Positions 1 through 64,000 of a stretch of DNA of 64,000 bases are shown piece by piece. Under the pieces are notes generated by a model. The model was given only the letters and a program-made list of their open reading frames with translations, made no database searches and was not told the DNA's origin. Origin of the DNA: Pedobacter polaris (GTDB lineage: Bacteria > Bacteroidota > Bacteroidia > Sphingobacteriales > Sphingobacteriaceae); NCBI RefSeq assembly GCF_005116505.1, contig NZ_SWBR01000004.1, positions 62,001-126,000 on the forward strand, written 5' to 3'. Each line of letters starts with the position of its first letter. Position 1 is the first letter of the stretch. Position numbers and translations under genes: made by a program.

Positions 1-387
1 CTTATTTTTAGGCCTTGTTAAGGCTCTTTTTTCAGCTCTGCCTTTATCAATTCGCTTAACTTTTACACCAGCTATGCGAAAGAACATTGAAAGAATTCTA
101 CTTCTTAAGTTGTCATGCAAATCTGCTATAGTTATAGGCTGATATTTTTTTAGCTCTTTATATAAGGAATATAAACCTTTAACCCCTTTATGGAGGGTTT
201 TAGGATGTATGGCATGAAAAATTAGGTTATTGATATCTTTAAAAAAAGGTTCGAATGCTTGCCTGCTCACCATTACCAATTCTACATCTGGATTTTGTAA
301 TGAAAACTCTTTCAATACAGAGGCCACCATTGCAACATCGCCCATTGCAGAAAAGCGCAAAACAATTATTTTACCTTTTGCAGGCAT
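1..387 (-). CDS. glycosyltransferase family 9 (heptosyltransferase-like), 3' part outside window
   Basis: The visible 129 residues begin MPAKGKIIVLRFSAMGDVAM, the usual GT9 opening (a beta strand, then R-x-S-x-x-G-D). A downstream segment, ADLHDNLRSR, matches the conserved D-x-H-x-x-x-R-S region of ADP-heptose:LPS heptosyltransferases. The frame stays open to base 1, so the C-terminal nucleotide-sugar half is missing only because the window ends. Its start codon shares one base with the stop of the upstream DUF4254 gene (TAATG), so the two are probably translationally coupled. GT9 enzymes act at the cytoplasmic face in LPS-core or surface-glycan assembly. The acceptor cannot be told from this fragment. 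Confidence 0.85.
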   Translation of the reverse strand, partial: MPAKGKIIVLRFSAMGDVAMVASVLKEFSLQNPDVELVMVSRQAFEPFFKDINNLIFHAIHPKTLHKGVKGLYSLYKELKKYQPITIADLHDNLRSRILSMFFRIAGVKVKRIDKGRAEKRALTRPKNK

Positions 388-992
388 TATTTTGTAGTGT
401 TATATAGCACTGGATTTAAGCTTGGATCATTATACATTTTCATTTGTTTGTATACTTTCATGTATTTTTTTCCAGCCTCTATATCTGCTAAAAGTTCATC
501 AATACTTAAAGATAGGTCATCACGCTGCGCTAAGAGTACATTTAACTTTGTTAAACATTGTAAGCGATGTTCTTCAGAAGCGGTTTCCCGTTCTGCTTCT
601 TCTTGCATGTGGTATATTTTTAACGCTAAAATAGATAAGCGGTCTATCGCCCAAGCTGGACTTTCTGTATTTATTTTTGCATCAGCATTTGCTTGAATAT
701 GCTTATAAATATCTAAAAAGTAACTATCCACAAACTCAACCATATCAGTACGTACTTGGTTTTGTGTGTCGATGCGTCTTTTCCATTTCAAGCCTTCAAC
801 AGGATCTATTGTAGGGTTTCTAACAACATCCTCCATATGCCATTGGGCAGTATCTATCCAATTCTTTAGGTATAATAGATGCGTTAGACTATCCTTTTCA
901 TAAGGATTATTAACTGGCTGGTCTATATTATCAAACTGATGATAGTCTGTAATGGCTTGATTAAAAATTTTGTTGGCAAGTTCGCTTATCAT
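387..992 (-). CDS. DUF4254 family protein
   Basis: A 201-residue soluble, mostly helical protein without signal peptide or membrane segment. The W-H-x-E-D-x-x-R motif (residues about 51-58) and the following K-W-K-R-R-I-D-x-Q-N-Q run are what I recognise as the DUF4254 family, which in Bacteroidota is commonly found beside GT9 glycosyltransferases. It lies directly upstream of such a gene here, with a one-base stop/start overlap. The function of the family is unknown to me. The pairing suggests a role in the same glycan pathway, which is inference from context only. Confidence 0.75.
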   Translation of the reverse strand: MISELANKIFNQAITDYHQFDNIDQPVNNPYEKDSLTHLLYLKNWIDTAQWHMEDVVRNPTIDPVEGLKWKRRIDTQNQVRTDMVEFVDSYFLDIYKHIQANADAKINTESPAWAIDRLSILALKIYHMQEEAERETASEEHRLQCLTKLNVLLAQRDDLSLSIDELLADIEAGKKYMKVYKQMKMYNDPSLNPVLYNTTK

Positions 993-1098
993 GTAGCAAA
1001 GTTATATATAATTTGTTTTGTTGCCGCTGATTTGCAGATTTCATTGTTTAAGCTCAGCTTAATTAATAATTGTAAAATATTAATTTGCGGATCTATGG

Positions 1099-2778
1099 CT
1101 ATCCTTTTTTAGCAACGAAATAGTTCATTATCTCACTCAAAGAAAAAGCATTTAAACATTTTTCTGCAATTAGACCACCTTTTCGGGCAACCATTGTGCC
1201 AAAACGCATGTCATGAAAACCTTCTTTTCGATGTGCATCTGGATTAATTGACAATAACACTCCTTTTTCTAATGCATAACGATGCCAACGCCAATCTAAA
1301 TCTAAACGGAGTGGATTTGCATTAATTTCTATAACAACATGGTTTGCTGCGCAGGCATCAATTACTTTTTTGTAATCGATATCATAACCTTTGCGGCTCA
1401 ATAATAACCTTCCGGTAGGATGACCTAGAATAGTTGTATATGGATTTTCAATAGCTTTAATTAATCTTGATGTGGCTTTTTCTTCATCCATTTTTAAATT
1501 GCTATGAACAGATGCCACTACAAAATCAAATGTTTTTAAAATCTCATCACTATAATCTAAAGAACCATCATATAAAATGTCGCTCTCAATTCCTTTAAAA
1601 ATTTTAAATGGAGCAAGTTTTGCATTCAGTTCATCAATCTGTAAATGTTGAGCATATACCCTTTGTTCATTTAAACCTTTTGCATAAAATGCTGATTTTG
1701 AATGGTCGCAAATACCTAAATACTCAAGATTTAAGTTGTCTTTGCAATATAAAGCCATTTCCTCTAATGTATGCACACCATCACTCCAGTCAGAGTGGTT
1801 GTGTAAACTTCCTTTTAAGTCTTCAAAAGTGATAAGGTTAGGTAATTGATGCTTCGAGGCTAGTTCAATTTCATTTAAACCTTCACGCAATTCTGGTGCA
1901 GTAAAATCTAGTCCAGCTTTGCTGTAAATTTCTTCTTCTGAAATAAATGGGCCATTTCCAGCTAAGTTTAAAACTTCGTCAACATGTTTTTTACTTCCTG
2001 TCTGTTTAAAGTAATTAATGTAAAAATCAGTTTTAGGAACTACAAAAAGCCTAACATGTAAACCACTTTCGGTATGGGCGGCAAAAGTATTTTCATCAAT
2101 ATCCTTAAATTCAAGATCAATAAATGTTGAAATCTGATGAATTGTACTTTCCATTTGATCCGTTCCAATTATAAAAACTGCTTCTTCTACAATCTCATTC
2201 AAACGTCTAAAATCTCCAGCAACACCTAATAATGAGTGATCATCAACTTTGTTTAGCCAAAGTGACAAATCTGTATAAAGTTGGTTTATGGTTCCCTCCA
2301 CATGGGCATAAAGAAACTTACCGTTTGCAGCCATTTTAAACTCAATAACCTTTTTAATTTCTTCTTGAGTTTTAAGGCCAAAGCCTTTGGCTTCTATTAA
2401 TCGGTTTTCGTTACAGGCATAATAGAGTTCACCAACATTTTCTATTTGTAATTCATGCCAAATGGTAGCGATTTTTTTGGGCCCTATACCTTTTATGCTA
2501 AGCATTTCTACAATCCCTGGGGGGGTTCTTAATAAAATATCTTCTAGCTCCAAGATGGTTCCAGTTTCTAAAAGTTCGGTAATTTTAGCAGCAATACTTT
2601 TACCAATGCCATCAATTTTATCTATTTCTTCTTTTGGTTTTTGAGCAATAGGAAACGGAAGTTTATCTATTTTAAATGCAGCATTTGCAACAGATTTAAT
2701 TTTAAAAGGATTTTCTTCATGCAGCTCCATTAACTGTGATAACAAGCGTAGCGTGCGTGATATTGGTTTATTTTCCAT
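1099..2778 (-). CDS. PolX-like protein: helix-hairpin-helix, degenerate polymerase X core, PHP phosphoesterase
   Basis: The 559-residue length and domain order match bacterial family X polymerases: HhH motifs near residues 55-60 and 96-100 (GIGK, GIGP), a nucleotidyltransferase-like core at about 150-310, and a C-terminal PHP domain from about 325. The PHP metal ligands look intact: LHNHSDWSDG (H326, H328, D333), then CDHS, GIESDIL, ASVHS, ILGHPTGR, EINANP and NPDAH. The polymerase site looks dead. The G-S-x-R-R region reads GDFRR at 188-192, but the D-x-D pair expected about 8 residues later is V-E-E-A, and the third Asp is replaced in HVRLFVV (241-247). A PHP-type 3'-5' exonuclease or phosphoesterase role is therefore more likely than gap-filling synthesis. 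Confidence 0.85.
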   Translation of the reverse strand: MENKPISRTLRLLSQLMELHEENPFKIKSVANAAFKIDKLPFPIAQKPKEEIDKIDGIGKSIAAKITELLETGTILELEDILLRTPPGIVEMLSIKGIGPKKIATIWHELQIENVGELYYACNENRLIEAKGFGLKTQEEIKKVIEFKMAANGKFLYAHVEGTINQLYTDLSLWLNKVDDHSLLGVAGDFRRLNEIVEEAVFIIGTDQMESTIHQISTFIDLEFKDIDENTFAAHTESGLHVRLFVVPKTDFYINYFKQTGSKKHVDEVLNLAGNGPFISEEEIYSKAGLDFTAPELREGLNEIELASKHQLPNLITFEDLKGSLHNHSDWSDGVHTLEEMALYCKDNLNLEYLGICDHSKSAFYAKGLNEQRVYAQHLQIDELNAKLAPFKIFKGIESDILYDGSLDYSDEILKTFDFVVASVHSNLKMDEEKATSRLIKAIENPYTTILGHPTGRLLLSRKGYDIDYKKVIDACAANHVVIEINANPLRLDLDWRWHRYALEKGVLLSINPDAHRKEGFHDMRFGTMVARKGGLIAEKCLNAFSLSEIMNYFVAKKG

Positions 2779-2858
2779 TAGTGTAAAATTATAAAATTAT
2801 AGCATTACGAAAAGATAAAATTACAAACACAAAATGCCTTTTATCTTGTTTTCTAATA

Positions 2859-3470
2859 ATGAAATTCAAGTATCTCCTAATTCCGCTTATTGCAATACTT
2901 TTTTCTTGCAATTCAGATTCTAACTCGATTAAATTAAATGCCGATAGTTTAAAAACGGATGATATTAAGGAGAAATTTTTAATTATACCAGGTAAATCAA
3001 TCGGTAAAATCTACTTAGGACAGAATGTTACTGAATTAGATTCGCTTCTAGGAAAGCCTGATTTTAGTGATGCAGCAATGGGAAAAGCATGGAGCATTTG
3101 GTATCGTGGAGACACTTCCAAATTTAAGAAAAGAGAAATTGCCATTTATTCATCTTATGCTGATAGTACGATGAAGTGGAAAGATGTGAAACAAATTAGA
3201 GTAAACTCCAATAAGATAACAACAGTTACAGGTTTAAATAATGGAAATTTGCTATCTAGCTTTACTGCAAAATACAGCGATTTTAAAAAAGTATCTACCT
3301 ACGTAAACAATAACCTCGGAGACACAATTTTGCTATATGATTCAAAATCAAATGGTATTGCAGTAGAATTTATAAGAGACATTAGTAGGGCAATTATTAT
3401 ACATAAAAAAGGTGAGCAGGTTAATGAAACCTATCTCACCCTTCATCCCGAATGGAAAATTATAAAGTAA
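2859..3470 (+). CDS. hypothetical lipoprotein with a BamE/SmpA-like segment
   Basis: A 203-residue protein starting MKFKYLLIPLIAILFSCNS: a short basic n-region, a hydrophobic core and a lipobox ending at Cys17, so probably a lipoprotein. Residues about 50-72 read GKIYLGQNVTELDSLLGKPD, resembling the I-x-L-G-x-x-x-x-x-L-x-x-x-L-G-x-P-D signature of BamE/SmpA-like folds. That resemblance is short and does not establish function. Its stop codon abuts the stop of the convergent sppA gene. It is divergent from the PolX-like gene, with 80 bp between start codons. Confidence 0.7.
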   Translation: MKFKYLLIPLIAILFSCNSDSNSIKLNADSLKTDDIKEKFLIIPGKSIGKIYLGQNVTELDSLLGKPDFSDAAMGKAWSIWYRGDTSKFKKREIAIYSSYADSTMKWKDVKQIRVNSNKITTVTGLNNGNLLSSFTAKYSDFKKVSTYVNNNLGDTILLYDSKSNGIAVEFIRDISRAIIIHKKGEQVNETYLTLHPEWKIIK

Positions 3471-5240
3471 TTATTTTATCTTAATCTCATAATCCATTCT
3501 TGCTTGTATGCCAGAATTGGTTATTGCTTTTTGCATTTGTTTATAAATCAAATAGTTTTCGCCAAGCTCTTTTTTAGTATAGTAAACACTAATGTTATCT
3601 TTTGCATTTGATAGGAAAGCTTTAAATGGATCTATTTTTTCTGGATATTCTACAACTTGATAACCAGATAATTTTGCTTTTTTAGCAGCCGATTTTATGG
3701 CATCATTGAAGCTTCCAATACGATCTGCAAGTCCATTTTTAACAGCATCTGTTCCAATCCAAACATGGCCACCACCAATGCTGTCAACTTGTGCCTTTGT
3801 TTTCTTACGGCCATCTGCAACACGGCCAATAAATGTATCGTAAATTTGGTTGATATCATTTTGTATAATGAAGCGTTCGCCTGCTGTAAGAGGCCTATTA
3901 ACGCTCATAATATCTGCATACTGTCCGGTTTTAACACCATCAAAAGTAATTCCTAGTTTGTTATTTAAAAGGTTTTGAAAGTTTGGAATAATACCGAATA
4001 CACCAATTGAACCCGTAATGGTGTTTGGTTGAACAAAAATACTATCTGCAGCGCAACCAATATAATAGCCGCCAGATGCAGCTACATCTCCAAAAGAAGC
4101 AATAACAGGTTTTGCCTTTTTACTTAATATAATCTCCCTCCAAATAACATCAGATGCCAAAGCACTACCGCCACCAGAATTTACACGGAGAACAATTGCC
4201 TTAACGTCATCATCTAACCTTGCTTTTCTAATTGCTCTAGAAATACGTTCAGAACCAATTTGCTGATCTGACCCTTCACCACCTACAATATCGCCATTGG
4301 CATAAATTACGGCCACTTTATCACTACTCGTAGAAGTTTCTTTAGGTAAATTGGCAATATAATCGTTAATACTCACAGTATTTACTGTGCTTTTTTTGCT
4401 TTTACCTGTAATGTTTCTTAATTCATCTAAAACTTCGTCTTTATATTTTAAAGCATCTACCATTTTATACGCTAAAGCATCTTTTGGTTGCTGAATTTTA
4501 TAACCATCAGCTATCATAAATAAGCTATCGGTACTAATTTTTCTTGTTTCTGAAATCTCTTTTAAAAATGTGTTATATAAGCCACCTACATAAGCAGTAA
4601 TCTGTTTTCTATTATAGTCGCTCATTTTAGTATTGATGAATGGCTCTACAGCACTTTTGTAATTACCTACACGGATGATTTGTGCTTCAATGCCTAATTT
4701 ATCCAATGCACCTTTAAAGAAAGTTAGTTCAGAACTAAAACCTTTAAATTCTAAAGCCCCTTGGGGGTTTAAATAAACTTTATTTGCGGCAGAAGCTAAG
4801 TAGTAAGCTCCTTGTGTATAAACTTCACTATAAGCAATTACAGGTTTTTTACTTTTCTTAAAATCGATAATCGCATTTCTAACCTCTAGCATTGTAGCCA
4901 TACCAGCATTAGGAGAGCTTACATTAATGTAAACACATTCAATTTTATCATCTGTTTGAGCCTCTTTTAAAGCCTTAATTAAATCATTAAAACCGATGCT
5001 TTTTTCTTCTCCACCACCAATAATAGGTAGTCCTGCAAAAGAATTTTCTGGAGTACGTTCTGTAATTACTTGATCTAAGTCTAAATATAATACAGAGTTA
5101 GACTTAACAGCAACTGCTTTTTCTTCTCCTACAGAAGAAACAAGGCCAGCAATTATAGCCGCAAAAATGATAGCGATAACAAATGTAGAAATTACAATTC
5201 CTACTACAGTAGCTAAAACATATTTAAAAAATTCTTTCAT
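3471..5240 (-). CDS. sppA: signal peptide peptidase SppA, 67 kDa type
   Basis: The 589 residues contain an N-terminal membrane anchor (about 7-34) followed by two tandem S49 protease-like halves, the double-length arrangement of E. coli SppA. The catalytic dyad is visible: K195 in VGNYKSAVEP of the first half, and S389 in DVAASGGYYI of the second. The NSGGGSALAS segment (about 354-363) is the conserved glycine-rich loop. SppA is a membrane-anchored, periplasm-facing serine protease that degrades signal peptides released during secretion. The gene is transcribed divergently from folK with about 130 bp between starts, and it converges on the lipoprotein gene with no spacer. Confidence 0.95.
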   Translation of the reverse strand: MKEFFKYVLATVVGIVISTFVIAIIFAAIIAGLVSSVGEEKAVAVKSNSVLYLDLDQVITERTPENSFAGLPIIGGGEEKSIGFNDLIKALKEAQTDDKIECVYINVSSPNAGMATMLEVRNAIIDFKKSKKPVIAYSEVYTQGAYYLASAANKVYLNPQGALEFKGFSSELTFFKGALDKLGIEAQIIRVGNYKSAVEPFINTKMSDYNRKQITAYVGGLYNTFLKEISETRKISTDSLFMIADGYKIQQPKDALAYKMVDALKYKDEVLDELRNITGKSKKSTVNTVSINDYIANLPKETSTSSDKVAVIYANGDIVGGEGSDQQIGSERISRAIRKARLDDDVKAIVLRVNSGGGSALASDVIWREIILSKKAKPVIASFGDVAASGGYYIGCAADSIFVQPNTITGSIGVFGIIPNFQNLLNNKLGITFDGVKTGQYADIMSVNRPLTAGERFIIQNDINQIYDTFIGRVADGRKKTKAQVDSIGGGHVWIGTDAVKNGLADRIGSFNDAIKSAAKKAKLSGYQVVEYPEKIDPFKAFLSNAKDNISVYYTKKELGENYLIYKQMQKAITNSGIQARMDYEIKIK

Positions 5241-5368
5241 GTGCTAGGTAAATATTTAATTTGTAAAGATATAAAACGGAATGGCATCTTATAGTAAATT
5301 TACGACGCCAAAGTTATTTTTATAAGCTTTATTTTTCTGTACAAAAAACTATAAATTAATCAATTAAT

Positions 5369-5863
5369 ATGGGTTTAGACCTCAAGAGAACGTATTTGTT
5401 ACTAGGTAGTAATTTAGGGGAGCGTGAGCAATATTTAGCCAATGCATTAAAGGCAATTGAAGCGAATATTGGGATAGTTTTTGCTAAATCTGCTGTTTAT
5501 GAAACTGAGGCATGGGGTAGGACAGATCAACCAGGATTTTTAAATTTAGCAATTGGTGTAGAAACCATCTTAACCCCATTTGAGCTATTAACTGGGGTAT
5601 TAGAAATTGAAAAATCACTTGGCCGTGTAAGGCACGAAAAATGGGGCTCGAGATTGATAGATATTGATATTATATTTTATGAGCATGAAATAATCAATGA
5701 AGGTGAGGAACTCCAAATTCCACATCCGGAAATGCAAAACAGAAAATTTGTGTTGCAACCTTTGGCAGAAATTGCTCCAAACTTAATTCATCCAATCATC
5801 AAGAAATCTGTGTCAGAAATATTAGCAACTTTATCTGATTCTTTATCGGTAGCAAAAAGATAA
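5369..5863 (+). CDS. folK: 2-amino-4-hydroxy-6-hydroxymethyldihydropteridine diphosphokinase
   Basis: This 164-residue enzyme transfers pyrophosphate from ATP to 6-hydroxymethyl-7,8-dihydropterin in folate synthesis. The HPPK hallmarks are present: YLLLGSNLGER near the N-terminus, the AVYETEAWG loop, FLNLAIGVET, and the metal-binding signature RLIDIDIIFY followed by IPHPEMQNRKFVLQPL. The length is normal for a monofunctional FolK. The Hpt-domain gene follows after 17 bp, so the two are likely co-transcribed although no functional link is obvious. Confidence 0.96.
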   Translation: MGLDLKRTYLLLGSNLGEREQYLANALKAIEANIGIVFAKSAVYETEAWGRTDQPGFLNLAIGVETILTPFELLTGVLEIEKSLGRVRHEKWGSRLIDIDIIFYEHEIINEGEELQIPHPEMQNRKFVLQPLAEIAPNLIHPIIKKSVSEILATLSDSLSVAKR

Positions 5864-5880
5864 TTTCTTAGCTTTGGTTA

Positions 5881-6258
5881 ATGATCGATGAAAAAAAAAA
5901 TAATGAACCACTAGACTTAACTTATTTAAGCGATATGTCTGGTGACAGTGCCGAGTTTATGATAGAAATGTTAGATGCTTTTCAAAAACAAACACCAATA
6001 TATATGGATGATTTGGAGAATGCCATTATAGCAGAGAATTGGAAAGCAACCTCAGAATTTGCACATAAAATGAAACCAACATTTTACTATGTGGGTAGAG
6101 AAGATGTTAGAGATCACATGCAAGAAATTGAGCGTAATGCTAGAGAACTGAAAAATATTGAAGAAATTCCTGCTGCCTTTGCTGAAGCAAAAAGTTTTGT
6201 TACTATTTTATATAGACAATTAGATGAGGCCAGAGCCCTTTTACAGCAAAAACTTTAA
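5881..6258 (+). CDS. Hpt-domain phosphotransfer protein
   Basis: A 125-residue stand-alone Hpt protein. The phosphoryl-accepting His is H62 in FAHKMKPTFYYVG, within the A-H-x-x-K-x-x motif of histidine phosphotransfer domains, flanked by helices expected of the four-helix bundle. It has no kinase or receiver domain, so it must relay phosphate between partners encoded elsewhere. The nearest two-component genes in the window, near 57-59 kb, are LytS/LytTR types that normally do not need an Hpt. The gene sits 17 bp after folK and converges on pssA. Confidence 0.85.
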   Translation: MIDEKKNNEPLDLTYLSDMSGDSAEFMIEMLDAFQKQTPIYMDDLENAIIAENWKATSEFAHKMKPTFYYVGREDVRDHMQEIERNARELKNIEEIPAAFAEAKSFVTILYRQLDEARALLQQKL

Positions 6259-6330
6259 GCCTAAAGGAAATTTTTCACCGTTTATGCATTTTCACTTCTC
6301 TTACAACTGAACTTTAGGTAGTGTGGCCCC

Positions 6331-7011
6331 TTAGCGTTTTGGGGTTCTAAAATGAAGTATTGATAAACCAATATAGAATACCAAAATAAAAGGTATTGCA
6401 ACAAACTTTAAAAATCCAATAAGAATTAAGGAAGCGATTAGAAATATAAACTTAAACTTATTATTTGCCCAACTCGTATCACTAAGCTTAAACGAGAAAA
6501 TTTTAATCTCACTTACCAATAAATAACTTGTAATAGCAATAATTGCGATTAAAGCTATCGACGAGCCAATTATTTCAGGGTAATCCTTAGCAATAAAAGG
6601 TAAAGAGACAATAAACAGTGTGTTCATCGGTGTATTTAGTCCAATAAAATCTTCAGTTTGCCTCTCATCAATGTTAAATTTAGCTAAACGTAAAGCAGAA
6701 AATACGGTGATAATGAATGCCAAATAAGGTAGATACTCAGAACTGTAATCGCTAACTTTTAAAAGCTGATACATGACAACACCTGGCAAAAAGCCAAAAC
6801 TTACCATGTCAGCCAATGAATCTAGTTGTTTACCAATTTCAGATTTTACATTGAGCAATCTGGCAACCATGCCGTCAAAAAAATCGAAAATTCCTGATAA
6901 TAAAACCAAATAAGCGGCTATTTCTAGCTCACCTTTAAAAGCAAAAACTACTCCAATACAACCCGAAAATAGGTTAGCACAGGTTATAGCGTTAGGGATG
7001 TGTTTCTTCAT
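6331..7011 (-). CDS. pssA: CDP-diacylglycerol--serine O-phosphatidyltransferase
   Basis: The 226-residue integral membrane protein carries the CDP-alcohol phosphotransferase signature: FDFFDGMVAR, then eight residues, G, three, D, three, D (GKQLDSLADMV). About six hydrophobic segments follow a short cytoplasmic N-terminus. The length and the NAITCANLFSGC opening fit type II phosphatidylserine synthases rather than PgsA. It makes phosphatidylserine, the precursor of phosphatidylethanolamine, at the inner membrane. It lies downstream of rho on the same strand, separated by an inverted repeat. Confidence 0.92.
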   Translation of the reverse strand: MKKHIPNAITCANLFSGCIGVVFAFKGELEIAAYLVLLSGIFDFFDGMVARLLNVKSEIGKQLDSLADMVSFGFLPGVVMYQLLKVSDYSSEYLPYLAFIITVFSALRLAKFNIDERQTEDFIGLNTPMNTLFIVSLPFIAKDYPEIIGSSIALIAIIAITSYLLVSEIKIFSFKLSDTSWANNKFKFIFLIASLILIGFLKFVAIPFILVFYIGLSILHFRTPKR

Positions 7012-7036
7012 TTGAGTTGTAAGTTATACGTTATGA

Positions 7037-7078
7037 GTTTTAAGTGGCAAGCAAGACATATAACTTACCACTTAAAAC
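7037..7078. repeat. intergenic inverted repeat between rho and pssA
   Basis: GTTTTAAGTGG at 7037-7047 is repeated perfectly in inverse at 7068-7078, leaving a 20-nt loop. The surrounding 60 bp is made of TTATA/AAGT words also seen between the PspC and ankyrin genes near 12.7 kb, so this looks like one copy of a dispersed intergenic palindrome. It lies directly after the rho stop on that strand and could act as a hairpin, but no long T-tract makes it a convincing terminator. Confidence 0.55.
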
Positions 7079-7088
7079 GTAAAACTTT

Positions 7089-8897
7089 CTATCCGTTCAT
7101 TCCCATCAAAAATTCTTCATTGGTTTTAGTGCCTTTAATTTGGGCTTGTACCAATTCCATTGCTTCTTGAGAGTTCATGTCTGCCAAGTGGTTACGCAAT
7201 ACCCAAATGCGTTGTAGGTTTTCTCTATCTAACAATAAATCATCTCTACGTGTGCTCGAAGCTGTAATATCAATAGCAGGGAAGATACGTTTGTTAGATA
7301 ATTTACGATCTAACTGTAGCTCCATGTTACCAGTACCTTTAAATTCTTCGAAGATCACCTCATCCATCTTAGAACCTGTATCTGTTAATGCGGTTGCTAA
7401 AATTGTTAATGAACCACCTTTTTCAATGTTACGTGCAGCACCAAAGAAACGTTTTGGTTTGTGTAATGCATTTGCATCAACACCACCAGATAATATTTTA
7501 CCAGAAGCAGGTGCAGTTGTGTTGTAAGCTCTTGCTAAACGAGTAATTGAATCTAAAAGGATAACTACATCATGACCACATTCTACCAAACGTTTAGATT
7601 TCTCTAAAACTATGTTTGCAATTTTTACATGGCGTTCTGCTGGTTCATCAAAAGTAGAGGCAATAACTTCTGCTCTTACGCTACGAGCCATATCAGTAAC
7701 CTCTTCCGGACGCTCATCAATTAATAAAATAATCAAATAAACTTCTGGATGGTTTTTAGCAATGGCGTTAGCAACTTCTTTTAATAAATTAGTTTTACCA
7801 GTTTTTGGTTGCGCAACAATTAAACCACGTTGACCTTTACCGATTGGGGTAAATAGATCCATGATACGGGTTGAGTAATTGCTGCTATCTGTAAATAAGT
7901 TTAATTTTTCTGTAGGGAAAAGAGGAGTTAAGTAGTCAAATGGAACGCGATCACGTACATCTGCAGGAATACGGCCATTAATGCTTACTACTTTTACCAA
8001 TGGGAAATATTTTTCTCCTTCTTTTGGCGGACGAATACTTCCGTTAACCGTATCACCTGTTTTTAAGCCAAATAATTTAATTTGCGATTGTGATACATAA
8101 ATATCATCTGGTGACGAAAGATAATTGTAATCGGCAGAACGTAAAAATCCATATCCATCAGGCATGATTTCTAAAACACCTTCATTGGTAATGGTATTAT
8201 CAAAATCTAAGTTAGAGTAACTTGTTTCGTTTTGTTTATGATTTCCGCCGTTTTGGTTTGGATTGTTTTGGTTTTTTTGAGGACGATTGTTATTGTCTTC
8301 TCTTGGTGCTCTTTCTTCTCTAGCTGGCTTTTCTTCACCAACTGCCACTTCCTTTGGTTCTTTAACAGGTCTCGCCTCTCTTGGCAACCTGTCTTTTTTG
8401 TTTTGATTAGGGTTAGGCTGAACAGGTTTATTTGCTTGATTTTGCAATTTTTCAGCAATGGTTTCTAGCCTTTCAGGATCGTCTACAAAATCTGGAGGTA
8501 AAGTAACAACTGGAGGTTCAATTTCTTCAACTTCAGGTTGAGGTTCAAATTGAGTTTCAGGTTCTGACCTACGAGTTTGAGGCTCATCAAATAAAGTTAC
8601 TCGCTCACGCTCTGGTTGTTGTGGCTGGGTATTTTTATCATCTTTAGAGATACGAGCCCTTTTTTTAGCAAGAGGCTTATCACTACTCTCTTTAACCAAC
8701 TTTGGTTTAGCCTCTTTTACAGGAGTAGCAGTTTTTGGTGCAACTTCTGGAGTACTGCTTTTGTTGGTTTGTTGTTGTAGTATTTGTTCAATCAGGTCGG
8801 TTTTGCGCAAGTCATCTGCGTTCGTAACACCTTCATTTTTTGCTAACTCACGTAATTCTGCAGTAAGCTTTTCAGTTAATTCTGTTTTATTAAACAT
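7089..8897 (-). CDS. rho: transcription termination factor Rho
   Basis: The 602 residues comprise an N-terminal Rho_N segment (about 1-35), a long low-complexity charged insert rich in P, E, K, N and Q (about 40-225), the RNA-binding cold-shock-like domain ([14 protein letters not shown] and following), and the hexameric ATPase with P-loop [10 protein letters not shown], Walker [17 protein letters not shown] and the [11 protein letters not shown] region. E. coli Rho is about 420 residues. The extra length is the disordered insert that many Bacteroidota Rho proteins have. It releases RNA polymerase at Rho-dependent terminators using ATP. The gene is divergent from pyrF. Confidence 0.97.
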
Positions 8898-9166
8898 TTA
8901 TATGTGTTTGTCGAGAAATTTTAATTTGAGTTTATCAGAAAATATAACGGAAAAATGCTTTTAAAAACATTCTATAAATAATTTTTGTTGAAATTTTTCT
9001 GGGATATTCAGATAAACATTCGGGAATTATGGCACAATTGTATGTATTTGAAAATTAATAAGCAACTAAAAATGAAAATTGTTTAAAAAAAAATCATTTT
9101 GTGCAAACATTAGCAATCAAAAAATCATCAAAATTTGGCATCTTTGTGCACCATTCCCCCATTAAA

Positions 9167-9997
9167 ATGAACAAAGAACAACTTTTTGAGCAGATACAAA
9201 ATAAAAAATCTTTTTTGTGCATCGGTCTTGATCCAGTACTAAATAAAATTCCAAAACACCTGTTAAAATATAACGATCCAATTTTAGAGTTTAATAAGCA
9301 GTTGATCGATGCTACTCACGATCTTTGCGTTGCTTACAAACCTAACACCGCATTTTACGAGAGCAGGGGAGTTAAAGGATGGGAAACTTTAGTTGAAACT
9401 TGGAAACACTTTCCTAAGGATGTTTTTACTATTGCCGATGCAAAACGTGGAGATATAGGGAACACCTCTGCAATGTATGCTGAAGCCTTTTTTAATGAAG
9501 AAAGTGCTGCAATGAGTTTCGATTCAATCACGATTGCACCTTATATGGGCGAGGATTCTGTTTCTCCGTTTCTAAATCATCCAAATAAATGGGTTATTCT
9601 TTTAGCTTTAACGTCAAATTCAGGTAGTCAAGATTTTCAGGTTAAACAGAGTGACGACCAGAAATTATACGAACAGGTAATTACAACTTCACAAAAATGG
9701 GCAACTAGCGACCAAATGATGTATGTTGTTGGTGCTACAAAAGCAGAGGAGTTTCAGCATATCCGCCAGTTGGCACCAGAACATTTTTTATTGGTTCCAG
9801 GGGTTGGTGCACAGGGTGGAAGCTTAAGGGCAGTTTGTCAATATGGTTTAAATTCGCAATGCGGATTATTGGTTAACGCTGCTAGAAGCATTATATATGC
9901 GAGTGATGGTTTAGATTTTGCCGAAAAGGCAAGAGAAGAAGCTTTGTTATTGCAACAAGAAATGGAGCAGATTTTGAAAGCCGCAAATCTATTATGA
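9167..9997 (+). CDS. pyrF: orotidine 5'-phosphate decarboxylase
   Basis: I chose the ATG at 9167 ([20 protein letters not shown]), giving 276 residues. An upstream GTG at 9101 would add 22 residues that resemble nothing conserved. The protein is of the longer OMP decarboxylase class, with [12 protein letters not shown] near the start, the catalytic [14 protein letters not shown] segment, [11 protein letters not shown], and the phosphate-binding VPGVGAQGG near the end. It catalyses the last step of UMP synthesis. The final four bases overlap the start of the EamA transporter gene (ATGA), implying coupled translation. Confidence 0.95.
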
Positions 9998-10899
9998 ACT
10001 CCAAAACAAATTTTAAACTAATTGGAGCCTTACTTGCGGTTGCCATTGTTTGGGGAACAACTTATTTAGGTATCCGTGTTGCCGTTCATACCATACCGCC
10101 TTGGTTTGTTACTGCAATGCGTCAAACTATTGCGTCATTAATTTTACTGGTTTTCTTGCTAAAACAAAACCAATTGAAATGGATTGGCTGGCCAGCTTTA
10201 AGAAGACAAATTTTACTGTCTTCATTAATGATTATCATAGCTAATGGTCTTACAACTGTAGCAGAGCAAAGTATTCCAAGTGGATTAACATCTTTACTAA
10301 ATGCTTTAAATCCGATAGTGGTCTTTATTGGTTGTGTTATTATCGGCCTTCAAAAACTAACTTTAAAAGGCGTTGTGGGTGTTGTTGTAGGCTTTTTAGG
10401 AGTTGCCTTTATATTTAGAGATGGCCTAAGCGACTTGCTCGACCCAAATTATAAAACAGGAATAATGTTTTTAGCGATAGCAATAACTGGTTGGGCAATT
10501 GGAACCATTTATACCAAAAAATATACGCAACAAACCTCAAATATATTTCTTGACTTATTTTACCAATTTGTGTTTTCTGCGGTTGTACAATTGATTTTTG
10601 CATTTGTATTTTCAGAAAAAATTGATCCAAGTAGTTGGAGTTTGGAAAGCCTTTTAGCTGTAGTTTATTTAGGGGTCTTTGGCTCTATAATTGGTTATTT
10701 CTGCTATAATTATGCGCTAAAAAAGGTATCAGCAACTAAAGTTTCCATACTTTCTTATTTCAATACCATCATTGCTATATTTTTAGGCTGGCTAATTTTA
10801 GATGAGGTTATTACTTACGATTTATTAATTGCTACTGCTTTAATTATTTTAGGGGTTTTTATTACAAACTACAAGGGAAAGCAAAAAGAGTTAGCTTAA
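9994..10899 (+). CDS. EamA/DMT-superfamily transporter
   Basis: The 301-residue protein contains about ten hydrophobic segments arranged as two EamA repeats of five, with the typical early sequence [15 protein letters not shown] and the second-half [15 protein letters not shown] type motif. Members of this drug/metabolite transporter superfamily move small metabolites or amino acids across the inner membrane. The substrate cannot be predicted from sequence alone. It overlaps pyrF by four bases, and repeat-rich intergenic DNA follows it. Confidence 0.85.
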
Positions 10900-10911
10900 C
10901 TCAGATTGTTC

Positions 10912-10974
10912 GTCACGCTGAATTTATTTGGCTGTCATTTTTCCATAAGTATATAGTGAAGCAAATAAATTTAT
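10912..10974. repeat. intergenic inverted repeat
   Basis: AATTTATTTG at 10921-10930 is matched in inverse by CAAATAAATT at 10961-10970, directly preceded by CGTCACGCTG, a word that recurs in the palindrome family seen near 13.6 kb (CTACGCTGAATGACA). It is probably a diverged copy of a dispersed intergenic element. No gene is present in 10900-11188. Confidence 0.45.
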
Positions 10975-10992
10975 TGAAGTTGTTATTTGGTT

Positions 10993-11075
10993 CTCATACC
11001 CAACTTGATTGGGTATCGTAATGCGTTTGAAAGGGAAATTGAGCCTTAAGATTCCCGCTTTTACGGGAATGACGG
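10993..11075. repeat. dispersed intergenic repeat, family B copy 1
   Basis: About 83 bp shared with 50109-50192. Each copy has a first hairpin (ACCCAACTTGATTGGGT here), then TCGTAATGC, a variable middle, TTAAG, and a second perfect palindrome ATTCCCGCTTTTACGGGAAT at 11051-11070, followed by GACG. The same order of parts and near-equal length in both copies argue for a mobile or amplified element, not chance palindromes. It fills much of the gap between the EamA and DUF2851 genes. Confidence 0.7.
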
Positions 11076-11188
11076 CAAAAATGCATAGTCTTAAGGGACA
11101 TATATTTCCTTGTAATTTAATTTTTATAACCGTAGGTTAAATTTTCAGCAATCCTTAAATTCTTCTATTTTATTGCATAATTTCAGCT

Positions 11189-12469
11189 ATGAACTTTACT
11201 GAAGAATTTTTGCATTTCATTTGGCAATTTCGATTGTATGGTGCTCAAACATTGCGAACCACAGCAGGAGAAATTATTCAGGTATTGCACCAGGGTACTG
11301 TAAATAGAGATGCAGGTCCAGATTTTAGTAAGGCAAAATTAATTATTGGAGATACGACTTGGGTTGGAAATGTAGAGATTCATATTAAATCATCAGATTG
11401 GCTTTTGCACCATCATCAACAAGATAGCGCTTATGAAAATGTAATTCTTCATGTAGTTTATGAAGATGATACTTCAATTTATAGAAGAGATGGAACGGTA
11501 ATTCCGGTATTAATATTAAAAGGCCTTTTCCCTTTACACTTATTAGATAATTATGAACAGCTGATTACCTCGGTGAATAATTTTCCATGCGAAAAGCAAA
11601 TCCACTTAGTTGACGAATTTTTAATCAATAGCTTTTTGTCACGGGTTTTAGTAGAAAGATTAGCGCAAAAATCTAATGAAATTTATGATAAATTAAAAGA
11701 ATTAAAGGGAGACTGGGATGAAACCTTTTATCATTTTATAGCTCGTAACTTTGGCTTTAAGGTAAATGCAATTCCTATGGAGATGCTTGCCCAGTCTTTG
11801 CCACAACAATTATTTGCCAAACACAAAGATAATCCATTGCAAATAGAAGCCTTAATTTTTGGACAAGCAGGTTTTTTAAATCAAAGTTTTGTGGATGAAT
11901 ATCCAAATCAATTGAAGAGAGAATATAAATTTCTACAAAAGAAATACGGCTTAAAATCAATAGATATCTCACTGTGGAAATTTATGCGAATGCGCCCACA
12001 GAATTTTCCTACTTTAAGATTAGCACAATTTGCAGCGCTAATCGTTAATTCTAATCATCTGTTTTCTAAAATTTTAGTGATGAGAGATTATCGAAACTCT
12101 CAAATACTGTTCGAGAATTTACCGGTAAATCCATTTTGGGAAACCCATTACCATTTTAATAAAGAGGCAGAAAATGTCAGTTTACAATTGGGTAAATCAT
12201 CTATTCAAAATGTATTAATTAATACACTAAGTTTATTTTTATTCGCCTATGGAAAAGCATTAGACCAGCATAATTATGTAACAAGAAGTTTTTATTTGCT
12301 AGAGAATATATCAAGTGAAAACAATGCAATTATAAAACAATACGAGGATGCAGGCGTTCTTGTAAAAAATGCCTTTAACTCACAAGCATTATTGCAATTG
12401 AAAAAGAAGTATTGCAATGAAAAAAAATGCTTAACTTGTGGTATTGGTATTAAGCTATTAAAACAATAA
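11189..12469 (+). CDS. DUF2851 family protein
   Basis: The 426-residue protein has the DUF2851 opening: EEFLHFIWQFRLY, then T-x-x-G-E-x-I-x-V-L-x-x-G-x-x-N-x-D-A-G-P-D-F, then G-N-V-E-I-H-x-x-S-x-D-W and the YENVILHVVY segment. The N-D-A-G-P-D-F and V-E-I-H elements suggest a nuclease-like or metal-binding fold, but the function is unknown to me. A C-terminal C-N-x-x-K-C-L-T-C-G motif (last 20 residues) resembles a small metal-binding knuckle. The PspC gene begins four bases after its stop, so the two form an operon. Confidence 0.85.
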   Translation: MNFTEEFLHFIWQFRLYGAQTLRTTAGEIIQVLHQGTVNRDAGPDFSKAKLIIGDTTWVGNVEIHIKSSDWLLHHHQQDSAYENVILHVVYEDDTSIYRRDGTVIPVLILKGLFPLHLLDNYEQLITSVNNFPCEKQIHLVDEFLINSFLSRVLVERLAQKSNEIYDKLKELKGDWDETFYHFIARNFGFKVNAIPMEMLAQSLPQQLFAKHKDNPLQIEALIFGQAGFLNQSFVDEYPNQLKREYKFLQKKYGLKSIDISLWKFMRMRPQNFPTLRLAQFAALIVNSNHLFSKILVMRDYRNSQILFENLPVNPFWETHYHFNKEAENVSLQLGKSSIQNVLINTLSLFLFAYGKALDQHNYVTRSFYLLENISSENNAIIKQYEDAGVLVKNAFNSQALLQLKKKYCNEKKCLTCGIGIKLLKQ

Positions 12470-12473
12470 AAAG

Positions 12474-12695
12474 ATGTTTCAACGTATTGTTACCTTTTTC
12501 GAACAGCAAAGCTTTGGGGTTTCTACCTACTTAGCTAACAAGTTTAATATGAGTACAAACAAAGTCCGTTTGTTCTTTATTTACTCTTCTTTTTTAGCTG
12601 TTGGTTTTCCAATTCTGTTTTACCTTTTAGCTGCCGTAGTTTTAGACATCAGAAACTATGTGAAAAAAGTAAGGCTAAGGGTTTGGGATATTTGA
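12474..12695 (+). CDS. small PspC-domain membrane protein
   Basis: The 73-residue protein has a PspC-like organisation: an amphipathic N-terminal part (GVSTYLANKFNMSTNKVRLFF) followed by one or two hydrophobic segments (about 33-58) and a basic tail. PspC domains occur in phage-shock envelope-stress proteins and in many small Bacteroidota membrane proteins. This short form contains only the PspC unit. Four bases separate it from DUF2851, so it is the second gene of that operon. Confidence 0.7.
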   Translation: MFQRIVTFFEQQSFGVSTYLANKFNMSTNKVRLFFIYSSFLAVGFPILFYLLAAVVLDIRNYVKKVRLRVWDI

Positions 12696-12754
12696 GTTTA
12701 AAGTTGTAGGTTATAAGTTATAAGTGAAATCTCAAAAAACTTAAAACTTATCAC
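12696..12754. repeat. intergenic imperfect palindrome, similar to the rho-pssA spacer
   Basis: The 59 bp between the convergent PspC and ankyrin genes are almost entirely TTATAAGTT and its rough inverse AACTTATCACT. Composition and layout match the inverted repeat at 7037-7078. It could serve as a bidirectional stop for the two convergent genes, but the pairing is imperfect. Confidence 0.4.
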
Positions 12755-13411
12755 TCAATCTTCAGGCATTAAAATCTCTGCAATTTCATTAAACCCCTTA
12801 TCTGCAGCTAAGTCGGCTGGTAATTTACCACCTTCCATTCTTAAAGTTACCTCAGCACCGTGTTCTAATAATAAAATAATCAATTCTATATTGCCCAATT
12901 GAGCTGCAGAATGCAATGGTGCAACACCAGATTTTTGGCAAACATTAGGGTAAGCACCTGCATCTAATAACATTTTTGTAATGTTAAAGTTGTTGGCCGC
13001 GACAGCAGAGTGAATAGGAAAAACATTATATCCATTTTTACTGGCCACATTTACCTCAGCACCTTTAAGTACTAAAAAGCGAGCAATATCTTCGTGAGCA
13101 AAATAACAAGCCAATCCCAATGGTGTAAAACCATCTATAGAAAATGAATTAATGGTAGCAGGATTTTTAAAAATAAGCAAGGTAACATCATCAAACTTTC
13201 CAACGGCACAAGCATCGAATAAACTTAGTTCTGGTACAAATTCTGCAATTGCCTTAGCAATCTCTAACTTTTTATAATAACAGGCTAATAATACCGGAGA
13301 AATTTGATGCGAAGTAGTTTGACTAGCCAATTGTGGTTTTTGCGTAAGTAAGGCAACAACTTCCTCTAGTTGATCATTTTCAATAAGTGTTTCGAGATGC
13401 GTAATATCCAT
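12755..13411 (-). CDS. ankyrin-repeat protein
   Basis: A 218-residue protein with no signal peptide, built of about five ankyrin repeats. The clearest units are DGFTPLGLACYFAHEDIARF, then GYNVFPIHSAVAANNFNI, then GVAPLHSAAQLGNIELIILL, then GGKLPADLAADKGFNEIAE. Ankyrin stacks bind protein partners, but which one is not evident. It is encoded opposite to its neighbours, convergent with PspC and divergent from ftsK, with repeats on both sides. Confidence 0.88.
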   Translation of the reverse strand: MDITHLETLIENDQLEEVVALLTQKPQLASQTTSHQISPVLLACYYKKLEIAKAIAEFVPELSLFDACAVGKFDDVTLLIFKNPATINSFSIDGFTPLGLACYFAHEDIARFLVLKGAEVNVASKNGYNVFPIHSAVAANNFNITKMLLDAGAYPNVCQKSGVAPLHSAAQLGNIELIILLLEHGAEVTLRMEGGKLPADLAADKGFNEIAEILMPED

Positions 13412-13541
13412 TTTAAAGGTTATTTTAAACTAACAGCTTAAATTAACAAAAATAAATTGAGAATTTTAAATGTTGACGATAGATTTAGCGGTTTTAAGCA
13501 TTAAGGAATTAAGTAAAATGAAGGCTGTTCCGTATAATTGT

Positions 13542-13613
13542 TGTCATTCCGACTTTGGAGGAATCTATAAAAAGAGAATTAACTCAAAAGATTCTTCGCT
13601 ACGCTGAATGACA
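13542..13613. repeat. intergenic inverted repeat, TGTCATTC type
   Basis: TGTCATTCCGACTTTGGAGG begins at 13542, and the inverse terminus GAATGACA ends at 13613. The inner arms GGAATCT and AGATTCTTC also pair. The CTACGCTGAATGACA end resembles copies of the TGTCA-TGAGC family at 17256, 59095 and 63782-63992, so it is probably a related subfamily. It lies between the divergent ankyrin and ftsK genes. Confidence 0.6.
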
Positions 13614-13639
13614 AAAACTCTAATCGTTATAAAAGAAAA

Positions 13640-13668
13640 AATCCTGCTCAATATTATTAAGCAGGATT
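13640..13668 (-). terminator. orphan intrinsic terminator on the minus strand
   Basis: AATCCTGCT at 13640-13648 pairs perfectly with AGCAGGATT at 13660-13668 around an 11-nt loop. Read on the minus strand the hairpin is followed by T6 and a T-rich run. No minus-strand protein gene ends here: the ankyrin gene starts further left and ftsK is on the plus strand. The terminator may therefore end a short leftward transcript that starts somewhere in 13670-13870. Confidence 0.6.
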
Positions 13669-13840
13669 AACCTAAAACAAAACTATCTAAACAAAATTAT
13701 TTATTCAGCTTTTAAGTAAGACTATCATTTATTAAGAAAGTTTAATCGCCATTAACTAAATGTTAAAAAACCCTTTTGGCAATTCGAAATAATTTCTTTA
13801 AATCGTATTCGTTTTATACATCACAAACAACTATATGTTT

Positions 13841-13848
13841 TATATTTG
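13841..13848 (+). promoter_or_regulatory. Bacteroidota -7 element upstream of ftsK
   Basis: TATATTTG matches the TAnnTTTG consensus exactly and lies 24 bp before the ftsK start, implying a short leader. No clear TTTG -33 box is seen at the usual distance. Confidence 0.5.
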
Positions 13849-13871
13849 TTGATTAATAACATTTTCGAAAG

Positions 13872-16442
13872 ATGCCGGTAAAGGGGAATTCATTCAAATC
13901 AAACTCATTTAAGCAAGAAGCTGAACCAACGAGAGCTGGCCAGAAGCAAACTACAACTAAAGCACCCCGGGCTAAGATAGATCTTTTACCCACTTTCGAT
14001 TTACAAAATGGACGATTATTTAAAATAATTGGGCTTTTCTTTGTTATTATTTCTATTTATTTTTTAGTTGCCTTTACTTCCTATTTATTTACTTGGCAAG
14101 AAGACCAAAGTTATGTAATTGATGCAAATGGTGGCTGGAGCAATCTTTTTAAAGGAATTGAAGAATTAAAAAATAATGGTGTAGATGCGCCAGAGATTCA
14201 GAACTGGTTAGGTAAAATCGGTGCATTATTATCCCATCAGTTTATTTACGAGTGGTTTGGCATTGCCTCATTTTTATTTGTATTTGTATTCTTTGTAATT
14301 GGATATCGTTTACTTTTTAAAGTTAGAATATTTGGAGTTGAGAAAGTTTTAGGCTATAGCTTGTTCTTTTTACTTTTCTTGTCTTTAACATTTGGTTTTG
14401 CACATTCTTTCTTTTCAGATACTCCCCATTTTTTAGAGGGCGAAATAGGCTATTGGAGTAATAAATTATTAATTGCTCAAATTGGACAAGCGGGTGTAGG
14501 TGGGTTAATTATTTTCTTAGGACTAACGGTTTTAATTATTGCTTACAATATCGATTTTAAAATCCCACAGCGTGAAAAGGAAGTTTATCTAGATAATGAA
14601 GTTGCAGATTATGTAAGTGACATAAGAGAGGAAGTTGCGAAAAATAAGGAAAGTGAAGAGCCTTCTGGTCCGGTAGAATTTAGTATTAATGATAGATTTA
14701 AAAACGAACCTAAAAAAGAACAAAACATTGTTTTAACACCAAACCGCTTTGAAAACAAAGAGGAAAGTGTAGAAGATGTTATTGCTGGCCCTTTGGGTAC
14801 AAATGTAATACTAACACCTACCGTTACCGCTGCAGCAACTCCATTAGAAGTAGCTCCAGAACCAGCCTTTACCATAGAAAAAAGTGAGGATGAAGTAAAA
14901 GCAAATGGCTTAGTAGAACAGTTTGGTAATTACGATGAAAAATTAGACTTATCTGGCTATCAATACCCGAATTTAGATTTATTAGAGAATTATGGTTCTA
15001 ATAAAATTTCAGTTAATGCTGAAGAATTAGAAGCCAATAAAAATAAAATTGTAGAGACCTTAAATCACTACAACATAGAAATTGATAAGATTAAGGCTAC
15101 CATTGGTCCAACAGTTACTTTATACGAGATTATTCCAGCACCTGGTGTAAGAATTTCTAAGATTAAAAACTTAGAAGATGATATTGCTTTAAGCTTAGCC
15201 GCTTTAGGTATTCGTATCATTGCACCAATGCCTGGTAAAGGAACAATTGGTATTGAGGTACCTAATCAACATCCAGAAATGGTGTCAATGAGAAGTATTT
15301 TGAATACAGAGAAATGGGCTACAAATACAATGGATTTACCTATTGCTTTGGGTAAAACGATTAGCAATGAAGTGTTTATTGCAGATTTGGCTAAAATGCC
15401 CCATTTATTGGTAGCAGGAGCAACTGGTCAGGGTAAATCTGTTGGTATCAATGCTATTTTGGTTTCCTTGCTTTATAAAAAACATCCAGCGCAACTGAAA
15501 TTTGTATTGGTAGATCCCAAGAAAGTAGAGTTAACTTTATTTAATAGAATTGAACGTCATTTCTTAGCCAAATTACCTGGAGAAGCTGATGCCATTATCA
15601 CAGATACCAAAAAAGTAGTAAATACATTAAACTCGTTGTGTATAGAAATGGATCAACGTTATGATTTGTTAAAGGATGCACAAGTAAGAAATTTAAAGGA
15701 ATACAACGATAAATTTATCAAGCGTAAGCTGAACCCAAATAATGGTCACCGTTTTTTACCATTCATTGTTTTGGTAGTAGATGAGTTTGCCGATTTAATG
15801 ATGACAGCAGGTAAAGAGGTGGAAGCACCAATTGCTCGTTTAGCACAATTAGCTCGTGCTATTGGTATTCACTTAGTTTTGGCGACACAACGCCCTTCTG
15901 TAAATATTATTACAGGTACAATTAAAGCGAATTTCCCGGCAAGGTTAGCTTTTAGGGTTTTATCTAAAATAGATTCGAGAACTATTTTAGACAGTGGTGG
16001 TGCAGATCAATTAATTGGTAGGGGAGATATGCTTTTATCTACAGGTAGCGACTTAATAAGGCTACAGTGTGCTTTTGTTGATACACCTGAAGTTGACCGT
16101 ATTTCTGAATTTATTGGTAGCCAACGTGGTTATCCAGATGCTTACCAACTACCAGAATATATAGATGAAAATGCAGAATCTACCAAAGGTGATTTCGATC
16201 CTGATGATAGAGATCCTTTATTTGAAGATGCAGCACAGCTGATTGTAACACATCAACAAGGTTCTACATCCTTAATTCAACGTAAAATGAAATTGGGTTA
16301 CAATAGGGCAGGTAGAATCATCGATCAATTAGAAGCTGCAGGAGTTGTTGGTCCGTTTGAAGGGAGCAAGGCTAGAGAAGTTTTATTGCCAGATCAATAC
16401 GCTTTGGAACAGTTCTTGAATAACCTTAATAACAAAAAATAG
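13872..16442 (+). CDS. ftsK: DNA translocase FtsK
   Basis: The 856-residue protein has an N-terminal membrane domain with about four hydrophobic segments (about 48-230), a variable linker (about 235-370), and the alpha/beta motor with Walker A GATGQGKS at about 516-523, Walker B VLVVDEFADLM, and the LARAIGIHLVLATQRPS segment. It ends in a gamma winged-helix domain (about 775-845). The ATPase pumps chromosomal DNA through the division septum and acts with XerCD at dif in the families studied. Of its neighbours, lolA follows after 56 bp. Confidence 0.96.
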   Translation: MPVKGNSFKSNSFKQEAEPTRAGQKQTTTKAPRAKIDLLPTFDLQNGRLFKIIGLFFVIISIYFLVAFTSYLFTWQEDQSYVIDANGGWSNLFKGIEELKNNGVDAPEIQNWLGKIGALLSHQFIYEWFGIASFLFVFVFFVIGYRLLFKVRIFGVEKVLGYSLFFLLFLSLTFGFAHSFFSDTPHFLEGEIGYWSNKLLIAQIGQAGVGGLIIFLGLTVLIIAYNIDFKIPQREKEVYLDNEVADYVSDIREEVAKNKESEEPSGPVEFSINDRFKNEPKKEQNIVLTPNRFENKEESVEDVIAGPLGTNVILTPTVTAAATPLEVAPEPAFTIEKSEDEVKANGLVEQFGNYDEKLDLSGYQYPNLDLLENYGSNKISVNAEELEANKNKIVETLNHYNIEIDKIKATIGPTVTLYEIIPAPGVRISKIKNLEDDIALSLAALGIRIIAPMPGKGTIGIEVPNQHPEMVSMRSILNTEKWATNTMDLPIALGKTISNEVFIADLAKMPHLLVAGATGQGKSVGINAILVSLLYKKHPAQLKFVLVDPKKVELTLFNRIERHFLAKLPGEADAIITDTKKVVNTLNSLCIEMDQRYDLLKDAQVRNLKEYNDKFIKRKLNPNNGHRFLPFIVLVVDEFADLMMTAGKEVEAPIARLAQLARAIGIHLVLATQRPSVNIITGTIKANFPARLAFRVLSKIDSRTILDSGGADQLIGRGDMLLSTGSDLIRLQCAFVDTPEVDRISEFIGSQRGYPDAYQLPEYIDENAESTKGDFDPDDRDPLFEDAAQLIVTHQQGSTSLIQRKMKLGYNRAGRIIDQLEAAGVVGPFEGSKAREVLLPDQYALEQFLNNLNNKK

Positions 16443-16498
16443 ATGTACGCTCTACTAACCTGAAATTGAAGCGTTGTTAGTAGATAAATTTAAAAAAC

Positions 16499-17149
16499 AT
16501 GAAAAAGATAATAGTAACATTATTTGTTCTAGGAACATTCGGATTTGTGGCATCGGCACAAACAGATGCAAAAGCTAAAGCAATTTTGGCAGAGGTAAGT
16601 AAAAAGTATCGTACTTACAATATTGTAAAAACAGACTTTACATTTACTTTAAACAATGCACAAGCTAAAGTTAAAGAAACCCAACAAGGTACTTTATACG
16701 TTAAAGCTAACGCGAATAAGTATAAAGTTGCAATGACCAATCAAGATTTAATTAGTGATGGTAAGGTACAGTGGACTTATCTTAAAAACGATAAAGAAGT
16801 ACAAATCTCGAACGTAGACAATAGCAGCGATGCAATTAATCCGGCAAAGATTTTTACCATTTACGAAAAAGGATTTAAGTATATCTATACTGGTGAAAGT
16901 AAAGTTGGTGCAAAAACATATCAAATGATTGATTTGTCTCCGACAGATGCTAAGAAAACAATTTTTAAAGTTCGTTTAAGTATAGATAAAGCTACTAAGC
17001 AGATTGCTAATGTGGTTATCTTCGAGAAAAATGGAAATACTTATACTTATAACGTTAAAACATTTACCCCTAATGCTAAAGTTCCAGAAACAACTTTTGC
17101 TTTTGATGCCAAAAAATACCCTGGTGTTGAAGTGGTAGATTTAAGATAA
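16499..17149 (+). CDS. LolA-like outer-membrane lipoprotein carrier protein
   Basis: The 216-residue protein has a clean Sec signal peptide (MKKIIVTLFVLGTFGFVASA, cleavage before QTDAKA) and a LolA/LolB-like fold: F-T-F-T-L-x-N then a long antiparallel barrel with GTLYVKANANKYKV and ISDGKVQWTYL. In model systems LolA chaperones lipoproteins across the periplasm. Bacteroidota carry several LolA-like paralogues, so the exact role is not certain. It follows ftsK, probably in the same transcript, and ends at a strong terminator. Confidence 0.88.
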   Translation: MKKIIVTLFVLGTFGFVASAQTDAKAKAILAEVSKKYRTYNIVKTDFTFTLNNAQAKVKETQQGTLYVKANANKYKVAMTNQDLISDGKVQWTYLKNDKEVQISNVDNSSDAINPAKIFTIYEKGFKYIYTGESKVGAKTYQMIDLSPTDAKKTIFKVRLSIDKATKQIANVVIFEKNGNTYTYNVKTFTPNAKVPETTFAFDAKKYPGVEVVDLR

Positions 17150-17183
17150 TTAATTAATCTCGATAATTATTGAGATACACGTT

Positions 17184-17216
17184 AAAAGGTTTGGGCAATT
17201 GCTCAAACCTTTTTTG
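17184..17216 (+). terminator. intrinsic terminator after lolA
   Basis: An AAAAGGTTTG arm and its inverse CAAACCTTTT flank a GC/AATT/GC tip, followed by T6 and GTTTT. It lies 35 bp after the lolA stop, so it closes the ftsK-lolA unit. Confidence 0.85.
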
Positions 17217-17255
17217 TTTTAAGTGTTTTTTGAGTATTATTGCTCATAGTTCATT

Positions 17256-17280
17256 TGTCATGCTGAGCTTGTCGAAGCAT
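17256..17280. repeat. dispersed repeat, family A half-unit
   Basis: TGTCATGCTGAGCTTGTCGA followed by AGCAT. The same TGTCA-x-x-x-TGAGCTTGTCGAAG word occurs at 59095-59118 (inverse orientation) and several times at 63782-63992. This copy ends 17 bp before the start codon of the next gene. Confidence 0.8.
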
Positions 17281-17296
17281 CTTATAAAAACAAAGT

Positions 17297-18061
17297 TTGA
17301 AAATCACATTTTTAGGTACAGGTACTTCACAAGGCATTCCGGTAATTGGATGTAGCTGCGCTGTATGCCAATCTTCTGATAGTAGAGATAAAAGATTAAG
17401 GGTTTCGGTTTTAATTGAAATAGAAGGCACTACAATTGTAATTGATAGTGGTCCTGATTTTAGATACCAGATGCTTAGAGAAAAGGTAATGGATTTAGAT
17501 GCTATTTTATATACGCATGAACATAAAGACCATGTTGCGGGCTTAGATGACATTAGGCCTTTCAATTACATCCTTAAAAAGCACATTGATATTTATGCAA
17601 CACCAAGGGTGCAAGAAGCGCTAAAAAGAGAATTCTCTTATATTTTTTCGGATATTAAATACCATGGACTACCATTAATTAACTTATTTACTGTTGATGA
17701 AAGTCCTTTTGAGGTAAAAGGGAATTTAGTTATACCGATTGATGTGATGCATTATAAATTGCCGGTTAAAGGTTATCGGATTAATGATTTTACTTATGTT
17801 ACCGATGCAAAAACAATTTCTGATGAATCATTAGCTAAAATTAAAGGAAGCAAGGTGTTGGTGATTAATGCTTTACAGAAAGAAGATCACATCTCTCACT
17901 TTACTTTAGATGAAGCCATAGCTTTTGCTAATAAAGCCGGAGCAGAAACTACCTATTTTACACACATGAGCCATAATTTAGGCCTACATGTTGATATTGA
18001 AAAAGAATTGCCTCCTCATATCAAATTGGCTTATGATCGTTTATCTTTTACTATAGCGTAA
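17297..18061 (+). CDS. MBL-fold metallo-hydrolase (PhnP-like)
   Basis: The 254-residue protein opens MKITFLGTGTSQGIPVIGC, the standard start of this family, and that first residue is encoded by TTG. No ATG is available at this point. Metal-binding motifs are HEHKDHVAGLDDIRPFN (H-x-H-x-D-H), IDVMHYKLPV and a C-terminal FTHMSHNLGLH. A Cys pair near residues 19-24 (CSCAVC) matches the PhnP/lipoyl-octanoyl-like subgroup. It is probably a cyclic phosphodiesterase or related phosphoesterase, with the substrate unknown. It lies behind the lolA terminator and a family A repeat, so its promoter must lie within about 80 bp of repeat-derived DNA. Confidence 0.9.
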   Translation: MKITFLGTGTSQGIPVIGCSCAVCQSSDSRDKRLRVSVLIEIEGTTIVIDSGPDFRYQMLREKVMDLDAILYTHEHKDHVAGLDDIRPFNYILKKHIDIYATPRVQEALKREFSYIFSDIKYHGLPLINLFTVDESPFEVKGNLVIPIDVMHYKLPVKGYRINDFTYVTDAKTISDESLAKIKGSKVLVINALQKEDHISHFTLDEAIAFANKAGAETTYFTHMSHNLGLHVDIEKELPPHIKLAYDRLSFTIA

Positions 18062-18256
18062 TGCGTTGAGCTATTAAAAAAAACGCTTAAAATCATTCGA
18101 TTGAACAATCTAACCGAAAAATTAATCAGTCTGGAGCGTTAGATGTGACCGGCTGTTGGGGAAATCCTTACGCTCAGCAAGTGAACGTAATCATTTAATT
18201 TAAAGTGACTCTGTTTCGCAGGAAAGAACAAAGGCTGGAATTAGACCTATAAAAAA

Positions 18257-18283
18257 GCGGGAAAAACCATTGGCCCTTCCCGC
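18257..18283 (-). terminator. intrinsic terminator for the 18.4 kb minus-strand gene
   Basis: AGCGGGAA and TTCCCGCT pair around an 11-nt loop, and T6 follows when read on the minus strand. It lies 80 bp past the stop of the hypothetical gene at 18363-18656. The remaining 300 bp between the MBL gene and this gene holds no recognisable gene. Confidence 0.7.
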
Positions 18284-18362
18284 TCATCTAAATTAACGCT
18301 CTCGAATATTAAACACATTCTTTAGCAAAATGTTTTATCCGAAAAATAATATATTGATAGAC

Positions 18363-18656
18363 CTAGCTCGCCTTTAGAATCAGAAATGCAATCAAGTGCT
18401 CTTCGAGCAGTTCGGCATTATAGGTTCCTTCGGATGTATGGTCCGAAAGCTCAAGGCTATCATCACTAACGATAATCGTGTAAGCATTGCCCTCGATGAC
18501 TTCAGGAAAGCTGATATTTACAAAATCGGATACATGTGCAAATTCGACCGCCAGGTTGCTTCCAAGCCGCTCATTAACATACGAAGGAAACTCAGTCTTT
18601 AAAATATCGGTCAATTGCGTTGCGTCCAAGGGTTGGACATTGTTAATAGTAATCAT
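18363..18656 (-). CDS. hypothetical protein
   Basis: A 97-residue protein starting at the second in-frame ATG (MITINNVQPLDATQLTDILK). A GGGA run eight bases upstream and the weak look of the preceding residues favour this over the ATG at 18668 or a TTG at 18740. It is acidic, apparently soluble alpha/beta, with no motif I recognise. It stands alone at the edge of the accessory region, with its own terminator about 80 bp downstream. Function unknown. Confidence 0.55.
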   Translation of the reverse strand: MITINNVQPLDATQLTDILKTEFPSYVNERLGSNLAVEFAHVSDFVNISFPEVIEGNAYTIIVSDDSLELSDHTSEGTYNAELLEEHLIAFLILKAS

Positions 18657-18888
18657 ATGTTTTCCCATAAGCTTCCAATAATGGTGCCCCGATTGAATGG
18701 CAACCACATTGCGCCAGGGAGCGATAATTCTTAGTGCCAATCAAATAGTGTCCGATTTCGACAACAATCAGCCATAAGATAATTAGGGTTTATTAAACTA
18801 ACCTGCCAAAAACCATGAAAAGGAAATTTTTTTCAGTGCTTAAGCCTAGCGTAGTTGAAGTTAAATTCGTCCGATAAGCATTGAAACT

Positions 18889-18918
18889 AAAAAAACTTCC
18901 CATATAGGAAGTTTTTTT
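18889..18918. terminator. bidirectional hairpin terminator in gene-free DNA
   Basis: AAAAAAACTTCC and GGAAGTTTTTTT flank the 6-nt loop CATATA. It has A7 on one side and T7 on the other, so it can work in both directions. It is the only structure I see in 18741-19100 and does not follow an intact gene. Confidence 0.65.
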
Positions 18919-19100
18919 AAATCTATGATAAAAGTTAACGAATTTTAAGTCTTCTAAGGCCGTAGATACCTTTAGAAGATTAGCTTAGCACAAAAAAATT
19001 GGCAATATGCCTGTAAGTACCCTTGCATTTAAAAGCATATAATTTGAGAGGGAAAAATATATCTAAACAATTATTATCTCAATAAATAAGTTCGGCATGG

Positions 19101-19164
19101 ACTATTTAGAATAAATATTTGACCTTAAAAGAACATCTACACGTTTAAAAGAGTTATACCTTTG
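19101..19164 (+). promoter_or_regulatory. araC-type gene promoter with paired operator-like repeats
   Basis: A perfect -7 box TACCTTTG lies at 19157-19164 with no normal -33 box. Upstream, ACTATTTAGAAT (19101-19112) and CCTTAAAAGAA (19123-19133) are degenerate copies 22 bp apart. The second lies 34 bp before the -7 box. The same spacings occur before the NTF2-like gene (20152-20215), where the copies are near-identical CTAATTAGA words. This suggests the AraC protein binds both promoters, overlapping the -33 position. Confidence 0.5.
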
Positions 19165-19240
19165 TTTTAATCGATGCTATATAATTACGAATCAAGTACC
19201 GTCGATTGTTTAATGTCGTATTACATCAAAAAATAAGTAA

Positions 19241-20101
19241 ATGAAAAAAATGATTAAAGTTCCAACTTCTTTAATTGGTTGTGATGCGCCGCAAAATGCT
19301 TTGATGTTGGATGGTTGCTCTGTAATTGAACAGTGCATACACAGTACGGAAGTTAAAGGAACAATGTACCTCGAACAGCATTTACTCCTCATCGTCCTAG
19401 AAGGTTCAGTAATTCTTACTTATGGAAAACAGGAATATAAGCTTTGTAAGAACGATATGATTTTACTTAAGAAAGCCACTGCTGTAAAATATCATAAATT
19501 CGGAAATCCTGAAAATGATAATATTTATGACAGTTTAATGTTCAGCATAAAAGATGATCTCCTGAAATCATTCTTATCTACCTCAGAAATTAAAATATCA
19601 AAACCTGAAGGAGAGATAAAAACAGGCGTTTATCCCATGAACGAATGTCTGGTTGCATTTGCTCAATCTTTAAAGCCATATTTTTTTGATGATTCTGTGG
19701 TTCATCCTGGACAGCTTCGTATAAAAATCATGGAATTATTGTATGATGTTGCGGAATGCAATCGAAATATGTTTTTACAGATCCTTCAGCTACATGAGCC
19801 TGTAAGGACTGATATCCGCAACGTGGTTGAACAACATTATGCATCTCCGGTATCGGTTTCAGAATTGGCATACCTCTCTGGCAGAAGTTTGTCAAGTTTT
19901 AAAAGAGATTTTCAAAATATCTACAATATTGCACCTGCAACATGGATAAGAGAAAAGAGATTAGAAAAAGCAAAAGAAATGCTGGAAACAACTATAATGT
20001 CTGTTTCTGATGTATGTTACTCCTTAGGATTTGAAAATGTATCCCACTTTTCAAGAATATACAAGGAATTTCACGGACAGGCACCAAGTGTCTCTCGTTA
20101 A
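19241..20101 (+). CDS. AraC-family transcriptional regulator
   Basis: The 286-residue protein has an N-terminal cupin-like sensory region (GSVILTYGKQEYKLCKNDMILL, about 55-75) and a C-terminal pair of helix-turn-helices from about 190 (SVSELAYLSGRSLSSFKRDF, then the recognition region of HTH2 DVCYSLGFENVSHFSRIYKE). The N-terminal half resembles ExsA-like and YesN-like effector domains more than sugar-binding AraC itself. It precedes an NTF2-like gene and an OYE reductase on the same strand. Repeat pairs before its own promoter and that of the next gene make these the likely targets. Confidence 0.9.
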   Translation: MKKMIKVPTSLIGCDAPQNALMLDGCSVIEQCIHSTEVKGTMYLEQHLLLIVLEGSVILTYGKQEYKLCKNDMILLKKATAVKYHKFGNPENDNIYDSLMFSIKDDLLKSFLSTSEIKISKPEGEIKTGVYPMNECLVAFAQSLKPYFFDDSVVHPGQLRIKIMELLYDVAECNRNMFLQILQLHEPVRTDIRNVVEQHYASPVSVSELAYLSGRSLSSFKRDFQNIYNIAPATWIREKRLEKAKEMLETTIMSVSDVCYSLGFENVSHFSRIYKEFHGQAPSVSR

Positions 20102-20151
20102 TAGGTAATCTAATAGCATCTTTCATCGTTCCTTTAAGCCATCAAAAAAGG

Positions 20152-20215
20152 ACTAATTAGACAAAATCTTTGAGCTAATTAGAAAAGCCATCGAATTCTC
20201 GTCATTGTACCTTTG
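20152..20215 (+). promoter_or_regulatory. promoter of the NTF2-like gene with two CTAATTAGA operators
   Basis: CTAATTAGA occurs at 20153-20161 and again at 20175-20183, exactly 22 bp apart, both within longer similar words (GACTAATTAGACAAAA and GAGCTAATTAGAAAAG). A perfect -7 box TACCTTTG follows at 20208-20215. The second operator covers the place of the -33 box, a layout typical of activator-dependent promoters. Confidence 0.6.
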
Positions 20216-20288
20216 TTATAGAAAAGAGTTAATAATTCTGTCATTAATAAGCAGTGTATTAGTCTCATTAATAACAAATTAAAACAAG

Positions 20289-20855
20289 ATGATTATGCAA
20301 AACAATCACGGCCAAAAAGGCGCTATCTCTCACTCTGCAGACGTAAAAATTAATGGATTACGAGAAAGTAGTAGAAATATAGCAAAAAAAGTGTTTCCCT
20401 CAGTACAAACGGTATTATTACTATCAGCCTTAACTTTTGGAAGCTTATTAATTTCATGTCAAAATAGTAATAATCAAAATAATAAAAAAGAAGTTATGCA
20501 AAACAATCAAGAACAAAAAGATGGCATCCTGAAAGCAATAGATTTATATGTTGAAGCAGGAAGAAAAGGCGACGGTAATATTGCAAAACCAGCATTTGCG
20601 TCAACTGCAACAATGTCATGGTCAGAAAATGGAGAATTGAAGAGTGTTCCTATCCAAGTACTAATCGATGGATTTTCGGCTTTAGAGCCAATGGAAGCGA
20701 GTTATAAACTCACTACTTTGGATGTAGAAGGTGATGCTGCAATAGTGAGAATTGAATCGCAATTTGGATCCGACAAATATGCCGATATGTTTACTTTGGT
20801 AAAAGATGGTAGCGATTGGAAAATCATTAGTAAAATTTATCAGGTAACAAAATAG
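20289..20855 (+). CDS. NTF2-like / putative lumazine-binding-type protein with added lipoprotein leader
   Basis: The 188-residue product has a C-terminal NTF2-like domain (about 75-187: ILKAIDLYVEAGRKGD, then VIRIESQFG-like strands, FTLVKDGSDWKIISKIYQ). It is preceded by an unusual front: residues 41-57 (TVLLLSALTFGSLLISC) look like a lipoprotein signal ending at Cys57, but about 40 residues lie before it. MQNNHGQKGAI at residues 3-13 is nearly repeated as MQNNQEQKDGI at about 70-80, where a cytosolic version could start (ATG at 20496). NTF2-like proteins of this type are small ligand-binding or enzymatic folds. It lies under the CTAATTAGA promoter, between araC-type and OYE genes. Confidence 0.7.
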   Translation: MIMQNNHGQKGAISHSADVKINGLRESSRNIAKKVFPSVQTVLLLSALTFGSLLISCQNSNNQNNKKEVMQNNQEQKDGILKAIDLYVEAGRKGDGNIAKPAFASTATMSWSENGELKSVPIQVLIDGFSALEPMEASYKLTTLDVEGDAAIVRIESQFGSDKYADMFTLVKDGSDWKIISKIYQVTK

Positions 20856-20859
20856 AAAT

Positions 20860-21027
20860 TTGGCTCAGCACCAAATATCAAAATACAAAACACCCACTAT
20901 AGCAATTGTCCAAGTTGAAATGGGGGATGATGCTACAGATGAAGATTCCACCTATTTCCATTCATTGATCAAAATTAATGGAGAACGGAAAGTTGTTGCT
21001 GAACTTTTTCATCTGTACACTAAATAA
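20860..21027 (+). pseudogene. remnant of a second NTF2-like gene (C-terminal part)
   Basis: An open stretch with no ATG near its beginning reads TPTIAIVQVEMGDDATDE, then YFHSLIKINGERKVVAELFH, then LYTK and stop. This is the typical tail of an NTF2-like/lumazine-binding-type protein (strand, L-x-K-x-N-G-x-x-K-V-V-x-x-x-F-H). The N-terminal two thirds are absent. It starts four bases after the intact NTF2-like gene and probably derives from a tandem duplicate or a lost related gene. Confidence 0.6.
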
Positions 21028-21052
21028 TCAAAAATCATTAGGTTGAAGTTTT

Positions 21053-21080
21053 TACTAGGAGCATAATATTGCTTCTAGTA
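21053..21080. promoter_or_regulatory. 28-bp imperfect palindrome upstream of the OYE gene
   Basis: TACTAGGAGCA and TGCTTCTAGTA pair around TAATAT with a single mismatch. It lies 27 bp before the OYE start codon. It could be an operator or an RNA hairpin; no T-tract follows, so a terminator is unlikely. Confidence 0.45.
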
Positions 21081-21106
21081 GAGCTTTGCGTTTAAAAAAC
21101 TTATAA

Positions 21107-22270
21107 ATGAATAAATACAATAAGCTATTTACTCCCTTATCATTTGATAATGGGATTAGTTTAAAAAACAGAATTGTAATGTCGCCTATGACCACTTGGG
21201 CATCAAATGACGATTTTACTATATCAGATGAAGAAATCGAATATTATAAAAAAAGAGTAAATGGTGTAGGATTGGTTATCACAGGATGTACACATGTTAC
21301 TGCAAATGGTATCGGTTTTACACATGAATTTGCAGGATACGATGATAAGTTTCTTCCAAGTCTTAAGAAGCTGGCAAATGCAACTAAAAGTGGTGGGGCG
21401 CCAGCAATATTACAGCTATTTCATGCAGGCAATAAAGCAATTCCAGGTCTTATTCCTAATGGCGAAGTGGTAAGTTCAAGCGCTGTTTTGAGTGGAACCA
21501 TACTACTATCCGATAAAGAAAATCTTCCAAAAGAATTAAGCGAAAATGAAATTTTAGAAATGATCAAAGCATTTGGAGAAACTACGAGAAGAGCGATTGA
21601 AGCTGGTTTTGATGGAGTTGAAATTCATGGAGCCCATGGATTTTTGCTTCAAAATTTTATATCTCCCTTTTTTAATAAAAGAAATGATCAGTGGGGAGGT
21701 TCTCTTGAAAATCGCTTAAGACTTAGCCTCGAAATCGTAAAAGAGGTGAAAAAAGTAGTCTCTGAATATGCTAATACTCCATTTCTTATAGGCTATAGAA
21801 TCTCACCTGAAGAAATGCCGCAACAAACCTATGGACTTCCAGACACGTTCACGCTAATAGACAAGTTGATTGCTGAGAAGATTGATTATTTACACTTTTC
21901 TTTGTTTGATGCTGTCAATCAAAAACCAATTGACTTACAACATTCAGAAGAGCCTATATCAGTTGTACTAAACAATTATGTTAACAACAGAGTTCCTGTT
22001 CTTGTTGCTGGAGGAATTACAACGCCACAGATGGCTAATCAGGTTTTAGAGTATGGTGTTTCTATGGTGGCAATAGGGAAAACTTTGATAATTAATCCTG
22101 ATTGGGTAGAATTAATTCAAAATGGAGAAGAAGAAAAAATCACTTCAATTCTTAAACTTGATACAGTAGAAGACAAAAAAATTCCAGCGAAATTAATGAC
22201 GATATTTGAAACACTAAAAGGCTGGTTACCAATGGAAGGCGAAGAGAACAGGATAGCCAAAGGTGCTTAG
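21107..22270 (+). CDS. NADH:flavin oxidoreductase, old yellow enzyme family
   Basis: The 387-residue FMN-dependent TIM barrel opens with KLFTPLSFDNGISLKNRIVM and SPMTTW, then has the EIHGAHGFLLQNFISPFFNK segment (H-G-A-H with active-site residues) and N-D-x-W-G-G-S-x-E-N-R, ending with the VAGGITTP and MVAIGKTLIINPDW phosphate-binding strands. It belongs to the YqjM/XenA-like class of ene-reductases that reduce activated alkenes such as enones. The physiological substrate is unknown. It is downstream of the araC-type and NTF2-like genes and may share their regulation. Confidence 0.93.
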   Translation: MNKYNKLFTPLSFDNGISLKNRIVMSPMTTWASNDDFTISDEEIEYYKKRVNGVGLVITGCTHVTANGIGFTHEFAGYDDKFLPSLKKLANATKSGGAPAILQLFHAGNKAIPGLIPNGEVVSSSAVLSGTILLSDKENLPKELSENEILEMIKAFGETTRRAIEAGFDGVEIHGAHGFLLQNFISPFFNKRNDQWGGSLENRLRLSLEIVKEVKKVVSEYANTPFLIGYRISPEEMPQQTYGLPDTFTLIDKLIAEKIDYLHFSLFDAVNQKPIDLQHSEEPISVVLNNYVNNRVPVLVAGGITTPQMANQVLEYGVSMVAIGKTLIINPDWVELIQNGEEEKITSILKLDTVEDKKIPAKLMTIFETLKGWLPMEGEENRIAKGA

Positions 22271-22400
22271 ATTGCGATAAAAAATAGGTTAGACCAATGA
22301 AAATAGCATATATAATTTATAACGGAGCGCTTAAATATTCATCAGACTGCTGAGCGTTCAAAGCTAATCTTCTAATCCCCCTTTACCAGACTGAACCATT

Positions 22401-22516
22401 AGCAGGAATACTTTGAACAAGGCTGGAATAGCTTAGAACAGTGATTTTAAATAAAAAAACCGGACTTTTAAGAGTTCAAAGTCCGGTTGTACCGATCAGC
22501 AGGAATACTTTGAACA
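22401..22516. repeat. 19-bp direct repeat, two copies 97 bp apart
   Basis: AGCAGGAATACTTTGAACA occurs at 22401-22419 and again at 22498-22516. In the second copy it encodes the Q-E-Y-F-E part of a coding-like remnant. The first copy is followed by AGGCTGGAAT, a word also present near 18.2 kb. The copies bracket a strong hairpin, so this may be a small duplication left by an insertion and excision event. Confidence 0.65.
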
Positions 22517-22583
22517 TTTAAATCGCTTTTTATTGCTTATTGAGCCTATTATCGAAGATTTGGAGAGAAAAGGTTTCATATAA
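22455..22583 (+). pseudogene. coding-like C-terminal remnant, unidentified
   Basis: In one frame the sequence reads TDQQEYFEHLNRFLLLIEP, then IIEDLERKGFI and stop: a helical, well-formed C-terminus with normal codon use. No start codon or upstream domain remains, because a stop and an A-rich hairpin precede it. The family is not recognised. It indicates that a gene was lost between the OYE gene and the methyltransferase. Confidence 0.4.
22458..22488 (-). terminator. strong hairpin with T7 on the minus strand
   Basis: AACCGGACTTT pairs perfectly with AAAGTCCGGTT (11 bp) around a 9-nt loop. Read leftward, T7 follows, as in a classical intrinsic terminator. There is no minus-strand gene ending here, so it is either an orphan or a shield for the upstream OYE cluster. 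The rest of 22271-22770 shows no intact gene. Confidence 0.6.
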
Positions 22584-22770
22584 AATGCATGTTAAAATTT
22601 AACCGATTTTGATAAGGTATACCTTGACCAGATTATAATAGAACAAAAAATTTGCACATTTAATAGGACCCAGTTTTGTACTTTTTACTGGTAGGAATAG
22701 GTAGAAAAACATGGCGAAAATTGGATTCAGCACCAAGAATTTGTAATTTGATATTCGAAACTTAGACATT

Positions 22771-23502
22771 ATGGATGTTCAGATGCGCCTATATTGGGAG
22801 TCTTATTCAGAAGACTTTACAACCGATGATTTAATTCGGACATTACATAATCCACTGAGGGATTATGAAAGCGATTTTGTCGATGGTGCTATTGTCGATA
22901 TCGGTTGCGGCCAAACCACTTTTCTTTTTGAATATATCAATTCAGGCAGAAAGTTGATTGGTATCGATAATGACCAATATCAACTTGACTCTCTAAAAAA
23001 CAGGATAAATAGTCTGGCCCACGAGGGTGTAAATATTGAATTGTACAACCTAACTTTGTTACGCAATAGTTTACCAAAAGAAACCTACTCGGTAGTTTTT
23101 CTGGCAAACATATTACACTTTTTCAATCTACAACAGTGCAATAAAATACTAGGCCAAGTGAAGGAAAATTTGGCAATAGGGTCATTCGTTTATGTTTGGA
23201 CACATTCCGATAAATATTATATGAATAATCCGGGCAACTCTGAGAACAATGAGTACTTTAAGCATTATTTTACATTGGCCGACCTAGATAGTCTATTTAT
23301 CCCATTAGGTTTTAAAAGACTTATGCATTCAGAAAAAGAACGTCTTTTTTCTGAAAAAGAAATGCAAACGCAAAAGAAGTGGCTAGAAAAGTACCTTGAC
23401 CATCTCGAAATATTTGATAAGCAAGAACGGGCATCTATTATTAAAGAAAATTGGAAAAATAATCCAGAGGCGGATATAATGTGCATTTATAAGTTACCGT
23501 AA
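22771..23502 (+). CDS. class I SAM-dependent methyltransferase
   Basis: The 243-residue protein has the Rossmann methyltransferase signature: motif I AIVDIGCGQTTFLFEY (about 40-56), motif II acidic end of strand 2 LIGIDNDQYQL, motif IV-like SVVFLANILHFF, and motif VI VKENLAIGSFVYV. The arrangement resembles Methyltransf_25-type small-molecule or TehB-like enzymes; there is no DNA-methyltransferase N/D-P-P-Y motif. It precedes the nuclease operon by 71 bp on the same strand and could belong to it, but the gap is larger than the other gaps in the operon. The substrate is unknown. Confidence 0.85.
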   Translation: MDVQMRLYWESYSEDFTTDDLIRTLHNPLRDYESDFVDGAIVDIGCGQTTFLFEYINSGRKLIGIDNDQYQLDSLKNRINSLAHEGVNIELYNLTLLRNSLPKETYSVVFLANILHFFNLQQCNKILGQVKENLAIGSFVYVWTHSDKYYMNNPGNSENNEYFKHYFTLADLDSLFIPLGFKRLMHSEKERLFSEKEMQTQKKWLEKYLDHLEIFDKQERASIIKENWKNNPEADIMCIYKLP

Positions 23503-23573
23503 TTTATAAGTTGATCAGTAGAAGTTTTTTTTGAATTCTAACTATCAAGAGGAGTAGATAAAACTCAACGAAT

Positions 23574-25769
23574 ATGGGAAATGACGAAAGTATTAAGAAT
23601 GTTGACTTACAAAACGATTTGTCTAATGTGTGGCCGAAAAAAATTGAGGAACATTGGATAACATTAGAAAATGAGATACCCAAATTCAACACCTTTCAAC
23701 TTTTAGCGAACATAACACATTACAATCATTTACATAAGGTTGATGATTATACAGATATTAGAGAGGATCGAATGCTTGTCATCCCCGAAATTGTTTCGTT
23801 ATTCGCACTAAGAAGCAATTTCGTTAGAGATCGTCAATTAGACGAAAAAGATTATTTACAAGCTCTAAGAAATATTCAAGATGCTGCTACGGGCTATTTG
23901 ATGCTGACAAGGGTAATTCAATTACATGAGAATAACAAAACATCACAGACTACATTAACTAAGATCACCAACAAATTGATGGAGGATGAAATGCTGGTTA
24001 GAAACCCAGGACATCCGGAGCATCACAAATTATTTGTTGGCAAACTTTATTCCTCCTTGTCGGATGATTTAAAAAAACACTTTGGATTTGATATTCAAGA
24101 TAGCCTGATATTGAGGGACAAAATTGTACAACTTGTGAACGAGCGGTACATTAAAAAAGTGGAAGTTGCTAAGCTGCAGAAGGAGACCTTACGAGATGAA
24201 ATAGTAAAATTTCGGAACACTAAACAGAGGAATGCAGAATCTACGCTTCTTAACGATCAAATATTATATTTCTCTTCTTTGAAATCCAAACAGCTCAACA
24301 AGGCACTAGACTATCACTTGCTAAATAAAATAACATACCAGCTAGAAGATATACATGTGTTTTCTCCAGAGGAACTTGCTGATTACTGTAATCTCACTAT
24401 TGAGGTTACGAGCTCTTTTTTAGAACAATTTTCTGTTACATTCCCAACAGAAGGAATAAGTCAAATAGTAGCACCTGATAGTATTCTAAGAAGGAGACCT
24501 ATTCTTCAGAATGAAGACAAATTTATGGTCGCATCCTTGTCATTATTGGGATGGTGTGTAGAACCTACTTTTGAAAACTATATTAACTCAATGCCTAAAT
24601 TGGCTGCTAAGTACAAAGATAAGAAGCATGATTTTTTACTCGATGAGGGTATGTCAATGTTTTCTGGGTTGCTGGCTTCAGCGATAATACATCCAAAAAA
24701 TTTATACTATACAACCGAAAATGGAGATGTTTGCGAAACTGATGGACTTATCACATACGACAGAACACTATTCATTATTGAAGCGAAGGGTCATCGTCTC
24801 AGTCAAAAAGCAAAAAATGGAAACTATGAGAGGACTGAGAAGCATCTTAAACAGTTAATCAGAGATTCTACTGAACAGGGCATTAGAACAAAGAAATTTA
24901 TTGAAACATCTAGTATTGCAACTTTCCGGACATCAAACGGAGAAATTACCACAATAGATTCTAATGATTATGACGAATATATCATCGTGAGCTTGACTTT
25001 AGAGCCAATAGGACATCTTACACCCTTAGTAAAAGTTGGAAATGATCTTGGATATTTTGAGAAAGATGTATTTCCCTGGATCATTAGCATTTACGATTTA
25101 ATAGTAATTAGAGATTTTATATCTCATCCAATACTTCTACTTCACTATTTGAAGCGGAGAAAAAGTTTTTTACTTCATGAAAGTATTCACATTTACGAGG
25201 AAACAGATATGCTTGCATATTTTTTATCTAATGGTCTTTATTTTGATAATACAATAAGCAAGATGGAAAAAGTAGGTTCAAATTGGCTAAGTTTCGAAAA
25301 TAATACGGATATTTTTAATGACTATTACATGTATACTTTCGGCAAAAGTTCAAAGTTAAGGACTAAGCCAAAATTCTACCTACCTGATGAATTCATGGAT
25401 TTGATCATGGCAATAGACTGCTCAAAAATTCAACATAAAAATATTATGCTGCTGGAAGCCTTGTCAATATCTCCATCGGCTTCAAGAACGCTAATGGATT
25501 ATATCCGTAAAGTTCGAGAACAGTATTACAAAGATGGACAGATACATGATTGCAGTATTTTGACTAATGACGGCAAGCTTGGGATTACTTATATGGCTGG
25601 ACCTGATCGTGGCGAATTGGATATGTCAATTTACACCTATTGTCGTTACAAATATGATAATATGAAACCCAATACTTGGATTGGTTTTGGTGATGTTTCA
25701 CCTAGTGTGACTGGCTATAACATTATGTGTGCTATCATAATTAAAGATGAATTACCAAAACCTTATTGA
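23574..25769 (+). CDS. large PD-(D/E)XK nuclease-like protein
   Basis: A 731-residue protein without signal peptide or membrane segment. Residues 1-340 are helix-rich. At 387-406 is CETDGLITYDRTLFIIEAKG, the arrangement E/D-x-D-G then E-x-K (E388, D390, E403, K405) of the PD-(D/E)XK nuclease fold. It is followed by a basic helical stretch (LSQKAKNGNYERTEKHLKQL) seen in NERD-like or restriction-type members. The C-terminal 300 residues are unassigned. It heads a tight run: the PIN/SEC-C gene starts 15 bp after it and a transglutaminase-like gene follows. The exact family is not recognised. A nucleic-acid-cutting role in defence or DNA metabolism is inference. Confidence 0.7.
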   Translation: MGNDESIKNVDLQNDLSNVWPKKIEEHWITLENEIPKFNTFQLLANITHYNHLHKVDDYTDIREDRMLVIPEIVSLFALRSNFVRDRQLDEKDYLQALRNIQDAATGYLMLTRVIQLHENNKTSQTTLTKITNKLMEDEMLVRNPGHPEHHKLFVGKLYSSLSDDLKKHFGFDIQDSLILRDKIVQLVNERYIKKVEVAKLQKETLRDEIVKFRNTKQRNAESTLLNDQILYFSSLKSKQLNKALDYHLLNKITYQLEDIHVFSPEELADYCNLTIEVTSSFLEQFSVTFPTEGISQIVAPDSILRRRPILQNEDKFMVASLSLLGWCVEPTFENYINSMPKLAAKYKDKKHDFLLDEGMSMFSGLLASAIIHPKNLYYTTENGDVCETDGLITYDRTLFIIEAKGHRLSQKAKNGNYERTEKHLKQLIRDSTEQGIRTKKFIETSSIATFRTSNGEITTIDSNDYDEYIIVSLTLEPIGHLTPLVKVGNDLGYFEKDVFPWIISIYDLIVIRDFISHPILLLHYLKRRKSFLLHESIHIYEETDMLAYFLSNGLYFDNTISKMEKVGSNWLSFENNTDIFNDYYMYTFGKSSKLRTKPKFYLPDEFMDLIMAIDCSKIQHKNIMLLEALSISPSASRTLMDYIRKVREQYYKDGQIHDCSILTNDGKLGITYMAGPDRGELDMSIYTYCRYKYDNMKPNTWIGFGDVSPSVTGYNIMCAIIIKDELPKPY

Positions 25770-25784
25770 AATAATTGAGAATAT

Positions 25785-27083
25785 ATGGCATTGAATATTA
25801 TTATAGACAAATCTACTTTTCAGTCACTCTCATACAATGAGTTGTTAAGATTGACTTATTATTACAAACACAATATCACTCCAATATTGGTCATGGAAAT
25901 TCTAGGCGACCTTAAAAAAGAAGCCAAAGATGGCAATCCACCATCTCAAAATAGAGTTATCGACTTCGCTACAAAACTTTTCCCTAGTAGTACAATTGTT
26001 AATGAGCCCTATTTCAATGCCATTACCTCAGAATTGAGTTTGGATAGGCCAATAGAAATGGATGGTCGACCTATGGTAAACATTGGTAAAGCAGTTCAAA
26101 CCAAAGATGGGGCTAAAGGCTGGGTTGTTGGACAAACGCCAGAAGAAAATGCTGTTTACCAATGGCGAGATGGAAAATTTACCGAGGCAGACTTGGCGCT
26201 GTCCGAACTTTGGAGAAATACAACTACTCAAGAAGATATCCTGATCAATCTTAAAAAGCAACTTCAAGAAGTTGGCGAGAAAATCAAACTAAAAAATTTT
26301 GAGGAATTGGCCAATTATGTCCAAGATAGTATTGATGACCCTAAAAACCAGCAGTTATTGTTAATGGATTTATGTCGATCCTCAAAGATAAATGTGTTTA
26401 CATCTATGAGACTTCTAAAATATTGGCAATCTAAAGGGCGACCCCTTATAAAAAACATCTTTCCTTACGCTTATCATATACTGAAAGTAAATACATTGTT
26501 CCACGTAGGACTTAAATGCGGCTTGATCAGCACTAGGCCTACAAATAAGGTTGATCTCGAGTATCTTTATTACCTTCCATTTTGCAATATTTTTACATCT
26601 AACGACCATTTGCATGTTAACTTGGCTCCATTGCTTTTAAGGGAGGATCAAGTATTTATAAAAGGTGTTGATTTGAAAGCTGATTTATCTACCATCAATG
26701 AAAAATTAGAAAAGTTAGGCGAAGAAGAAAAGGGAAAATACAAAAAAGCTCCTCCCATTGAGCCTAATTCCTTTACATTTAACATGTATAATAAGTTTTT
26801 TGACTATCCCGACGGTTTCCAATGGAGAATTCCATCCAAACCTTTACCAAAAGAAGAGCTTATTAGAAAAATGGAGGAATTTATCTCTGCGGCGGATGGG
26901 AAACCTATTGACCTGAAACATGGTGATGACGGTGAGTTTGTTGTTCGTAAATCCTACATAAGTAAAAAAGATCCTTGTATGTGCGGGAGTGGCAAATTAG
27001 TTATTGAATGTTGCATGACTGAACAACAATTCGATGATGCTGCTAGACAACAAGCAACAAAACGAACCGACAACGCCAATTAA
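25785..27083 (+). CDS. PIN-like domain protein with C-terminal SEC-C zinc motif
   Basis: This 432-residue protein begins NIIIDKSTFQSLSYNELL (D8), followed by PILVMEILGDLKKE (E38). Far downstream is DLEYLYYLPFCNIFTSNDHL (D257, D274). Together these are the scattered acidic pattern of PIN-like RNases with an insertion. The end holds a SEC-C/YecA zinc motif at 398-410: C-M-C-GSGKLVIE-C-C (C-x-C-x8-C-C). SEC-C motifs occur in SecA and in many nucleic-acid or protein-binding partners. The PIN call is by pattern only. It sits between the nuclease-like and transglutaminase-like genes with gaps of 15 and 28 bp, so all three are probably co-expressed. Confidence 0.65.
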   Translation: MALNIIIDKSTFQSLSYNELLRLTYYYKHNITPILVMEILGDLKKEAKDGNPPSQNRVIDFATKLFPSSTIVNEPYFNAITSELSLDRPIEMDGRPMVNIGKAVQTKDGAKGWVVGQTPEENAVYQWRDGKFTEADLALSELWRNTTTQEDILINLKKQLQEVGEKIKLKNFEELANYVQDSIDDPKNQQLLLMDLCRSSKINVFTSMRLLKYWQSKGRPLIKNIFPYAYHILKVNTLFHVGLKCGLISTRPTNKVDLEYLYYLPFCNIFTSNDHLHVNLAPLLLREDQVFIKGVDLKADLSTINEKLEKLGEEEKGKYKKAPPIEPNSFTFNMYNKFFDYPDGFQWRIPSKPLPKEELIRKMEEFISAADGKPIDLKHGDDGEFVVRKSYISKKDPCMCGSGKLVIECCMTEQQFDDAARQQATKRTDNAN

Positions 27084-27111
27084 TAAATGATTTGGGATAA
27101 TTTACAATAAA

Positions 27112-27675
27112 ATGGAGAGAGTTTTAGAATTGAAATCAGTATTGCTTGACAATTACACTATAAATGAAGTAGAAAGATTTTTGTCATATCAACTGACTGT
27201 ACAAGAGCGAAATTTAATTCTAGAGACGTTGGAAGCTGCTTTAATTAATGTCCCAAATAAAGCATTCGCTTGTACTCAAATTTCTGCTGCCTGGGCAGCA
27301 ATGATCCAAGATCATTCAAGAATTCCAGTTGCAGTTGTATGTGGAGACTTGGCATATCGTGACACAAAATTATTTGTATGCCACTCACCTATACCAATTT
27401 TAACAACAGATGAAATCTTTATCCAAGAGTGGGATGGCCATTGTTGGTTAGAACTTGGTGGGATGATTGCGGATGCCTCAATCTTTAGAACAATCTATCA
27501 AGGACGGGTTTCTAAAACAATTAAGAATCAGATTATAGAGCAATTTGGAGAAGGCAAAGGCGCATTAATTGCCACTCCCGAGCAAATGTCAATCAATAAT
27601 TTCACATATTCACCAAAATATACTTTGAATGATATTCAGATAAATGGAATTTTAAGGGGATTATTACAAGGTTAA
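27112..27675 (+). CDS. transglutaminase-like / papain-fold protein
   Basis: The 187-residue protein shows a Cys-His-Asp order typical of the transglutaminase-like fold. C54 is in AFACTQISAAWAAMI at the start of a helix, H110 in DGHCWLELGG, and D121 in MIADASIF, with the hydrophobic strand RIPVAVVCGDL between them. It is close in layout to the leader peptidases of lasso peptides and to bacterial transglutaminase-like proteases, though much of it is unique. There is no signal peptide, so it acts in the cytoplasm. It is the last gene of the nuclease-PIN operon, and palindromes then a broken mobile-element gene follow. Confidence 0.6.
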   Translation: MERVLELKSVLLDNYTINEVERFLSYQLTVQERNLILETLEAALINVPNKAFACTQISAAWAAMIQDHSRIPVAVVCGDLAYRDTKLFVCHSPIPILTTDEIFIQEWDGHCWLELGGMIADASIFRTIYQGRVSKTIKNQIIEQFGEGKGALIATPEQMSINNFTYSPKYTLNDIQINGILRGLLQG

Positions 27676-27682
27676 TCCACTT

Positions 27683-27749
27683 TATGCCCGCAAGGGCCGC
27701 CCGAAATTTTGGGCATAGCAAAGCACTAAGAACAACCTGCTCTTAGTGC
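27683..27749. repeat. two adjacent palindromes after the accessory operon
   Basis: TATGCCC (27683-27689) pairs with GGGCATA (27711-27717), and GCACTAAGA (27723-27731) pairs with TCTTAGTGC (27741-27749). They lie between the operon and the DUF932 remnant. They could be terminators or a remnant of a mobile-element transfer or recombination site; neither has a long T-tract. Confidence 0.5.
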
Positions 27750-27770
27750 CTAATTTGCATATTAAGACGC

Positions 27771-28108
27771 TTAATTCAGTACATTTACACCAATCCTCGC
27801 AAAATCATTGCACAAATCAAACGTAGCCTGTGCCCTACCTAGCGCACCACCCGACATGATTGAATTGAATTTGCTTCATCGGTCTTGTAGTTCTTCACGT
27901 TCTGAAAATAGCCCGTCACACTGTTGTACGTTCCGAACAAAGTGCCTTTGGTGGTTTCCATCTGCTGTGTCGGACTGCTTTCTGAATACTTTAAAACCTT
28001 ATCCACTACATTATTGAATACACTAGAAAATTCATCTATTTCGCCCTCGATGATGTTTTCTAATGTTTCATTGTTGGTGCCATTGCATTTATTGTGCTTT
28101 AAAAGTGT
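27771..28108 (-). pseudogene. DUF932 (phage/plasmid-like) protein, C-terminal part with frameshift
   Basis: Minus-strand translation gives NETLENIIEGEIDEF, then TTKGTLFGTYNSVTGYFQNV, then KNYKTDEA. A one-base deletion near 27868-27873 then shifts the frame, after which KFNSIMSGGALGRAQATFDL, then CNDFARIGVNVLN and stop continue. This is the C-terminus of the DUF932/phage-plasmid-like family carried by conjugative elements and phages. The N-terminal two thirds are missing. It marks decayed mobile DNA next to a tRNA gene. Confidence 0.75.
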
Positions 28109-28183
28109 TCAATTAACTTAAACTAAATATTTAACTAACACTATATCTCTAACTTCATTTATCATTAAAGCCAGGCTATTCAA

Positions 28184-28393
28184 ATGAATCCTCCAAAAAG
28201 AAGAGCCAAAAGAATCCCAAATCACCCAGGAAATGAGGATATGATTGTTCATGAGGACGAGAAGCCTTTCTTAAATCTGGTCGCTCGACTTGCCGTGGAA
28301 GTCTTTTTTAAAGATGTGCTTGATATAGAAGAAGAGCAAATTACAACTACTAAAAATCGTCCGTCGACAAGTCGAAATAAAAATGTATTTTAG
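28184..28393 (+). CDS. small hypothetical protein
   Basis: A possible 69-residue product: a basic start (NPPKRRAKRIPNHPGNEDM), an acidic middle with a helix (PFLNLVARLAVEVFFKDVLD) and a basic tail. It looks like the short accessory proteins of integrated elements, but I recognise no family. It lies between the DUF932 remnant and tRNA-Leu. The remaining DNA to 28620 is AT-rich and shows nothing else. Confidence 0.4.
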   Translation: MNPPKRRAKRIPNHPGNEDMIVHEDEKPFLNLVARLAVEVFFKDVLDIEEEQITTTKNRPSTSRNKNVF

Positions 28394-28622
28394 TAGGGAC
28401 AAGCAGACGCTGTTTGAACAACTGAATATCAAGTAGTTACGCGTAAGACACTTAATATCAACAATTTACAAACTCAATTCTAGAACATTACAATATAAAT
28501 AAATTTCTGATTATCAACTAATTACAAATATTATATTTTCGTGTTCAAAGATAAAATTTCATAAAAAAACGAATGCAAATACCTGATAATTAGATAGTTA
28601 CATTCGTAAATTTTACATCCGG

Positions 28623-28706
28623 TACCCAAGAGGAGATTCGAACTCCCACACCCATACAGGCGCCAGCCCCTCAAGCTGGTGCGTCTACCAATTCCGCCAC
28701 CTAGGT
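28623..28706 (-). tRNA. tRNA-Leu (anticodon GAG)
   Basis: The minus-strand sequence from 28706 folds as a class II tRNA: acceptor ACCTAGG with CTTGGGT, a D-arm with GGTAGACGC, anticodon stem CCAGC/GCTGG around the loop TTGAGGG (anticodon GAG), a long variable arm, and T-loop GTTCGAATC. The 84-nt length suits leucine. CCA is not encoded. It bounds the accessory region on its right side, and tRNA genes are frequent integration sites. Confidence 0.92.
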
Positions 28707-28816
28707 TTATGCTGCAAATATAAGGTTATGATTGAAATATAAAAGGTCAATGAGTTTAAATCAAACCAAATAATATTTTAAATTTTTGTATTCCCTAAAC
28801 TTCATTTCATTAGGCA

Positions 28817-29794
28817 TTATGCTTCATATGCTACCTTTGCAAACTTATTTCTGTACTCAATTGGGGTAAGTCCGGTAATCTTTTTAAAGATATCTCTAAA
28901 GGCTTTCGTATCCGTATAGCCAACATCGAACATTATTTCTGATATATTCTTTCTTGATGCCTCAAAGAATTTTTTGGCAGCCTCTATTCTTACTCTTTGT
29001 ATATACTCTATAGATGTATTGTTGGTCGCCTCTTTAAATCTTCTTTCAAATGTTCTACGGCCCGTATTAATTAAATTTGCTAAACTTTCTATCGTTATTT
29101 TATCTTCATAATGTTTTTCAATATGATCCTGTACTTTCTGAATTTCTACATCAGCATGGTTTCTTTGACCTTTAAATATGGCAAATTGAGATTGGCTCTC
29201 TCTTCCAATATCTAAAGCAAAATATTTTGAAATCATTACGGCCGTTTCCCTATCAGCATACTTTTCAATTAGGTATAATATTAAATTCCATAAACTACTT
29301 GCACCGCCACTACTGTAAATATTATCGTGTTCTGTTATGATAGCTCCATCTTCTACTTCTACCTCAGGATACCTTTCCTTAAAGTCGCTAATATGAGCCC
29401 AATGTGTAGAGCATTTTTTACCATTAAGTAAACCTGTCTCTGCTAAAAGAAAGGCACCAATACATAAGCTGGCAAGACTTGAGCCGTTTTCATATAGTTT
29501 TTTAAAGTAGGGTATTGCTGCTGCATTGGCCTGTATTCCTTTGCTGGTATCGCCAAATGTTGGGGGTATAATCAATAAGTCTGTTTCAGTAACATCTTTC
29601 AGCAATCTATCGGTCTTAATGGTATATTCTCCATTGTTAGCCGGCACATACTCGTTTAAACCCACATACTCTACCTTAAAAATTGGTTTTTTACCAAAGG
29701 TGGTTAGAAACTCATTAGCAGTATGAAAGCTTCTATAAGGGGGTGTAACTGCTTCAATTACCCCATACTCAGGAACAAAAACTGAAATCCGCAT
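28817..29794 (-). CDS. GlxA-type regulator: DJ-1/PfpI domain plus AraC HTH
   Basis: The 325 residues combine an N-terminal DJ-1/PfpI-like domain (about 1-190), with the nucleophile-elbow region ASLCIGAFLLAETGLLNGKK, and a C-terminal AraC DNA-binding domain with two HTHs (about 225-320: ESLANLINTGRRTFERRFKE and MFDVGYTDTKAFRDIFKKIT). GlxA-like proteins are transcription factors whose DJ-1 part senses small molecules and is usually not catalytic. It is divergent from a small SRPBCC gene, 130 bp apart, which suggests it controls the SRPBCC/DoxX/VOC cassette. A second protein of the same build lies at 44881-45849. Confidence 0.92.
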   Translation of the reverse strand: MRISVFVPEYGVIEAVTPPYRSFHTANEFLTTFGKKPIFKVEYVGLNEYVPANNGEYTIKTDRLLKDVTETDLLIIPPTFGDTSKGIQANAAAIPYFKKLYENGSSLASLCIGAFLLAETGLLNGKKCSTHWAHISDFKERYPEVEVEDGAIITEHDNIYSSGGASSLWNLILYLIEKYADRETAVMISKYFALDIGRESQSQFAIFKGQRNHADVEIQKVQDHIEKHYEDKITIESLANLINTGRRTFERRFKEATNNTSIEYIQRVRIEAAKKFFEASRKNISEIMFDVGYTDTKAFRDIFKKITGLTPIEYRNKFAKVAYEA

Positions 29795-29891
29795 ATCAAT
29801 TAAAGATTAAACTACTAAGCTAAAGATAGTTTGTCATAATTTACCCCTAAAGTTGTCATTTTCACAACAGACCTGATTTTATAGTCATCTA

Positions 29892-29899
29892 TATCTTTG
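29892..29899 (+). promoter_or_regulatory. Bacteroidota -7 element upstream of the SRPBCC gene
   Basis: TATCTTTG matches TAnnTTTG exactly, 28 bp before the chosen ATG. An apparent TTG start at 29897 lies inside this box and is therefore unlikely to be the start codon. Confidence 0.55.
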
Positions 29900-29926
29900 G
29901 ATAACAAAACTTTAAAACAAATAACA

Positions 29927-30352
29927 ATGGAACAAGCAACAAAAATTACGGTAGAAACAACAACACATGTTCCCGTAGCAAAAGTATGGAAAGCATGGAA
30001 TACCCCAAGTGATATTATCCAATGGAATAGTGCAGACCCAAATTGGCATACTCCCAGTAGTGAAAACAATTTAACAGTGGGCGGAAAATTTAAACATAGA
30101 ATGGAAGCTAAGGATGGCAGCTTTGGTTTCGACTTTGAAGGCACTTATGATAAAGTAGATTTACATAAGGAAATTACGTACACCATGGGTGATGGAAGAA
30201 CAGCCACTACTTTGTTTGAAGAACAAAATGGCAAAACCAATATAGTTACCACATTTGATGCTGAAACACAGAACGATCCTGAATTTCAGAAACAAGGGTG
30301 GCAAGCTATCCTGAACAATTTTGTGAAATATATCGAATCAACCAATTCATAA
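29927..30352 (+). CDS. SRPBCC / AHSA1 family protein
   Basis: Starting at the ATG at 29927 (MEQATKITVETTTHVPVAKV) gives 141 residues. The AHSA1 features are V-A-K-V-W-K-A-W at the first helix, ITYTMGDGRTATTLFEEQNG-like strands and a C-terminal helix QKQGWQAILNNFVKYIE. SRPBCC folds bind hydrophobic ligands or act as chaperone activators; the ligand is not predicted. It is the first gene of a four-gene run (SRPBCC, DoxX-like, SRPBCC, VOC) divergent from a GlxA-type regulator. Confidence 0.88.
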   Translation: MEQATKITVETTTHVPVAKVWKAWNTPSDIIQWNSADPNWHTPSSENNLTVGGKFKHRMEAKDGSFGFDFEGTYDKVDLHKEITYTMGDGRTATTLFEEQNGKTNIVTTFDAETQNDPEFQKQGWQAILNNFVKYIESTNS

Positions 30353-30370
30353 ACCCTTACTGATTTAATT

Positions 30371-30745
30371 ATGAAAAAGAATAAAATAATCTTTTGGGTG
30401 TCAACTGTCATCATACTGCTTTGGGAAGGTTTAATGCCACTGGGTACCATGCTATTTGCACCAGAATATATAACTGTAGGAACCAGACCTCTCGGCTATC
30501 CAGATTATTTTGCCTATGCACTTGTAATTTGTAAGGTACTTGGTGTTTTTGCTATTTCTTACCCTAAAACGCCAAGTAAGCTAAAAGAATGGGCCTATTC
30601 AGGACTCACATTTAATTTAATCTTTGCCTTCATCAGCCATGCCTGTGTAGATAAAAACATAGGGTTTATGCTAATGCCTTTAGTGGTATTGGCTATCCTT
30701 GCCGTTTCTTATATTTATAAAAATAGAGTTCAGCAGAACAGCTAA
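30371..30745 (+). CDS. DoxX-like small membrane protein
   Basis: A 124-residue integral membrane protein with about four hydrophobic segments: IIFWVSTVIILLWEG (about 6-20), then YFAYALVICKVLGVFAISYP, then WAYSGLTFNLIFAFISHACV, and the last segment MLMPLVVLAILAVSYI. The P-D-Y-F and LGVFA features fit the DoxX-like family common in Bacteroidota. Function is unknown. It starts 18 bp after the SRPBCC gene. Confidence 0.75.
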   Translation: MKKNKIIFWVSTVIILLWEGLMPLGTMLFAPEYITVGTRPLGYPDYFAYALVICKVLGVFAISYPKTPSKLKEWAYSGLTFNLIFAFISHACVDKNIGFMLMPLVVLAILAVSYIYKNRVQQNS

Positions 30746-30780
30746 AAACAAGATTAATCAACAAGTTAAATTCAATTAAA

Positions 30781-31227
30781 ATGGCAAATACAGTTTCATT
30801 ACATCGAGTAATTAAAGCAAATCCCGAAAAGGTATTTCGGGCATTTGCAGACCCTATAGCTCATTCAACTTGGCTACCACCTTATGGTTTTATATGTACG
30901 ATAGAGGAAATGGATTTTAGGGTAGGGGGTAGTTTTAAAATGACTTTTATAAATTTTAGCACAGGAAATAAACATTCTTTTGGTGGTACATACCTTGAAA
31001 TAAAACCCAATGAATTTATTAAGTATAGCGATAGATTTGACGATCCTAATTTACCAGGTGAAATCACTACAACCGTATGGTTAAATAAGGTTTTGTGTGG
31101 CACTGAACTTAAAGTGCTACAAGAAGGAATTCCTGAAGCAATACCAGCAGAAATGTGTTATCTAGGTTGGCAGGAATGTTTAGAGAAATTGATAAAACTT
31201 GTAGAACCTGATATTCCAGATGCTTAA
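30781..31227 (+). CDS. SRPBCC / AHSA1 family protein
   Basis: The 148 residues include SLHRVIKANPEKVFRAFADP (first strand and helix), W-L-P-P-Y-G-F, the EMDFRVGGSFKMTF strand pair and a C-terminal helix GWQECLEKLIKLVEPD. It is a second AHSA1-type protein in the cassette, clearly diverged from the one at 29927. It ends 10 bp before the VOC gene. Confidence 0.88.
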   Translation: MANTVSLHRVIKANPEKVFRAFADPIAHSTWLPPYGFICTIEEMDFRVGGSFKMTFINFSTGNKHSFGGTYLEIKPNEFIKYSDRFDDPNLPGEITTTVWLNKVLCGTELKVLQEGIPEAIPAEMCYLGWQECLEKLIKLVEPDIPDA

Positions 31228-31237
31228 TTTATAAGAG

Positions 31238-31717
31238 ATGATTGAGCATAATCATGATAAATTAATAAGTGCAATTTTCATCACATTTTCTGGAAATTGT
31301 AAAAAAGCACTCAGTTTTTACCAAACTTGTTTTGGGGGGCAATTACAGTTTGAAACCTTTGAAAAAGAGTTACAGGGTTACGAGGAAATACCTGTGATTA
31401 GTGGATCTCTAATTTCTGACAGGATAATTATTCATGGTTCAGACTTGGTGCACAATGAAGGAAGAAAAATCGGCAACTATATTTCTATTTTTTTACACTG
31501 TAAAAATACTGACGATAGACAAGAGCTTATTGAAGCTATCATGCACAATCCACTCGCAAACAGCAATGAATTTGCTCATGATAGCTTCAAAGCTGTTTAT
31601 ACTAATGAAAAACTAGAATTTGATAAAAAGAGTTTTTTTGCAAATAATGAGAATGAACAAAAATTAATTGAAGTAACTGATGCTTTTGATGTGAGGTGGG
31701 TATTGGGCATTCAGTAA
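31238..31717 (+). CDS. VOC / PhnB-like family protein
   Basis: The 159-residue protein fits the PhnB-like branch of the VOC (glyoxalase-fold) superfamily: AIFITFSGNCKKALSFYQTC then F-G-G-Q-L-Q-F-E near the N-terminus and the GVRWVLGIQ-like final strand (VRWVLGIQ). The usual metal-binding residues are not evident, so this may be a binding protein. It is the last gene of the SRPBCC/DoxX/VOC run. Confidence 0.8.
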   Translation: MIEHNHDKLISAIFITFSGNCKKALSFYQTCFGGQLQFETFEKELQGYEEIPVISGSLISDRIIIHGSDLVHNEGRKIGNYISIFLHCKNTDDRQELIEAIMHNPLANSNEFAHDSFKAVYTNEKLEFDKKSFFANNENEQKLIEVTDAFDVRWVLGIQ

Positions 31718-31850
31718 GCTAATTAATGTAAGTTAAATGGTGCAACTCAATATCCAGAAGCTTTAATGATACTGTGTCTCAAAAGATAGGCGTGAAGAAG
31801 TTGTATAATTATTAATAGTGATTTTATAGTTCAATATTAAGCAGTACAAG

Positions 31851-31877
31851 AAAAACTTTTCTTTAGGAAGTTTTTTT
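31851..31877 (+). terminator. hairpin terminator after the SRPBCC/VOC cassette
   Basis: AAAAACTT pairs with AAGTTTTT across a loop, with T7 following. It resembles the hairpin at 18889-18918. It lies 134 bp after the VOC stop. The remainder of 31718-32105 shows no gene. Confidence 0.6.
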
Positions 31878-32108
31878 AGTTTATTTTATGTGGAGAAAAT
31901 TTCCGTACAATTCCCATAAACTCATCAGAACTTATTGAGACTTTGTTATAGACGATAGCTATCTCAACATCCGAACAGCTAACTTAAGCTATAGGTAGAT
32001 GCAGTATTTAATATAATACTCCTAAATTTTATCCCAGAATAAGTATATATTCAAACTTTGGTGTCCTACCAGTGACACCAAAAACTTGGTTTACAAAAGT
32101 CGAAGTTG

Positions 32109-32735
32109 ATGCCAGAAGAAAAAAGCAAGATCGTACAATTGTTCAGCGAAATCCAACATGGGAACAAAGCCGCGTTCGATGAACTTTTTGCCCTTTACTA
32201 CGATAAACTTCTAGCCTTTGCAATACAATATATTAAACAAACCGAAAGTGCTGAAGAGATTACCTCTGAACTTTTTGTCCGAATATGGCTCAAACGAGAT
32301 GGGCTGTCAAAGGTGCTCAACCCAGAAGTTTACCTTTATGTAGCTGTCAAAAACGCCTGCCTCAATCTGATCAGGTCCGATAAAAAAAGATACCTATTAT
32401 TTGTAGAACAACCAAGCGGGCAACCATTTGAGCAGGTAGCAGATCACTACAGCACAGGAATAGAGGATAGGGAACTGGTAAAGTTACTTGACTTTGCAGT
32501 GGCCTCCCTTCCTGAGCAGCGTAAACTCATATTTAGGCTAGTTAAGGAGCAAGGGCTAAAAAATAGCACGGTTGCCCAAATACTAGGTATTTCCGTTAGG
32601 ACTGTCGAAAACCAGCTGTATAAGGCGGTAAAGACGCTTGCTGATTCTATCAGCGGGTATCTGGGTTATCATCCGCAAACAAAAATATCCAGAAAGCAGA
32701 CTTCTTCAAATTTGCTTATGCTATTTTTTTTATGA
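32109..32735 (+). CDS. ECF-type RNA polymerase sigma factor (FecI-like)
   Basis: The ATG at 32109 is preferred over the TTG at 32106. The 208 residues contain sigma region 2 (DELFALYYDKLLAFAIQY, then ESAEEITSELFVRIW) and region 4 (LPEQRKLIFRLVKEQGLK with HTH STVAQILGISVRTVENQLYK), with no regions 1 or 3, as in ECF factors. A FecR-type anti-sigma and an STN-domain outer-membrane protein follow, so it is probably released by a signal transmitted through them. Confidence 0.93.
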   Translation: MPEEKSKIVQLFSEIQHGNKAAFDELFALYYDKLLAFAIQYIKQTESAEEITSELFVRIWLKRDGLSKVLNPEVYLYVAVKNACLNLIRSDKKRYLLFVEQPSGQPFEQVADHYSTGIEDRELVKLLDFAVASLPEQRKLIFRLVKEQGLKNSTVAQILGISVRTVENQLYKAVKTLADSISGYLGYHPQTKISRKQTSSNLLMLFFL

Positions 32736-32786
32736 GGAAGTAAGTAGTTTTCCAAATCACCGTGTCCTTAGTATATAAGTCCCTAA

Positions 32787-33821
32787 ATGATGAAAAGAGA
32801 AAAATTCCTAGAACTGCTGACCAGAAAACTCTCTGGAGAGATCTCTGATGAAGATAGCGAGCTGTTGGATAAGGTAATCGAGGGTAATGAAGAATATAGA
32901 CTATTATCCATTGAGCTTGGTCGGTATTTCAATGGGAAGGAAAACCTCGGGTCTAGTGCCGGTAAGCTTGGCCGTACTTGGGAAACGATTACTGCTGCCA
33001 AAAACGAAGGTCTTGATGGAAGATTTGATTATTCAGCACCAAAACAAAATTCATTCTTTACTACGGCATTGTTTAAGATTGCTGCGATGTTGGTGCTGGT
33101 TATTGGTGCTGGTTTATTGGGCTACCATTTGCTAGAGCGAAGTCCTGAAGGAGATTTAGATAAGATAGCAGCAAGTGACCAAAAGGTCTTCAAGATACTT
33201 GATGACGGAACCAAGATCTGGTTGAACAAGAGAACTACCATTAGCTATAATAAGGATTTTGGAAAGCATAGACGTGAAATAACCCTAGAGGGTGAAGCTT
33301 ATTTTGATGTAGCTAAAAACAGGAAAACCCCATTGTTCATTCATGCGGGAAATATAGATATCGAGGTAAAGGGCACGGCCTTTAATGTAAATGCCTATAA
33401 AGAAAATCCAGATATACAGGTTGCCTTAGTGAGGGGCCTGATCCAGGTGAGTGACAGGTTGGATGATAAAAATAGCGTGCAGCTGCATCCCAATGAGAAA
33501 TTAATCTTTTCTAAATTAACCAGAGGAGACCAGCACGGCTTTCGGGTGCTCCCATTAACTCCGAACCTACTATTAACAGATACCAAATGGACTGTGGATA
33601 CATTGGTGTTTCATAAGGAAAAACTCAAAGACCTTGCTCTTCGGATGGAGAAAAAGTATGGTCTTAAGATAGAAATCCAGGGCGAACACTTAAGGGAAAA
33701 GCGATTTAGTGGAACATTTACAGATGAGACCATACAACAGGCGTTGAGAGCACTCAAACTTTCCTATCCATTAACCTATACCATTGGCGATAAACTAGTG
33801 GTGATAAAAGACTGGAGATGA
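32787..33821 (+). CDS. FecR-type anti-sigma factor
   Basis: The 344 residues show a cytoplasmic sigma-binding N-terminus (about 1-90), one membrane segment (AAMLVLVIGAGLLGYHLL, about 98-115), a FecR domain (DGTKIWLNKRTTISYNKDFG, then VKGTAFNVNAY) and a C-terminal DUF4974 domain (YGLKIEIQGEHLREKRFSGT). These span the inner membrane and link the outer-membrane signal to the sigma factor. It overlaps the next gene by four bases (ATGA). Confidence 0.92.
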   Translation: MMKREKFLELLTRKLSGEISDEDSELLDKVIEGNEEYRLLSIELGRYFNGKENLGSSAGKLGRTWETITAAKNEGLDGRFDYSAPKQNSFFTTALFKIAAMLVLVIGAGLLGYHLLERSPEGDLDKIAASDQKVFKILDDGTKIWLNKRTTISYNKDFGKHRREITLEGEAYFDVAKNRKTPLFIHAGNIDIEVKGTAFNVNAYKENPDIQVALVRGLIQVSDRLDDKNSVQLHPNEKLIFSKLTRGDQHGFRVLPLTPNLLLTDTKWTVDTLVFHKEKLKDLALRMEKKYGLKIEIQGEHLREKRFSGTFTDETIQQALRALKLSYPLTYTIGDKLVVIKDWR

Positions 33822-36457
33822 GGAAATTTGTGATGCTAGTACTGTTAATCTCTATCCATACTGTGCTTTTTGGGCAGGATCGAAAGTTGACATTAAACAT
33901 GAACAAGCAGCCCATCAATGCTTTGTTCAAGCACATTAAAGATCAATGTAGGTACAATTTTATCTATAGCGATGAAGTGATCTCTGACACGATGCGGATA
34001 TCTATTGACGTAACCAATATGCCCGTTAAGCAGGTGCTGGCAAAAGTATTGCCTGGAAACAACCTTATCTATCAGATGATATCAGATAGACTGATTGCCG
34101 TTGGGCGTAGTAGACCGGTGGTAATTACAGATGATCAGACATTAAATAAAACGATCAGTGGGATTATAGTTGACCAAAAGGGAAAAGGAATTCCCTTCGC
34201 TTCAGTCGGCCTTTTTGAATCAGGTGTACTATTAGCTGGTGTTGTAAGTGCAGAGAATGGTTATTACCAGTTTTCGCATCAATTTATCCCGAAGCGGCAG
34301 TATGCGCTAAAAATTTCTTCAGTTGGCTATCAATCTTTTGAACTAGGTTTTATATATCCAGACACAGGAATTATTACACGCATTGTAATCAGTGAAGATA
34401 GGCAAACTCTTAAAACGGTAAATGTTACTAGTGACAGGCCGTTGGTAGAAAGAAAAACGGATCGATACGTTATCAATGTAGATGGAAGTGTGCTGGGAAT
34501 TGGCAACAATGGGTTAGAAGTACTTCAGAAATCTCCCGGAATATGGGTTGGTAACGATGGTTCCATCAAAATCAGAGGAAACCAATCGGTAATGGTAATG
34601 ATCAATGATGTGGTGCAAAGGATGTCTGAAAGTGACCTTGCCGAATACCTGCGTACACTAAGATCGGAAGATATCAGCAAGATAGAGATCATTTCCAGTC
34701 CGCCATCAGAATTCGAAGCCGCAGGTTCAGGGGGCATTATTCATATCGTGCTTAAAAAATCGCGGAAAGATGGATTAGTCGGTTCATTGTCGGGCCAATA
34801 TAGGCAACAGGAAAAGCGACCTGCCTACGGGGTGGGGGTAACGCTGAACTACAAGCTTAAAAGCCTATATCTTTCTGGAAGCATATCTGCAGGAAAGGAT
34901 GAAAGTGACTATATAGCCAGTACCAAGATCAGTTATCCCAACCAGGATTTTTATTCCAGTACCACTAACAGGTACAATAACAACGGAAGATTAATGTACA
35001 GGATTGGGGCTGCTTATGATATTAGTGAAAATCAGGCCATTGGTATCCAGGCCATACAGACCAATAATAAAATGAACCAGTATTTTGATACTGACATCTT
35101 GTTTTCGGGCGCCCAATCCTTAACAGGAGATGCGAGATCCGAATGGTTCAGAAGACCCTCACTTAACGGAACAACATTAAATTATTCATTAAAAACCGAT
35201 AGTTTAGGTTCGGGCCTAAAAGTGATTGCCGATTATGTAAATAGTAAACGGACAGAGCTAAACAATTTCCGCTCTGTATATACCCTGTCCCAAAAAAACT
35301 CAGACTACCGCAACAGTACGCCCAATAGTACCAATCTTTATAGCCTGCAGACTGATTATACCAAGGTATTTAAAAATACGGTTTCTTTTAAGACGGGGCT
35401 TAAGTTTGCTGCCACCAAAAGAGATAATGAGGTTGTTAATGAAAATTTTATCAATGGAAGCTGGCAATTGAACCCCAAGCTGAGTAATCGCTTTTTATAT
35501 CGGGAAAATCTATCGATGGCCTACGCATCTTTAGAAAAAACATGGGGCAAACTAAGTGCGAAGGTTGGCTTAAGGGCTGAACATACTGATATGGACGGAA
35601 ATTCGATCACTGGGAATGAACAGTTCAAAAGGGACTATCTTGGGTTTTTCCCTTCGGCTTTTATCTCCCAAAAACTTAACGAGCAAAGTGGGAGCGCGGT
35701 TTATTTGAACTATTCAAGAAGATTGCAACGGCCATCTTTCGCAGACCTTAATCCATATAGGTTGCAGTTTGATGATTATCTTACCCAGCTAGGAAACTCC
35801 GGTCTTACACCAGAATATACGCATAAGCTTGAACTTGGAGCAATTTTCTGGAAGGGATTTTCGGCTGACCTTTATTTTGCCCTTACGAATGATAAGATTG
35901 CTCAATTGGCGAATCCGGTAGCAGGAAATGTCATCGAATATCAACGAAGGAATTTTAATAGCAGTAATGAATATGGCTTCTCTTTTAATGCTCCGATAAA
36001 GATCATGAAAGGGTGGACCACAAACAATTCACTGGCAGGGTATAACCTCAGTTACGACTTGGATGGCTACCAGATTAGGCAAACTACATTTTATGCTAGG
36101 TCTCAGCACCAGATTGAGTTAAAAGGGGTGGTAGATTTGGATGCTGCGATAGATTACCGCTCTCCGCATGTGAGTGCGAATACTAAGATAGCCTATCAGC
36201 TTTATACAGACCTTGGAATGTCTAAAAGGTTTTTAGATAAGAGCCTGATGCTGCGTTTTTATGTATCAGACCTATTTAACACTGCAAGAGAAAAGGATCT
36301 GACGGAATTTTCGGGCACTAGGATAGATTTTTACCAGAAAAGGCCTACGCGGAATTTCAGCTTGTCGGTAAGTTATAATTTTAGCTCAGGCAAAAAGTTC
36401 AGTAATAAAAAAATCGAGCAGAGCAATGAAGACGAAAAACGCAGGATTGGAAATTAA
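33818..36457 (+). CDS. outer-membrane beta-barrel receptor with STN and carboxypeptidase-like domains
   Basis: The 879-residue protein has a signal peptide (MRKFVMLVLLISIHTVLFGQ), an STN secretin/TonB signalling domain (about 22-105), a carboxypeptidase D-like regulatory domain (ISGIIVDQKGKGIPFASVGL), a TonB plug-like region (NGLEVLQKSPGIWVGNDGSI, then IEIISSPPSEFEAAGSGGI) and a C-terminal barrel of the OMP_b-brl_3 type. It sits in the FecI/FecR position and can pass a signal to FecR through STN. No SusD-like partner gene lies beside it, and the ligand is unknown. Confidence 0.88.
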   Translation: MRKFVMLVLLISIHTVLFGQDRKLTLNMNKQPINALFKHIKDQCRYNFIYSDEVISDTMRISIDVTNMPVKQVLAKVLPGNNLIYQMISDRLIAVGRSRPVVITDDQTLNKTISGIIVDQKGKGIPFASVGLFESGVLLAGVVSAENGYYQFSHQFIPKRQYALKISSVGYQSFELGFIYPDTGIITRIVISEDRQTLKTVNVTSDRPLVERKTDRYVINVDGSVLGIGNNGLEVLQKSPGIWVGNDGSIKIRGNQSVMVMINDVVQRMSESDLAEYLRTLRSEDISKIEIISSPPSEFEAAGSGGIIHIVLKKSRKDGLVGSLSGQYRQQEKRPAYGVGVTLNYKLKSLYLSGSISAGKDESDYIASTKISYPNQDFYSSTTNRYNNNGRLMYRIGAAYDISENQAIGIQAIQTNNKMNQYFDTDILFSGAQSLTGDARSEWFRRPSLNGTTLNYSLKTDSLGSGLKVIADYVNSKRTELNNFRSVYTLSQKNSDYRNSTPNSTNLYSLQTDYTKVFKNTVSFKTGLKFAATKRDNEVVNENFINGSWQLNPKLSNRFLYRENLSMAYASLEKTWGKLSAKVGLRAEHTDMDGNSITGNEQFKRDYLGFFPSAFISQKLNEQSGSAVYLNYSRRLQRPSFADLNPYRLQFDDYLTQLGNSGLTPEYTHKLELGAIFWKGFSADLYFALTNDKIAQLANPVAGNVIEYQRRNFNSSNEYGFSFNAPIKIMKGWTTNNSLAGYNLSYDLDGYQIRQTTFYARSQHQIELKGVVDLDAAIDYRSPHVSANTKIAYQLYTDLGMSKRFLDKSLMLRFYVSDLFNTAREKDLTEFSGTRIDFYQKRPTRNFSLSVSYNFSSGKKFSNKKIEQSNEDEKRRIGN

Positions 36458-36507
36458 TCCTGCCCTTGGACTTGGAGGTTCAATAATGTATATAAAGCAA
36501 TAACTAT

Positions 36508-37239
36508 ATGCTGAAGAAAGAACGCCACAATTTTATACTTAGCTATCTAGAGCTTAACGGAACGGTAATGGCATCAGCCCTTTGCGTATCTCTAAGCGCA
36601 TCCCATGATACCATTAGGCGGGATCTGAGGGAACTTTCTGAAGATGGCAAGTTGATGAAAGTTCATGGTGGCGCAGTACTAATTAGAAGTGAAACTCAGC
36701 AATTACCCTCTACTGTAGCAAGTATTATTGCAGCAAAAACAGCCCCCTTACTTTGTAGTGATAGTTTTATTCTCACCTGTGGTGGCGAGGCGGTTATGGA
36801 AATGTACAGGTTTATTCCATCGTACTTTAATGCCACTCTTTTAACCGCAAGTATCCATACAGCAGCTAGGTATTGCGAACATCCAACTATGGAGGTTGTA
36901 CAACTGGGCGATCGTATAGTCAAGACATCCAAGATTGCAGCAGGTGGTGAGGCTACAGCAAAGATCCGTCAGATTAGGGCAGATATGTGCATTCTCGATT
37001 CAACGGGCATCGACCCCCTTCGTGGCCTCACTGAAAGTAATTGGCAGATTGCCCAGGTTAAAAAAGCTATGGCTGAAAGCTCAGCAATCACCATTTGCTT
37101 GGCAGCGTCTTCAACAATAGGAAAAATAGCTGCCATGCAGGTATGTGCCCCTCAGAACCTGGCCTATCTGATCACAGAACTTGATCCTAGGGACACTATA
37201 CTGGATGCCTATAGGGCAAGAGGAATCATTGTACTCTAG
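36508..37239 (+). CDS. DeoR/GlpR-family transcriptional regulator
   Basis: The 243 residues have the N-terminal HTH of DeoR proteins (MLKKERHNFILSYLELNGTV, then SASHDTIRRDLRELSEDGKL and KVHGGAV) and the DeoRC sensor domain, which binds phosphorylated sugars in studied members (GGEAVMEMY, DMCILDSTGIDPLRGLTESN). It may regulate the preceding receptor operon, 50 bp away, but this is only inferred from proximity. Confidence 0.9.
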   Translation: MLKKERHNFILSYLELNGTVMASALCVSLSASHDTIRRDLRELSEDGKLMKVHGGAVLIRSETQQLPSTVASIIAAKTAPLLCSDSFILTCGGEAVMEMYRFIPSYFNATLLTASIHTAARYCEHPTMEVVQLGDRIVKTSKIAAGGEATAKIRQIRADMCILDSTGIDPLRGLTESNWQIAQVKKAMAESSAITICLAASSTIGKIAAMQVCAPQNLAYLITELDPRDTILDAYRARGIIVL

Positions 37240-37403
37240 GTAAAGTTTGATCATTCTTTTGGTAGGGTTCATTAAAGAATTCATAAATGATTTGAAGACC
37301 AGTTCTCCAATTTAGCATGGGTTTCTTTGTGCCATGCAACCTGCTCATTTGGATAAGATTTTTTAGTTTCCAATTGATATCTTTATCGAATTAAGCATAA
37401 GAT

Positions 37404-38147
37404 ATGATTTCAAGTGGCGAGCTTCAGGAAATTCAGTTTCAGAGGGCAAATATTGTTTCTGATAAATATCCATTTAGCCTTCCTTTTTTAAAGGATTTAA
37501 ATAAGCTGAAAATACATCCTCAAGTAACTTTCTTTGTTGGGGAAAATGGAATGGGTAAGTCTACATTAATAGAAGCAATTGCAGTAGCCTCTGGGTTTAA
37601 TGCTGAGGGTGGAACAAAAAATTTCAATTTCAATACAAGACCATCACATTCAGATCTCCATCAGTACATTCGAACATCTAGGGGTACAAGACGTCATACA
37701 GATGGATTTTTCTTAAGAAGTGAAAGCTTCTTTAACCTAGCTACAGAGATTGAGCAATTAGATGAATCTGAAGGCGGTGATTTAATTATTAATTCATACG
37801 GGGGTAAATCTTTGCATGAGCAATCTCATGGTGAATCTTTTTGGGCCTTGTTTATGAACAGATTTCGAGGAAATGGATTTTATATTCTTGATGAACCTGA
37901 AGCTGCGCTTTCACCAACCAGACAGATGGCAATGCTCTGCAAAATGCATGAGTTGATAGATTCTGGCTCGCAGTTTATTATCGCTACACACTCTCCAATA
38001 CTTATTGCCTATCCTGGGTCAATTGTTTATGAGTTTAGTCAAGATGGTATAGCCATCAAAAACTATAAAGAAACCGAGCTTTTTAGGTCATATGCTAATT
38101 TTATTCAAGACAGTGATAACCATGTGCGTTATTTACTGAGTGAATGA
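37404..38147 (+). CDS. AAA/ABC-type ATPase, single domain
   Basis: The 247 residues show Walker A FFVGENGMGKST, a signature-like HEQSHGESFWALF, Walker B FYILDEPEAALSP and the H-switch IIATHSPIL. Proteins of this size and form are common stand-alone ABC-ATPase-like or RecF-like proteins of unknown role. No partner gene with a nuclease or TOPRIM domain lies next to it. It stands alone between the DeoR gene and gene-poor DNA. Confidence 0.85.
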   Translation: MISSGELQEIQFQRANIVSDKYPFSLPFLKDLNKLKIHPQVTFFVGENGMGKSTLIEAIAVASGFNAEGGTKNFNFNTRPSHSDLHQYIRTSRGTRRHTDGFFLRSESFFNLATEIEQLDESEGGDLIINSYGGKSLHEQSHGESFWALFMNRFRGNGFYILDEPEAALSPTRQMAMLCKMHELIDSGSQFIIATHSPILIAYPGSIVYEFSQDGIAIKNYKETELFRSYANFIQDSDNHVRYLLSE

Positions 38148-38242
38148 TGAATTATTCATTCATCCCATATTTCTTTAAAATTCTCAATCAAATTGTATAA
38201 GTCTTAAAAAGTACAAACAGTTTCTATGTTAAAGAAACTTCC

Positions 38243-38338
38243 TTATCCTATTACTTCATTTTCTTCCTGAAACTGCTTCATCTCTGCTTCGTAAAGTAGC
38301 CGTAAAAGTTTAACTCTTAAAATGGCCTTAAGACGGGG
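38243..38338 (-). pseudogene. short coding-like remnant
   Basis: The minus strand reads LKAILRVKLLRLLYEAEMKQ then FQEENEVIG and stop, a typical helical C-terminus with no start or body. Just beyond its 5' side are two TTCGGAC words 11 bp apart (38343-38349 and 38354-38360). The family is not recognised. It is one of two gene scraps in the 500-bp gap before terC. Confidence 0.3.
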
Positions 38339-38480
38339 TTAGTTCGGACTTGGTTCGGACCTGTGACAATTGTACCCGACTAAAGTGCGACTTTAATGTG
38401 AATTAAATTTAACGAGACAGATACGCTGTTAATATTCTTTTATTATCTTAGTATTAATCATCCCATAATCTTAAAAAATT

Positions 38481-38561
38481 ATGGCAACATTCAACAACGG
38501 AATCAATGGTGGTCACTCCAGAAGTATTTTAATTAAGAAGTTTTACTATCTTTTATTGTAA
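38481..38561 (+). pseudogene. truncated DUF6266-like gene start
   Basis: An ATG is followed by MATFNNGINGGHSRS, which matches the conserved opening of DUF6266 proteins (M-A-T-x-N-N-G-I-N-G-G-x-S-G-K), and then by ILIKKFYYLLL and a stop after 26 residues. Full-length members are several-fold longer. It is therefore probably the 5' stub of a deleted gene. Confidence 0.5.
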
Positions 38562-38648
38562 CGAAGTATCTTTTTTTTGTTCTAAATGACTAAACTGAAT
38601 AAAAAAATATTTTCTTTGCTAAAATTTATATAAACTATTAATCAATCT

Positions 38649-39464
38649 ATGGACTTATTGCACACCATTTTGGGTGATGACCCACAAGCAGGTATCTTAA
38701 TTATTTTAAACCTTATCGTAATAGAAAGTCTTTTGTCGGTTGATAACGCTGCTGTTCTTGCTACAATGGTGATGGATTTGCCTAAACACCAAAGAGACAA
38801 GGCCCTAAAATATGGAATTATTGGTGCTTATGTTTTTAGAGGTATTTGTCTACTCTTAGCGGCTTGGTTAGTTACGATATGGTGGTTAAAACCTCTCGGT
38901 GGAATTTATTTACTGTATTTAGCATTTGATTATTTCAAAAAACGGAATGCGAAAAATAATAATGAAGAAGAAGTAGTTGATAAAAATAAAAGTTGGATTT
39001 ATAGATCTACTGTAGGATTAATGGGCACTTTCTGGGCTACTGTGGCTTTAGTAGAAGTTATGGATCTTGCATTCTCAATAGATAATGTTTTTGCAGCTGT
39101 GGCTTTTACAGATAACATTTACCTTATTTACATTGGTGTTTTTATAGGTATTTTAGCAATGCGTTTTGTAGCCCAAGCCTTTGTGAAACTTATGGAAAAG
39201 TTTTCATTTTTAGAAACCGTTGCCTTTATTGTAATTGCTGTGCTCGGATTAAAATTAACTTCATCGATATTCACCCATTTTTATCCAACATCGCCAATTT
39301 CCGAAATAATTGAAGGAGAAAAAACGGATCTTTTTGTTTCTATCTTTACAGTTGTAATTTTTATTTTGCCAGTTATAACTTCAATATTATTTAACTACCC
39401 AAAGAAAAAAATACACGATACTATTATTGCTGATGAAGCCGAAGAAGTAGTTGATAAATTTTAG
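38649..39464 (+). CDS. TerC-family membrane protein
   Basis: The 271-residue membrane protein has about seven hydrophobic segments and the TerC hallmark acidic residues within membrane helices: LNLIVIESLLSVDNAAVLAT near the N-terminus and VALVEVMDLAFSIDNVFAAV in the middle (the E-x-x-L-S-x-D-N pattern twice). TerC proteins are linked to tellurite resistance and manganese export. It begins the ter-type gene run but is 90 bp from the next gene. Confidence 0.95.
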   Translation: MDLLHTILGDDPQAGILIILNLIVIESLLSVDNAAVLATMVMDLPKHQRDKALKYGIIGAYVFRGICLLLAAWLVTIWWLKPLGGIYLLYLAFDYFKKRNAKNNNEEEVVDKNKSWIYRSTVGLMGTFWATVALVEVMDLAFSIDNVFAAVAFTDNIYLIYIGVFIGILAMRFVAQAFVKLMEKFSFLETVAFIVIAVLGLKLTSSIFTHFYPTSPISEIIEGEKTDLFVSIFTVVIFILPVITSILFNYPKKKIHDTIIADEAEEVVDKF

Positions 39465-39554
39465 TTTATGCCATGATGTATATGAAATATTTCTAATTAA
39501 TTCTTTCAGTTGTAAATAAAATTAATACTACATATTAGGATAATAACTAACTAA

Positions 39555-40250
39555 ATGGCTTTTTATAAACACTATTCATTCGATCTTTGGTTAACATTGA
39601 TTAAATCAAATCCAAAATTTAAGCAAGAACGAACGCTTTATTTTTATGAGCATTTTAATCTTCAAAATAAAAGTATTAATGAAGTTGCCACTATTTTTAG
39701 ACAGGTAGATTTAATGATAAATGCTATTAATGAAAAGACAGGTAAAAATGTTGATGCTGATGAAATGTATTTAATGGTAATTAGTCTTATCAATGATTAT
39801 CAGTTTCCATTACAAGAGGTTAATTTAGAAATTCTTTACCAACAAATGGAAGAACTGTTGCTAGCTAATATGCCAATATTATATTGTGAGGATTCTATAG
39901 ACGTGTTATCAACATTAAAGAATCAAAATAAAAGCTCCATAAATATTTTAAGCAATACTGGTTTTATTAAAGGTAAAACATTGAGAAAAGTATTAGCCCA
40001 TTTAAATATTGATCAGTATATTGACTTTCAATTGTACTCTGATGAAGTACGTATGTCTAAACCGAATAATAATTTTTTTCAGCTGATGCTAGATTCAATT
40101 GATAAGAATATACATCCAGAATTAAAGCTAAATGAAGTTATTCATGTTGGCGATAACCCTTTGGCAGATGTAGGTGGTGCAGAAGCAGTCGGAATTAAAA
40201 GTATGCTAATTAACTCTAACCATCTATCCATTTCACACTTGCTTTCATGA
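39555..40250 (+). CDS. HAD-superfamily hydrolase of the ter operon
   Basis: The 231 residues show a HAD core: motif I-like SFDLWLTLIKSNP (D, then L-x-x-T), motif II SINILSNTGFIKG, and motif III/IV EVIHVGDNPLADVGGAEAVG. HAD proteins are known members of the biosynthetic module of ter-type stress operons together with PRTases. It overlaps the PRTase gene by four bases. Confidence 0.88.
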   Translation: MAFYKHYSFDLWLTLIKSNPKFKQERTLYFYEHFNLQNKSINEVATIFRQVDLMINAINEKTGKNVDADEMYLMVISLINDYQFPLQEVNLEILYQQMEELLLANMPILYCEDSIDVLSTLKNQNKSSINILSNTGFIKGKTLRKVLAHLNIDQYIDFQLYSDEVRMSKPNNNFFQLMLDSIDKNIHPELKLNEVIHVGDNPLADVGGAEAVGIKSMLINSNHLSISHLLS

Positions 40251-41083
40251 TCCCATATACATATTCACTGCATAAAATAGACAATTCAACTAATTTTGGG
40301 TTTGATCCAAACGCTTATAGTCGTTTTAAGTTTGGAGATGATTTGGCCGCTAGACTATTCGGGACTTCCTTAGCCGATGGTTTTATTAAATACTACTTGT
40401 CAGAAAATATCATCAATGAACAGATTGTGGTAATTTCTAGCCCTTATAGTTTTATTCCAACGGCTACTTTTGCTATGAAAAACCATTTTGTAAGCCAATT
40501 AAATCGTTGGCTTGTAGAGCATGGACATCATTCTATTGAGGAAACAAAAGTGCACCGGACCATTACTTATAAGGAAGATTATGGCGAGCTTAGTGCAGAA
40601 GAGCGAATGAACTTGATAGGGAATGATTCATTCCACATTGATAAAGACTTTTTAAAGGGAAAAACATTACTATTTCTAGATGATATAAGAATTACAGGAA
40701 GTCATGAAAGGATGATCCTTAAAATGGCCAAGGAATACGGATTAGACAATGAAATTTACATGTTGTATTTTGCAGAACTCATCAATAAGAATATTCACCC
40801 GAGCATTGAGAACTTTTTGAACTATCATGAAGTAAAATCTATTTTTGATTTGGAGGAAATTATTGATAATGGTCATTTTTGCTTCAATACACGAATAGTA
40901 AAATACATCTTAAATACTGATTCAAATAGTTTTGTAATCTTTTTAGAGCGTAGAAATAATGAATTCATAAATAAACTTTACGATTTATCTTTAGGTAATA
41001 ACTATCATACCATTGAAGCATACGTAGAAAACTTATATTTGATAAAAAATTATATTAAAAACAATAATTATAAATTAATTTAA
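40247..41083 (+). CDS. phosphoribosyltransferase-like protein of the ter operon
   Basis: The 278 residues contain the PRPP-binding loop as KTLLFLDDIRITGSHERM (hydrophobic strand, D-D, then T-G-S-H) and an upstream VVISSPYSFIPTATFAMKNH segment. PRTases fused or adjacent to HAD and TerD genes form the proposed metabolite-synthesis part of ter systems (comparative-genomics literature on ter-dependent stress response). The product is unknown. TerD follows after 1 bp. Confidence 0.8.
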   Translation: MIPYTYSLHKIDNSTNFGFDPNAYSRFKFGDDLAARLFGTSLADGFIKYYLSENIINEQIVVISSPYSFIPTATFAMKNHFVSQLNRWLVEHGHHSIEETKVHRTITYKEDYGELSAEERMNLIGNDSFHIDKDFLKGKTLLFLDDIRITGSHERMILKMAKEYGLDNEIYMLYFAELINKNIHPSIENFLNYHEVKSIFDLEEIIDNGHFCFNTRIVKYILNTDSNSFVIFLERRNNEFINKLYDLSLGNNYHTIEAYVENLYLIKNYIKNNNYKLI

Positions 41084-41084
41084 A

Positions 41085-41639
41085 ATGGCTATTAATTTAC
41101 AAAAGGGACAAAGAGAAAATATCGACGCTCCAAAATTCACTATAGGTTTGGGATGGGATACGAATAGTTCTTCTACAGGTACAGCTTTCGATTTAGATGC
41201 TTCTATTTTCATTTTAAACGATCAAAAGAAATTAGTTTCAGATGAAAATTTTATATTCTACAACAACTTAATTTCTCCTGATGGGGCTGTTGAACATACT
41301 GGTGATAATTTAACTGGTGATGGTGATGGCGATGATGAGCAGATCAAGGTAGATCTAACTAAAGCAGACAGCAAAGTAAACGAAATCTGTGTGGTGGTTA
41401 CCATCCATGATGCCGAAAATAGAAGACAAAACTTTGGTCAAGTAAGAAATTCTTTTGTGCGCATTTTTGATGCAGTAACAAATGAAGTAATTCTTAAGTA
41501 TGAGTTAGAAGAAGACTTTTCTATTGAAACAGCTGTCGAGTTCGGAAGAATCTACAAACGTGATGGAAAATGGAAATTTGAAGCAGTAGGCATGGGTATG
41601 AAAGGCGGCTTACAAGATTATTTAAACAAATATCAATAA
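41085..41639 (+). CDS. TerD-family protein 1
   Basis: The 184-residue protein has the TerD fold signature: MAINLQKGQRENIDAPKF, TIGLGWDTNSSSTGTAFDLD with D-L-D-A-S, and the calcium-binding loop EHTGDNLTGDGDGDDEQIKV, then VVTIHDAENRRQNFGQVRNS. TerD domains bind Ca2+ and are cytoplasmic or membrane-associated. It is followed three bases later by a paralogue. Confidence 0.95.
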   Translation: MAINLQKGQRENIDAPKFTIGLGWDTNSSSTGTAFDLDASIFILNDQKKLVSDENFIFYNNLISPDGAVEHTGDNLTGDGDGDDEQIKVDLTKADSKVNEICVVVTIHDAENRRQNFGQVRNSFVRIFDAVTNEVILKYELEEDFSIETAVEFGRIYKRDGKWKFEAVGMGMKGGLQDYLNKYQ

Positions 41640-41642
41640 AAT

Positions 41643-42257
41643 ATGGCAATCAATCTTCAAAAAGGACAACGCATTAGTCTAGAAAAAAGCAATGGCAGTA
41701 AACTACAAAATATTTGTGTAGGTATTAACTGGGGCGCAATAGAAAAAAAGGGCTTATTCGGTTTTAGTAAATCTAAGGAAGCAGTAGATTTAGACGCTAG
41801 TTGTGCCTTATATACTGAAACAAAGCAGCTATCGGAAGTTATTTATTTCGGCAACCTAAAATCTAAAAATGGATCAGTAGCACACAGTGGTGATGATTTA
41901 ACTGGAGATATGGGTGGAGATGATGGTTTGGACAATGAAATTATTACTCTTGATTTTTCTAAGCTTGATGCAAGTGTAAACTATGTTGCTTTTGTATTAA
42001 ACAGTTTTAGAGGACATGATTTTGGCACTATCCCTTTTGCTTCTATACGTATTTATGAAGGAACTAATAAACGTGTAAATGAAGTTTTTGCAACTTATGA
42101 TATCGCAAATGGATCTAATTTTGCTGGTCATGTTTCTATGGTAATGGGTGTTTTTTACAAGAAAAATGACGAATGGAAATTCAATGCTATTGGAGAACCA
42201 ACAAAAGATAAAAAACTAGAAGATACTGTTAAAACTGTAACTCAACACTATTTATAA
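41643..42257 (+). CDS. TerD-family protein 2
   Basis: The 204 residues repeat the TerD pattern: MAINLQKGQRISLEKSNGSK, then EAVDLDASCALYTETKQL and AHSGDDLTGDMGGDDGLDNE with the Ca2+-binding acidic loop, then FVLNSFRGHDFGTIPFASIR. It is longer than the first copy by an insert near residues 35-45 (KKGLFGFSKSKEA). The two probably arose by duplication. Confidence 0.95.
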   Translation: MAINLQKGQRISLEKSNGSKLQNICVGINWGAIEKKGLFGFSKSKEAVDLDASCALYTETKQLSEVIYFGNLKSKNGSVAHSGDDLTGDMGGDDGLDNEIITLDFSKLDASVNYVAFVLNSFRGHDFGTIPFASIRIYEGTNKRVNEVFATYDIANGSNFAGHVSMVMGVFYKKNDEWKFNAIGEPTKDKKLEDTVKTVTQHYL

Positions 42258-42277
42258 CCAAATCGGTCACACTCAAT

Positions 42278-43375
42278 ATGGAAACTAACGCTACCGTTAC
42301 ACCAACTCTTACTCCTGTGAAATTGGATAAGGATGGTAACATCAATCTCGAAAATTTATCAACTGAAGAATCAGCAAAATACAAGGAAATTGGTAAATCT
42401 TTAGAGGTTTCTGATGTAAACTCCATTTTAAATTATGGAAGTGAAGCTCAGAATTCTATGGAGAAATACAGTAATGATTTTTTATCATCTGTAAGAACTT
42501 ATAATAGTGGAGAGGTTGGTGGATTGATTAATGAACTTTTAACAGAGCTTAATTATATTGATGTATCTGAACTAGAACAGGGTTTTTTTAAAAGAATAAT
42601 CTCTAGAATTCCATTATTGAATAAGTTAATTGTTGATGCCAAAAAACTTTTTCAAAAGTATGATGTGGTTGTTAATAATATTGATAAGATTACCAATAAG
42701 ATAAAAGCTGGTCGGTTAAACTCCATTAAAGACAATAGCGCACTTCAAACTATGTTTGATAGCAATGTGAATTATATCCATCAGATGGAAGAATTAATTA
42801 TTTCTGGTCAGATAAAATATAATGAGTTTCAGCTTAAATTGGCAGAAATGGAAGGAAGGCCAGCAGATTATCAAGATTATGAAATTGCAGATTTAAGAGA
42901 TTTCACAAGCCGGTTAGATAAAAGATTGGCTGATATGAAAATTGTTCGTTTCATTATGTTACAATCTTTAGCACAAATTAGGGTAGTGCAAAACAACAAT
43001 ACCTCTATAGCAGAAAAAGCACAATCTATAGTTTCTACTACAATTCCGGTATGGAAAAACCAATTAACTATTGCAGTTGCGCTACAACGACAAAAAGCTA
43101 ATGTAGAAATGCAGAAAAAGATTTCTGATACTACAAATACCATTCTTCAGAAAAATGCAGAGATGTTAAAACAAAATAGTATCGATGTGGCCAAGGAAAA
43201 TGAAAAAACAGTGGTTTCTTTAGAAACTTTGAAATTAACTACATCTTCATTAATTGAAACACTAAATGAAGTGAAACAAATTCATGAAGCTGGGGCACAA
43301 AGCAGAAAAGTACTTGATGGAGAATTGAAAACTTTAGAAGCTGAGCTGAAAAAGAATGTGACCAGGACGAGTTAA
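42278..43375 (+). CDS. TelA-family toxic anion resistance protein
   Basis: The 365-residue helical protein matches TelA: early E-I-G-K-S-L-E-V and N-S-I-L-N-Y-G-S-E-A-Q, then FFKRIISRIPLLNKLIVDAK, RLADMKIVRFIMLQSLAQIR, and the IPVWKNQLTIAVALQRQKAN region, ending in a long coiled coil. TelA proteins associate with ter operons and are thought to act with TerD near the membrane. It is 20 bp from the TerD paralogue and six bases from the unknown gene. Confidence 0.93.
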   Translation: METNATVTPTLTPVKLDKDGNINLENLSTEESAKYKEIGKSLEVSDVNSILNYGSEAQNSMEKYSNDFLSSVRTYNSGEVGGLINELLTELNYIDVSELEQGFFKRIISRIPLLNKLIVDAKKLFQKYDVVVNNIDKITNKIKAGRLNSIKDNSALQTMFDSNVNYIHQMEELIISGQIKYNEFQLKLAEMEGRPADYQDYEIADLRDFTSRLDKRLADMKIVRFIMLQSLAQIRVVQNNNTSIAEKAQSIVSTTIPVWKNQLTIAVALQRQKANVEMQKKISDTTNTILQKNAEMLKQNSIDVAKENEKTVVSLETLKLTTSSLIETLNEVKQIHEAGAQSRKVLDGELKTLEAELKKNVTRTS

Positions 43376-43381
43376 AAACCC

Positions 43382-44344
43382 ATGGATGAATACCGATTAA
43401 ATATCATTAAAAAATCAAATGCAGAAATCAACCGTTTACAGTTGCTTTCTGCATTTTTTGATGATGAGGTGATCTATAAAATATATTTAAGAAGCCAGGT
43501 AATCCATCAACTTTTTGTAAACAATGAAGAACTAGAAATCGAAAAACTAGATCTTTTTCACCTACAGTTTACGGGCAGCGTAATCGAATTGCTTAAGAAA
43601 ATTAAAAAAGGTAATGAGAAAAATTTCTCTCTTATTTATGATGAGATAGATTTGAATGAAGAACTGATTGACAGAATGTCTGGTTCGGTAATCAATAGCA
43701 AAAATTTTAATCTAGATAAAAAAAGACAATCCTTAAAAATCAACCTTTCTTTAAGAAACCTCTTCAATGTCTTTTCAGATTTAAACTCCGATTTCCCTTT
43801 TGCTAAAAATATAAATGCTTTTAGTGCAAAGTATGCGAAAGATTTCTATTTCGACCTAGCTACAAATCAACTGGCAACTTTAATCAATTACCAAAACAAG
43901 CAAGTTTATAATAATACTTATGCAACAATTGAAAGAAAGTTGATGGGTAAATTATGTAAATATGATTTTAGAACCGAATTTTATTCAGGCTTTAAATCTG
44001 GTGAATTAGTAATTGAAATTTATAAATTTTTAGACCGAGAGGACTATTTCCTATTTTTCCCAAGCAGAAATTTATTTCTTTTTTGTGATTTGAATTTGAT
44101 GAAAGAAGTTGATATGTCTAATAACAGTTCAGAAAAAGAAAGAATTGTACAAGAACTACAATATAAAAATGACAGGTTAAAAAGTAATGCTGCGGTTTTA
44201 AAAACTGCAATAGCTCAAGAAATAATTGACTTACTGGAGGACAGTTATCAAAAAATTTCTGATATCAATTTTTTAAACCATTTGAATAATTTCGATGTAC
44301 AATCTAACATTCTAAAAACAATGTTAAAGACAGATCTTTTTTAG
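43382..44344 (+). CDS. uncharacterised ter-operon protein
   Basis: A 320-residue acidic, helix-rich protein (MDEYRLNIIKKSNAEINRLQ) with a C-terminal coiled coil (SEKERIVQELQYKNDRLKSN). No signal peptide, membrane segment or catalytic motif is evident. It starts six bases after telA and is probably translated with it, so a role in the same TerD/TelA complex is the simplest inference. I do not recognise the family. Confidence 0.7.
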   Translation: MDEYRLNIIKKSNAEINRLQLLSAFFDDEVIYKIYLRSQVIHQLFVNNEELEIEKLDLFHLQFTGSVIELLKKIKKGNEKNFSLIYDEIDLNEELIDRMSGSVINSKNFNLDKKRQSLKINLSLRNLFNVFSDLNSDFPFAKNINAFSAKYAKDFYFDLATNQLATLINYQNKQVYNNTYATIERKLMGKLCKYDFRTEFYSGFKSGELVIEIYKFLDREDYFLFFPSRNLFLFCDLNLMKEVDMSNNSSEKERIVQELQYKNDRLKSNAAVLKTAIAQEIIDLLEDSYQKISDINFLNHLNNFDVQSNILKTMLKTDLF

Positions 44345-44368
44345 TCGAATAAGCTGGAAGCTGAAAAT

Positions 44369-44755
44369 CTAATTTTTTAATGATTTGTTATCAGAAAAGA
44401 AAACATCTAGTGTACCTATAAAATGGCTAACATGATTAATTTCTCTAACTTGATATTCATGTTGACTTAAATTAAATTTTTCAATGAAAACGCCACTTTT
44501 GGTATTGAATTTTAAATATCCTTCTTCAAAAAAGCGTTCTTCAATTGCATAAGAAGAATCTAAAAAATTTAATTTTAACGAAATAACCTGTTGCTGGTCT
44601 TTACTAATCTTCAACCAAACAAAATCATTCAATAAATTTGGTTCCTCCTTCTTCACCTCCAACAAAAAATGATCAGAATTTTCTAAGATATTTTTACACT
44701 TAAACAAGCTTGATAGGTGTAAATCAGATTTGGATGAAGGGCGTAAGTATAACAT
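44369..44755 (-). CDS. hypothetical protein
   Basis: A 128-residue protein without signal peptide (MLYLRPSSKSDLHLSSLFKC), rich in beta-strand patterns such as VWLKISKDQQQVISLKLNFL and YLKFNTKSGVFIEKF. No motif recognised. It is convergent with the ter operon, 25 bp apart, and monocistronic. Confidence 0.6.
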   Translation of the reverse strand: MLYLRPSSKSDLHLSSLFKCKNILENSDHFLLEVKKEEPNLLNDFVWLKISKDQQQVISLKLNFLDSSYAIEERFFEEGYLKFNTKSGVFIEKFNLSQHEYQVREINHVSHFIGTLDVFFSDNKSLKN

Positions 44756-44880
44756 TTGATTGAACTAATTCGAAAGGTAAAACACAACAATATGCCTTTT
44801 GTTTTAAGATTAACATTAAATAGCATTCCTAAAAGAAGTTAAATAGGTTAATTAATTAAGGCGATAAGTTGTGTGGTAAT

Positions 44881-45849
44881 TTACCTCACCTGAAATTTCT
44901 CCCTATACTGTGAAGGTGTCATTCCAACGCTCTTTTTAAAGATTTTTCTAAAAGCTTTAGGGTCGCTATAGCCAGAATGAAAAATTATCTCGCTCATTTG
45001 TTGAGCAGTTCTTTCCAATAGTTTTTTAGCGGCCTCAATGCGCGTTTGTTGCAAATATTCAATTGGAGTAATACCTGTAATCTGTTTAAATCGTCTCACA
45101 ATGTTTCGTCTGCTGGATGGGATATCTTTAATCAGTTCCTCAATTGTAGCAGTATCATGGTAGTTACTTTCAATTTTTTCTTGTGCTATAGCTACTAAAT
45201 CATCATTGTGGTTTCTAGAAGGTTGAAAAGTGCTAAAATAAGATTGTCTGTCTCTATCCATATCAATAGCAAAAACTTTAGCAGTTTTAATGGCCATTTC
45301 TTTTCCGCAAAACTCTTGTATCAAATGCAGTAATAAATGGAATGAAGATGTAGCGCCGCCACTTGTATATAGTCTGCCATCTTGTGTAACTGTTTTATCT
45401 GCTTTTAGTTTTACTTCGGGGAAAGCAATTGCAAAGCCACTGCTTGCATCAACATGTGTTGTGGCAATTTTTCCATTTAATAAACCACTAGCACCCAATA
45501 AAAAAGCACCAGTACAAAATGTGCCAATACTTGCACCTTGGTTATATTGTTTAATAAGATGAGGTATACAAGCCGAATTTGTTTGTATGGTTTGAGGCAT
45601 ATTTTCGGTAGTAAAAGCTGGAAGTAATATCAAATCCATTACTTCTGGAGTATTTATAGCAAGTAATGGATAGCCAAATGCCTCGTTATTTTTTGCTGCT
45701 TCTTCTGGCGATGCTAAAAGTTTAATTAGAAAGGGTTTTTCTTCATTGTTGGCTAAATGAAATTTATTTACAGTTTCAAAAACTTCTAATATAGCAGCAA
45801 CACTTAATAATTTATAGTTTTTACTTAATAAAACAGCTATTTTTTTCAT
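44881..45849 (-). CDS. GlxA-type regulator: DJ-1/PfpI domain plus AraC HTH (second copy)
   Basis: The 322 residues repeat the build of the protein at 28817-29794. The DJ-1/PfpI domain has the elbow GTFCTGAFLLGASGLLNGKI, and the C-terminal AraC domain is IEELIKDIPSSRRNIVRRFK and EIIFHSGYSDPKAFRKIFKK. It is divergent from a DinB/SRPBCC/VOC run with 126 bp between starts and likely controls it. The two regulators are clearly homologous but not recent duplicates. Confidence 0.92.
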   Translation of the reverse strand: MKKIAVLLSKNYKLLSVAAILEVFETVNKFHLANNEEKPFLIKLLASPEEAAKNNEAFGYPLLAINTPEVMDLILLPAFTTENMPQTIQTNSACIPHLIKQYNQGASIGTFCTGAFLLGASGLLNGKIATTHVDASSGFAIAFPEVKLKADKTVTQDGRLYTSGGATSSFHLLLHLIQEFCGKEMAIKTAKVFAIDMDRDRQSYFSTFQPSRNHNDDLVAIAQEKIESNYHDTATIEELIKDIPSSRRNIVRRFKQITGITPIEYLQQTRIEAAKKLLERTAQQMSEIIFHSGYSDPKAFRKIFKKSVGMTPSQYREKFQVR

Positions 45850-45975
45850 GTTAAAAACAGTTAGTTTTTAAAGATATAATTATTTGTCTTAAATGCCCCC
45901 TAATGTTGACTTTTATAGCAAGCAAGTTACATGCTAAGTTGTTTTAACTTAGTGTAACCAAAAATTAAAAAAAAT

Positions 45976-46470
45976 ATGGAAACGAAACCGGTAAGTAACA
46001 GAATGTATGCACTCTTAATATTGTTTGACATGCACACCAATTATTATTGCAATGCAATAGATGGTATTAGTGATGATGATGCTCAACAACGACTAAATAC
46101 AAAGGCAAATCACATAGCTTGGCTTGCTGGAAGTTTGGTGCAAGAAAGATATGAACTGGCTAATATTTTCGGATTAACCTTAAAAGCAGAGGCAGATGAC
46201 CTTTTTAAAGACCATAAAGGTATTCAGGATACAGCCAAATATCCTTCGTTGGCAGCATATGAGAAAGATTGGAAAAAGATCACACCAATCTTACGAGAGA
46301 AACTTGTAAATGCTACAGAAGAACAATTAGACAAGGTTTTAGAATATCCTGGAATGAGTTTTCCGGTATTTGAGATGGTTTCCTTTGATATTTATCGCGA
46401 AGCAAACTGCATTGGTCAAATTGCACTATGGCGTAGATTACTTGGATATGATGCAATTAAATACATGTAA
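45976..46470 (+). CDS. DinB-superfamily protein
   Basis: The 164 residues fit the DinB-like four-helix fold: RMYALLILFDMHTNYYCNAI in helix 1, KANHIAWLAGSLVQERYELA (the N-H-I-A-W-L segment with a metal-binding His) and a C-terminal G-Q-I-A-L-W-R-R-L-L-G. Members are metal-dependent thiol-related proteins or of unknown role. The gene is followed two bases later by another DinB-like gene. Confidence 0.8.
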   Translation: METKPVSNRMYALLILFDMHTNYYCNAIDGISDDDAQQRLNTKANHIAWLAGSLVQERYELANIFGLTLKAEADDLFKDHKGIQDTAKYPSLAAYEKDWKKITPILREKLVNATEEQLDKVLEYPGMSFPVFEMVSFDIYREANCIGQIALWRRLLGYDAIKYM

Positions 46471-46472
46471 AT

Positions 46473-46988
46473 ATGATCAATAAAGAAGAAGTTAAAAACG
46501 ATTTTATCAAGGTGTTTTCTGCTTTCGAAAACTCAATTCATCTATTTGATGATCAGAATTTTAATACTGTTCCTTTTGCTGAGAGTTGGACACCTGGGCA
46601 AGTTGTAAGACATGTTGTTTTAGCTAGCGATGGATTTGAACATATTTTAAAAGGAGAGGTAAAAGATACCGAAAGGCCCTTTGATGAATTGAAGCCAAGA
46701 GTTAAAGCAGATTTTTTAAATTTTGGAATTAAGATGAAATCTCCAGATTTTATTTTACCCAAAATGAAAGACTATGATAAAGAACAGTTAACTACCAAAA
46801 TAAGGAGCATAAAAGAAGCAATAGTTCATGAAATTGATGCGCTAGATTTAACAAAAACTTGCTTAGGTTTTGAAATACCAGGTTATGGTTTTTTTACAAG
46901 ATATGAAGCTATTTATTTTGTGATTTATCATACACAAAGACATAATCATCAGCTAAATGAAATCTATAGATTTCTAAAAATAGCTTAA
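46473..46988 (+). CDS. DinB-superfamily protein
   Basis: The 171 residues contain the DinB metal-binding pattern: helix 1 with VFSAFENSIHLFDD, then ESWTPGQVVRHVVLASDGFE (first His) and the closing VIYHTQRHNHQLNEIYRFLK (H-T-x-R-H-x-x-Q). It is in tandem with the previous gene and in the cassette controlled, by position, by the GlxA-type protein. Confidence 0.88.
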   Translation: MINKEEVKNDFIKVFSAFENSIHLFDDQNFNTVPFAESWTPGQVVRHVVLASDGFEHILKGEVKDTERPFDELKPRVKADFLNFGIKMKSPDFILPKMKDYDKEQLTTKIRSIKEAIVHEIDALDLTKTCLGFEIPGYGFFTRYEAIYFVIYHTQRHNHQLNEIYRFLKIA

Positions 46989-47049
46989 ATCACCATTAGA
47001 AAACTAATTAATTACCAAATCGGCTCACCTTAATATTAACACATTTAAA

Positions 47050-47583
47050 ATGACAGTACTTTTAACCATCCTTCTGGTATTTGCAATTCTTATTGCATTT
47101 CTATTATTTCTAGCGCTAATTACAAAAAAAGAATATGCTATTGAACGTGAAATTGTAATCAATAAATCCACCCAAGTAGTTTTTGATTATGTGAAATTGA
47201 TAAAAAATCAAGAAAAGTATAATGTATGGGTAATGAAAGATCCTAATGTGAAAATTGATTACATGGGTATTGATGGTACTAAGGGTTTTGTAAGTGCTTG
47301 GGAAGGAAATAAACAAGCAGGAAAAGGTGAGCAAGAAATTAAGGAAATTAACAATGGGAAAGGTTTAAATATTGAAATCAGATTTGAAAAACCATTTGAA
47401 AACATAGGACAGACTTACTTTACTACAACCCCTGTTTCAGAAAATGAAACTAGTCTTAAATGGCAGATGATTGGAAAAAATAAATTCCCACTTAATCTGA
47501 TGAATTTAATAATTGATGGATTATTAGGTAAAGACATGCAAAAAAGCTTAGTAAATGTAAAAGGAATCCTAGAAACTATTTAG
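47050..47583 (+). CDS. SRPBCC-family protein with N-terminal membrane anchor
   Basis: The 177 residues have an N-terminal hydrophobic helix (TVLLTILLVFAILIAFLLFLAL), then an SRPBCC domain with INKSTQVVFDYVKLIKNQEK and NVWVMKDP. Such polyketide-cyclase-like proteins bind lipophilic ligands. It follows the DinB pair by 61 bp. Confidence 0.85.
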   Translation: MTVLLTILLVFAILIAFLLFLALITKKEYAIEREIVINKSTQVVFDYVKLIKNQEKYNVWVMKDPNVKIDYMGIDGTKGFVSAWEGNKQAGKGEQEIKEINNGKGLNIEIRFEKPFENIGQTYFTTTPVSENETSLKWQMIGKNKFPLNLMNLIIDGLLGKDMQKSLVNVKGILETI

Positions 47584-47608
47584 TAATATCAATCAAAAAA
47601 TAAAAATT

Positions 47609-48070
47609 ATGTTAGTAAATCCGTATTTAAACTTTAATGGTAATACCGAAGAAGTTTTCAATTTTTACAAATCAGTTTTTGGTGGTGAGTTTATTGTCTT
47701 ACAACGCTTTAAAGACATTCCAAGTGGGGAGAATAATAGTGAAGGATGCGTGGATGAAGTGCCAGAATCAGAAAGCAATAAAATTATGCATATCGCTTTA
47801 AACATTGGTTCTACCATGTTAATGGGAACAGATGTGCCATCAAATATGGAGCAAGTTAAAACAGGAACAAATTTATCGCTTTGCATAAGTACAGACAGTA
47901 GAGAAGATTCTGATAGAATTTTTAAAGGTTTAAGTGAAGGAGGGAAAGTGCAAATGCCTTTGCAGGATATGTTTTGGGGAGATTATTATGGCATGTTAAC
48001 TGATAAATATGGAACGCAATGGATGATCAGTTATAATGCTGAATATGATGGTAAAAACAATAAATCTTAA
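47609..48070 (+). CDS. VOC / PhnB-like protein
   Basis: The 153 residues fit the PhnB-like subgroup: MLVNPYLNFNGNTEEVFNFY then KSVFGGEFIVLQRFKDIP, and the closing DYYGMLTDKYGTQWMISYNA. This branch usually lacks glyoxalase metal chemistry; function unknown. It ends the second GlxA-associated cassette. Confidence 0.9.
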   Translation: MLVNPYLNFNGNTEEVFNFYKSVFGGEFIVLQRFKDIPSGENNSEGCVDEVPESESNKIMHIALNIGSTMLMGTDVPSNMEQVKTGTNLSLCISTDSREDSDRIFKGLSEGGKVQMPLQDMFWGDYYGMLTDKYGTQWMISYNAEYDGKNNKS

Positions 48071-48110
48071 AGCGGCTAAAAGGAAAACACAAAATCTTGT
48101 AACGATTTAA

Positions 48111-48154
48111 CCTATTAACCATCTAAATAATGAACTTATCTAGCGGTTAATAGG
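48111..48154. repeat. hairpin after the DinB/SRPBCC/VOC run
   Basis: CCTATTAACC (48111-48120) pairs perfectly with GGTTAATAGG (48145-48154) across a 24-nt loop. No T-tract follows directly, so it is only a possible terminator or attenuator. Confidence 0.4.
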
Positions 48155-48175
48155 CTTATTTAAACAATAAATAAT

Positions 48176-48430
48176 ATGGTCGAAGTTTTTAAAACAGATG
48201 TAAAAAACTGCGAAGATGCAAAAGCGCTAATTGTACAGATACAAGAAAATTTTGATGGTTATATTGCAAATTTCGATTTAGAGGATTGTGACCTTATTTT
48301 AAGGGTCGAATACCTGACAGGTTCGGTAATGGCTGAACCGATTATCTCACTGCTAAAGCAAAATGGATTTCATGCCGAAATTTTGGTTGATGATTTTCAA
48401 CCTGTAGTTACTCCATTTATCAATAAGTAA
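48176..48430 (+). CDS. small ferredoxin-like-fold hypothetical protein
   Basis: The 84-residue protein (MVEVFKTDVKNCEDAKALIV) shows a beta-alpha-beta-beta-alpha-beta layout like heavy-metal-associated domains, including YLTGSVMAEPIISLLKQNGF and a final strand. The C-x-x-C metal motif is absent, so metal binding is not supported. Function unknown. It is monocistronic. Confidence 0.6.
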   Translation: MVEVFKTDVKNCEDAKALIVQIQENFDGYIANFDLEDCDLILRVEYLTGSVMAEPIISLLKQNGFHAEILVDDFQPVVTPFINK

Positions 48431-48531
48431 TTTTTTATTATAGAATAATGTCATTTTCTATTCATCTTAGGAATGAAATTTCTTTTTAGAAACGTAATTG
48501 TTAACTTTAGAAAACACATTAACCTATTGAT

Positions 48532-48966
48532 ATGTTAAAGAAATTAGTTTCCTTGTTTTTATTTATTGCGTTTACATCAACAGCGTTTGCACAAAAAAAA
48601 GATGATATTTTAGGAAAATGGCTTAATTCTACAGGCGAAGGCCAAATAGAAGTTTTTAAAAAAGGCGATAAATTCTATGGTAAATTAAGCTGGATTAAAG
48701 AGCCAAATGATGAAAAAGGAAAACCTAAAACTGACGTTAAGAACCCAAATGCTGGCTTAAGAGCTAAACCAATTATAGGTTTAGAGATTGTTAGAGATTT
48801 TGTTTTTGAGGATGGCAAATATGTTGATGGTAAAGTTTATGACCCTAAAACTGGTAAAATATATAGTGGTAACATAACCCTGGTAGGATTAAATCAATTG
48901 AACATGAGAGGCTATATCGGTATTTCGCTAATTGGTAGAACAGAGATTTGGAAGAGGGTAAAATAA
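48532..48966 (+). CDS. DUF2147 secreted protein
   Basis: The 144 residues begin with a Sec signal peptide (MLKKLVSLFLFIAFTSTAFA before QKKDD) followed by the DUF2147 pattern: D-D-I-L-G-K-W-L-N-S-T-G-E-G, the FKKGDKFYGKLSWIKEPNDE region, and GYIGISLIGRTEIWKRVK at the end. It is probably periplasmic or surface exposed. The family's role is unclear. Its stop is 43 bp before the next gene's start. Confidence 0.88.
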   Translation: MLKKLVSLFLFIAFTSTAFAQKKDDILGKWLNSTGEGQIEVFKKGDKFYGKLSWIKEPNDEKGKPKTDVKNPNAGLRAKPIIGLEIVRDFVFEDGKYVDGKVYDPKTGKIYSGNITLVGLNQLNMRGYIGISLIGRTEIWKRVK

Positions 48967-49009
48967 ACTTTCTTACGCCATGCTATTTACTAAAATAATA
49001 TCCCCAACT

Positions 49010-50026
49010 ATGAAAAAAAGCATCATCCTATCGCTACTACTTTTTCCAATCATCAGCTTTGCACAAAATTTTACACTAAAGCAATTAGCTACTGGTAAAA
49101 ATATAAGTATGCGTGGTTTATCGGTTCTTTCAGACTCTGTTGCCTGGGTTAGTGGTAATAATGGGTATGTGGGTAAAACATTAGATGGAGGTAAAACATG
49201 GGAATGGATGCAACCCAAAGGTTACGAAAAACTAGATTTTAGAGACATTGAAGCATTTGATAAGCTAAAAGCAATTATAGTAAATGCAGGTTCGCCAGCT
49301 TATATTTTAACCACAAATGATGGGGGTAAGAACTGGTCGCAGGTATATAAAAATACCGATTCAGCAATATTTTTAGATGGAATGGCATTTTGGAATAATC
49401 AGGAAGGGATAATTTTTGGTGATCCTATTCATAATAAAATGCAACTTCTAAAAACATCAGATGGTGGCTTGAGTTGGCAAGATATTTCTTCAAAATTAAA
49501 GCAAGAGCTTAAAGTTGGAGAAGCTGGTTTTGCTGCAAGTGGAACAACCATAAGAACAGCTCCAGAGGGTAAAGTTTGGGTAGCAAGCGGAGGTTCTACA
49601 TCAAATATTTATTATTCGAGTAATTATGGCAATAAATGGAAAGTTTATCCTTGCCCAATTATACAAGGAGAAAGTAGCACTGGTCCATTTTCTATAGCTT
49701 TTTATGATGCTAAAAATGGAATTGTTGTTGGTGGTAATTATTTAAAGGATAAAGAAAGTACCAACAATGTTTTAGTGACTAAAAATGGTGGCAAAACTTG
49801 GGAAAAACCATTGAAACCAGTATTGGGTTATCGCTCTGCGGTAGAATACTTTAGCGATAAAATTTGTTTTGCAACAGGTTCTTCAGGAACCGATTATTCG
49901 TTAGATGGAGGCAACACCTGGTCTAATATTTCAACGCAAAATTTTAATGCTTTACAAAAGGCAAAAAAAGGTAATCTTGTTTTACTCACAGGAAATAAAG
50001 GTAACATCTATCAATTAATTTGGTAG
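49010..50026 (+). CDS. YCF48/BNR-repeat secreted protein
   Basis: The ATG at 49010 (MKKSIILSLLLFPIISFAQN) gives a signal peptide and 338 residues. The ATG at 48980 would put a 10-residue extension before it. Multiple beta-propeller BNR/Asp-box elements are present: SDSVAWVSGNNGYVGKTLDG, TTNDGGKNW, LKTSDGGLSW, VTKNGGKTWE, YSLDGGNTW. The layout matches the YCF48-like photosystem-II-stability-type or oxidoreductase-annotated propellers in Bacteroidota. Function unknown. Confidence 0.85.
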   Translation: MKKSIILSLLLFPIISFAQNFTLKQLATGKNISMRGLSVLSDSVAWVSGNNGYVGKTLDGGKTWEWMQPKGYEKLDFRDIEAFDKLKAIIVNAGSPAYILTTNDGGKNWSQVYKNTDSAIFLDGMAFWNNQEGIIFGDPIHNKMQLLKTSDGGLSWQDISSKLKQELKVGEAGFAASGTTIRTAPEGKVWVASGGSTSNIYYSSNYGNKWKVYPCPIIQGESSTGPFSIAFYDAKNGIVVGGNYLKDKESTNNVLVTKNGGKTWEKPLKPVLGYRSAVEYFSDKICFATGSSGTDYSLDGGNTWSNISTQNFNALQKAKKGNLVLLTGNKGNIYQLIW

Positions 50027-50108
50027 ATTTTCTCTTTCGTTATCGCAAAAAAATAAATTTCTTGATTTGCAAGTCGGCTTGAAATATTTCTTGTACTTCT
50101 ATTACTAG

Positions 50109-50192
50109 CTCATCATACCTAACTCGATTGGTTATTGTAATGCAAATCACAATTTCTATCGCTTTAAGATTCCCGCCTACGCGGGAATGACG
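50109..50192. repeat. dispersed intergenic repeat, family B copy 2
   Basis: Same order of parts as 10993-11075: CATACCTAACTCGATTGGTT, TTGTAATGC, a variable middle, TTTAAG, then the palindrome ATTCCCGCCTACGCGGGAAT at 50169-50188 and GACG. It fills the gap between the BNR protein and the tetR-type gene. No other feature is seen in 50027-50322. Confidence 0.7.
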
Positions 50193-50322
50193 TTGTGTGC
50201 CCACAAGTATGATCCTTTATCAACTTATTGTCATAAATCAGCTACATTTTCGATAGAATCTTTTTCAATTCAAACATATCTCTACTTTTGTCGTTTAACA
50301 AAAATGTTAAACATAATTGTAA

Positions 50323-50907
50323 ATGGGGCAGAGAGATACAGGTACAGAACAGTTAATTAAAGATACGGCAAAACGCATCTTTTTTTCTGAGGGAAAATTA
50401 CATGCAACAACTCAAGATATTGCCGATGCGGCAGGAGTAAATAGAACATTGCTAAACTATTATTTTAGATCTAGGGATATATTATTTGAACAAGTAGCAA
50501 CCGAAGCAAGGGCAGAAATGTCGGCAGTAATGGATACTGTTTTTTCTGCAAAATTAGAATTTAAAGAAAAATTAGAACAATTGATCACCGTATTTATGGA
50601 TCAGGCGATGAAATTCCCTTATCGAGAAATGTATGTGGTAACTGAATTAAATAGAGGTGATAAAGTTGTTCCGGAAGAAAAGAAAATAAGGGTGAAAGCT
50701 TTTTTAAAGGAAATAAGTGCAGAGATGGAAAAGGGAAAGATCAAGAAGATGGATCCTCGTCAGTTTTGCATGAATTTATTCGCCCTGATGGCTTATCCAC
50801 TAATTACCAATTGTCTTAACAAATCAATATATAATGTTAACGATGCAGAGTATTTGAAATTAATGAAAGATAGAAAAAAACTAATCTTCGAAATGATATA
50901 CCAATAA
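50323..50907 (+). CDS. TetR/AcrR-family regulator of the efflux operon
   Basis: The 194 residues have the TetR N-terminal HTH (IKDTAKRIFFSEGKLHATTQ, then DIADAAGVNRTLLNYYFRSR) and an all-helical C-terminal ligand domain. It starts 36 bp before the RND operon on the same strand and is probably its first gene and repressor. Confidence 0.92.
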   Translation: MGQRDTGTEQLIKDTAKRIFFSEGKLHATTQDIADAAGVNRTLLNYYFRSRDILFEQVATEARAEMSAVMDTVFSAKLEFKEKLEQLITVFMDQAMKFPYREMYVVTELNRGDKVVPEEKKIRVKAFLKEISAEMEKGKIKKMDPRQFCMNLFALMAYPLITNCLNKSIYNVNDAEYLKLMKDRKKLIFEMIYQ

Positions 50908-50942
50908 TTAGCTATTAAACACAAAAGTAACCCCAACATAAA

Positions 50943-52127
50943 ATGAAAACAACAATCCAATTATCCCTAATTTTATTTCTTGGAGCCCTACTAGCTTCTT
51001 GCGGTGGCAAGGATGAAAAGGCTGCACAAGCAGCTGCAATGGCAGCAATGCCACAACCATATCCGGTTTTTGCAGTAAGTACACAAGCTACCACACTTGA
51101 TTCAGATTATCCTGCAGTTATACAAGGGATACAGAATGTAGATATTAGGCCAAAAGTTGATGGCTATATTGAAAGAATTCTTGTTGATGAAGGTGCGGTT
51201 GTTAAAAAAGGTCAATTGTTGTTTACAATTAATGCACCTCAATATGAGCAACAGGTTAGAACTGCTAGTGCTGCTATTAGTAGCGCAGAAGCTGATGTAA
51301 ATGCAGCTCAATTACAAGTAAATAAAACTAAACCTCTTGTAGATAAAGATATCATTAGTAAATATGAATTAGAATCTGCTCAATTAACTTTACAGAGTAG
51401 AAGGGCGGCATTAGCACAGGCAAAAGCAGCTTTAGTTAATGCAAAAGTTAATTTAGGCTATACCAGAATTACAAGTCCAGTTGATGGAGTTGTAGGTAGT
51501 TTGCCTTTTAAAGCAGGAAGTTTGGTGAGTGGCACCAGTGCATTACCTTTAACTACAATTTCAAATACGGCTAAAGTTTATGCTTATTTCTCTTTAAATG
51601 AAAAACAGCTATTAGATTTTTCGAATACTTACAAGGGAAAAAATTTAGCTGAACAAATGAGAAACATTCCTGCTGTTAGTTTAATATTAGCCGATGGAAA
51701 TGTATATGCTCAAAATGGGAAAATAGAATCAATTAACGGACAAATCAATACAAGTACTGGATCTGCAAGTTTGCGAGCAACCTTTCCTAATGCAAATTCT
51801 ATATTAAAAAATGGTGCAAGTGCAATGGTTCGTATACCTCAACACATTAATGATGTAATCTTAATTCCTCAAAAATCTACTACAGATCTACAGGGAAAGA
51901 AATTTGTTTACGTTTTAGGAGATTCTGCTAAAGTGATGACTACACCAATTGAAGTAATGAGAGTTACGAAAGGGAAATTTTATGTAGTTACACAAGGGCT
52001 TAAGGCTGGCGATAAAGTGGTTCTAGAAGGTTTCCAATCTTTAAAAGATAAAACCAAAATTAAACCTCAAGAGTTAAACGCTGATTCAGTTTATGCTGAA
52101 ATTAAAGTAAGCAATCGTAAATCGTAA
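50943..52127 (+). CDS. RND efflux periplasmic adaptor (AcrA-like)
   Basis: The 394-residue lipoprotein (MKTTIQLSLILFLGALLASC, lipobox at Cys20) has the membrane-fusion-protein organisation: lipoyl-like halves (VDIRPKVDGYIERILVDEGA), an alpha-hairpin (AQLQVNKTKPLVDKDIISKY) and the beta-barrel/proximal part (KAGSLVSGTSALPLTTISNT). It bridges the inner-membrane pump and the outer-membrane channel encoded downstream. Confidence 0.95.
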   Translation: MKTTIQLSLILFLGALLASCGGKDEKAAQAAAMAAMPQPYPVFAVSTQATTLDSDYPAVIQGIQNVDIRPKVDGYIERILVDEGAVVKKGQLLFTINAPQYEQQVRTASAAISSAEADVNAAQLQVNKTKPLVDKDIISKYELESAQLTLQSRRAALAQAKAALVNAKVNLGYTRITSPVDGVVGSLPFKAGSLVSGTSALPLTTISNTAKVYAYFSLNEKQLLDFSNTYKGKNLAEQMRNIPAVSLILADGNVYAQNGKIESINGQINTSTGSASLRATFPNANSILKNGASAMVRIPQHINDVILIPQKSTTDLQGKKFVYVLGDSAKVMTTPIEVMRVTKGKFYVVTQGLKAGDKVVLEGFQSLKDKTKIKPQELNADSVYAEIKVSNRKS

Positions 52128-52150
52128 TTCTAAAATTGTAAATCAATTAT

Positions 52151-55100
52151 ATGTTTAAGAAATTTATAGATAGACCAGTTTTATCAACTGTAATATCAAT
52201 TATCATAGTAATACTTGGTATACTGGGGCTTATTACATTGCCAGTTTCTCAGTATCCAGAAATAGCTCCGCCAACGGTACAGGTATCTGCCTCTTACCAA
52301 GGTGCAAATGCCGATGTGGTGATGAACAGTGTGGTTATACCGCTCGAAGAACAAATTAATGGGGTAGAAGACATGACTTATATGACTTCTAGCGCTAATA
52401 ATGATGGATCTGCAACAATTACCGTAAATTTTAAATTAGGTACAAATGCAGATTTAGCGGCTGTAAATGTGCAAAACAGAGTGGCAAGGGCAAGTAGTTT
52501 ATTACCAGCAGAAGTTACACGTTCTGGGGTAGTTACAGCTAAAAGACAAGCAAGTAATGTTTTAATTTTTGTTATCCATAGTGATAATCCTAGTTACGAC
52601 CAAAAGTTTTTGCAGAACTATGCTAATATCAACATCATTCCACAAATAAAAAGGATTACTGGGGTTGGTGATGCAAGTTCATTCGGACAAATGGATTATA
52701 GCATGAGGATCTGGCTTAAGCCAGATGTAATGGCTACCTATGGCTTAATTCCAACCGATGTAAATGCAGCATTAGCAGAACAAAATGTAGAAGCTGCTCC
52801 TGGTCAGTTTGGTGAACAAGGAGATCAATCTTTTCAGTATACCATAAAATATACAGGAAGGCTAAAAAGCGAGGATGATTTTAGCAATATTATTATCAAA
52901 GCAGATGCAAACGGACAAATGCTCCGTTTAAAAGATATTGCCCGTATAGAACTGGGTGCATTAAGTTATGCAAGTACCTCAAAATATAATGGAAATTCTA
53001 GTATAGGTATTGCCATTAACCAAACCGCTGGTTCTAACGCAAAAGAAGTAATTGAAAACTCAATTAAAACCCTAGAAGAAGCTTCAAAATCCTTCCCTAA
53101 AGGAATTCATTATACCCCTTTAGTGAATGTGAATGATTTTTTAGATGCCTCTATTGAAAAAGTAATACATACATTAATAGAAGCCTTCATTTTGGTATTT
53201 ATTGTAGTATTTATATTCCTTCAAGATTTTCGTTCTACATTAATCCCAGCAATTTCAGTTCCCGTAGCAATTATTGGTACATTTTTCTTCCTTAGCCTTT
53301 TTGGTTTTACCATTAACTTGTTAACCTTATTTGCATTGGTACTAGCTATCGGTATTGTGGTAGATGATGCTATTGTGGTCGTCGAGGCGGTACACGCCAA
53401 GTTAGATCATGGTTATAAATCGGCCAAAAAAGCAACAGTAGATGCGATGGAGGATATTACGGGAGCAATAATTTCTATTACTTTGGTTATGGCTGCAGTT
53501 TTTATTCCGGTAAGTTTTATCCAGGGTTCTTCAGGGGTGTTTTATAAACAGTTTGGTTTAACGTTGGCTATCGCAATTATTCTATCAGCCATTAATGCAT
53601 TAACGTTAAGTCCGGCCTTATGTGCATTATTATTAAAACCTCATAAAGAAGATCATGAAAAGCCGAAGAATTTTTTACAACGTTTTTATGTAGGTTTTAA
53701 CACCTCATTTGATTTAATGACCAACCGTTATAAGAAATCGGTTTCGTTCTTATCTCATAAAAAATGGGTTGCTGGGCTGGGTATTTTAATATTTACAGGT
53801 ATTTTAATCTGGACGATGAATACCACCCCAAAAGGTTTTGTGCCAAATGAAGATTTGGGTGTAATTATGTCTGATATCTCCTTACCAGCAGGAACTTCGC
53901 AAGAAGAAACCAATGTAATTATTACCAAAATAGATAAAATTGTAAGGGATATTCCGGAAGTTAATAGCGCCTTAAGAATTGTAGGAAGAAGTATGATAAG
54001 TGGCTCGGGTAGTTCTTATGGTATGGTAATTTCTCGTTTAAAACCATGGAATGAACGAGAAAGAGATGTTAAAGCTATTATTGGAGAGTTATTTGCTAAA
54101 ACTGCAGGTATTAAAGGAGCTAAAATTATTTTCTTTGCACCACCTACTATTCAAGGTTTTGGTACAAGTGGAGGTTTTGAATTCCAATTGCAAGACAAAA
54201 CTGGAGGTGATATTAATACTTTTAATCAAGTAGGAAATGCTTTTTTGGCTGCACTATCAAAACGTCCAGAAATTCAATATGCATCAACCTCATTTAATCC
54301 TAATTTTCCTCAATATCAAATAGATGTAAATGTGGCTAAAATTAAACAAGCTGGTTTAACAGTTACTGATGTTTTAAGTGTATTACAAGGTTATTATGGT
54401 GGAGTTTATGCTTCTAACTTTAATAAATTTGGCAAGCAGTTTAGGGTAATGTATCAGGCAGATGCACAATATCGTGCTAACCAAGAAGGTTTAAATAGCA
54501 TATTTGTTCGTAATGCTAAGGGAGTTATGGCTCCAGTAAGCGAATTTATTAACCTAGAAAAAGTTTATGGTCCGCAAGCAATCTCGCGTTTTAACTTATA
54601 TACTTCTATAGCCGTAACTGGTGCACCAAAACCAGGTTTTAGTTCTGGTGATGCTTTAAAAGCAGTGCAAGAAGAAGCTGCATTACATTTACCAGCAGGC
54701 TATGGCTATGAATTCTCAGGTTTATCACGTGAAGAAATGGCAGGCGGTAATCAGACTATTTTTATCTTTTTACTCTGTGTAATTTTTGTTTATTTCTTAC
54801 TTGCTGCACAGTATGAAAGTTATATTTTGCCATTAGCAGTGTTAATCTCTTTACCGATCGGATTAGCTGGTGTTTTTATTTTCGACAAAATATTTGGAGT
54901 TGATAATAACATTTATACACAAATCACTTTGATTATGCTCGTTGGTTTGCTGGCTAAGAATGCAATTTTAATTGTAGAATTTGCTATAGATAGAAGGAAA
55001 AAGGGGATGACGATTGTTAATGCCGCAATAGAGGGTGCAACAGCTCGTTTACGTCCTATTTTAATGACTTCATTTGCATTTATATTGGGCTTATTGCCAT

Positions 55101-55324
55101 TAATGCTTTCAACAGGAGTTGGTGCTGCGGGAAATAAATCCATTGGTACAGGTGCTGTAGGAGGAATGTTTATTGGTACAATTTTCGGAATTTTTGTAAT
55201 TCCTGCGCTGTTTATCATTTTTCAAACCTTACAAGAGAAAATAAGTAATAAATCTCCTTTTGATGAACGTGTAGATTTAGAACCAACATTAGAATTTCCG
55301 GAAGTTGATAACCGCGAACATTAA
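52151..55324 (+). CDS. RND efflux pump permease (AcrB/HAE1-like)
   Basis: The 1057 residues have the RND layout: 12 membrane segments, two large periplasmic loops, an opening FIDRPVLSTVISIIIVILGI, and the proton-relay helix LAIGIVVDDAIVVVEAVHAK with the paired Asp. Such pumps export hydrophobic antibiotics, detergents or solvents using the proton gradient. The substrate range is not predicted. It is 23 bp after the adaptor gene. Confidence 0.97.
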   Translation: MFKKFIDRPVLSTVISIIIVILGILGLITLPVSQYPEIAPPTVQVSASYQGANADVVMNSVVIPLEEQINGVEDMTYMTSSANNDGSATITVNFKLGTNADLAAVNVQNRVARASSLLPAEVTRSGVVTAKRQASNVLIFVIHSDNPSYDQKFLQNYANINIIPQIKRITGVGDASSFGQMDYSMRIWLKPDVMATYGLIPTDVNAALAEQNVEAAPGQFGEQGDQSFQYTIKYTGRLKSEDDFSNIIIKADANGQMLRLKDIARIELGALSYASTSKYNGNSSIGIAINQTAGSNAKEVIENSIKTLEEASKSFPKGIHYTPLVNVNDFLDASIEKVIHTLIEAFILVFIVVFIFLQDFRSTLIPAISVPVAIIGTFFFLSLFGFTINLLTLFALVLAIGIVVDDAIVVVEAVHAKLDHGYKSAKKATVDAMEDITGAIISITLVMAAVFIPVSFIQGSSGVFYKQFGLTLAIAIILSAINALTLSPALCALLLKPHKEDHEKPKNFLQRFYVGFNTSFDLMTNRYKKSVSFLSHKKWVAGLGILIFTGILIWTMNTTPKGFVPNEDLGVIMSDISLPAGTSQEETNVIITKIDKIVRDIPEVNSALRIVGRSMISGSGSSYGMVISRLKPWNERERDVKAIIGELFAKTAGIKGAKIIFFAPPTIQGFGTSGGFEFQLQDKTGGDINTFNQVGNAFLAALSKRPEIQYASTSFNPNFPQYQIDVNVAKIKQAGLTVTDVLSVLQGYYGGVYASNFNKFGKQFRVMYQADAQYRANQEGLNSIFVRNAKGVMAPVSEFINLEKVYGPQAISRFNLYTSIAVTGAPKPGFSSGDALKAVQEEAALHLPAGYGYEFSGLSREEMAGGNQTIFIFLLCVIFVYFLLAAQYESYILPLAVLISLPIGLAGVFIFDKIFGVDNNIYTQITLIMLVGLLAKNAILIVEFAIDRRKKGMTIVNAAIEGATARLRPILMTSFAFILGLLPLMLSTGVGAAGNKSIGTGAVGGMFIGTIFGIFVIPALFIIFQTLQEKISNKSPFDERVDLEPTLEFPEVDNREH

Positions 55325-55335
55325 TAATTAAACAC

Positions 55336-56739
55336 ATGAAATTAATATATAAACATTCACTTTTTATAATCGGCTTTGCTGTATTAACTTTAAGTGCTTG
55401 CGTAACTCAAAAATACGAACGCCCAAAGGTTACAGCTGAGAATTTATACCGTGATCAGCAAACAACAGATAGTACAACAATTGCAGATTTACCCTGGAAA
55501 AATTTGTTCACAGATGCCAAGTTGCAAACTATAATACAACAGGGCTTAAATGAAAATTTAGATTTAAAACAGGCAATTGAGCGTATTAAAATTGCACAAG
55601 CAACTTTACAACAAAGCAAATCGGCATTATTGCCGAGCTTACAAGGCGATTTATCGGTAACGGATGCAAAACAATCTAAGGCAGCATTAAACTTTCCTGC
55701 CGGTGTAAATATTAATCTCGAAACACAAACGTATAGAGCACAATTGAGCACAAGTTGGGAGGCTGATATTTGGGGAAAATTAAGCAGTGCAAAACGTTCT
55801 GCTTATGCAAGTTTGCTACAAACTGATGCTGCAAAAAGAGCAGTTCAAACCCAGTTAATCGCTAACATTGCGAATACTTATTACAATCTATTGGCCTTAG
55901 ATAAGCAGTTGGCAATTACTTTGCAAACCATAAAAAGCAGAACCAATAATGTAGAAACCATGAAAGCCCTAAAAGAAGGGGCTAAAGTTAATGGAGCTGC
56001 TGTGGTACAAAGTGAAGCAAATTTATATGCTGCAGAAGTTACCATACCTGATTTGAAAAGAAGCATTAGAGAAACTGAAAATGCCTTAAACATTTTATTA
56101 GCTAGAACACCAGGAAGTATTCTTCGTTCTGATTTAGACAGTCAATCTGCCTATAGCAATTTACAAACTGGAGTTTCTGCTCAATTATTGCAAAATAGAC
56201 CAGACGTACAAGCTGCTGAATTTAGTTTTAGAGCTGCTTTTGAAAATACAAATGTAGCTAAAACCTATTTTTATCCTGCTTTAACATTAACGGCGAGTGG
56301 TGGTCTATCTTCTCTGCAATTGAAAGATTTCTTTAGCAATTCTGTATTTTATAACCTAGTTGGGGGTCTAACCCAACCAATTTTTGCGAAAGGACAAAAT
56401 AAAGCTCGTTTAACAACTGCACAAGCACAACAGCAACAGGCATTTTACACTTTTCAACAAACGCTTTTAACCAGTGGTCAAGAAGTTTCTAATGCTTTAT
56501 ACGCTTACCAAACTGCAACAGAAAAAGAAACTACAAGAGCTAAACAAATTGCTTCTTTAACCAAAGCAGTTGATTTTACGCAAGAATTATTACGTTACAG
56601 TTCTGCCACAAATTATACTGATGTGTTAACATCTGAGCAAAGCTTACTAGCGGCTCAATTAAGCAGCGTAAGCGATAAATTACAAAAATTACAAGCTGTA
56701 GTTAATTTATATCGTGCCTTAGGTGGTGGTTGGAAGTAA
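55336..56739 (+). CDS. TolC-family outer-membrane efflux lipoprotein (NodT-like)
   Basis: The 467 residues start with a lipoprotein signal (LIYKHSLFIIGFAVLTLSAC, Cys22) and contain two TolC-like repeats of long helices plus barrel strands: LDLKQAIERIKIAQATLQQS, TSWEADIWGKLSSAKRSAYA and LLQNRPDVQAAEFSFRAAFE. It forms the outer-membrane exit of this pump. It is 11 bp after the permease gene and ends with a hairpin. Confidence 0.95.
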   Translation: MKLIYKHSLFIIGFAVLTLSACVTQKYERPKVTAENLYRDQQTTDSTTIADLPWKNLFTDAKLQTIIQQGLNENLDLKQAIERIKIAQATLQQSKSALLPSLQGDLSVTDAKQSKAALNFPAGVNINLETQTYRAQLSTSWEADIWGKLSSAKRSAYASLLQTDAAKRAVQTQLIANIANTYYNLLALDKQLAITLQTIKSRTNNVETMKALKEGAKVNGAAVVQSEANLYAAEVTIPDLKRSIRETENALNILLARTPGSILRSDLDSQSAYSNLQTGVSAQLLQNRPDVQAAEFSFRAAFENTNVAKTYFYPALTLTASGGLSSLQLKDFFSNSVFYNLVGGLTQPIFAKGQNKARLTTAQAQQQQAFYTFQQTLLTSGQEVSNALYAYQTATEKETTRAKQIASLTKAVDFTQELLRYSSATNYTDVLTSEQSLLAAQLSSVSDKLQKLQAVVNLYRALGGGWK

Positions 56740-56774
56740 TCTTTTAAGGATTTAAGTTTGATTGATGCAATTAG

Positions 56775-56798
56775 GCCCTTATTCGAAAGAATAAGGGC
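56775..56798 (+). terminator. hairpin at the end of the RND operon
   Basis: GCCCTTATTC and GAATAAGGGC form a perfect 10-bp stem with a GAAA tetraloop. The following bases (TTAGTTGTTT) are T-rich but without a long T-run, so it may serve both convergent genes. Confidence 0.65.
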
Positions 56799-56806
56799 TT
56801 AGTTGT

Positions 56807-57535
56807 TTACTCTTCAATGTCTAGCAACTGCTTGATAAAAGGCCTGTAATTTTTTCCAATTGGTACTTGCTGACCATTTTTTAGGAAAATCATATTACCT
56901 TCTATATAGCGCAGATATTTTTTATTTAAGATAAAAGATTTATGAACTCGGATAAATAAAGCATTAGAAAGTTGTTCCTCAAAACTGCTCAATGTTCTAG
57001 GTGTAAGTAAAAAGCTATTGTCTTGCCAAACTTTTACGTAATTACCCAAACTTTCTAAAAAGTATATTTCGTTTACATTGATTAAAATATGCTTTTTATC
57101 AGCTTTGATGGTAATTTGCTCTTCTTCAACAATCAGGTTTTGCAATCCATTTGTAGGTTTTTCATTTGGATTTTTCAAATTGTGAATTTCTAATGCCCTA
57201 TTCACCGCTTTTAGAAATCTATCGAACCTAAAAGGCTTTAATAAATAATCACAAACAGCTAAATCAAAGCTTTCTAGCGCATATTCCTCAAAGGCTGAGG
57301 TAATAATTACAATCGGTTTATGTTGCAGGGTTCTTAAAAAATCTAAGCCACTTAACTTCGGCATCCTAATGTCTAAAAAGATCAGGTCAATTTCATGGTT
57401 GCTCAAAAAATCAAGAGCCTCTGTTGCACGATAGCAATGACCAATATTTATTAAAAAGGGTACATCTTTAATGTATTCTACTATTACATCATGTGCTAAA
57501 GGTTCGTCATCAATAATTAAACAGCGTAGGCTCAT
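56807..57535 (-). CDS. LytTR-type response regulator
   Basis: The 242 residues have a receiver domain with phospho-acceptor D55 (DLIFLDIRMPKLSG) and the YLLKPF lysine, then a C-terminal LytTR DNA-binding domain (FLESLGNYVKVW, LRTLSSFEEQL, FIRVHKSFILNKKYLRYIEG). LytTR regulators bind pairs of 9-bp direct repeats with 12-13 bp spacers. Four such 9-bp motifs occur upstream of the kinase gene and the ABC genes at 59189-59291. It overlaps the kinase gene by four bases. Confidence 0.95.
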   Translation of the reverse strand: MSLRCLIIDDEPLAHDVIVEYIKDVPFLINIGHCYRATEALDFLSNHEIDLIFLDIRMPKLSGLDFLRTLQHKPIVIITSAFEEYALESFDLAVCDYLLKPFRFDRFLKAVNRALEIHNLKNPNEKPTNGLQNLIVEEEQITIKADKKHILINVNEIYFLESLGNYVKVWQDNSFLLTPRTLSSFEEQLSNALFIRVHKSFILNKKYLRYIEGNMIFLKNGQQVPIGKNYRPFIKQLLDIEE

Positions 57536-59031
57536 GCTAATTCGAGGTTTAATTCTCCTTTAAAAATATTGTTAACCGAAGTGAACTTCAAAGTATGTTT
57601 ATTGGGATATAACAAATCTAATCTTTTCTTTAAATTATCTATTCCGATGCCTTTGGTTTCACTAATTTCTTCAGCATCAAAAGAATTCTCGCAGCTAAAG
57701 TAAAGTTCTTTATCATTACTAATGATTGATAAATTTAAATAGGCAGAGTCCTCAGCTAGCTCAATTCCATGTTTAAAAGCATTTTCTATAAATACAATCA
57801 ATAAAAGAGGAGCAATATTTACATTTGGATTGGTAATTTGTTGCTCAAACTTAAAACTTAAAGGTTTTTTTAAACGGATTTGTTGCAGCTGAATGTAATC
57901 TTCTAAATATTTTAGTTCTTGAGTTAATGGAACGGTTTTTTCTTGCCCCTTGTAAATGGTGTAACGCATCAACTCTGATAATTGCAGGATACTTTCTGAG
58001 GTTTTTTCAGATTTCTGTAAACTCAATGCATAAAGATTATTCAGCGTATTGAAAAAGAAATGTGGATTGAGTTGTTGTTTCAATAAGTCTAATTCGCTTT
58101 GTGATTTTTCTTTTTCTAAAGATAAGATCTGATTGTTTTGTTTGCCCCATTGTAAGGCCAAAACAATAGGTAAACTGATTAGCATAATGGCTATTGCGCC
58201 TACTGCATTTTCTGTGTCGAAAGGGTTTTCTCCAAAAATATCTCTCCCAAACACATTATTAATGGGCAATGAGATTAAGAACTGAGCCAGTAATGGATAT
58301 AAAATTGCTATAGTAGTGGCAAGACTTAAAAGGTAAATTAAAAGCCCCTTTTCCTTTAATATTTTAGAAACCAAAAAACGATTATTAATCAAAAAAAGTA
58401 AGTATCCACATAAATACATCACTAGAAATTGGATGAAAAACCCTATAAACAACCCGAAATTTTCTCCCAATTTTTCAGGGCTCAGTTCAAAACCTATCAA
58501 TAAATTGTCTTTTTTATCGTATGCTGGATTGTTTAAACTAGAAACCGCCATAACGGAGATGGTAATTGAAAGCAGTACAATTGTAATGAGAACGGAGTTT
58601 TCTAACCCGATCTTTTTGATCCATTTAATATGCTGAACTTTTTTTCGATAATAATGATTAGCACCAAGCAATATTTCTAACAAGAAAGCACATATTGCTG
58701 CAGAAATAAATATAAAAGAGTCAAAATTGCCCAATTCAAAATAAGCACAAACAAATGTGAATACTGGTAATAAGAGTAAAAAGCAAAGTAGCCAATAAAG
58801 TAAGTATTTGTCTTTACTTAATTTGGTTTTCAACTGTACTTTATAAAATGAAAAAACAAGGACTGGCAATAAACAAATAGCTATTGAAACGATTGATGAG
58901 ATATAAACAGTCCAAATTTGACCACCAATTTCTAATACATTGTAAATTGAAAACCAGAGTATTAAACCAATGGTAATCAAGAAATCTTGATGTTTGAATA
59001 AAAAATTTAGATTGATTTTTTTGCTTAACAT
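57532..59031 (-). CDS. LytS-like sensor histidine kinase
   Basis: The 499 residues include about eight hydrophobic segments (1-295) and the His_kinase/LytS domain, where QQLNPHFFFNTLNNLYALSL holds H324, followed by the ATPase part ending in TKGIGIDNLKKRLDLLYPNK. It lacks a large extracellular sensory domain, so it probably senses membrane state or a small molecule. Its start lies 320 bp from the divergent ABC gene. Confidence 0.93.
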   Translation of the reverse strand: MLSKKINLNFLFKHQDFLITIGLILWFSIYNVLEIGGQIWTVYISSIVSIAICLLPVLVFSFYKVQLKTKLSKDKYLLYWLLCFLLLLPVFTFVCAYFELGNFDSFIFISAAICAFLLEILLGANHYYRKKVQHIKWIKKIGLENSVLITIVLLSITISVMAVSSLNNPAYDKKDNLLIGFELSPEKLGENFGLFIGFFIQFLVMYLCGYLLFLINNRFLVSKILKEKGLLIYLLSLATTIAILYPLLAQFLISLPINNVFGRDIFGENPFDTENAVGAIAIMLISLPIVLALQWGKQNNQILSLEKEKSQSELDLLKQQLNPHFFFNTLNNLYALSLQKSEKTSESILQLSELMRYTIYKGQEKTVPLTQELKYLEDYIQLQQIRLKKPLSFKFEQQITNPNVNIAPLLLIVFIENAFKHGIELAEDSAYLNLSIISNDKELYFSCENSFDAEEISETKGIGIDNLKKRLDLLYPNKHTLKFTSVNNIFKGELNLELA

Positions 59032-59094
59032 AATTTAAATAAATAAAACAGAATCAATTATTATCCGGAGTGTGTTGAAAGATTTGCACATGGG

Positions 59095-59118
59095 GTCTTC
59101 GACAAGCTCAGACTGACA
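59095..59118. repeat. dispersed repeat, family A half-unit (inverse orientation)
   Basis: GTCTTCGACAAGCTCAGACT followed by GACA is the reverse complement of the TGTCA-x-x-x-TGAGCTTGTCGAAG word at 17256. It lies 64 bp upstream of the kinase start, between the start and the operator motifs. Confidence 0.75.
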
Positions 59119-59188
59119 TATAATAATTTGTAACTCTATTAAACAAGCTCTAAAAGAACAACAAATTATCTACAACCAAAAATCTTAA

Positions 59189-59291
59189 TGATGAAAGTAG
59201 AGTTTTTAGTGATGAAAGGCATAGAATAGCGTTTTGCGCATTAGGTAATGCATATTATGATCTTTCGTCACTAGTTTGTACCCTTTCGTCA
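59189..59291. promoter_or_regulatory. four-copy LytTR-like operator between kinase and ABC genes
   Basis: TGATGAAAG at 59189-59197 and 59210-59218, and its inverse form CTTTCGTCA at 59262-59270 and 59283-59291. Within each pair the spacer is exactly 12 bp (21 bp centre to centre); the pairs face opposite directions. Two 9-bp direct repeats with a 12-13-bp spacer is the established LytTR site geometry. The right pair ends about 30 bp before a possible -7 box of the ABC genes. Confidence 0.6.
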
Positions 59292-59321
59292 CATTAATTT
59301 ATTCAGCTAAAAGAACTGAAC

Positions 59322-59329
59322 TATTATTG
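59322..59329 (+). promoter_or_regulatory. possible -7 element of the ABC gene
   Basis: TATTATTG differs from TAnnTTTG at one base and is 21 bp before the ABC ATPase start. Its distance to the nearest 9-bp motif (30 bp) places that motif near the -40 region. Weak on its own. Confidence 0.3.
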
Positions 59330-59350
59330 CCCCATCTTATTTAAAATGAT

Positions 59351-60253
59351 ATGGGAAGACTTAAAATACAAAACCTTAGTAAGTGTTATCAAAATGGTGT
59401 AAAAGCACTAGATAATGTTTCTTTAACAATATCGAATGGGATGTTTGGCTTGCTTGGTCCAAACGGTGCAGGTAAATCTTCATTGATGCGTACGCTTGCC
59501 ACTTTACAATTACCAGATAGTGGAAGTGTGGAATTTGATGGAAATGATATCATTAAAAATCCACAAGAAATGCGCACCCAATTGGGGTATTTACCTCAAG
59601 ATTTTGGTGTTTACCCTAAAATATCAGCAACTGAATTATTGAATCACATTGCCATTTTAAAGGGACTACAAAATAAAGATGAACGTAAAGAACAGGTGAG
59701 TTCTTTATTGCAACAAACTAATCTATATGAAGTTAGAAAGAGATCGGTAAGCACATTTTCTGGCGGAATGAGGCAACGATTTGGAATTGCACAAGCTTTA
59801 TTGGGCAATCCACAATTAATTATTGTTGATGAACCTACAGCAGGATTAGACCCAAAAGAGCGAAATCGTTTTCATGATTTGCTTAATGAAATAGGTGAAC
59901 AAAGAGTAGTGATGCTTTCTACACATATTGTTGAAGATGTAAATGACCTTTGTCCAGAAATGGCTGTATTGGCAAATGGTAAACTTATTCTGCAAGGCAG
60001 ACCATCGGATTTAACGGAAAAATTAAATGGAAAAATTTGGTGTAAAGAAATACAGAAATCCAACCTAGCTAAATATTCCTCAGTATATCATGTAATTTCT
60101 ACCCGCATAGTTGCAGGTAAAACTCAACTATTTATATTGGCAGATGTTAATCCTGAGGAAGGATTTAAGCCATTTTACCCTAGCTTAGAAGAAGTCTATT
60201 TCTCTGCTTTATTTGGCGAACAAAATAGACAAAAGGAGGGAGTGTCATGCTAG
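59351..60253 (+). CDS. ABC transporter ATP-binding protein
   Basis: The 300 residues have a full ABC set: Walker A LLGPNGAGKSSLMR, Q-loop GYLPQDFG, signature TFSGGMRQRFGIA, Walker B LIIVDEPTAGLD and the switch STHIVEDV. The signature type is that of the ABC-2 exporter class. It overlaps the next gene by seven bases, and that gene encodes its membrane partner. Confidence 0.95.
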   Translation: MGRLKIQNLSKCYQNGVKALDNVSLTISNGMFGLLGPNGAGKSSLMRTLATLQLPDSGSVEFDGNDIIKNPQEMRTQLGYLPQDFGVYPKISATELLNHIAILKGLQNKDERKEQVSSLLQQTNLYEVRKRSVSTFSGGMRQRFGIAQALLGNPQLIIVDEPTAGLDPKERNRFHDLLNEIGEQRVVMLSTHIVEDVNDLCPEMAVLANGKLILQGRPSDLTEKLNGKIWCKEIQKSNLAKYSSVYHVISTRIVAGKTQLFILADVNPEEGFKPFYPSLEEVYFSALFGEQNRQKEGVSC

Positions 60254-63200
60254 GCGCTATGTTTAAGTTTGAACTTAGGTATCATTTCACCCAGCTTTCT
60301 TTTATAATCGCTGCTACCTTATTTCTAATTTTGGGTTGCTTTTCTGCAGTTAATGGTGGTTTCGGTGGGAGTGAGGTTCATAGAGATTCCCCATATGTAA
60401 TTACCAATATTATAGCACTGTTCTCTTTGTTAACCATTTTTGCCGGTACACTATGCTGTGCTAATGTAGTATTAAGAGATACCATTTATAAAATGGATTC
60501 GGTATTGTATACCACTTCAATTACCAAGAAAGCTTATTTTTTTGTAAGATTTTTAGGTTTATTGCTCACTGTTTTTACTTTATTGGTTTGTGCCATTCTA
60601 GGCATATATATTGGAACTTTATTTGTTGATGGCAGTGAACTAGGAACATTCAATCTCCTTAATTATCTACATCCATTGTTAGTTTTTGGTTTACCTAACG
60701 TATTGTTTGCTTGTAGTTTAATTTTTTGCACAGCTGTGTTAACCAAAAATGTAAGAGCAATTTATGTTGCTGGGGTATCACTTTATATTTTATACATGGC
60801 GGCTTCCATTCTTGGTAATTCGCCACTATTGGCAACCTCGGTAAAAGTTAACGACCCAGGTATTTTACCATTTTTAATTGACCCATTTGGTTTGGCTTCT
60901 TTTTTTAGTGAAACACGCAGCTGGACGGATTTACAAAGAAACCAACACCTTTTTCCAGTTAAAGGTATATTTTTATTTAATCGTTTACTTTGGTTGGGAT
61001 TTAGTGCGCTAATTATCACCATAAGTTATAGATTTTTCAATTTTAGGCTACAGAGTCAAAGTCAACAGAAACAGAAAAAACAAGCTAAAATTTCAGCTAA
61101 GCTTATTCCGTTTAGGCATTTTAATGTTTTTCCAAAAGGATTGGCTTATGCTTTCTCTTCGTTTAAATCTCAGTTTAAATTAGAAGTTATTTCCTTATTT
61201 AAACATATTCCTTTTATGGTAATGATGTTGTTATGGATATTCATTTTTGCCATAGAACTAAAAGATACTATTCTTTACGGTGCATATGGGATTAAGTTTT
61301 ATCCTACAACAGGTGCAATTATAGAAGAAATGAGAGCTATGAAATTCGCATTGATCTTGCTTGTTTTTTATGCTGCGGAGTTAATTAACAGAGAACGAAC
61401 GTCAAATATTCAATCTTTAATTTACAGTACACCAGTTAACACCACAGTTTTATGGGGAGCAAAGTGTTTAACATTAGCTGTACTGGTAATTTCATTAGTG
61501 AGCGCAAATATTTTAATAGGTATTAGCCTGCAAATATTTAATGGTTATTTTGAGATTGAAATAGCTAAATATCTTTCACTTTATTATTACAGTGCATTTG
61601 CACTGTTGTTATTTATTGTACTTATTGTTTTTATCCAAAATTTAGTCACTAACAAATACTTAGGGATGCTGTTAAGTATGGTTGTTGTTTTTGCATGCGC
61701 TTTCTCAACTAGACTAGGTATAGAACATTTTTTATTAAGATTTGCATCGGTGCCAGATCTTCAATTTTCATACTTTAATGGTTTTGGGCACTATGCAAAA
61801 GCTTTTAATTGGTATATGTTGTACTGGTCTGGCTTTGCGGTTGTACTTTCTGTTTTAACAATAGGAATGTGGCAAGGCAGTTTACAGTTAACGTTTTTAG
61901 ATCGTTTAAAATCATTACCAAGGTCTGTTTATAAACTAAAGTTTATTGCATTAGTTGGGGTTGTAATTTGGATATCATGTGCTGCATTTATCTATCAACA
62001 AACTAATGTAATTGGTAATTATAAAAGCAAGCAAGAAGCATTAGATTGGAATATTAACTATGAAAAGAAGTATAAAGCATTTGATAAACTGCCCCAGCCT
62101 ATTATAAAATCTATTAAAACTACAGTTGATTTGTTTACAGATGAAAACAGGTATGAAGTAAAAGGAACTTATCAATTGAAGAATGAAACCAATAAGCCAA
62201 TTGCTAAATTATGGGTCACCTTACATCAAGCGGTTAATAGTTTCGAAATTAGAATTCCAAATGCTACAGCACATCCAATAGATAAGACTTTTAATCAACA
62301 GTTTATTGATTTAAAGACACCACTAAAACCTGTTGAAGAGCTGAAAATGGATTTCTCTCTGAGCGTAATTAGATCTGGTTTTGTACCATTTGATACTGAA
62401 AACTCGGTTGTATCTAATGGAGCATATATTGAATTAGAGAAATTTGTTCCACATTTTGGTTATAATCCAAACTTAGAAATTGATGATAATAAATTGAGGA
62501 AAAAAGAGGGTTTGCCTTCGTATCAAATTTCAAAAGAAATAGATTTAAAATACCATTTAATTGATTTAGAAACCACTATTTCTACAGCATCAGATCAGCA
62601 AGTTGTTACTGTTGGAACGTTGCAAAAATCATGGAAAGCGAATGATAGAAGCTATTTCAAATATAAAACTACAGTCCCCATCAATTTTATGTTTGCTTTG
62701 AGTTCTGCAAAATATCAACTCAAAAAGGAAAATTATAAAGGTTTAACCTTAAGTGTTTATTATCAGTTAGGTCATGAATACAATGTTAAAACTATGTTTA
62801 AGGCTATAAAGGATGCTTTAGATTATGGGAATACCAATTTTAGTGCTTATCCATTAAAACAGTTTACGCTTGCAGAAATACCTCATTATAAAGGTGCAGC
62901 AACTGCTTATCCTGGCGTAGTATTTAATGCAGAAAGAATTAATTACCTCACTGATTTCAGAGATGAACATAAGGTAAATCAGAGTTATGCAATTACTACT
63001 CATGAAATAGCACACCAATGGTGGGCAAATAGTTTAGCTCCGGCTGATGCAATGGGTTATGCTATGCTTACTGAATCATTAGCCAAATACACAGAGGCTA
63101 TGCTTTTAGAAAAGAATTTTGGTAAAATGTACCTGAGTGATTATTTAAAAGACGACAATAACCTTTATTTTGCTTATCGCAATCCCAATGAAAAAGAGCT

Positions 63201-63768
63201 GCCTTTGGCAAAAACTTATGGGCAAAATCATGTTCATTACCAAAAAGGTGGATTAGTGATGTATGGGGTTAAAGAGGCCTTAGGAGAAGAGGTAGTGAAT
63301 GGAGCATTAAGTAAACTAATAGCAACCCATGCAAATCCACACCAAAGAGCAGTTACACAGGATTTAATAGGAACCATACTTAATCTGGCACCAGAGAAGG
63401 ATAAAAAGTTTATAGATGAAAGTTTTAATGAAGTTGTAGATTATGACCTTAAGCTTAAAGTTTTAGCATGTAAACGTTTAGTGAATGGAAAATTTAGTAT
63501 CGATTTACAAATCAATGGGGGTAAGCATAAACAAGGTGATAAAACATTGCTTACACCAGATATGGACATTGATATTGCCTTTTTTAGTAAAGCGCAATTA
63601 GAATTGAATAGATATGCTAAACCAACTTACTTTCAAAAACATCGAATTAATAAATTGCAAACTAAACTGAATATAGTTGTAGATCAAAAACCAAAAACCA
63701 TTGCACTTGATCCTTATGCTTATTTATTAGATGCGAATTTGAAAGATAATATGCAGGAGTTGAAATGA
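60247..63768 (+). CDS. ABC-2 permease fused to M1-type metallopeptidase domain
   Basis: The 1173 residues consist of about a dozen or more hydrophobic segments (about 15-590) in two ABC-2 permease-like blocks, then a periplasmic M1-like region (from about 610). The latter has the zinc motif HEIAH at 919-923 and the downstream glutamate E943 in AMLTESLAKYTEAM. This spacing is one residue longer than in classic M1 enzymes but typical for this fusion family in my reading. The GAMEN-type substrate motif is not evident; VVFNAERINY stands in its position. It probably both transports and processes a peptide or protein under LytTR control. Confidence 0.9.
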   Translation: MLGAMFKFELRYHFTQLSFIIAATLFLILGCFSAVNGGFGGSEVHRDSPYVITNIIALFSLLTIFAGTLCCANVVLRDTIYKMDSVLYTTSITKKAYFFVRFLGLLLTVFTLLVCAILGIYIGTLFVDGSELGTFNLLNYLHPLLVFGLPNVLFACSLIFCTAVLTKNVRAIYVAGVSLYILYMAASILGNSPLLATSVKVNDPGILPFLIDPFGLASFFSETRSWTDLQRNQHLFPVKGIFLFNRLLWLGFSALIITISYRFFNFRLQSQSQQKQKKQAKISAKLIPFRHFNVFPKGLAYAFSSFKSQFKLEVISLFKHIPFMVMMLLWIFIFAIELKDTILYGAYGIKFYPTTGAIIEEMRAMKFALILLVFYAAELINRERTSNIQSLIYSTPVNTTVLWGAKCLTLAVLVISLVSANILIGISLQIFNGYFEIEIAKYLSLYYYSAFALLLFIVLIVFIQNLVTNKYLGMLLSMVVVFACAFSTRLGIEHFLLRFASVPDLQFSYFNGFGHYAKAFNWYMLYWSGFAVVLSVLTIGMWQGSLQLTFLDRLKSLPRSVYKLKFIALVGVVIWISCAAFIYQQTNVIGNYKSKQEALDWNINYEKKYKAFDKLPQPIIKSIKTTVDLFTDENRYEVKGTYQLKNETNKPIAKLWVTLHQAVNSFEIRIPNATAHPIDKTFNQQFIDLKTPLKPVEELKMDFSLSVIRSGFVPFDTENSVVSNGAYIELEKFVPHFGYNPNLEIDDNKLRKKEGLPSYQISKEIDLKYHLIDLETTISTASDQQVVTVGTLQKSWKANDRSYFKYKTTVPINFMFALSSAKYQLKKENYKGLTLSVYYQLGHEYNVKTMFKAIKDALDYGNTNFSAYPLKQFTLAEIPHYKGAATAYPGVVFNAERINYLTDFRDEHKVNQSYAITTHEIAHQWWANSLAPADAMGYAMLTESLAKYTEAMLLEKNFGKMYLSDYLKDDNNLYFAYRNPNEKELPLAKTYGQNHVHYQKGGLVMYGVKEALGEEVVNGALSKLIATHANPHQRAVTQDLIGTILNLAPEKDKKFIDESFNEVVDYDLKLKVLACKRLVNGKFSIDLQINGGKHKQGDKTLLTPDMDIDIAFFSKAQLELNRYAKPTYFQKHRINKLQTKLNIVVDQKPKTIALDPYAYLLDANLKDNMQELK

Positions 63769-63781
63769 TGTGTTGTTACTT

Positions 63782-63992
63782 TGTCATCATGACTTGTCAA
63801 ATACTTACTAGGGCGTTTTGACAGGCTCAACGTGACATTATTAATTATAAGTTGTCATCCTGAGCTTGTCGAAGGATAGTTGTTAAAGGCGTTTCGACAG
63901 GCTCAACGTGACAATGTGGTATGATGTACTACTAAGAAATATAGATATAATATATCCTTTATAAGATTTGTCATCCTGAGCTTGTCGAAGGA
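63782..63992. repeat. cluster of family A inverted-repeat elements
   Basis: Three units: 63782-63837 (a diverged left arm and GACAGGCTCAACGTGACA on the right), 63853-63913 (TGTCATCCTGAGCTTGTCGA on the left and TTTCGACAGGCTCAACGTGA on the right, imperfectly inverse), and a half-unit at 63969-63992. They fill the gene-free end of the window after the ABC operon. Confidence 0.8.
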
Positions 63993-64000
63993 CTTTTAAT

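Follow-up and report, generated by a model that had tools for sequence, protein, structure and literature searches.

A tRNA-Leu-integrated island of Pedobacter polaris carries a candidate modular anti-phage cassette of two predicted nucleases and a transglutaminase-like protein

The window analysed here, 64,000 nucleotides of Pedobacter polaris, contains an island of 6,133 bp (positions 22494-28626, GC content 0.348) inserted in the 3′ end of tRNA-Leu(gag), the integration target (28621-28706, minus strand). Its borders were found from empty sites in two relatives, G026 (locus L076) and, to within 34 bp, G006 (L078). At the left border the window reads AAAGTCCGGTTGTACC followed by GATCAG, where the relative continues from AAAGTCCGGTTGTACC into CGAGAGCAGATTCGAAC. 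The pentanucleotide GTACC flanks the island on both sides. The left copy (22489-22493), identified by alignment of the window with the relative, is a putative att core, and the right copy (28622-28626) lies within the tRNA 3′ end. A search for an att repeat within the window, using a 20-mer from the 3′ part of the tRNA, returned the tRNA itself only. The left border is also marked by a hairpin, CCGGACTTT-N9-AAAGTCCGG (22460-22486). At L076 an identical hairpin follows tRNA-Leu(gag) directly at its 3′ end and likely forms the terminator of this tRNA in that relative.

The cargo consists of a methyltransferase gene, three genes designated P0001, P0002 and P0003, and a remnant of a DUF932-type gene (27872-28075, minus strand; 51% identity over 68 amino acids to the intact protein at L019, E 5.6e-19). 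DUF932-type genes are common on integrative elements and plasmids. In a relative, a YhcG PDDEXK nuclease sits at the same tRNA. Judged by sequence comparison, the island is foreign, horizontally acquired DNA at tRNA-Leu. A first-pass annotation had rightly placed the three genes among broken genes beside a tRNA; it overlooked the methyltransferase gene 71 bp upstream of the trio and the exact borders of the island.

P0001, P0002 and P0003 lie, as had been described, on the same (plus) strand in reading frames free of internal stops, and the gaps of only 15 and 28 bp between them suggest a single transcript. The preceding gene (22771-23502, plus strand) codes for a class I SAM-dependent methyltransferase of the Methyltransf_25 type with 243 amino acids (Pfam PF13649, 3.1e-9). 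It is possibly the first gene of the operon, or it may be co-cargo without a role. No orthologue was present in 89 other genomes, where the matches were all weak, with E values no better than 1.9e-7 and identities of up to 30%. Its Pfam matches are to general class I families and do not support a DNA methylase of the restriction-modification (R-M) type.

P0001 (23574-25769, plus strand; 731 amino acids) carries the motif D390, E403-x-K405 and Q435. D390, K405 and Q435 are invariant in 13 relatives and position 403 is E or Q, so that the core reads D-(E/Q)xK-Q and is NERD/Mrr-like. The PD-(D/E)XK motif originally proposed comprised E388, D390, E403 and K405. All four residues are present and the last three belong to the conserved core, but position 388 varies among the 13 relatives and E388 was rejected as a motif residue. 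The Pfam NERD model (PF08378) matches 9 of 13 family members (best 1.2e-7), with P0001 itself under the cut-off at E 0.019. On the strength of its sequence family, P0001 is assigned to the widespread NERD nucleases of the PD-(D/E)XK superfamily. A SEC-C motif is fused in 4 of the 13 relatives. Most relatives seem to be stand-alone genes, several of them on mobile DNA, and many are annotated as hypothetical or SecA. The single close orthologue (48%) among 150 relatives is accompanied by neither P0002 nor P0003; nearby are genes for a CapP-like peptidase and a PDC-S49-like NTPase (G007). A scan of genome contigs with P0001 gave no match.

P0002 (25785-27083, plus strand; 432 amino acids) appears, from sequence and predicted structure, to be a PIN-like protein that contains a helical insert (about 215 residues) and ends in a SEC-C motif. 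The motif C398-M-C400-x8-C409-C410 (26976-27014) satisfies the pattern CxCx8C(C/H), residues 389-411 match SEC-C-ending families of NCBIfam, and the tail is retained by the homologues at L033, L056 and L060. Five acidic residues (D8, E38, D42, D257 and D274) are invariant across five family members with identities down to 25%, which confirms the PIN-like acidic pattern recognised at first sight; the CxCx8CC tail noted with it is real as well. The predicted structure has PIN topology, D8 following the first strand and D274 following the strand at 269-272. Foldseek matches to the PIN domains of VapC, PAE2754 and SMG6 are weak and below significance (E about 0.5-1.4, probability 0.38-0.69), and Pfam gives no match.

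No close P0002 orthologue exists among 149 other relatives, and more distant homologues reside in other places without P0001 and P0003. At L056, within a type I R-M operon, a homologue with 50% identity abuts a trypsin-like gene (an assignment that is weak by Pfam, 0.038) and overlaps the gene of a long-B pAgo. At L060, a homologue follows a type III R-M system. Searching viral contigs with P0002 alignments yielded six loci, and with the single sequence none. Relatives lacking SEC-C are solitary genes on contigs that resemble phages or plasmids. One degenerate relative lies near a gene that by eye resembles the YoeB toxin.

P0003 (27112-27675, plus strand; 187 amino acids) is predicted to be transglutaminase/papain-like with a C54-H110-D121 triad. 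The Cys-His-Asp triad previously suggested held up in the alignment of its relatives: C54 and H110 are kept in all, and position 121 is D or E with the sole exception of one frameshifted copy. The AF2 model is of moderate quality (pLDDT 70, pTM 0.67). Its best match in the PDB is 2hly (E 3.4e-3, probability 0.99); weaker matches follow to protein glutaminase, an endoisopeptidase, NAT and TG2, several of which belong to the same superfamily. From this model, P0003 is assigned a transglutaminase-like fold. Instead of a protease it could be a deamidase, an acyltransferase or an inactive binder.

Two close P0003 orthologues were found among 149 other relatives, both without P0001 and P0002. In Pedobacter sp. 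Bi126 (G020, L016/L026), a homologue (60%) lies 13 bp behind Avs2 (PADLOC 1.5e-162) and shares its operon with a 1091-residue relative of Cap4 proteins. In G048, the homologue is followed after 51 bp by a Cap4-nuclease protein (Pfam 9.7e-6), then by a DUF559 nuclease and a SEC-C protein. Thus, at all three Pedobacter loci a P0003-family gene is packed closely together with two nuclease-bearing partners. The Cap4 family occurs in 5 of 149 genomes, and the chance of its presence in both other P0003 genomes is 9e-4, adjacency not yet counted. An obligatory Cap4-P0003 pairing was nevertheless rejected, as nothing protease-like adjoins three further Cap4-family genes in Pedobacter. The P0003 alignment recovered only three loci from genome contigs and none from viral contigs. 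Distant relatives on proteobacterial plasmids have no evident nuclease partners.

In the genomes searched, no second locus combines any two of P0001, P0002 and P0003. The orthologues occur apart and every neighbourhood that was read lacks the trio, so that a fixed three-gene system with kept gene order, as originally envisaged, was rejected, although the motif residues are largely conserved. The domain assignments, checked by profile and predicted structure, all stand (NERD, PIN topology and transglutaminase-like fold), and the supposed defence setting finds support in the neighbours of the relatives: Avs2, a Cap4/LmuA-like nuclease, type I and type III R-M, and pAgo. None of the three proteins scores above the Pfam cut-off. 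In PADLOC, P0001 and P0003 have no match and P0002 has weak matches only, mostly over the SEC-C tail. A PDB sequence search with profiles of all three families returned nothing significant, and a search of phage records found no relatives of any of them. A named NERD/SEC-C or transglutaminase/PIN system was not found in the literature covered, which took in few subscription journals.

We propose that the locus is a tRNA-Leu-integrated, mobile cassette of interchangeable anti-phage parts rather than a conserved trio, with the nucleases under the control of the protease-like protein; we give this reading a probability of roughly one half. As two of the three families occur inside known anti-virus gene clusters, the locus probably combines immune parts of known types in yet another way. 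Both nucleases would act as effectors, the NERD protein P0001 on DNA and the PIN-SEC-C protein P0002 on RNA, and would be held inactive until infection. The cysteine enzyme P0003 would be the control part, most likely freeing a nuclease from inhibition through proteolysis or modification. This role is modelled on other bacterial immune systems, in which a nuclease is made as a proenzyme and activated by a trypsin-like or caspase-like protease (PMC12799240). Activation of a nuclease by the protease-like protein thus has a precedent in other protein families, and its support at this locus is circumstantial. The SEC-C zinc motif, present here in P0002 and fused to some P0001 relatives, is probably a module that binds nucleic acid or a partner. 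The cassette would bring about either restriction or abortive infection. Several observations count against the cassette: the lack of a second locus with two of the three genes, the mostly solitary P0001 relatives, the Cap4-family genes without a protease-like neighbour, the plasmid-borne P0003 relatives without evident nuclease partners, the chance that P0003 is no protease, the weak trypsin (L056) and PIN fold matches, and the lack of an above-cut-off Pfam match or a clear PADLOC match for any of the three proteins.

A plausible, if less favoured, alternative is that three unrelated cargo genes came to lie side by side. P0001 would then be a solo nuclease defence, P0002 a solo PIN defence or toxin and P0003 an independent enzyme or a leftover, and the gaps would be short because cargo is ordinarily packed that way. 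Orthologues of all three are apart wherever searched, most P0001 relatives and the SEC-C-less P0002 relatives stand alone, and DS-3 is a validated case of split-PIN defence by a stand-alone gene (PMC13092281). However, the same-strand gaps point to one transcript, the P0003 family is tightly grouped with two nuclease-bearing genes at each Pedobacter locus, and the closest P0002 relative adjoins a protease-like gene. A toxin-antitoxin or addiction module stabilising the island, with the PIN protein as toxin neutralised by P0003 or P0001, is improbable. PIN proteins are classical VapC toxins, the island is a mobile remnant and the YoeB-like neighbour named by eye would fit, but P0002 with its large insert is unlike the small VapC, no small antitoxin-like ORF adjoins it or is evident beside its relatives, and several of these are alone. 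Ordinary cellular RNA or protein quality control outside genetic conflict is still harder to credit: SEC-C motifs occur also in SecA and many housekeeping proteins, and P0001 relatives often bear the SecA or hypothetical label, but presence is patchy (close orthologues of P0001, P0002 and P0003 in 1, 0 and 2 of 149 other relatives) and both the tRNA-integrated island and the neighbours of the relatives speak against it.

A bolder extension of the cassette reading, which we regard as rather unlikely, is that P0003 represents a class of transglutaminase-like activators, portable and so far undescribed, that plug into otherwise unrelated nuclease operons (NERD with PIN-SEC-C; Cap4 with Avs2; Cap4 with DUF559 and SEC-C). 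Beside trypsin and caspase, theirs would be the third protease fold to activate nucleases in bacteria. PIN-SEC-C would be the matching interchangeable effector, which pairs with a trypsin-like protease in the R-M/pAgo operon. If the modular cassette is real, the P0003 and PIN-SEC-C families, both without Pfam or PADLOC models, become new seeds for immune-locus searches, and the swapping of protease folds to switch on nucleases becomes testable in Avs2, Cap4 and R-M operons. Even if it is not, the locus offers a case of tRNA-borne Pedobacter cargo with clear-cut borders.

Among known systems, VapBC resembles P0002 in the predicted PIN fold of the latter, VapC being one of its weak structural matches, and differs in the size, large insert and SEC-C motif of P0002 and in that no VapB-like gene is present. 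Type I and III R-M and long-B pAgo loci contain SEC-C-bearing P0002 homologues or are directly followed by them (L056, L060), whereas the island has no helicase, DNA methylase or Argonaute. AVAST type 2 (Avs2) adjoins a P0003 homologue in Bi126, but the island contains no STAND NTPase. Cap4 (PF14130)/LmuA-type proteins of about 1090 residues share a gene run with P0003 homologues in two genomes; P0001, in contrast, is NERD-like, and no Cap4-family gene of this type was found in the present genome. DefensePredictor described DS-3, a PIN nuclease with residues from N- and C-terminal parts that requires no antitoxin, and DS-5, a PIN protein with a partner (PMC13092281). By description only, P0002 resembles DS-3 in the origin of its PIN residues and the trio resembles DS-5 in pairing PIN with a partner; unlike both, P0002 carries SEC-C and is part of a multigene cassette. 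Nuclease-protease pairs at Hachiman, AVAST, Lamassu, DRT and canu loci combine an MBL-fold nuclease with a trypsin- or caspase-like protease, recur with varied partners and move between defence systems (Tuck et al. 2025, PMC12799240). By Pfam, none of the three proteins matches an MBL fold and P0003 matches neither trypsin nor caspase. The trio differs from these pairs in its NERD and PIN nucleases and its transglutaminase-like enzyme and, like them, places a predicted nuclease gene beside a protease-like gene.

The three genes that the first-pass annotation had read as a candidate undescribed system, encoding a NERD/PD-(D/E)XK-family protein (P0001), a PIN-like protein with SEC-C (P0002) and a transglutaminase-like protein (P0003), do not travel as a unit: their orthologues occur separately, which had been set beforehand as the refuting outcome, although this negative co-occurrence rests on few loci because P0002 and P0003 are rare (sample below 2,000 genomes). 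A modular defence reading survives, with stronger support than it had: recognised immune operons contain members of the P0002 and P0003 families, and the defence evidence for P0001 consists of mobility and one defence-like neighbourhood.

The genes of P0001 (23574-25769), P0002 (25785-27083) and P0003 (27112-27675) are uninterrupted plus-strand ORFs with intergenic gaps of 15 and 28 bp, as originally described. The island around them additionally holds a class I SAM methyltransferase gene (22771-23502; 3′ end 71 bp upstream of the trio), for which 89 other genomes contained no orthologue, and a DUF932 remnant (27872-28075, minus strand); an integrase was not seen among its ORFs. A 69-aa ORF of unknown origin (28184-28393) between remnant and tRNA is possibly another decayed island gene. 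In the related genome G026 (L076), tRNA-Leu(gag) runs at its 3′ end directly into the counterpart of 22356-22493, and in G006 (L078) it does so to within 34 bp. The window has 6.13 kb between these two elements, with GTACC common to both of its junctions (22489-22493 and 28622-28626). Compared with the flanking chromosomal genes in these relatives, the block of tRNA and island has the opposite orientation. As a YhcG PDDEXK nuclease adjoins the same tRNA in G026, the site accepts varied cargo. Both relatives also lack the AraC regulator, lumazine-binding-like and OYE-like genes (18062-22355) in the interval from the conserved MBL-fold gene to the tRNA, and thus the neighbourhood has further insertions or rearrangements. 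A 22-bp direct repeat (22398-22419 and 22495-22516, 95% identical) flanks the left border of the island together with the likely terminator hairpin of the tRNA; copies related to it occur close to this site in L076 and in L077. Elsewhere, the window carries a tellurite/toxic-anion (Ter-type) cluster (38649-43375; TerC, HAD hydrolase, PRTase_3, two TerD-like and TelA family genes) and a stand-alone gene for a 247-aa AAA_15/AAA_21-type ATPase (37404-38147).

The proposed Cys-His-Asp triad of P0003, C54-H110-D121, is kept in homologues from Pedobacter sp. Bi126 (G020, 60% identity) and G048 (52%); distant relatives (24-27%) reside on proteobacterial plasmids and in Arcobacter. Few sequences went into the structure models. 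The AF2 model of P0003 (four sequences, pLDDT 70, pTM 0.67) best matched 2hly (E 3.4e-3, prob 0.99); weaker matches, including protein glutaminase, pseudomurein endoisopeptidase, arylamine N-acetyltransferases and transglutaminase 2, all belong to the transglutaminase/papain-like superfamily. In G020 the homologue follows Cap4-like (1091 aa) and Avs2 (1.5e-162) genes with gaps of 20 and 13 bp, and in G048 it precedes genes for a Cap4 nuclease protein, a DUF559 nuclease and a SEC-C protein (gaps 51, 42 and −47 bp). Counting the window, each of the three Pedobacter loci joins the family to a pair of nuclease-bearing proteins, and a SEC-C protein is present at two of the loci, although the partners are not orthologous. 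Full-length or nearly full-length Cap4 family members occur in 5 of 149 relatives, giving a chance of 9e-4, adjacency not yet counted, that both P0003 genomes carry one. An obligatory Cap4-P0003 pair was rejected, the other three Cap4-family genes having no protease-like neighbour. The four-gene run of transglutaminase-like, Cap4 nuclease, DUF559 nuclease and SEC-C genes lies at L017:8904-14229 (Pedobacter sp. BAL39), where PADLOC matched the Cap4 protein only (LmuA-like).

P0001 itself reached Pfam NERD at E 0.019, short of the cut-off, but 9 of 13 family members matched it (best 1.2e-7); four of the 13 bear a C-terminally fused SEC-C motif. From the nuclease motif suggested earlier (E388, D390, E403, K405), D390 and K405 proved invariant, as is Q435, and position 403 is E or Q, but position 388 varies. 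Plasmid-borne relatives from several phyla carry NERD, SEC-C or SecA annotations, the last probably owing to the SEC-C motif; the ones that were inspected appear to be single genes. The sole close in-genus orthologue (G007, 48% identity) lacks P0002 and P0003 and lies near genes for a CapP-like metallopeptidase and a PDC-S49-like NTPase; beside it, L015:3512-7622 comprises the CapP-like ImmA/IrrE peptidase-domain gene, the NTPase gene and a 333-aa gene.

The PIN-like acidic pattern ascribed to P0002 holds, with D8, E38, D42, D257 and D274 invariant among relatives down to 25% identity, and its SEC-C motif (C398-x-C400-x8-C409-C410) is likewise present. The predicted structure (pLDDT 74.5) follows the strand-helix order of a PIN fold, interrupted between E38 and D257 by a helical insert; PDB matches, all below significance, include the VapC, PAE2754 and SMG6 PIN domains. 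None of the 149 other genomes related to the window's holds a P0002 relative. Of the best relatives, one with SEC-C (50% identity) lies at L056 in the run hsdM-hsdS-(140 aa)-trypsin-like-PIN-SEC-C-pAgo_II-Aga_Unknown-hsdR, 0 bp from the trypsin-like gene (weak Pfam match, 0.038, and partly His-Asp-Ser motifs seen by eye) and overlapping the pAgo gene by 4 bp. This Type I R-M run (L056:4017-15581, IMGVR_UViG_3300042914_005450) nests cargo between hsdS and hsdR: the trypsin-like gene, PIN-SEC-C, and long-B pAgo with its 'Aga_Unknown' partner, most of these genes overlapping or touching their neighbours; we found no description of such a pAgo-PIN-protease arrangement. Another homologue with SEC-C (36%) stands 50 bp behind a type III system's NsnA/GmrSD-like, Mod and Res genes, in a single run (L060:1879-9278, IMGVR_UViG_3300048592_001387) on a contig that also has phage-like genes and, shortly after the run, a Fic-domain gene. 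At L033 a 37% homologue comes after another gene that was judged PIN-like by eye, and at L034:7671-8936 a relative split into two ORFs adjoins a YoeB-like toxin gene, also named by eye. Relatives without SEC-C (L057-L059, L061) are stand-alone genes on phage- or plasmid-like contigs.

The main rival to the modular reading is that P0002 might act alone, for which DS-3, a split PIN protein that defends by itself, is a precedent (PMC13092281). In the modular reading, the predicted nucleases P0001 and P0002 would be effectors and the protease-like P0003 would control them, a scheme offered on gene composition and the precedent of trypsin- and caspase-like proteases that activate a nuclease proenzyme, a pair repeatedly acquired by unrelated systems (PMC12799240). 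P0003 may work like these proteases; however, it lacks the trypsin- or caspase-like folds that define that family and is therefore not classed as a member.
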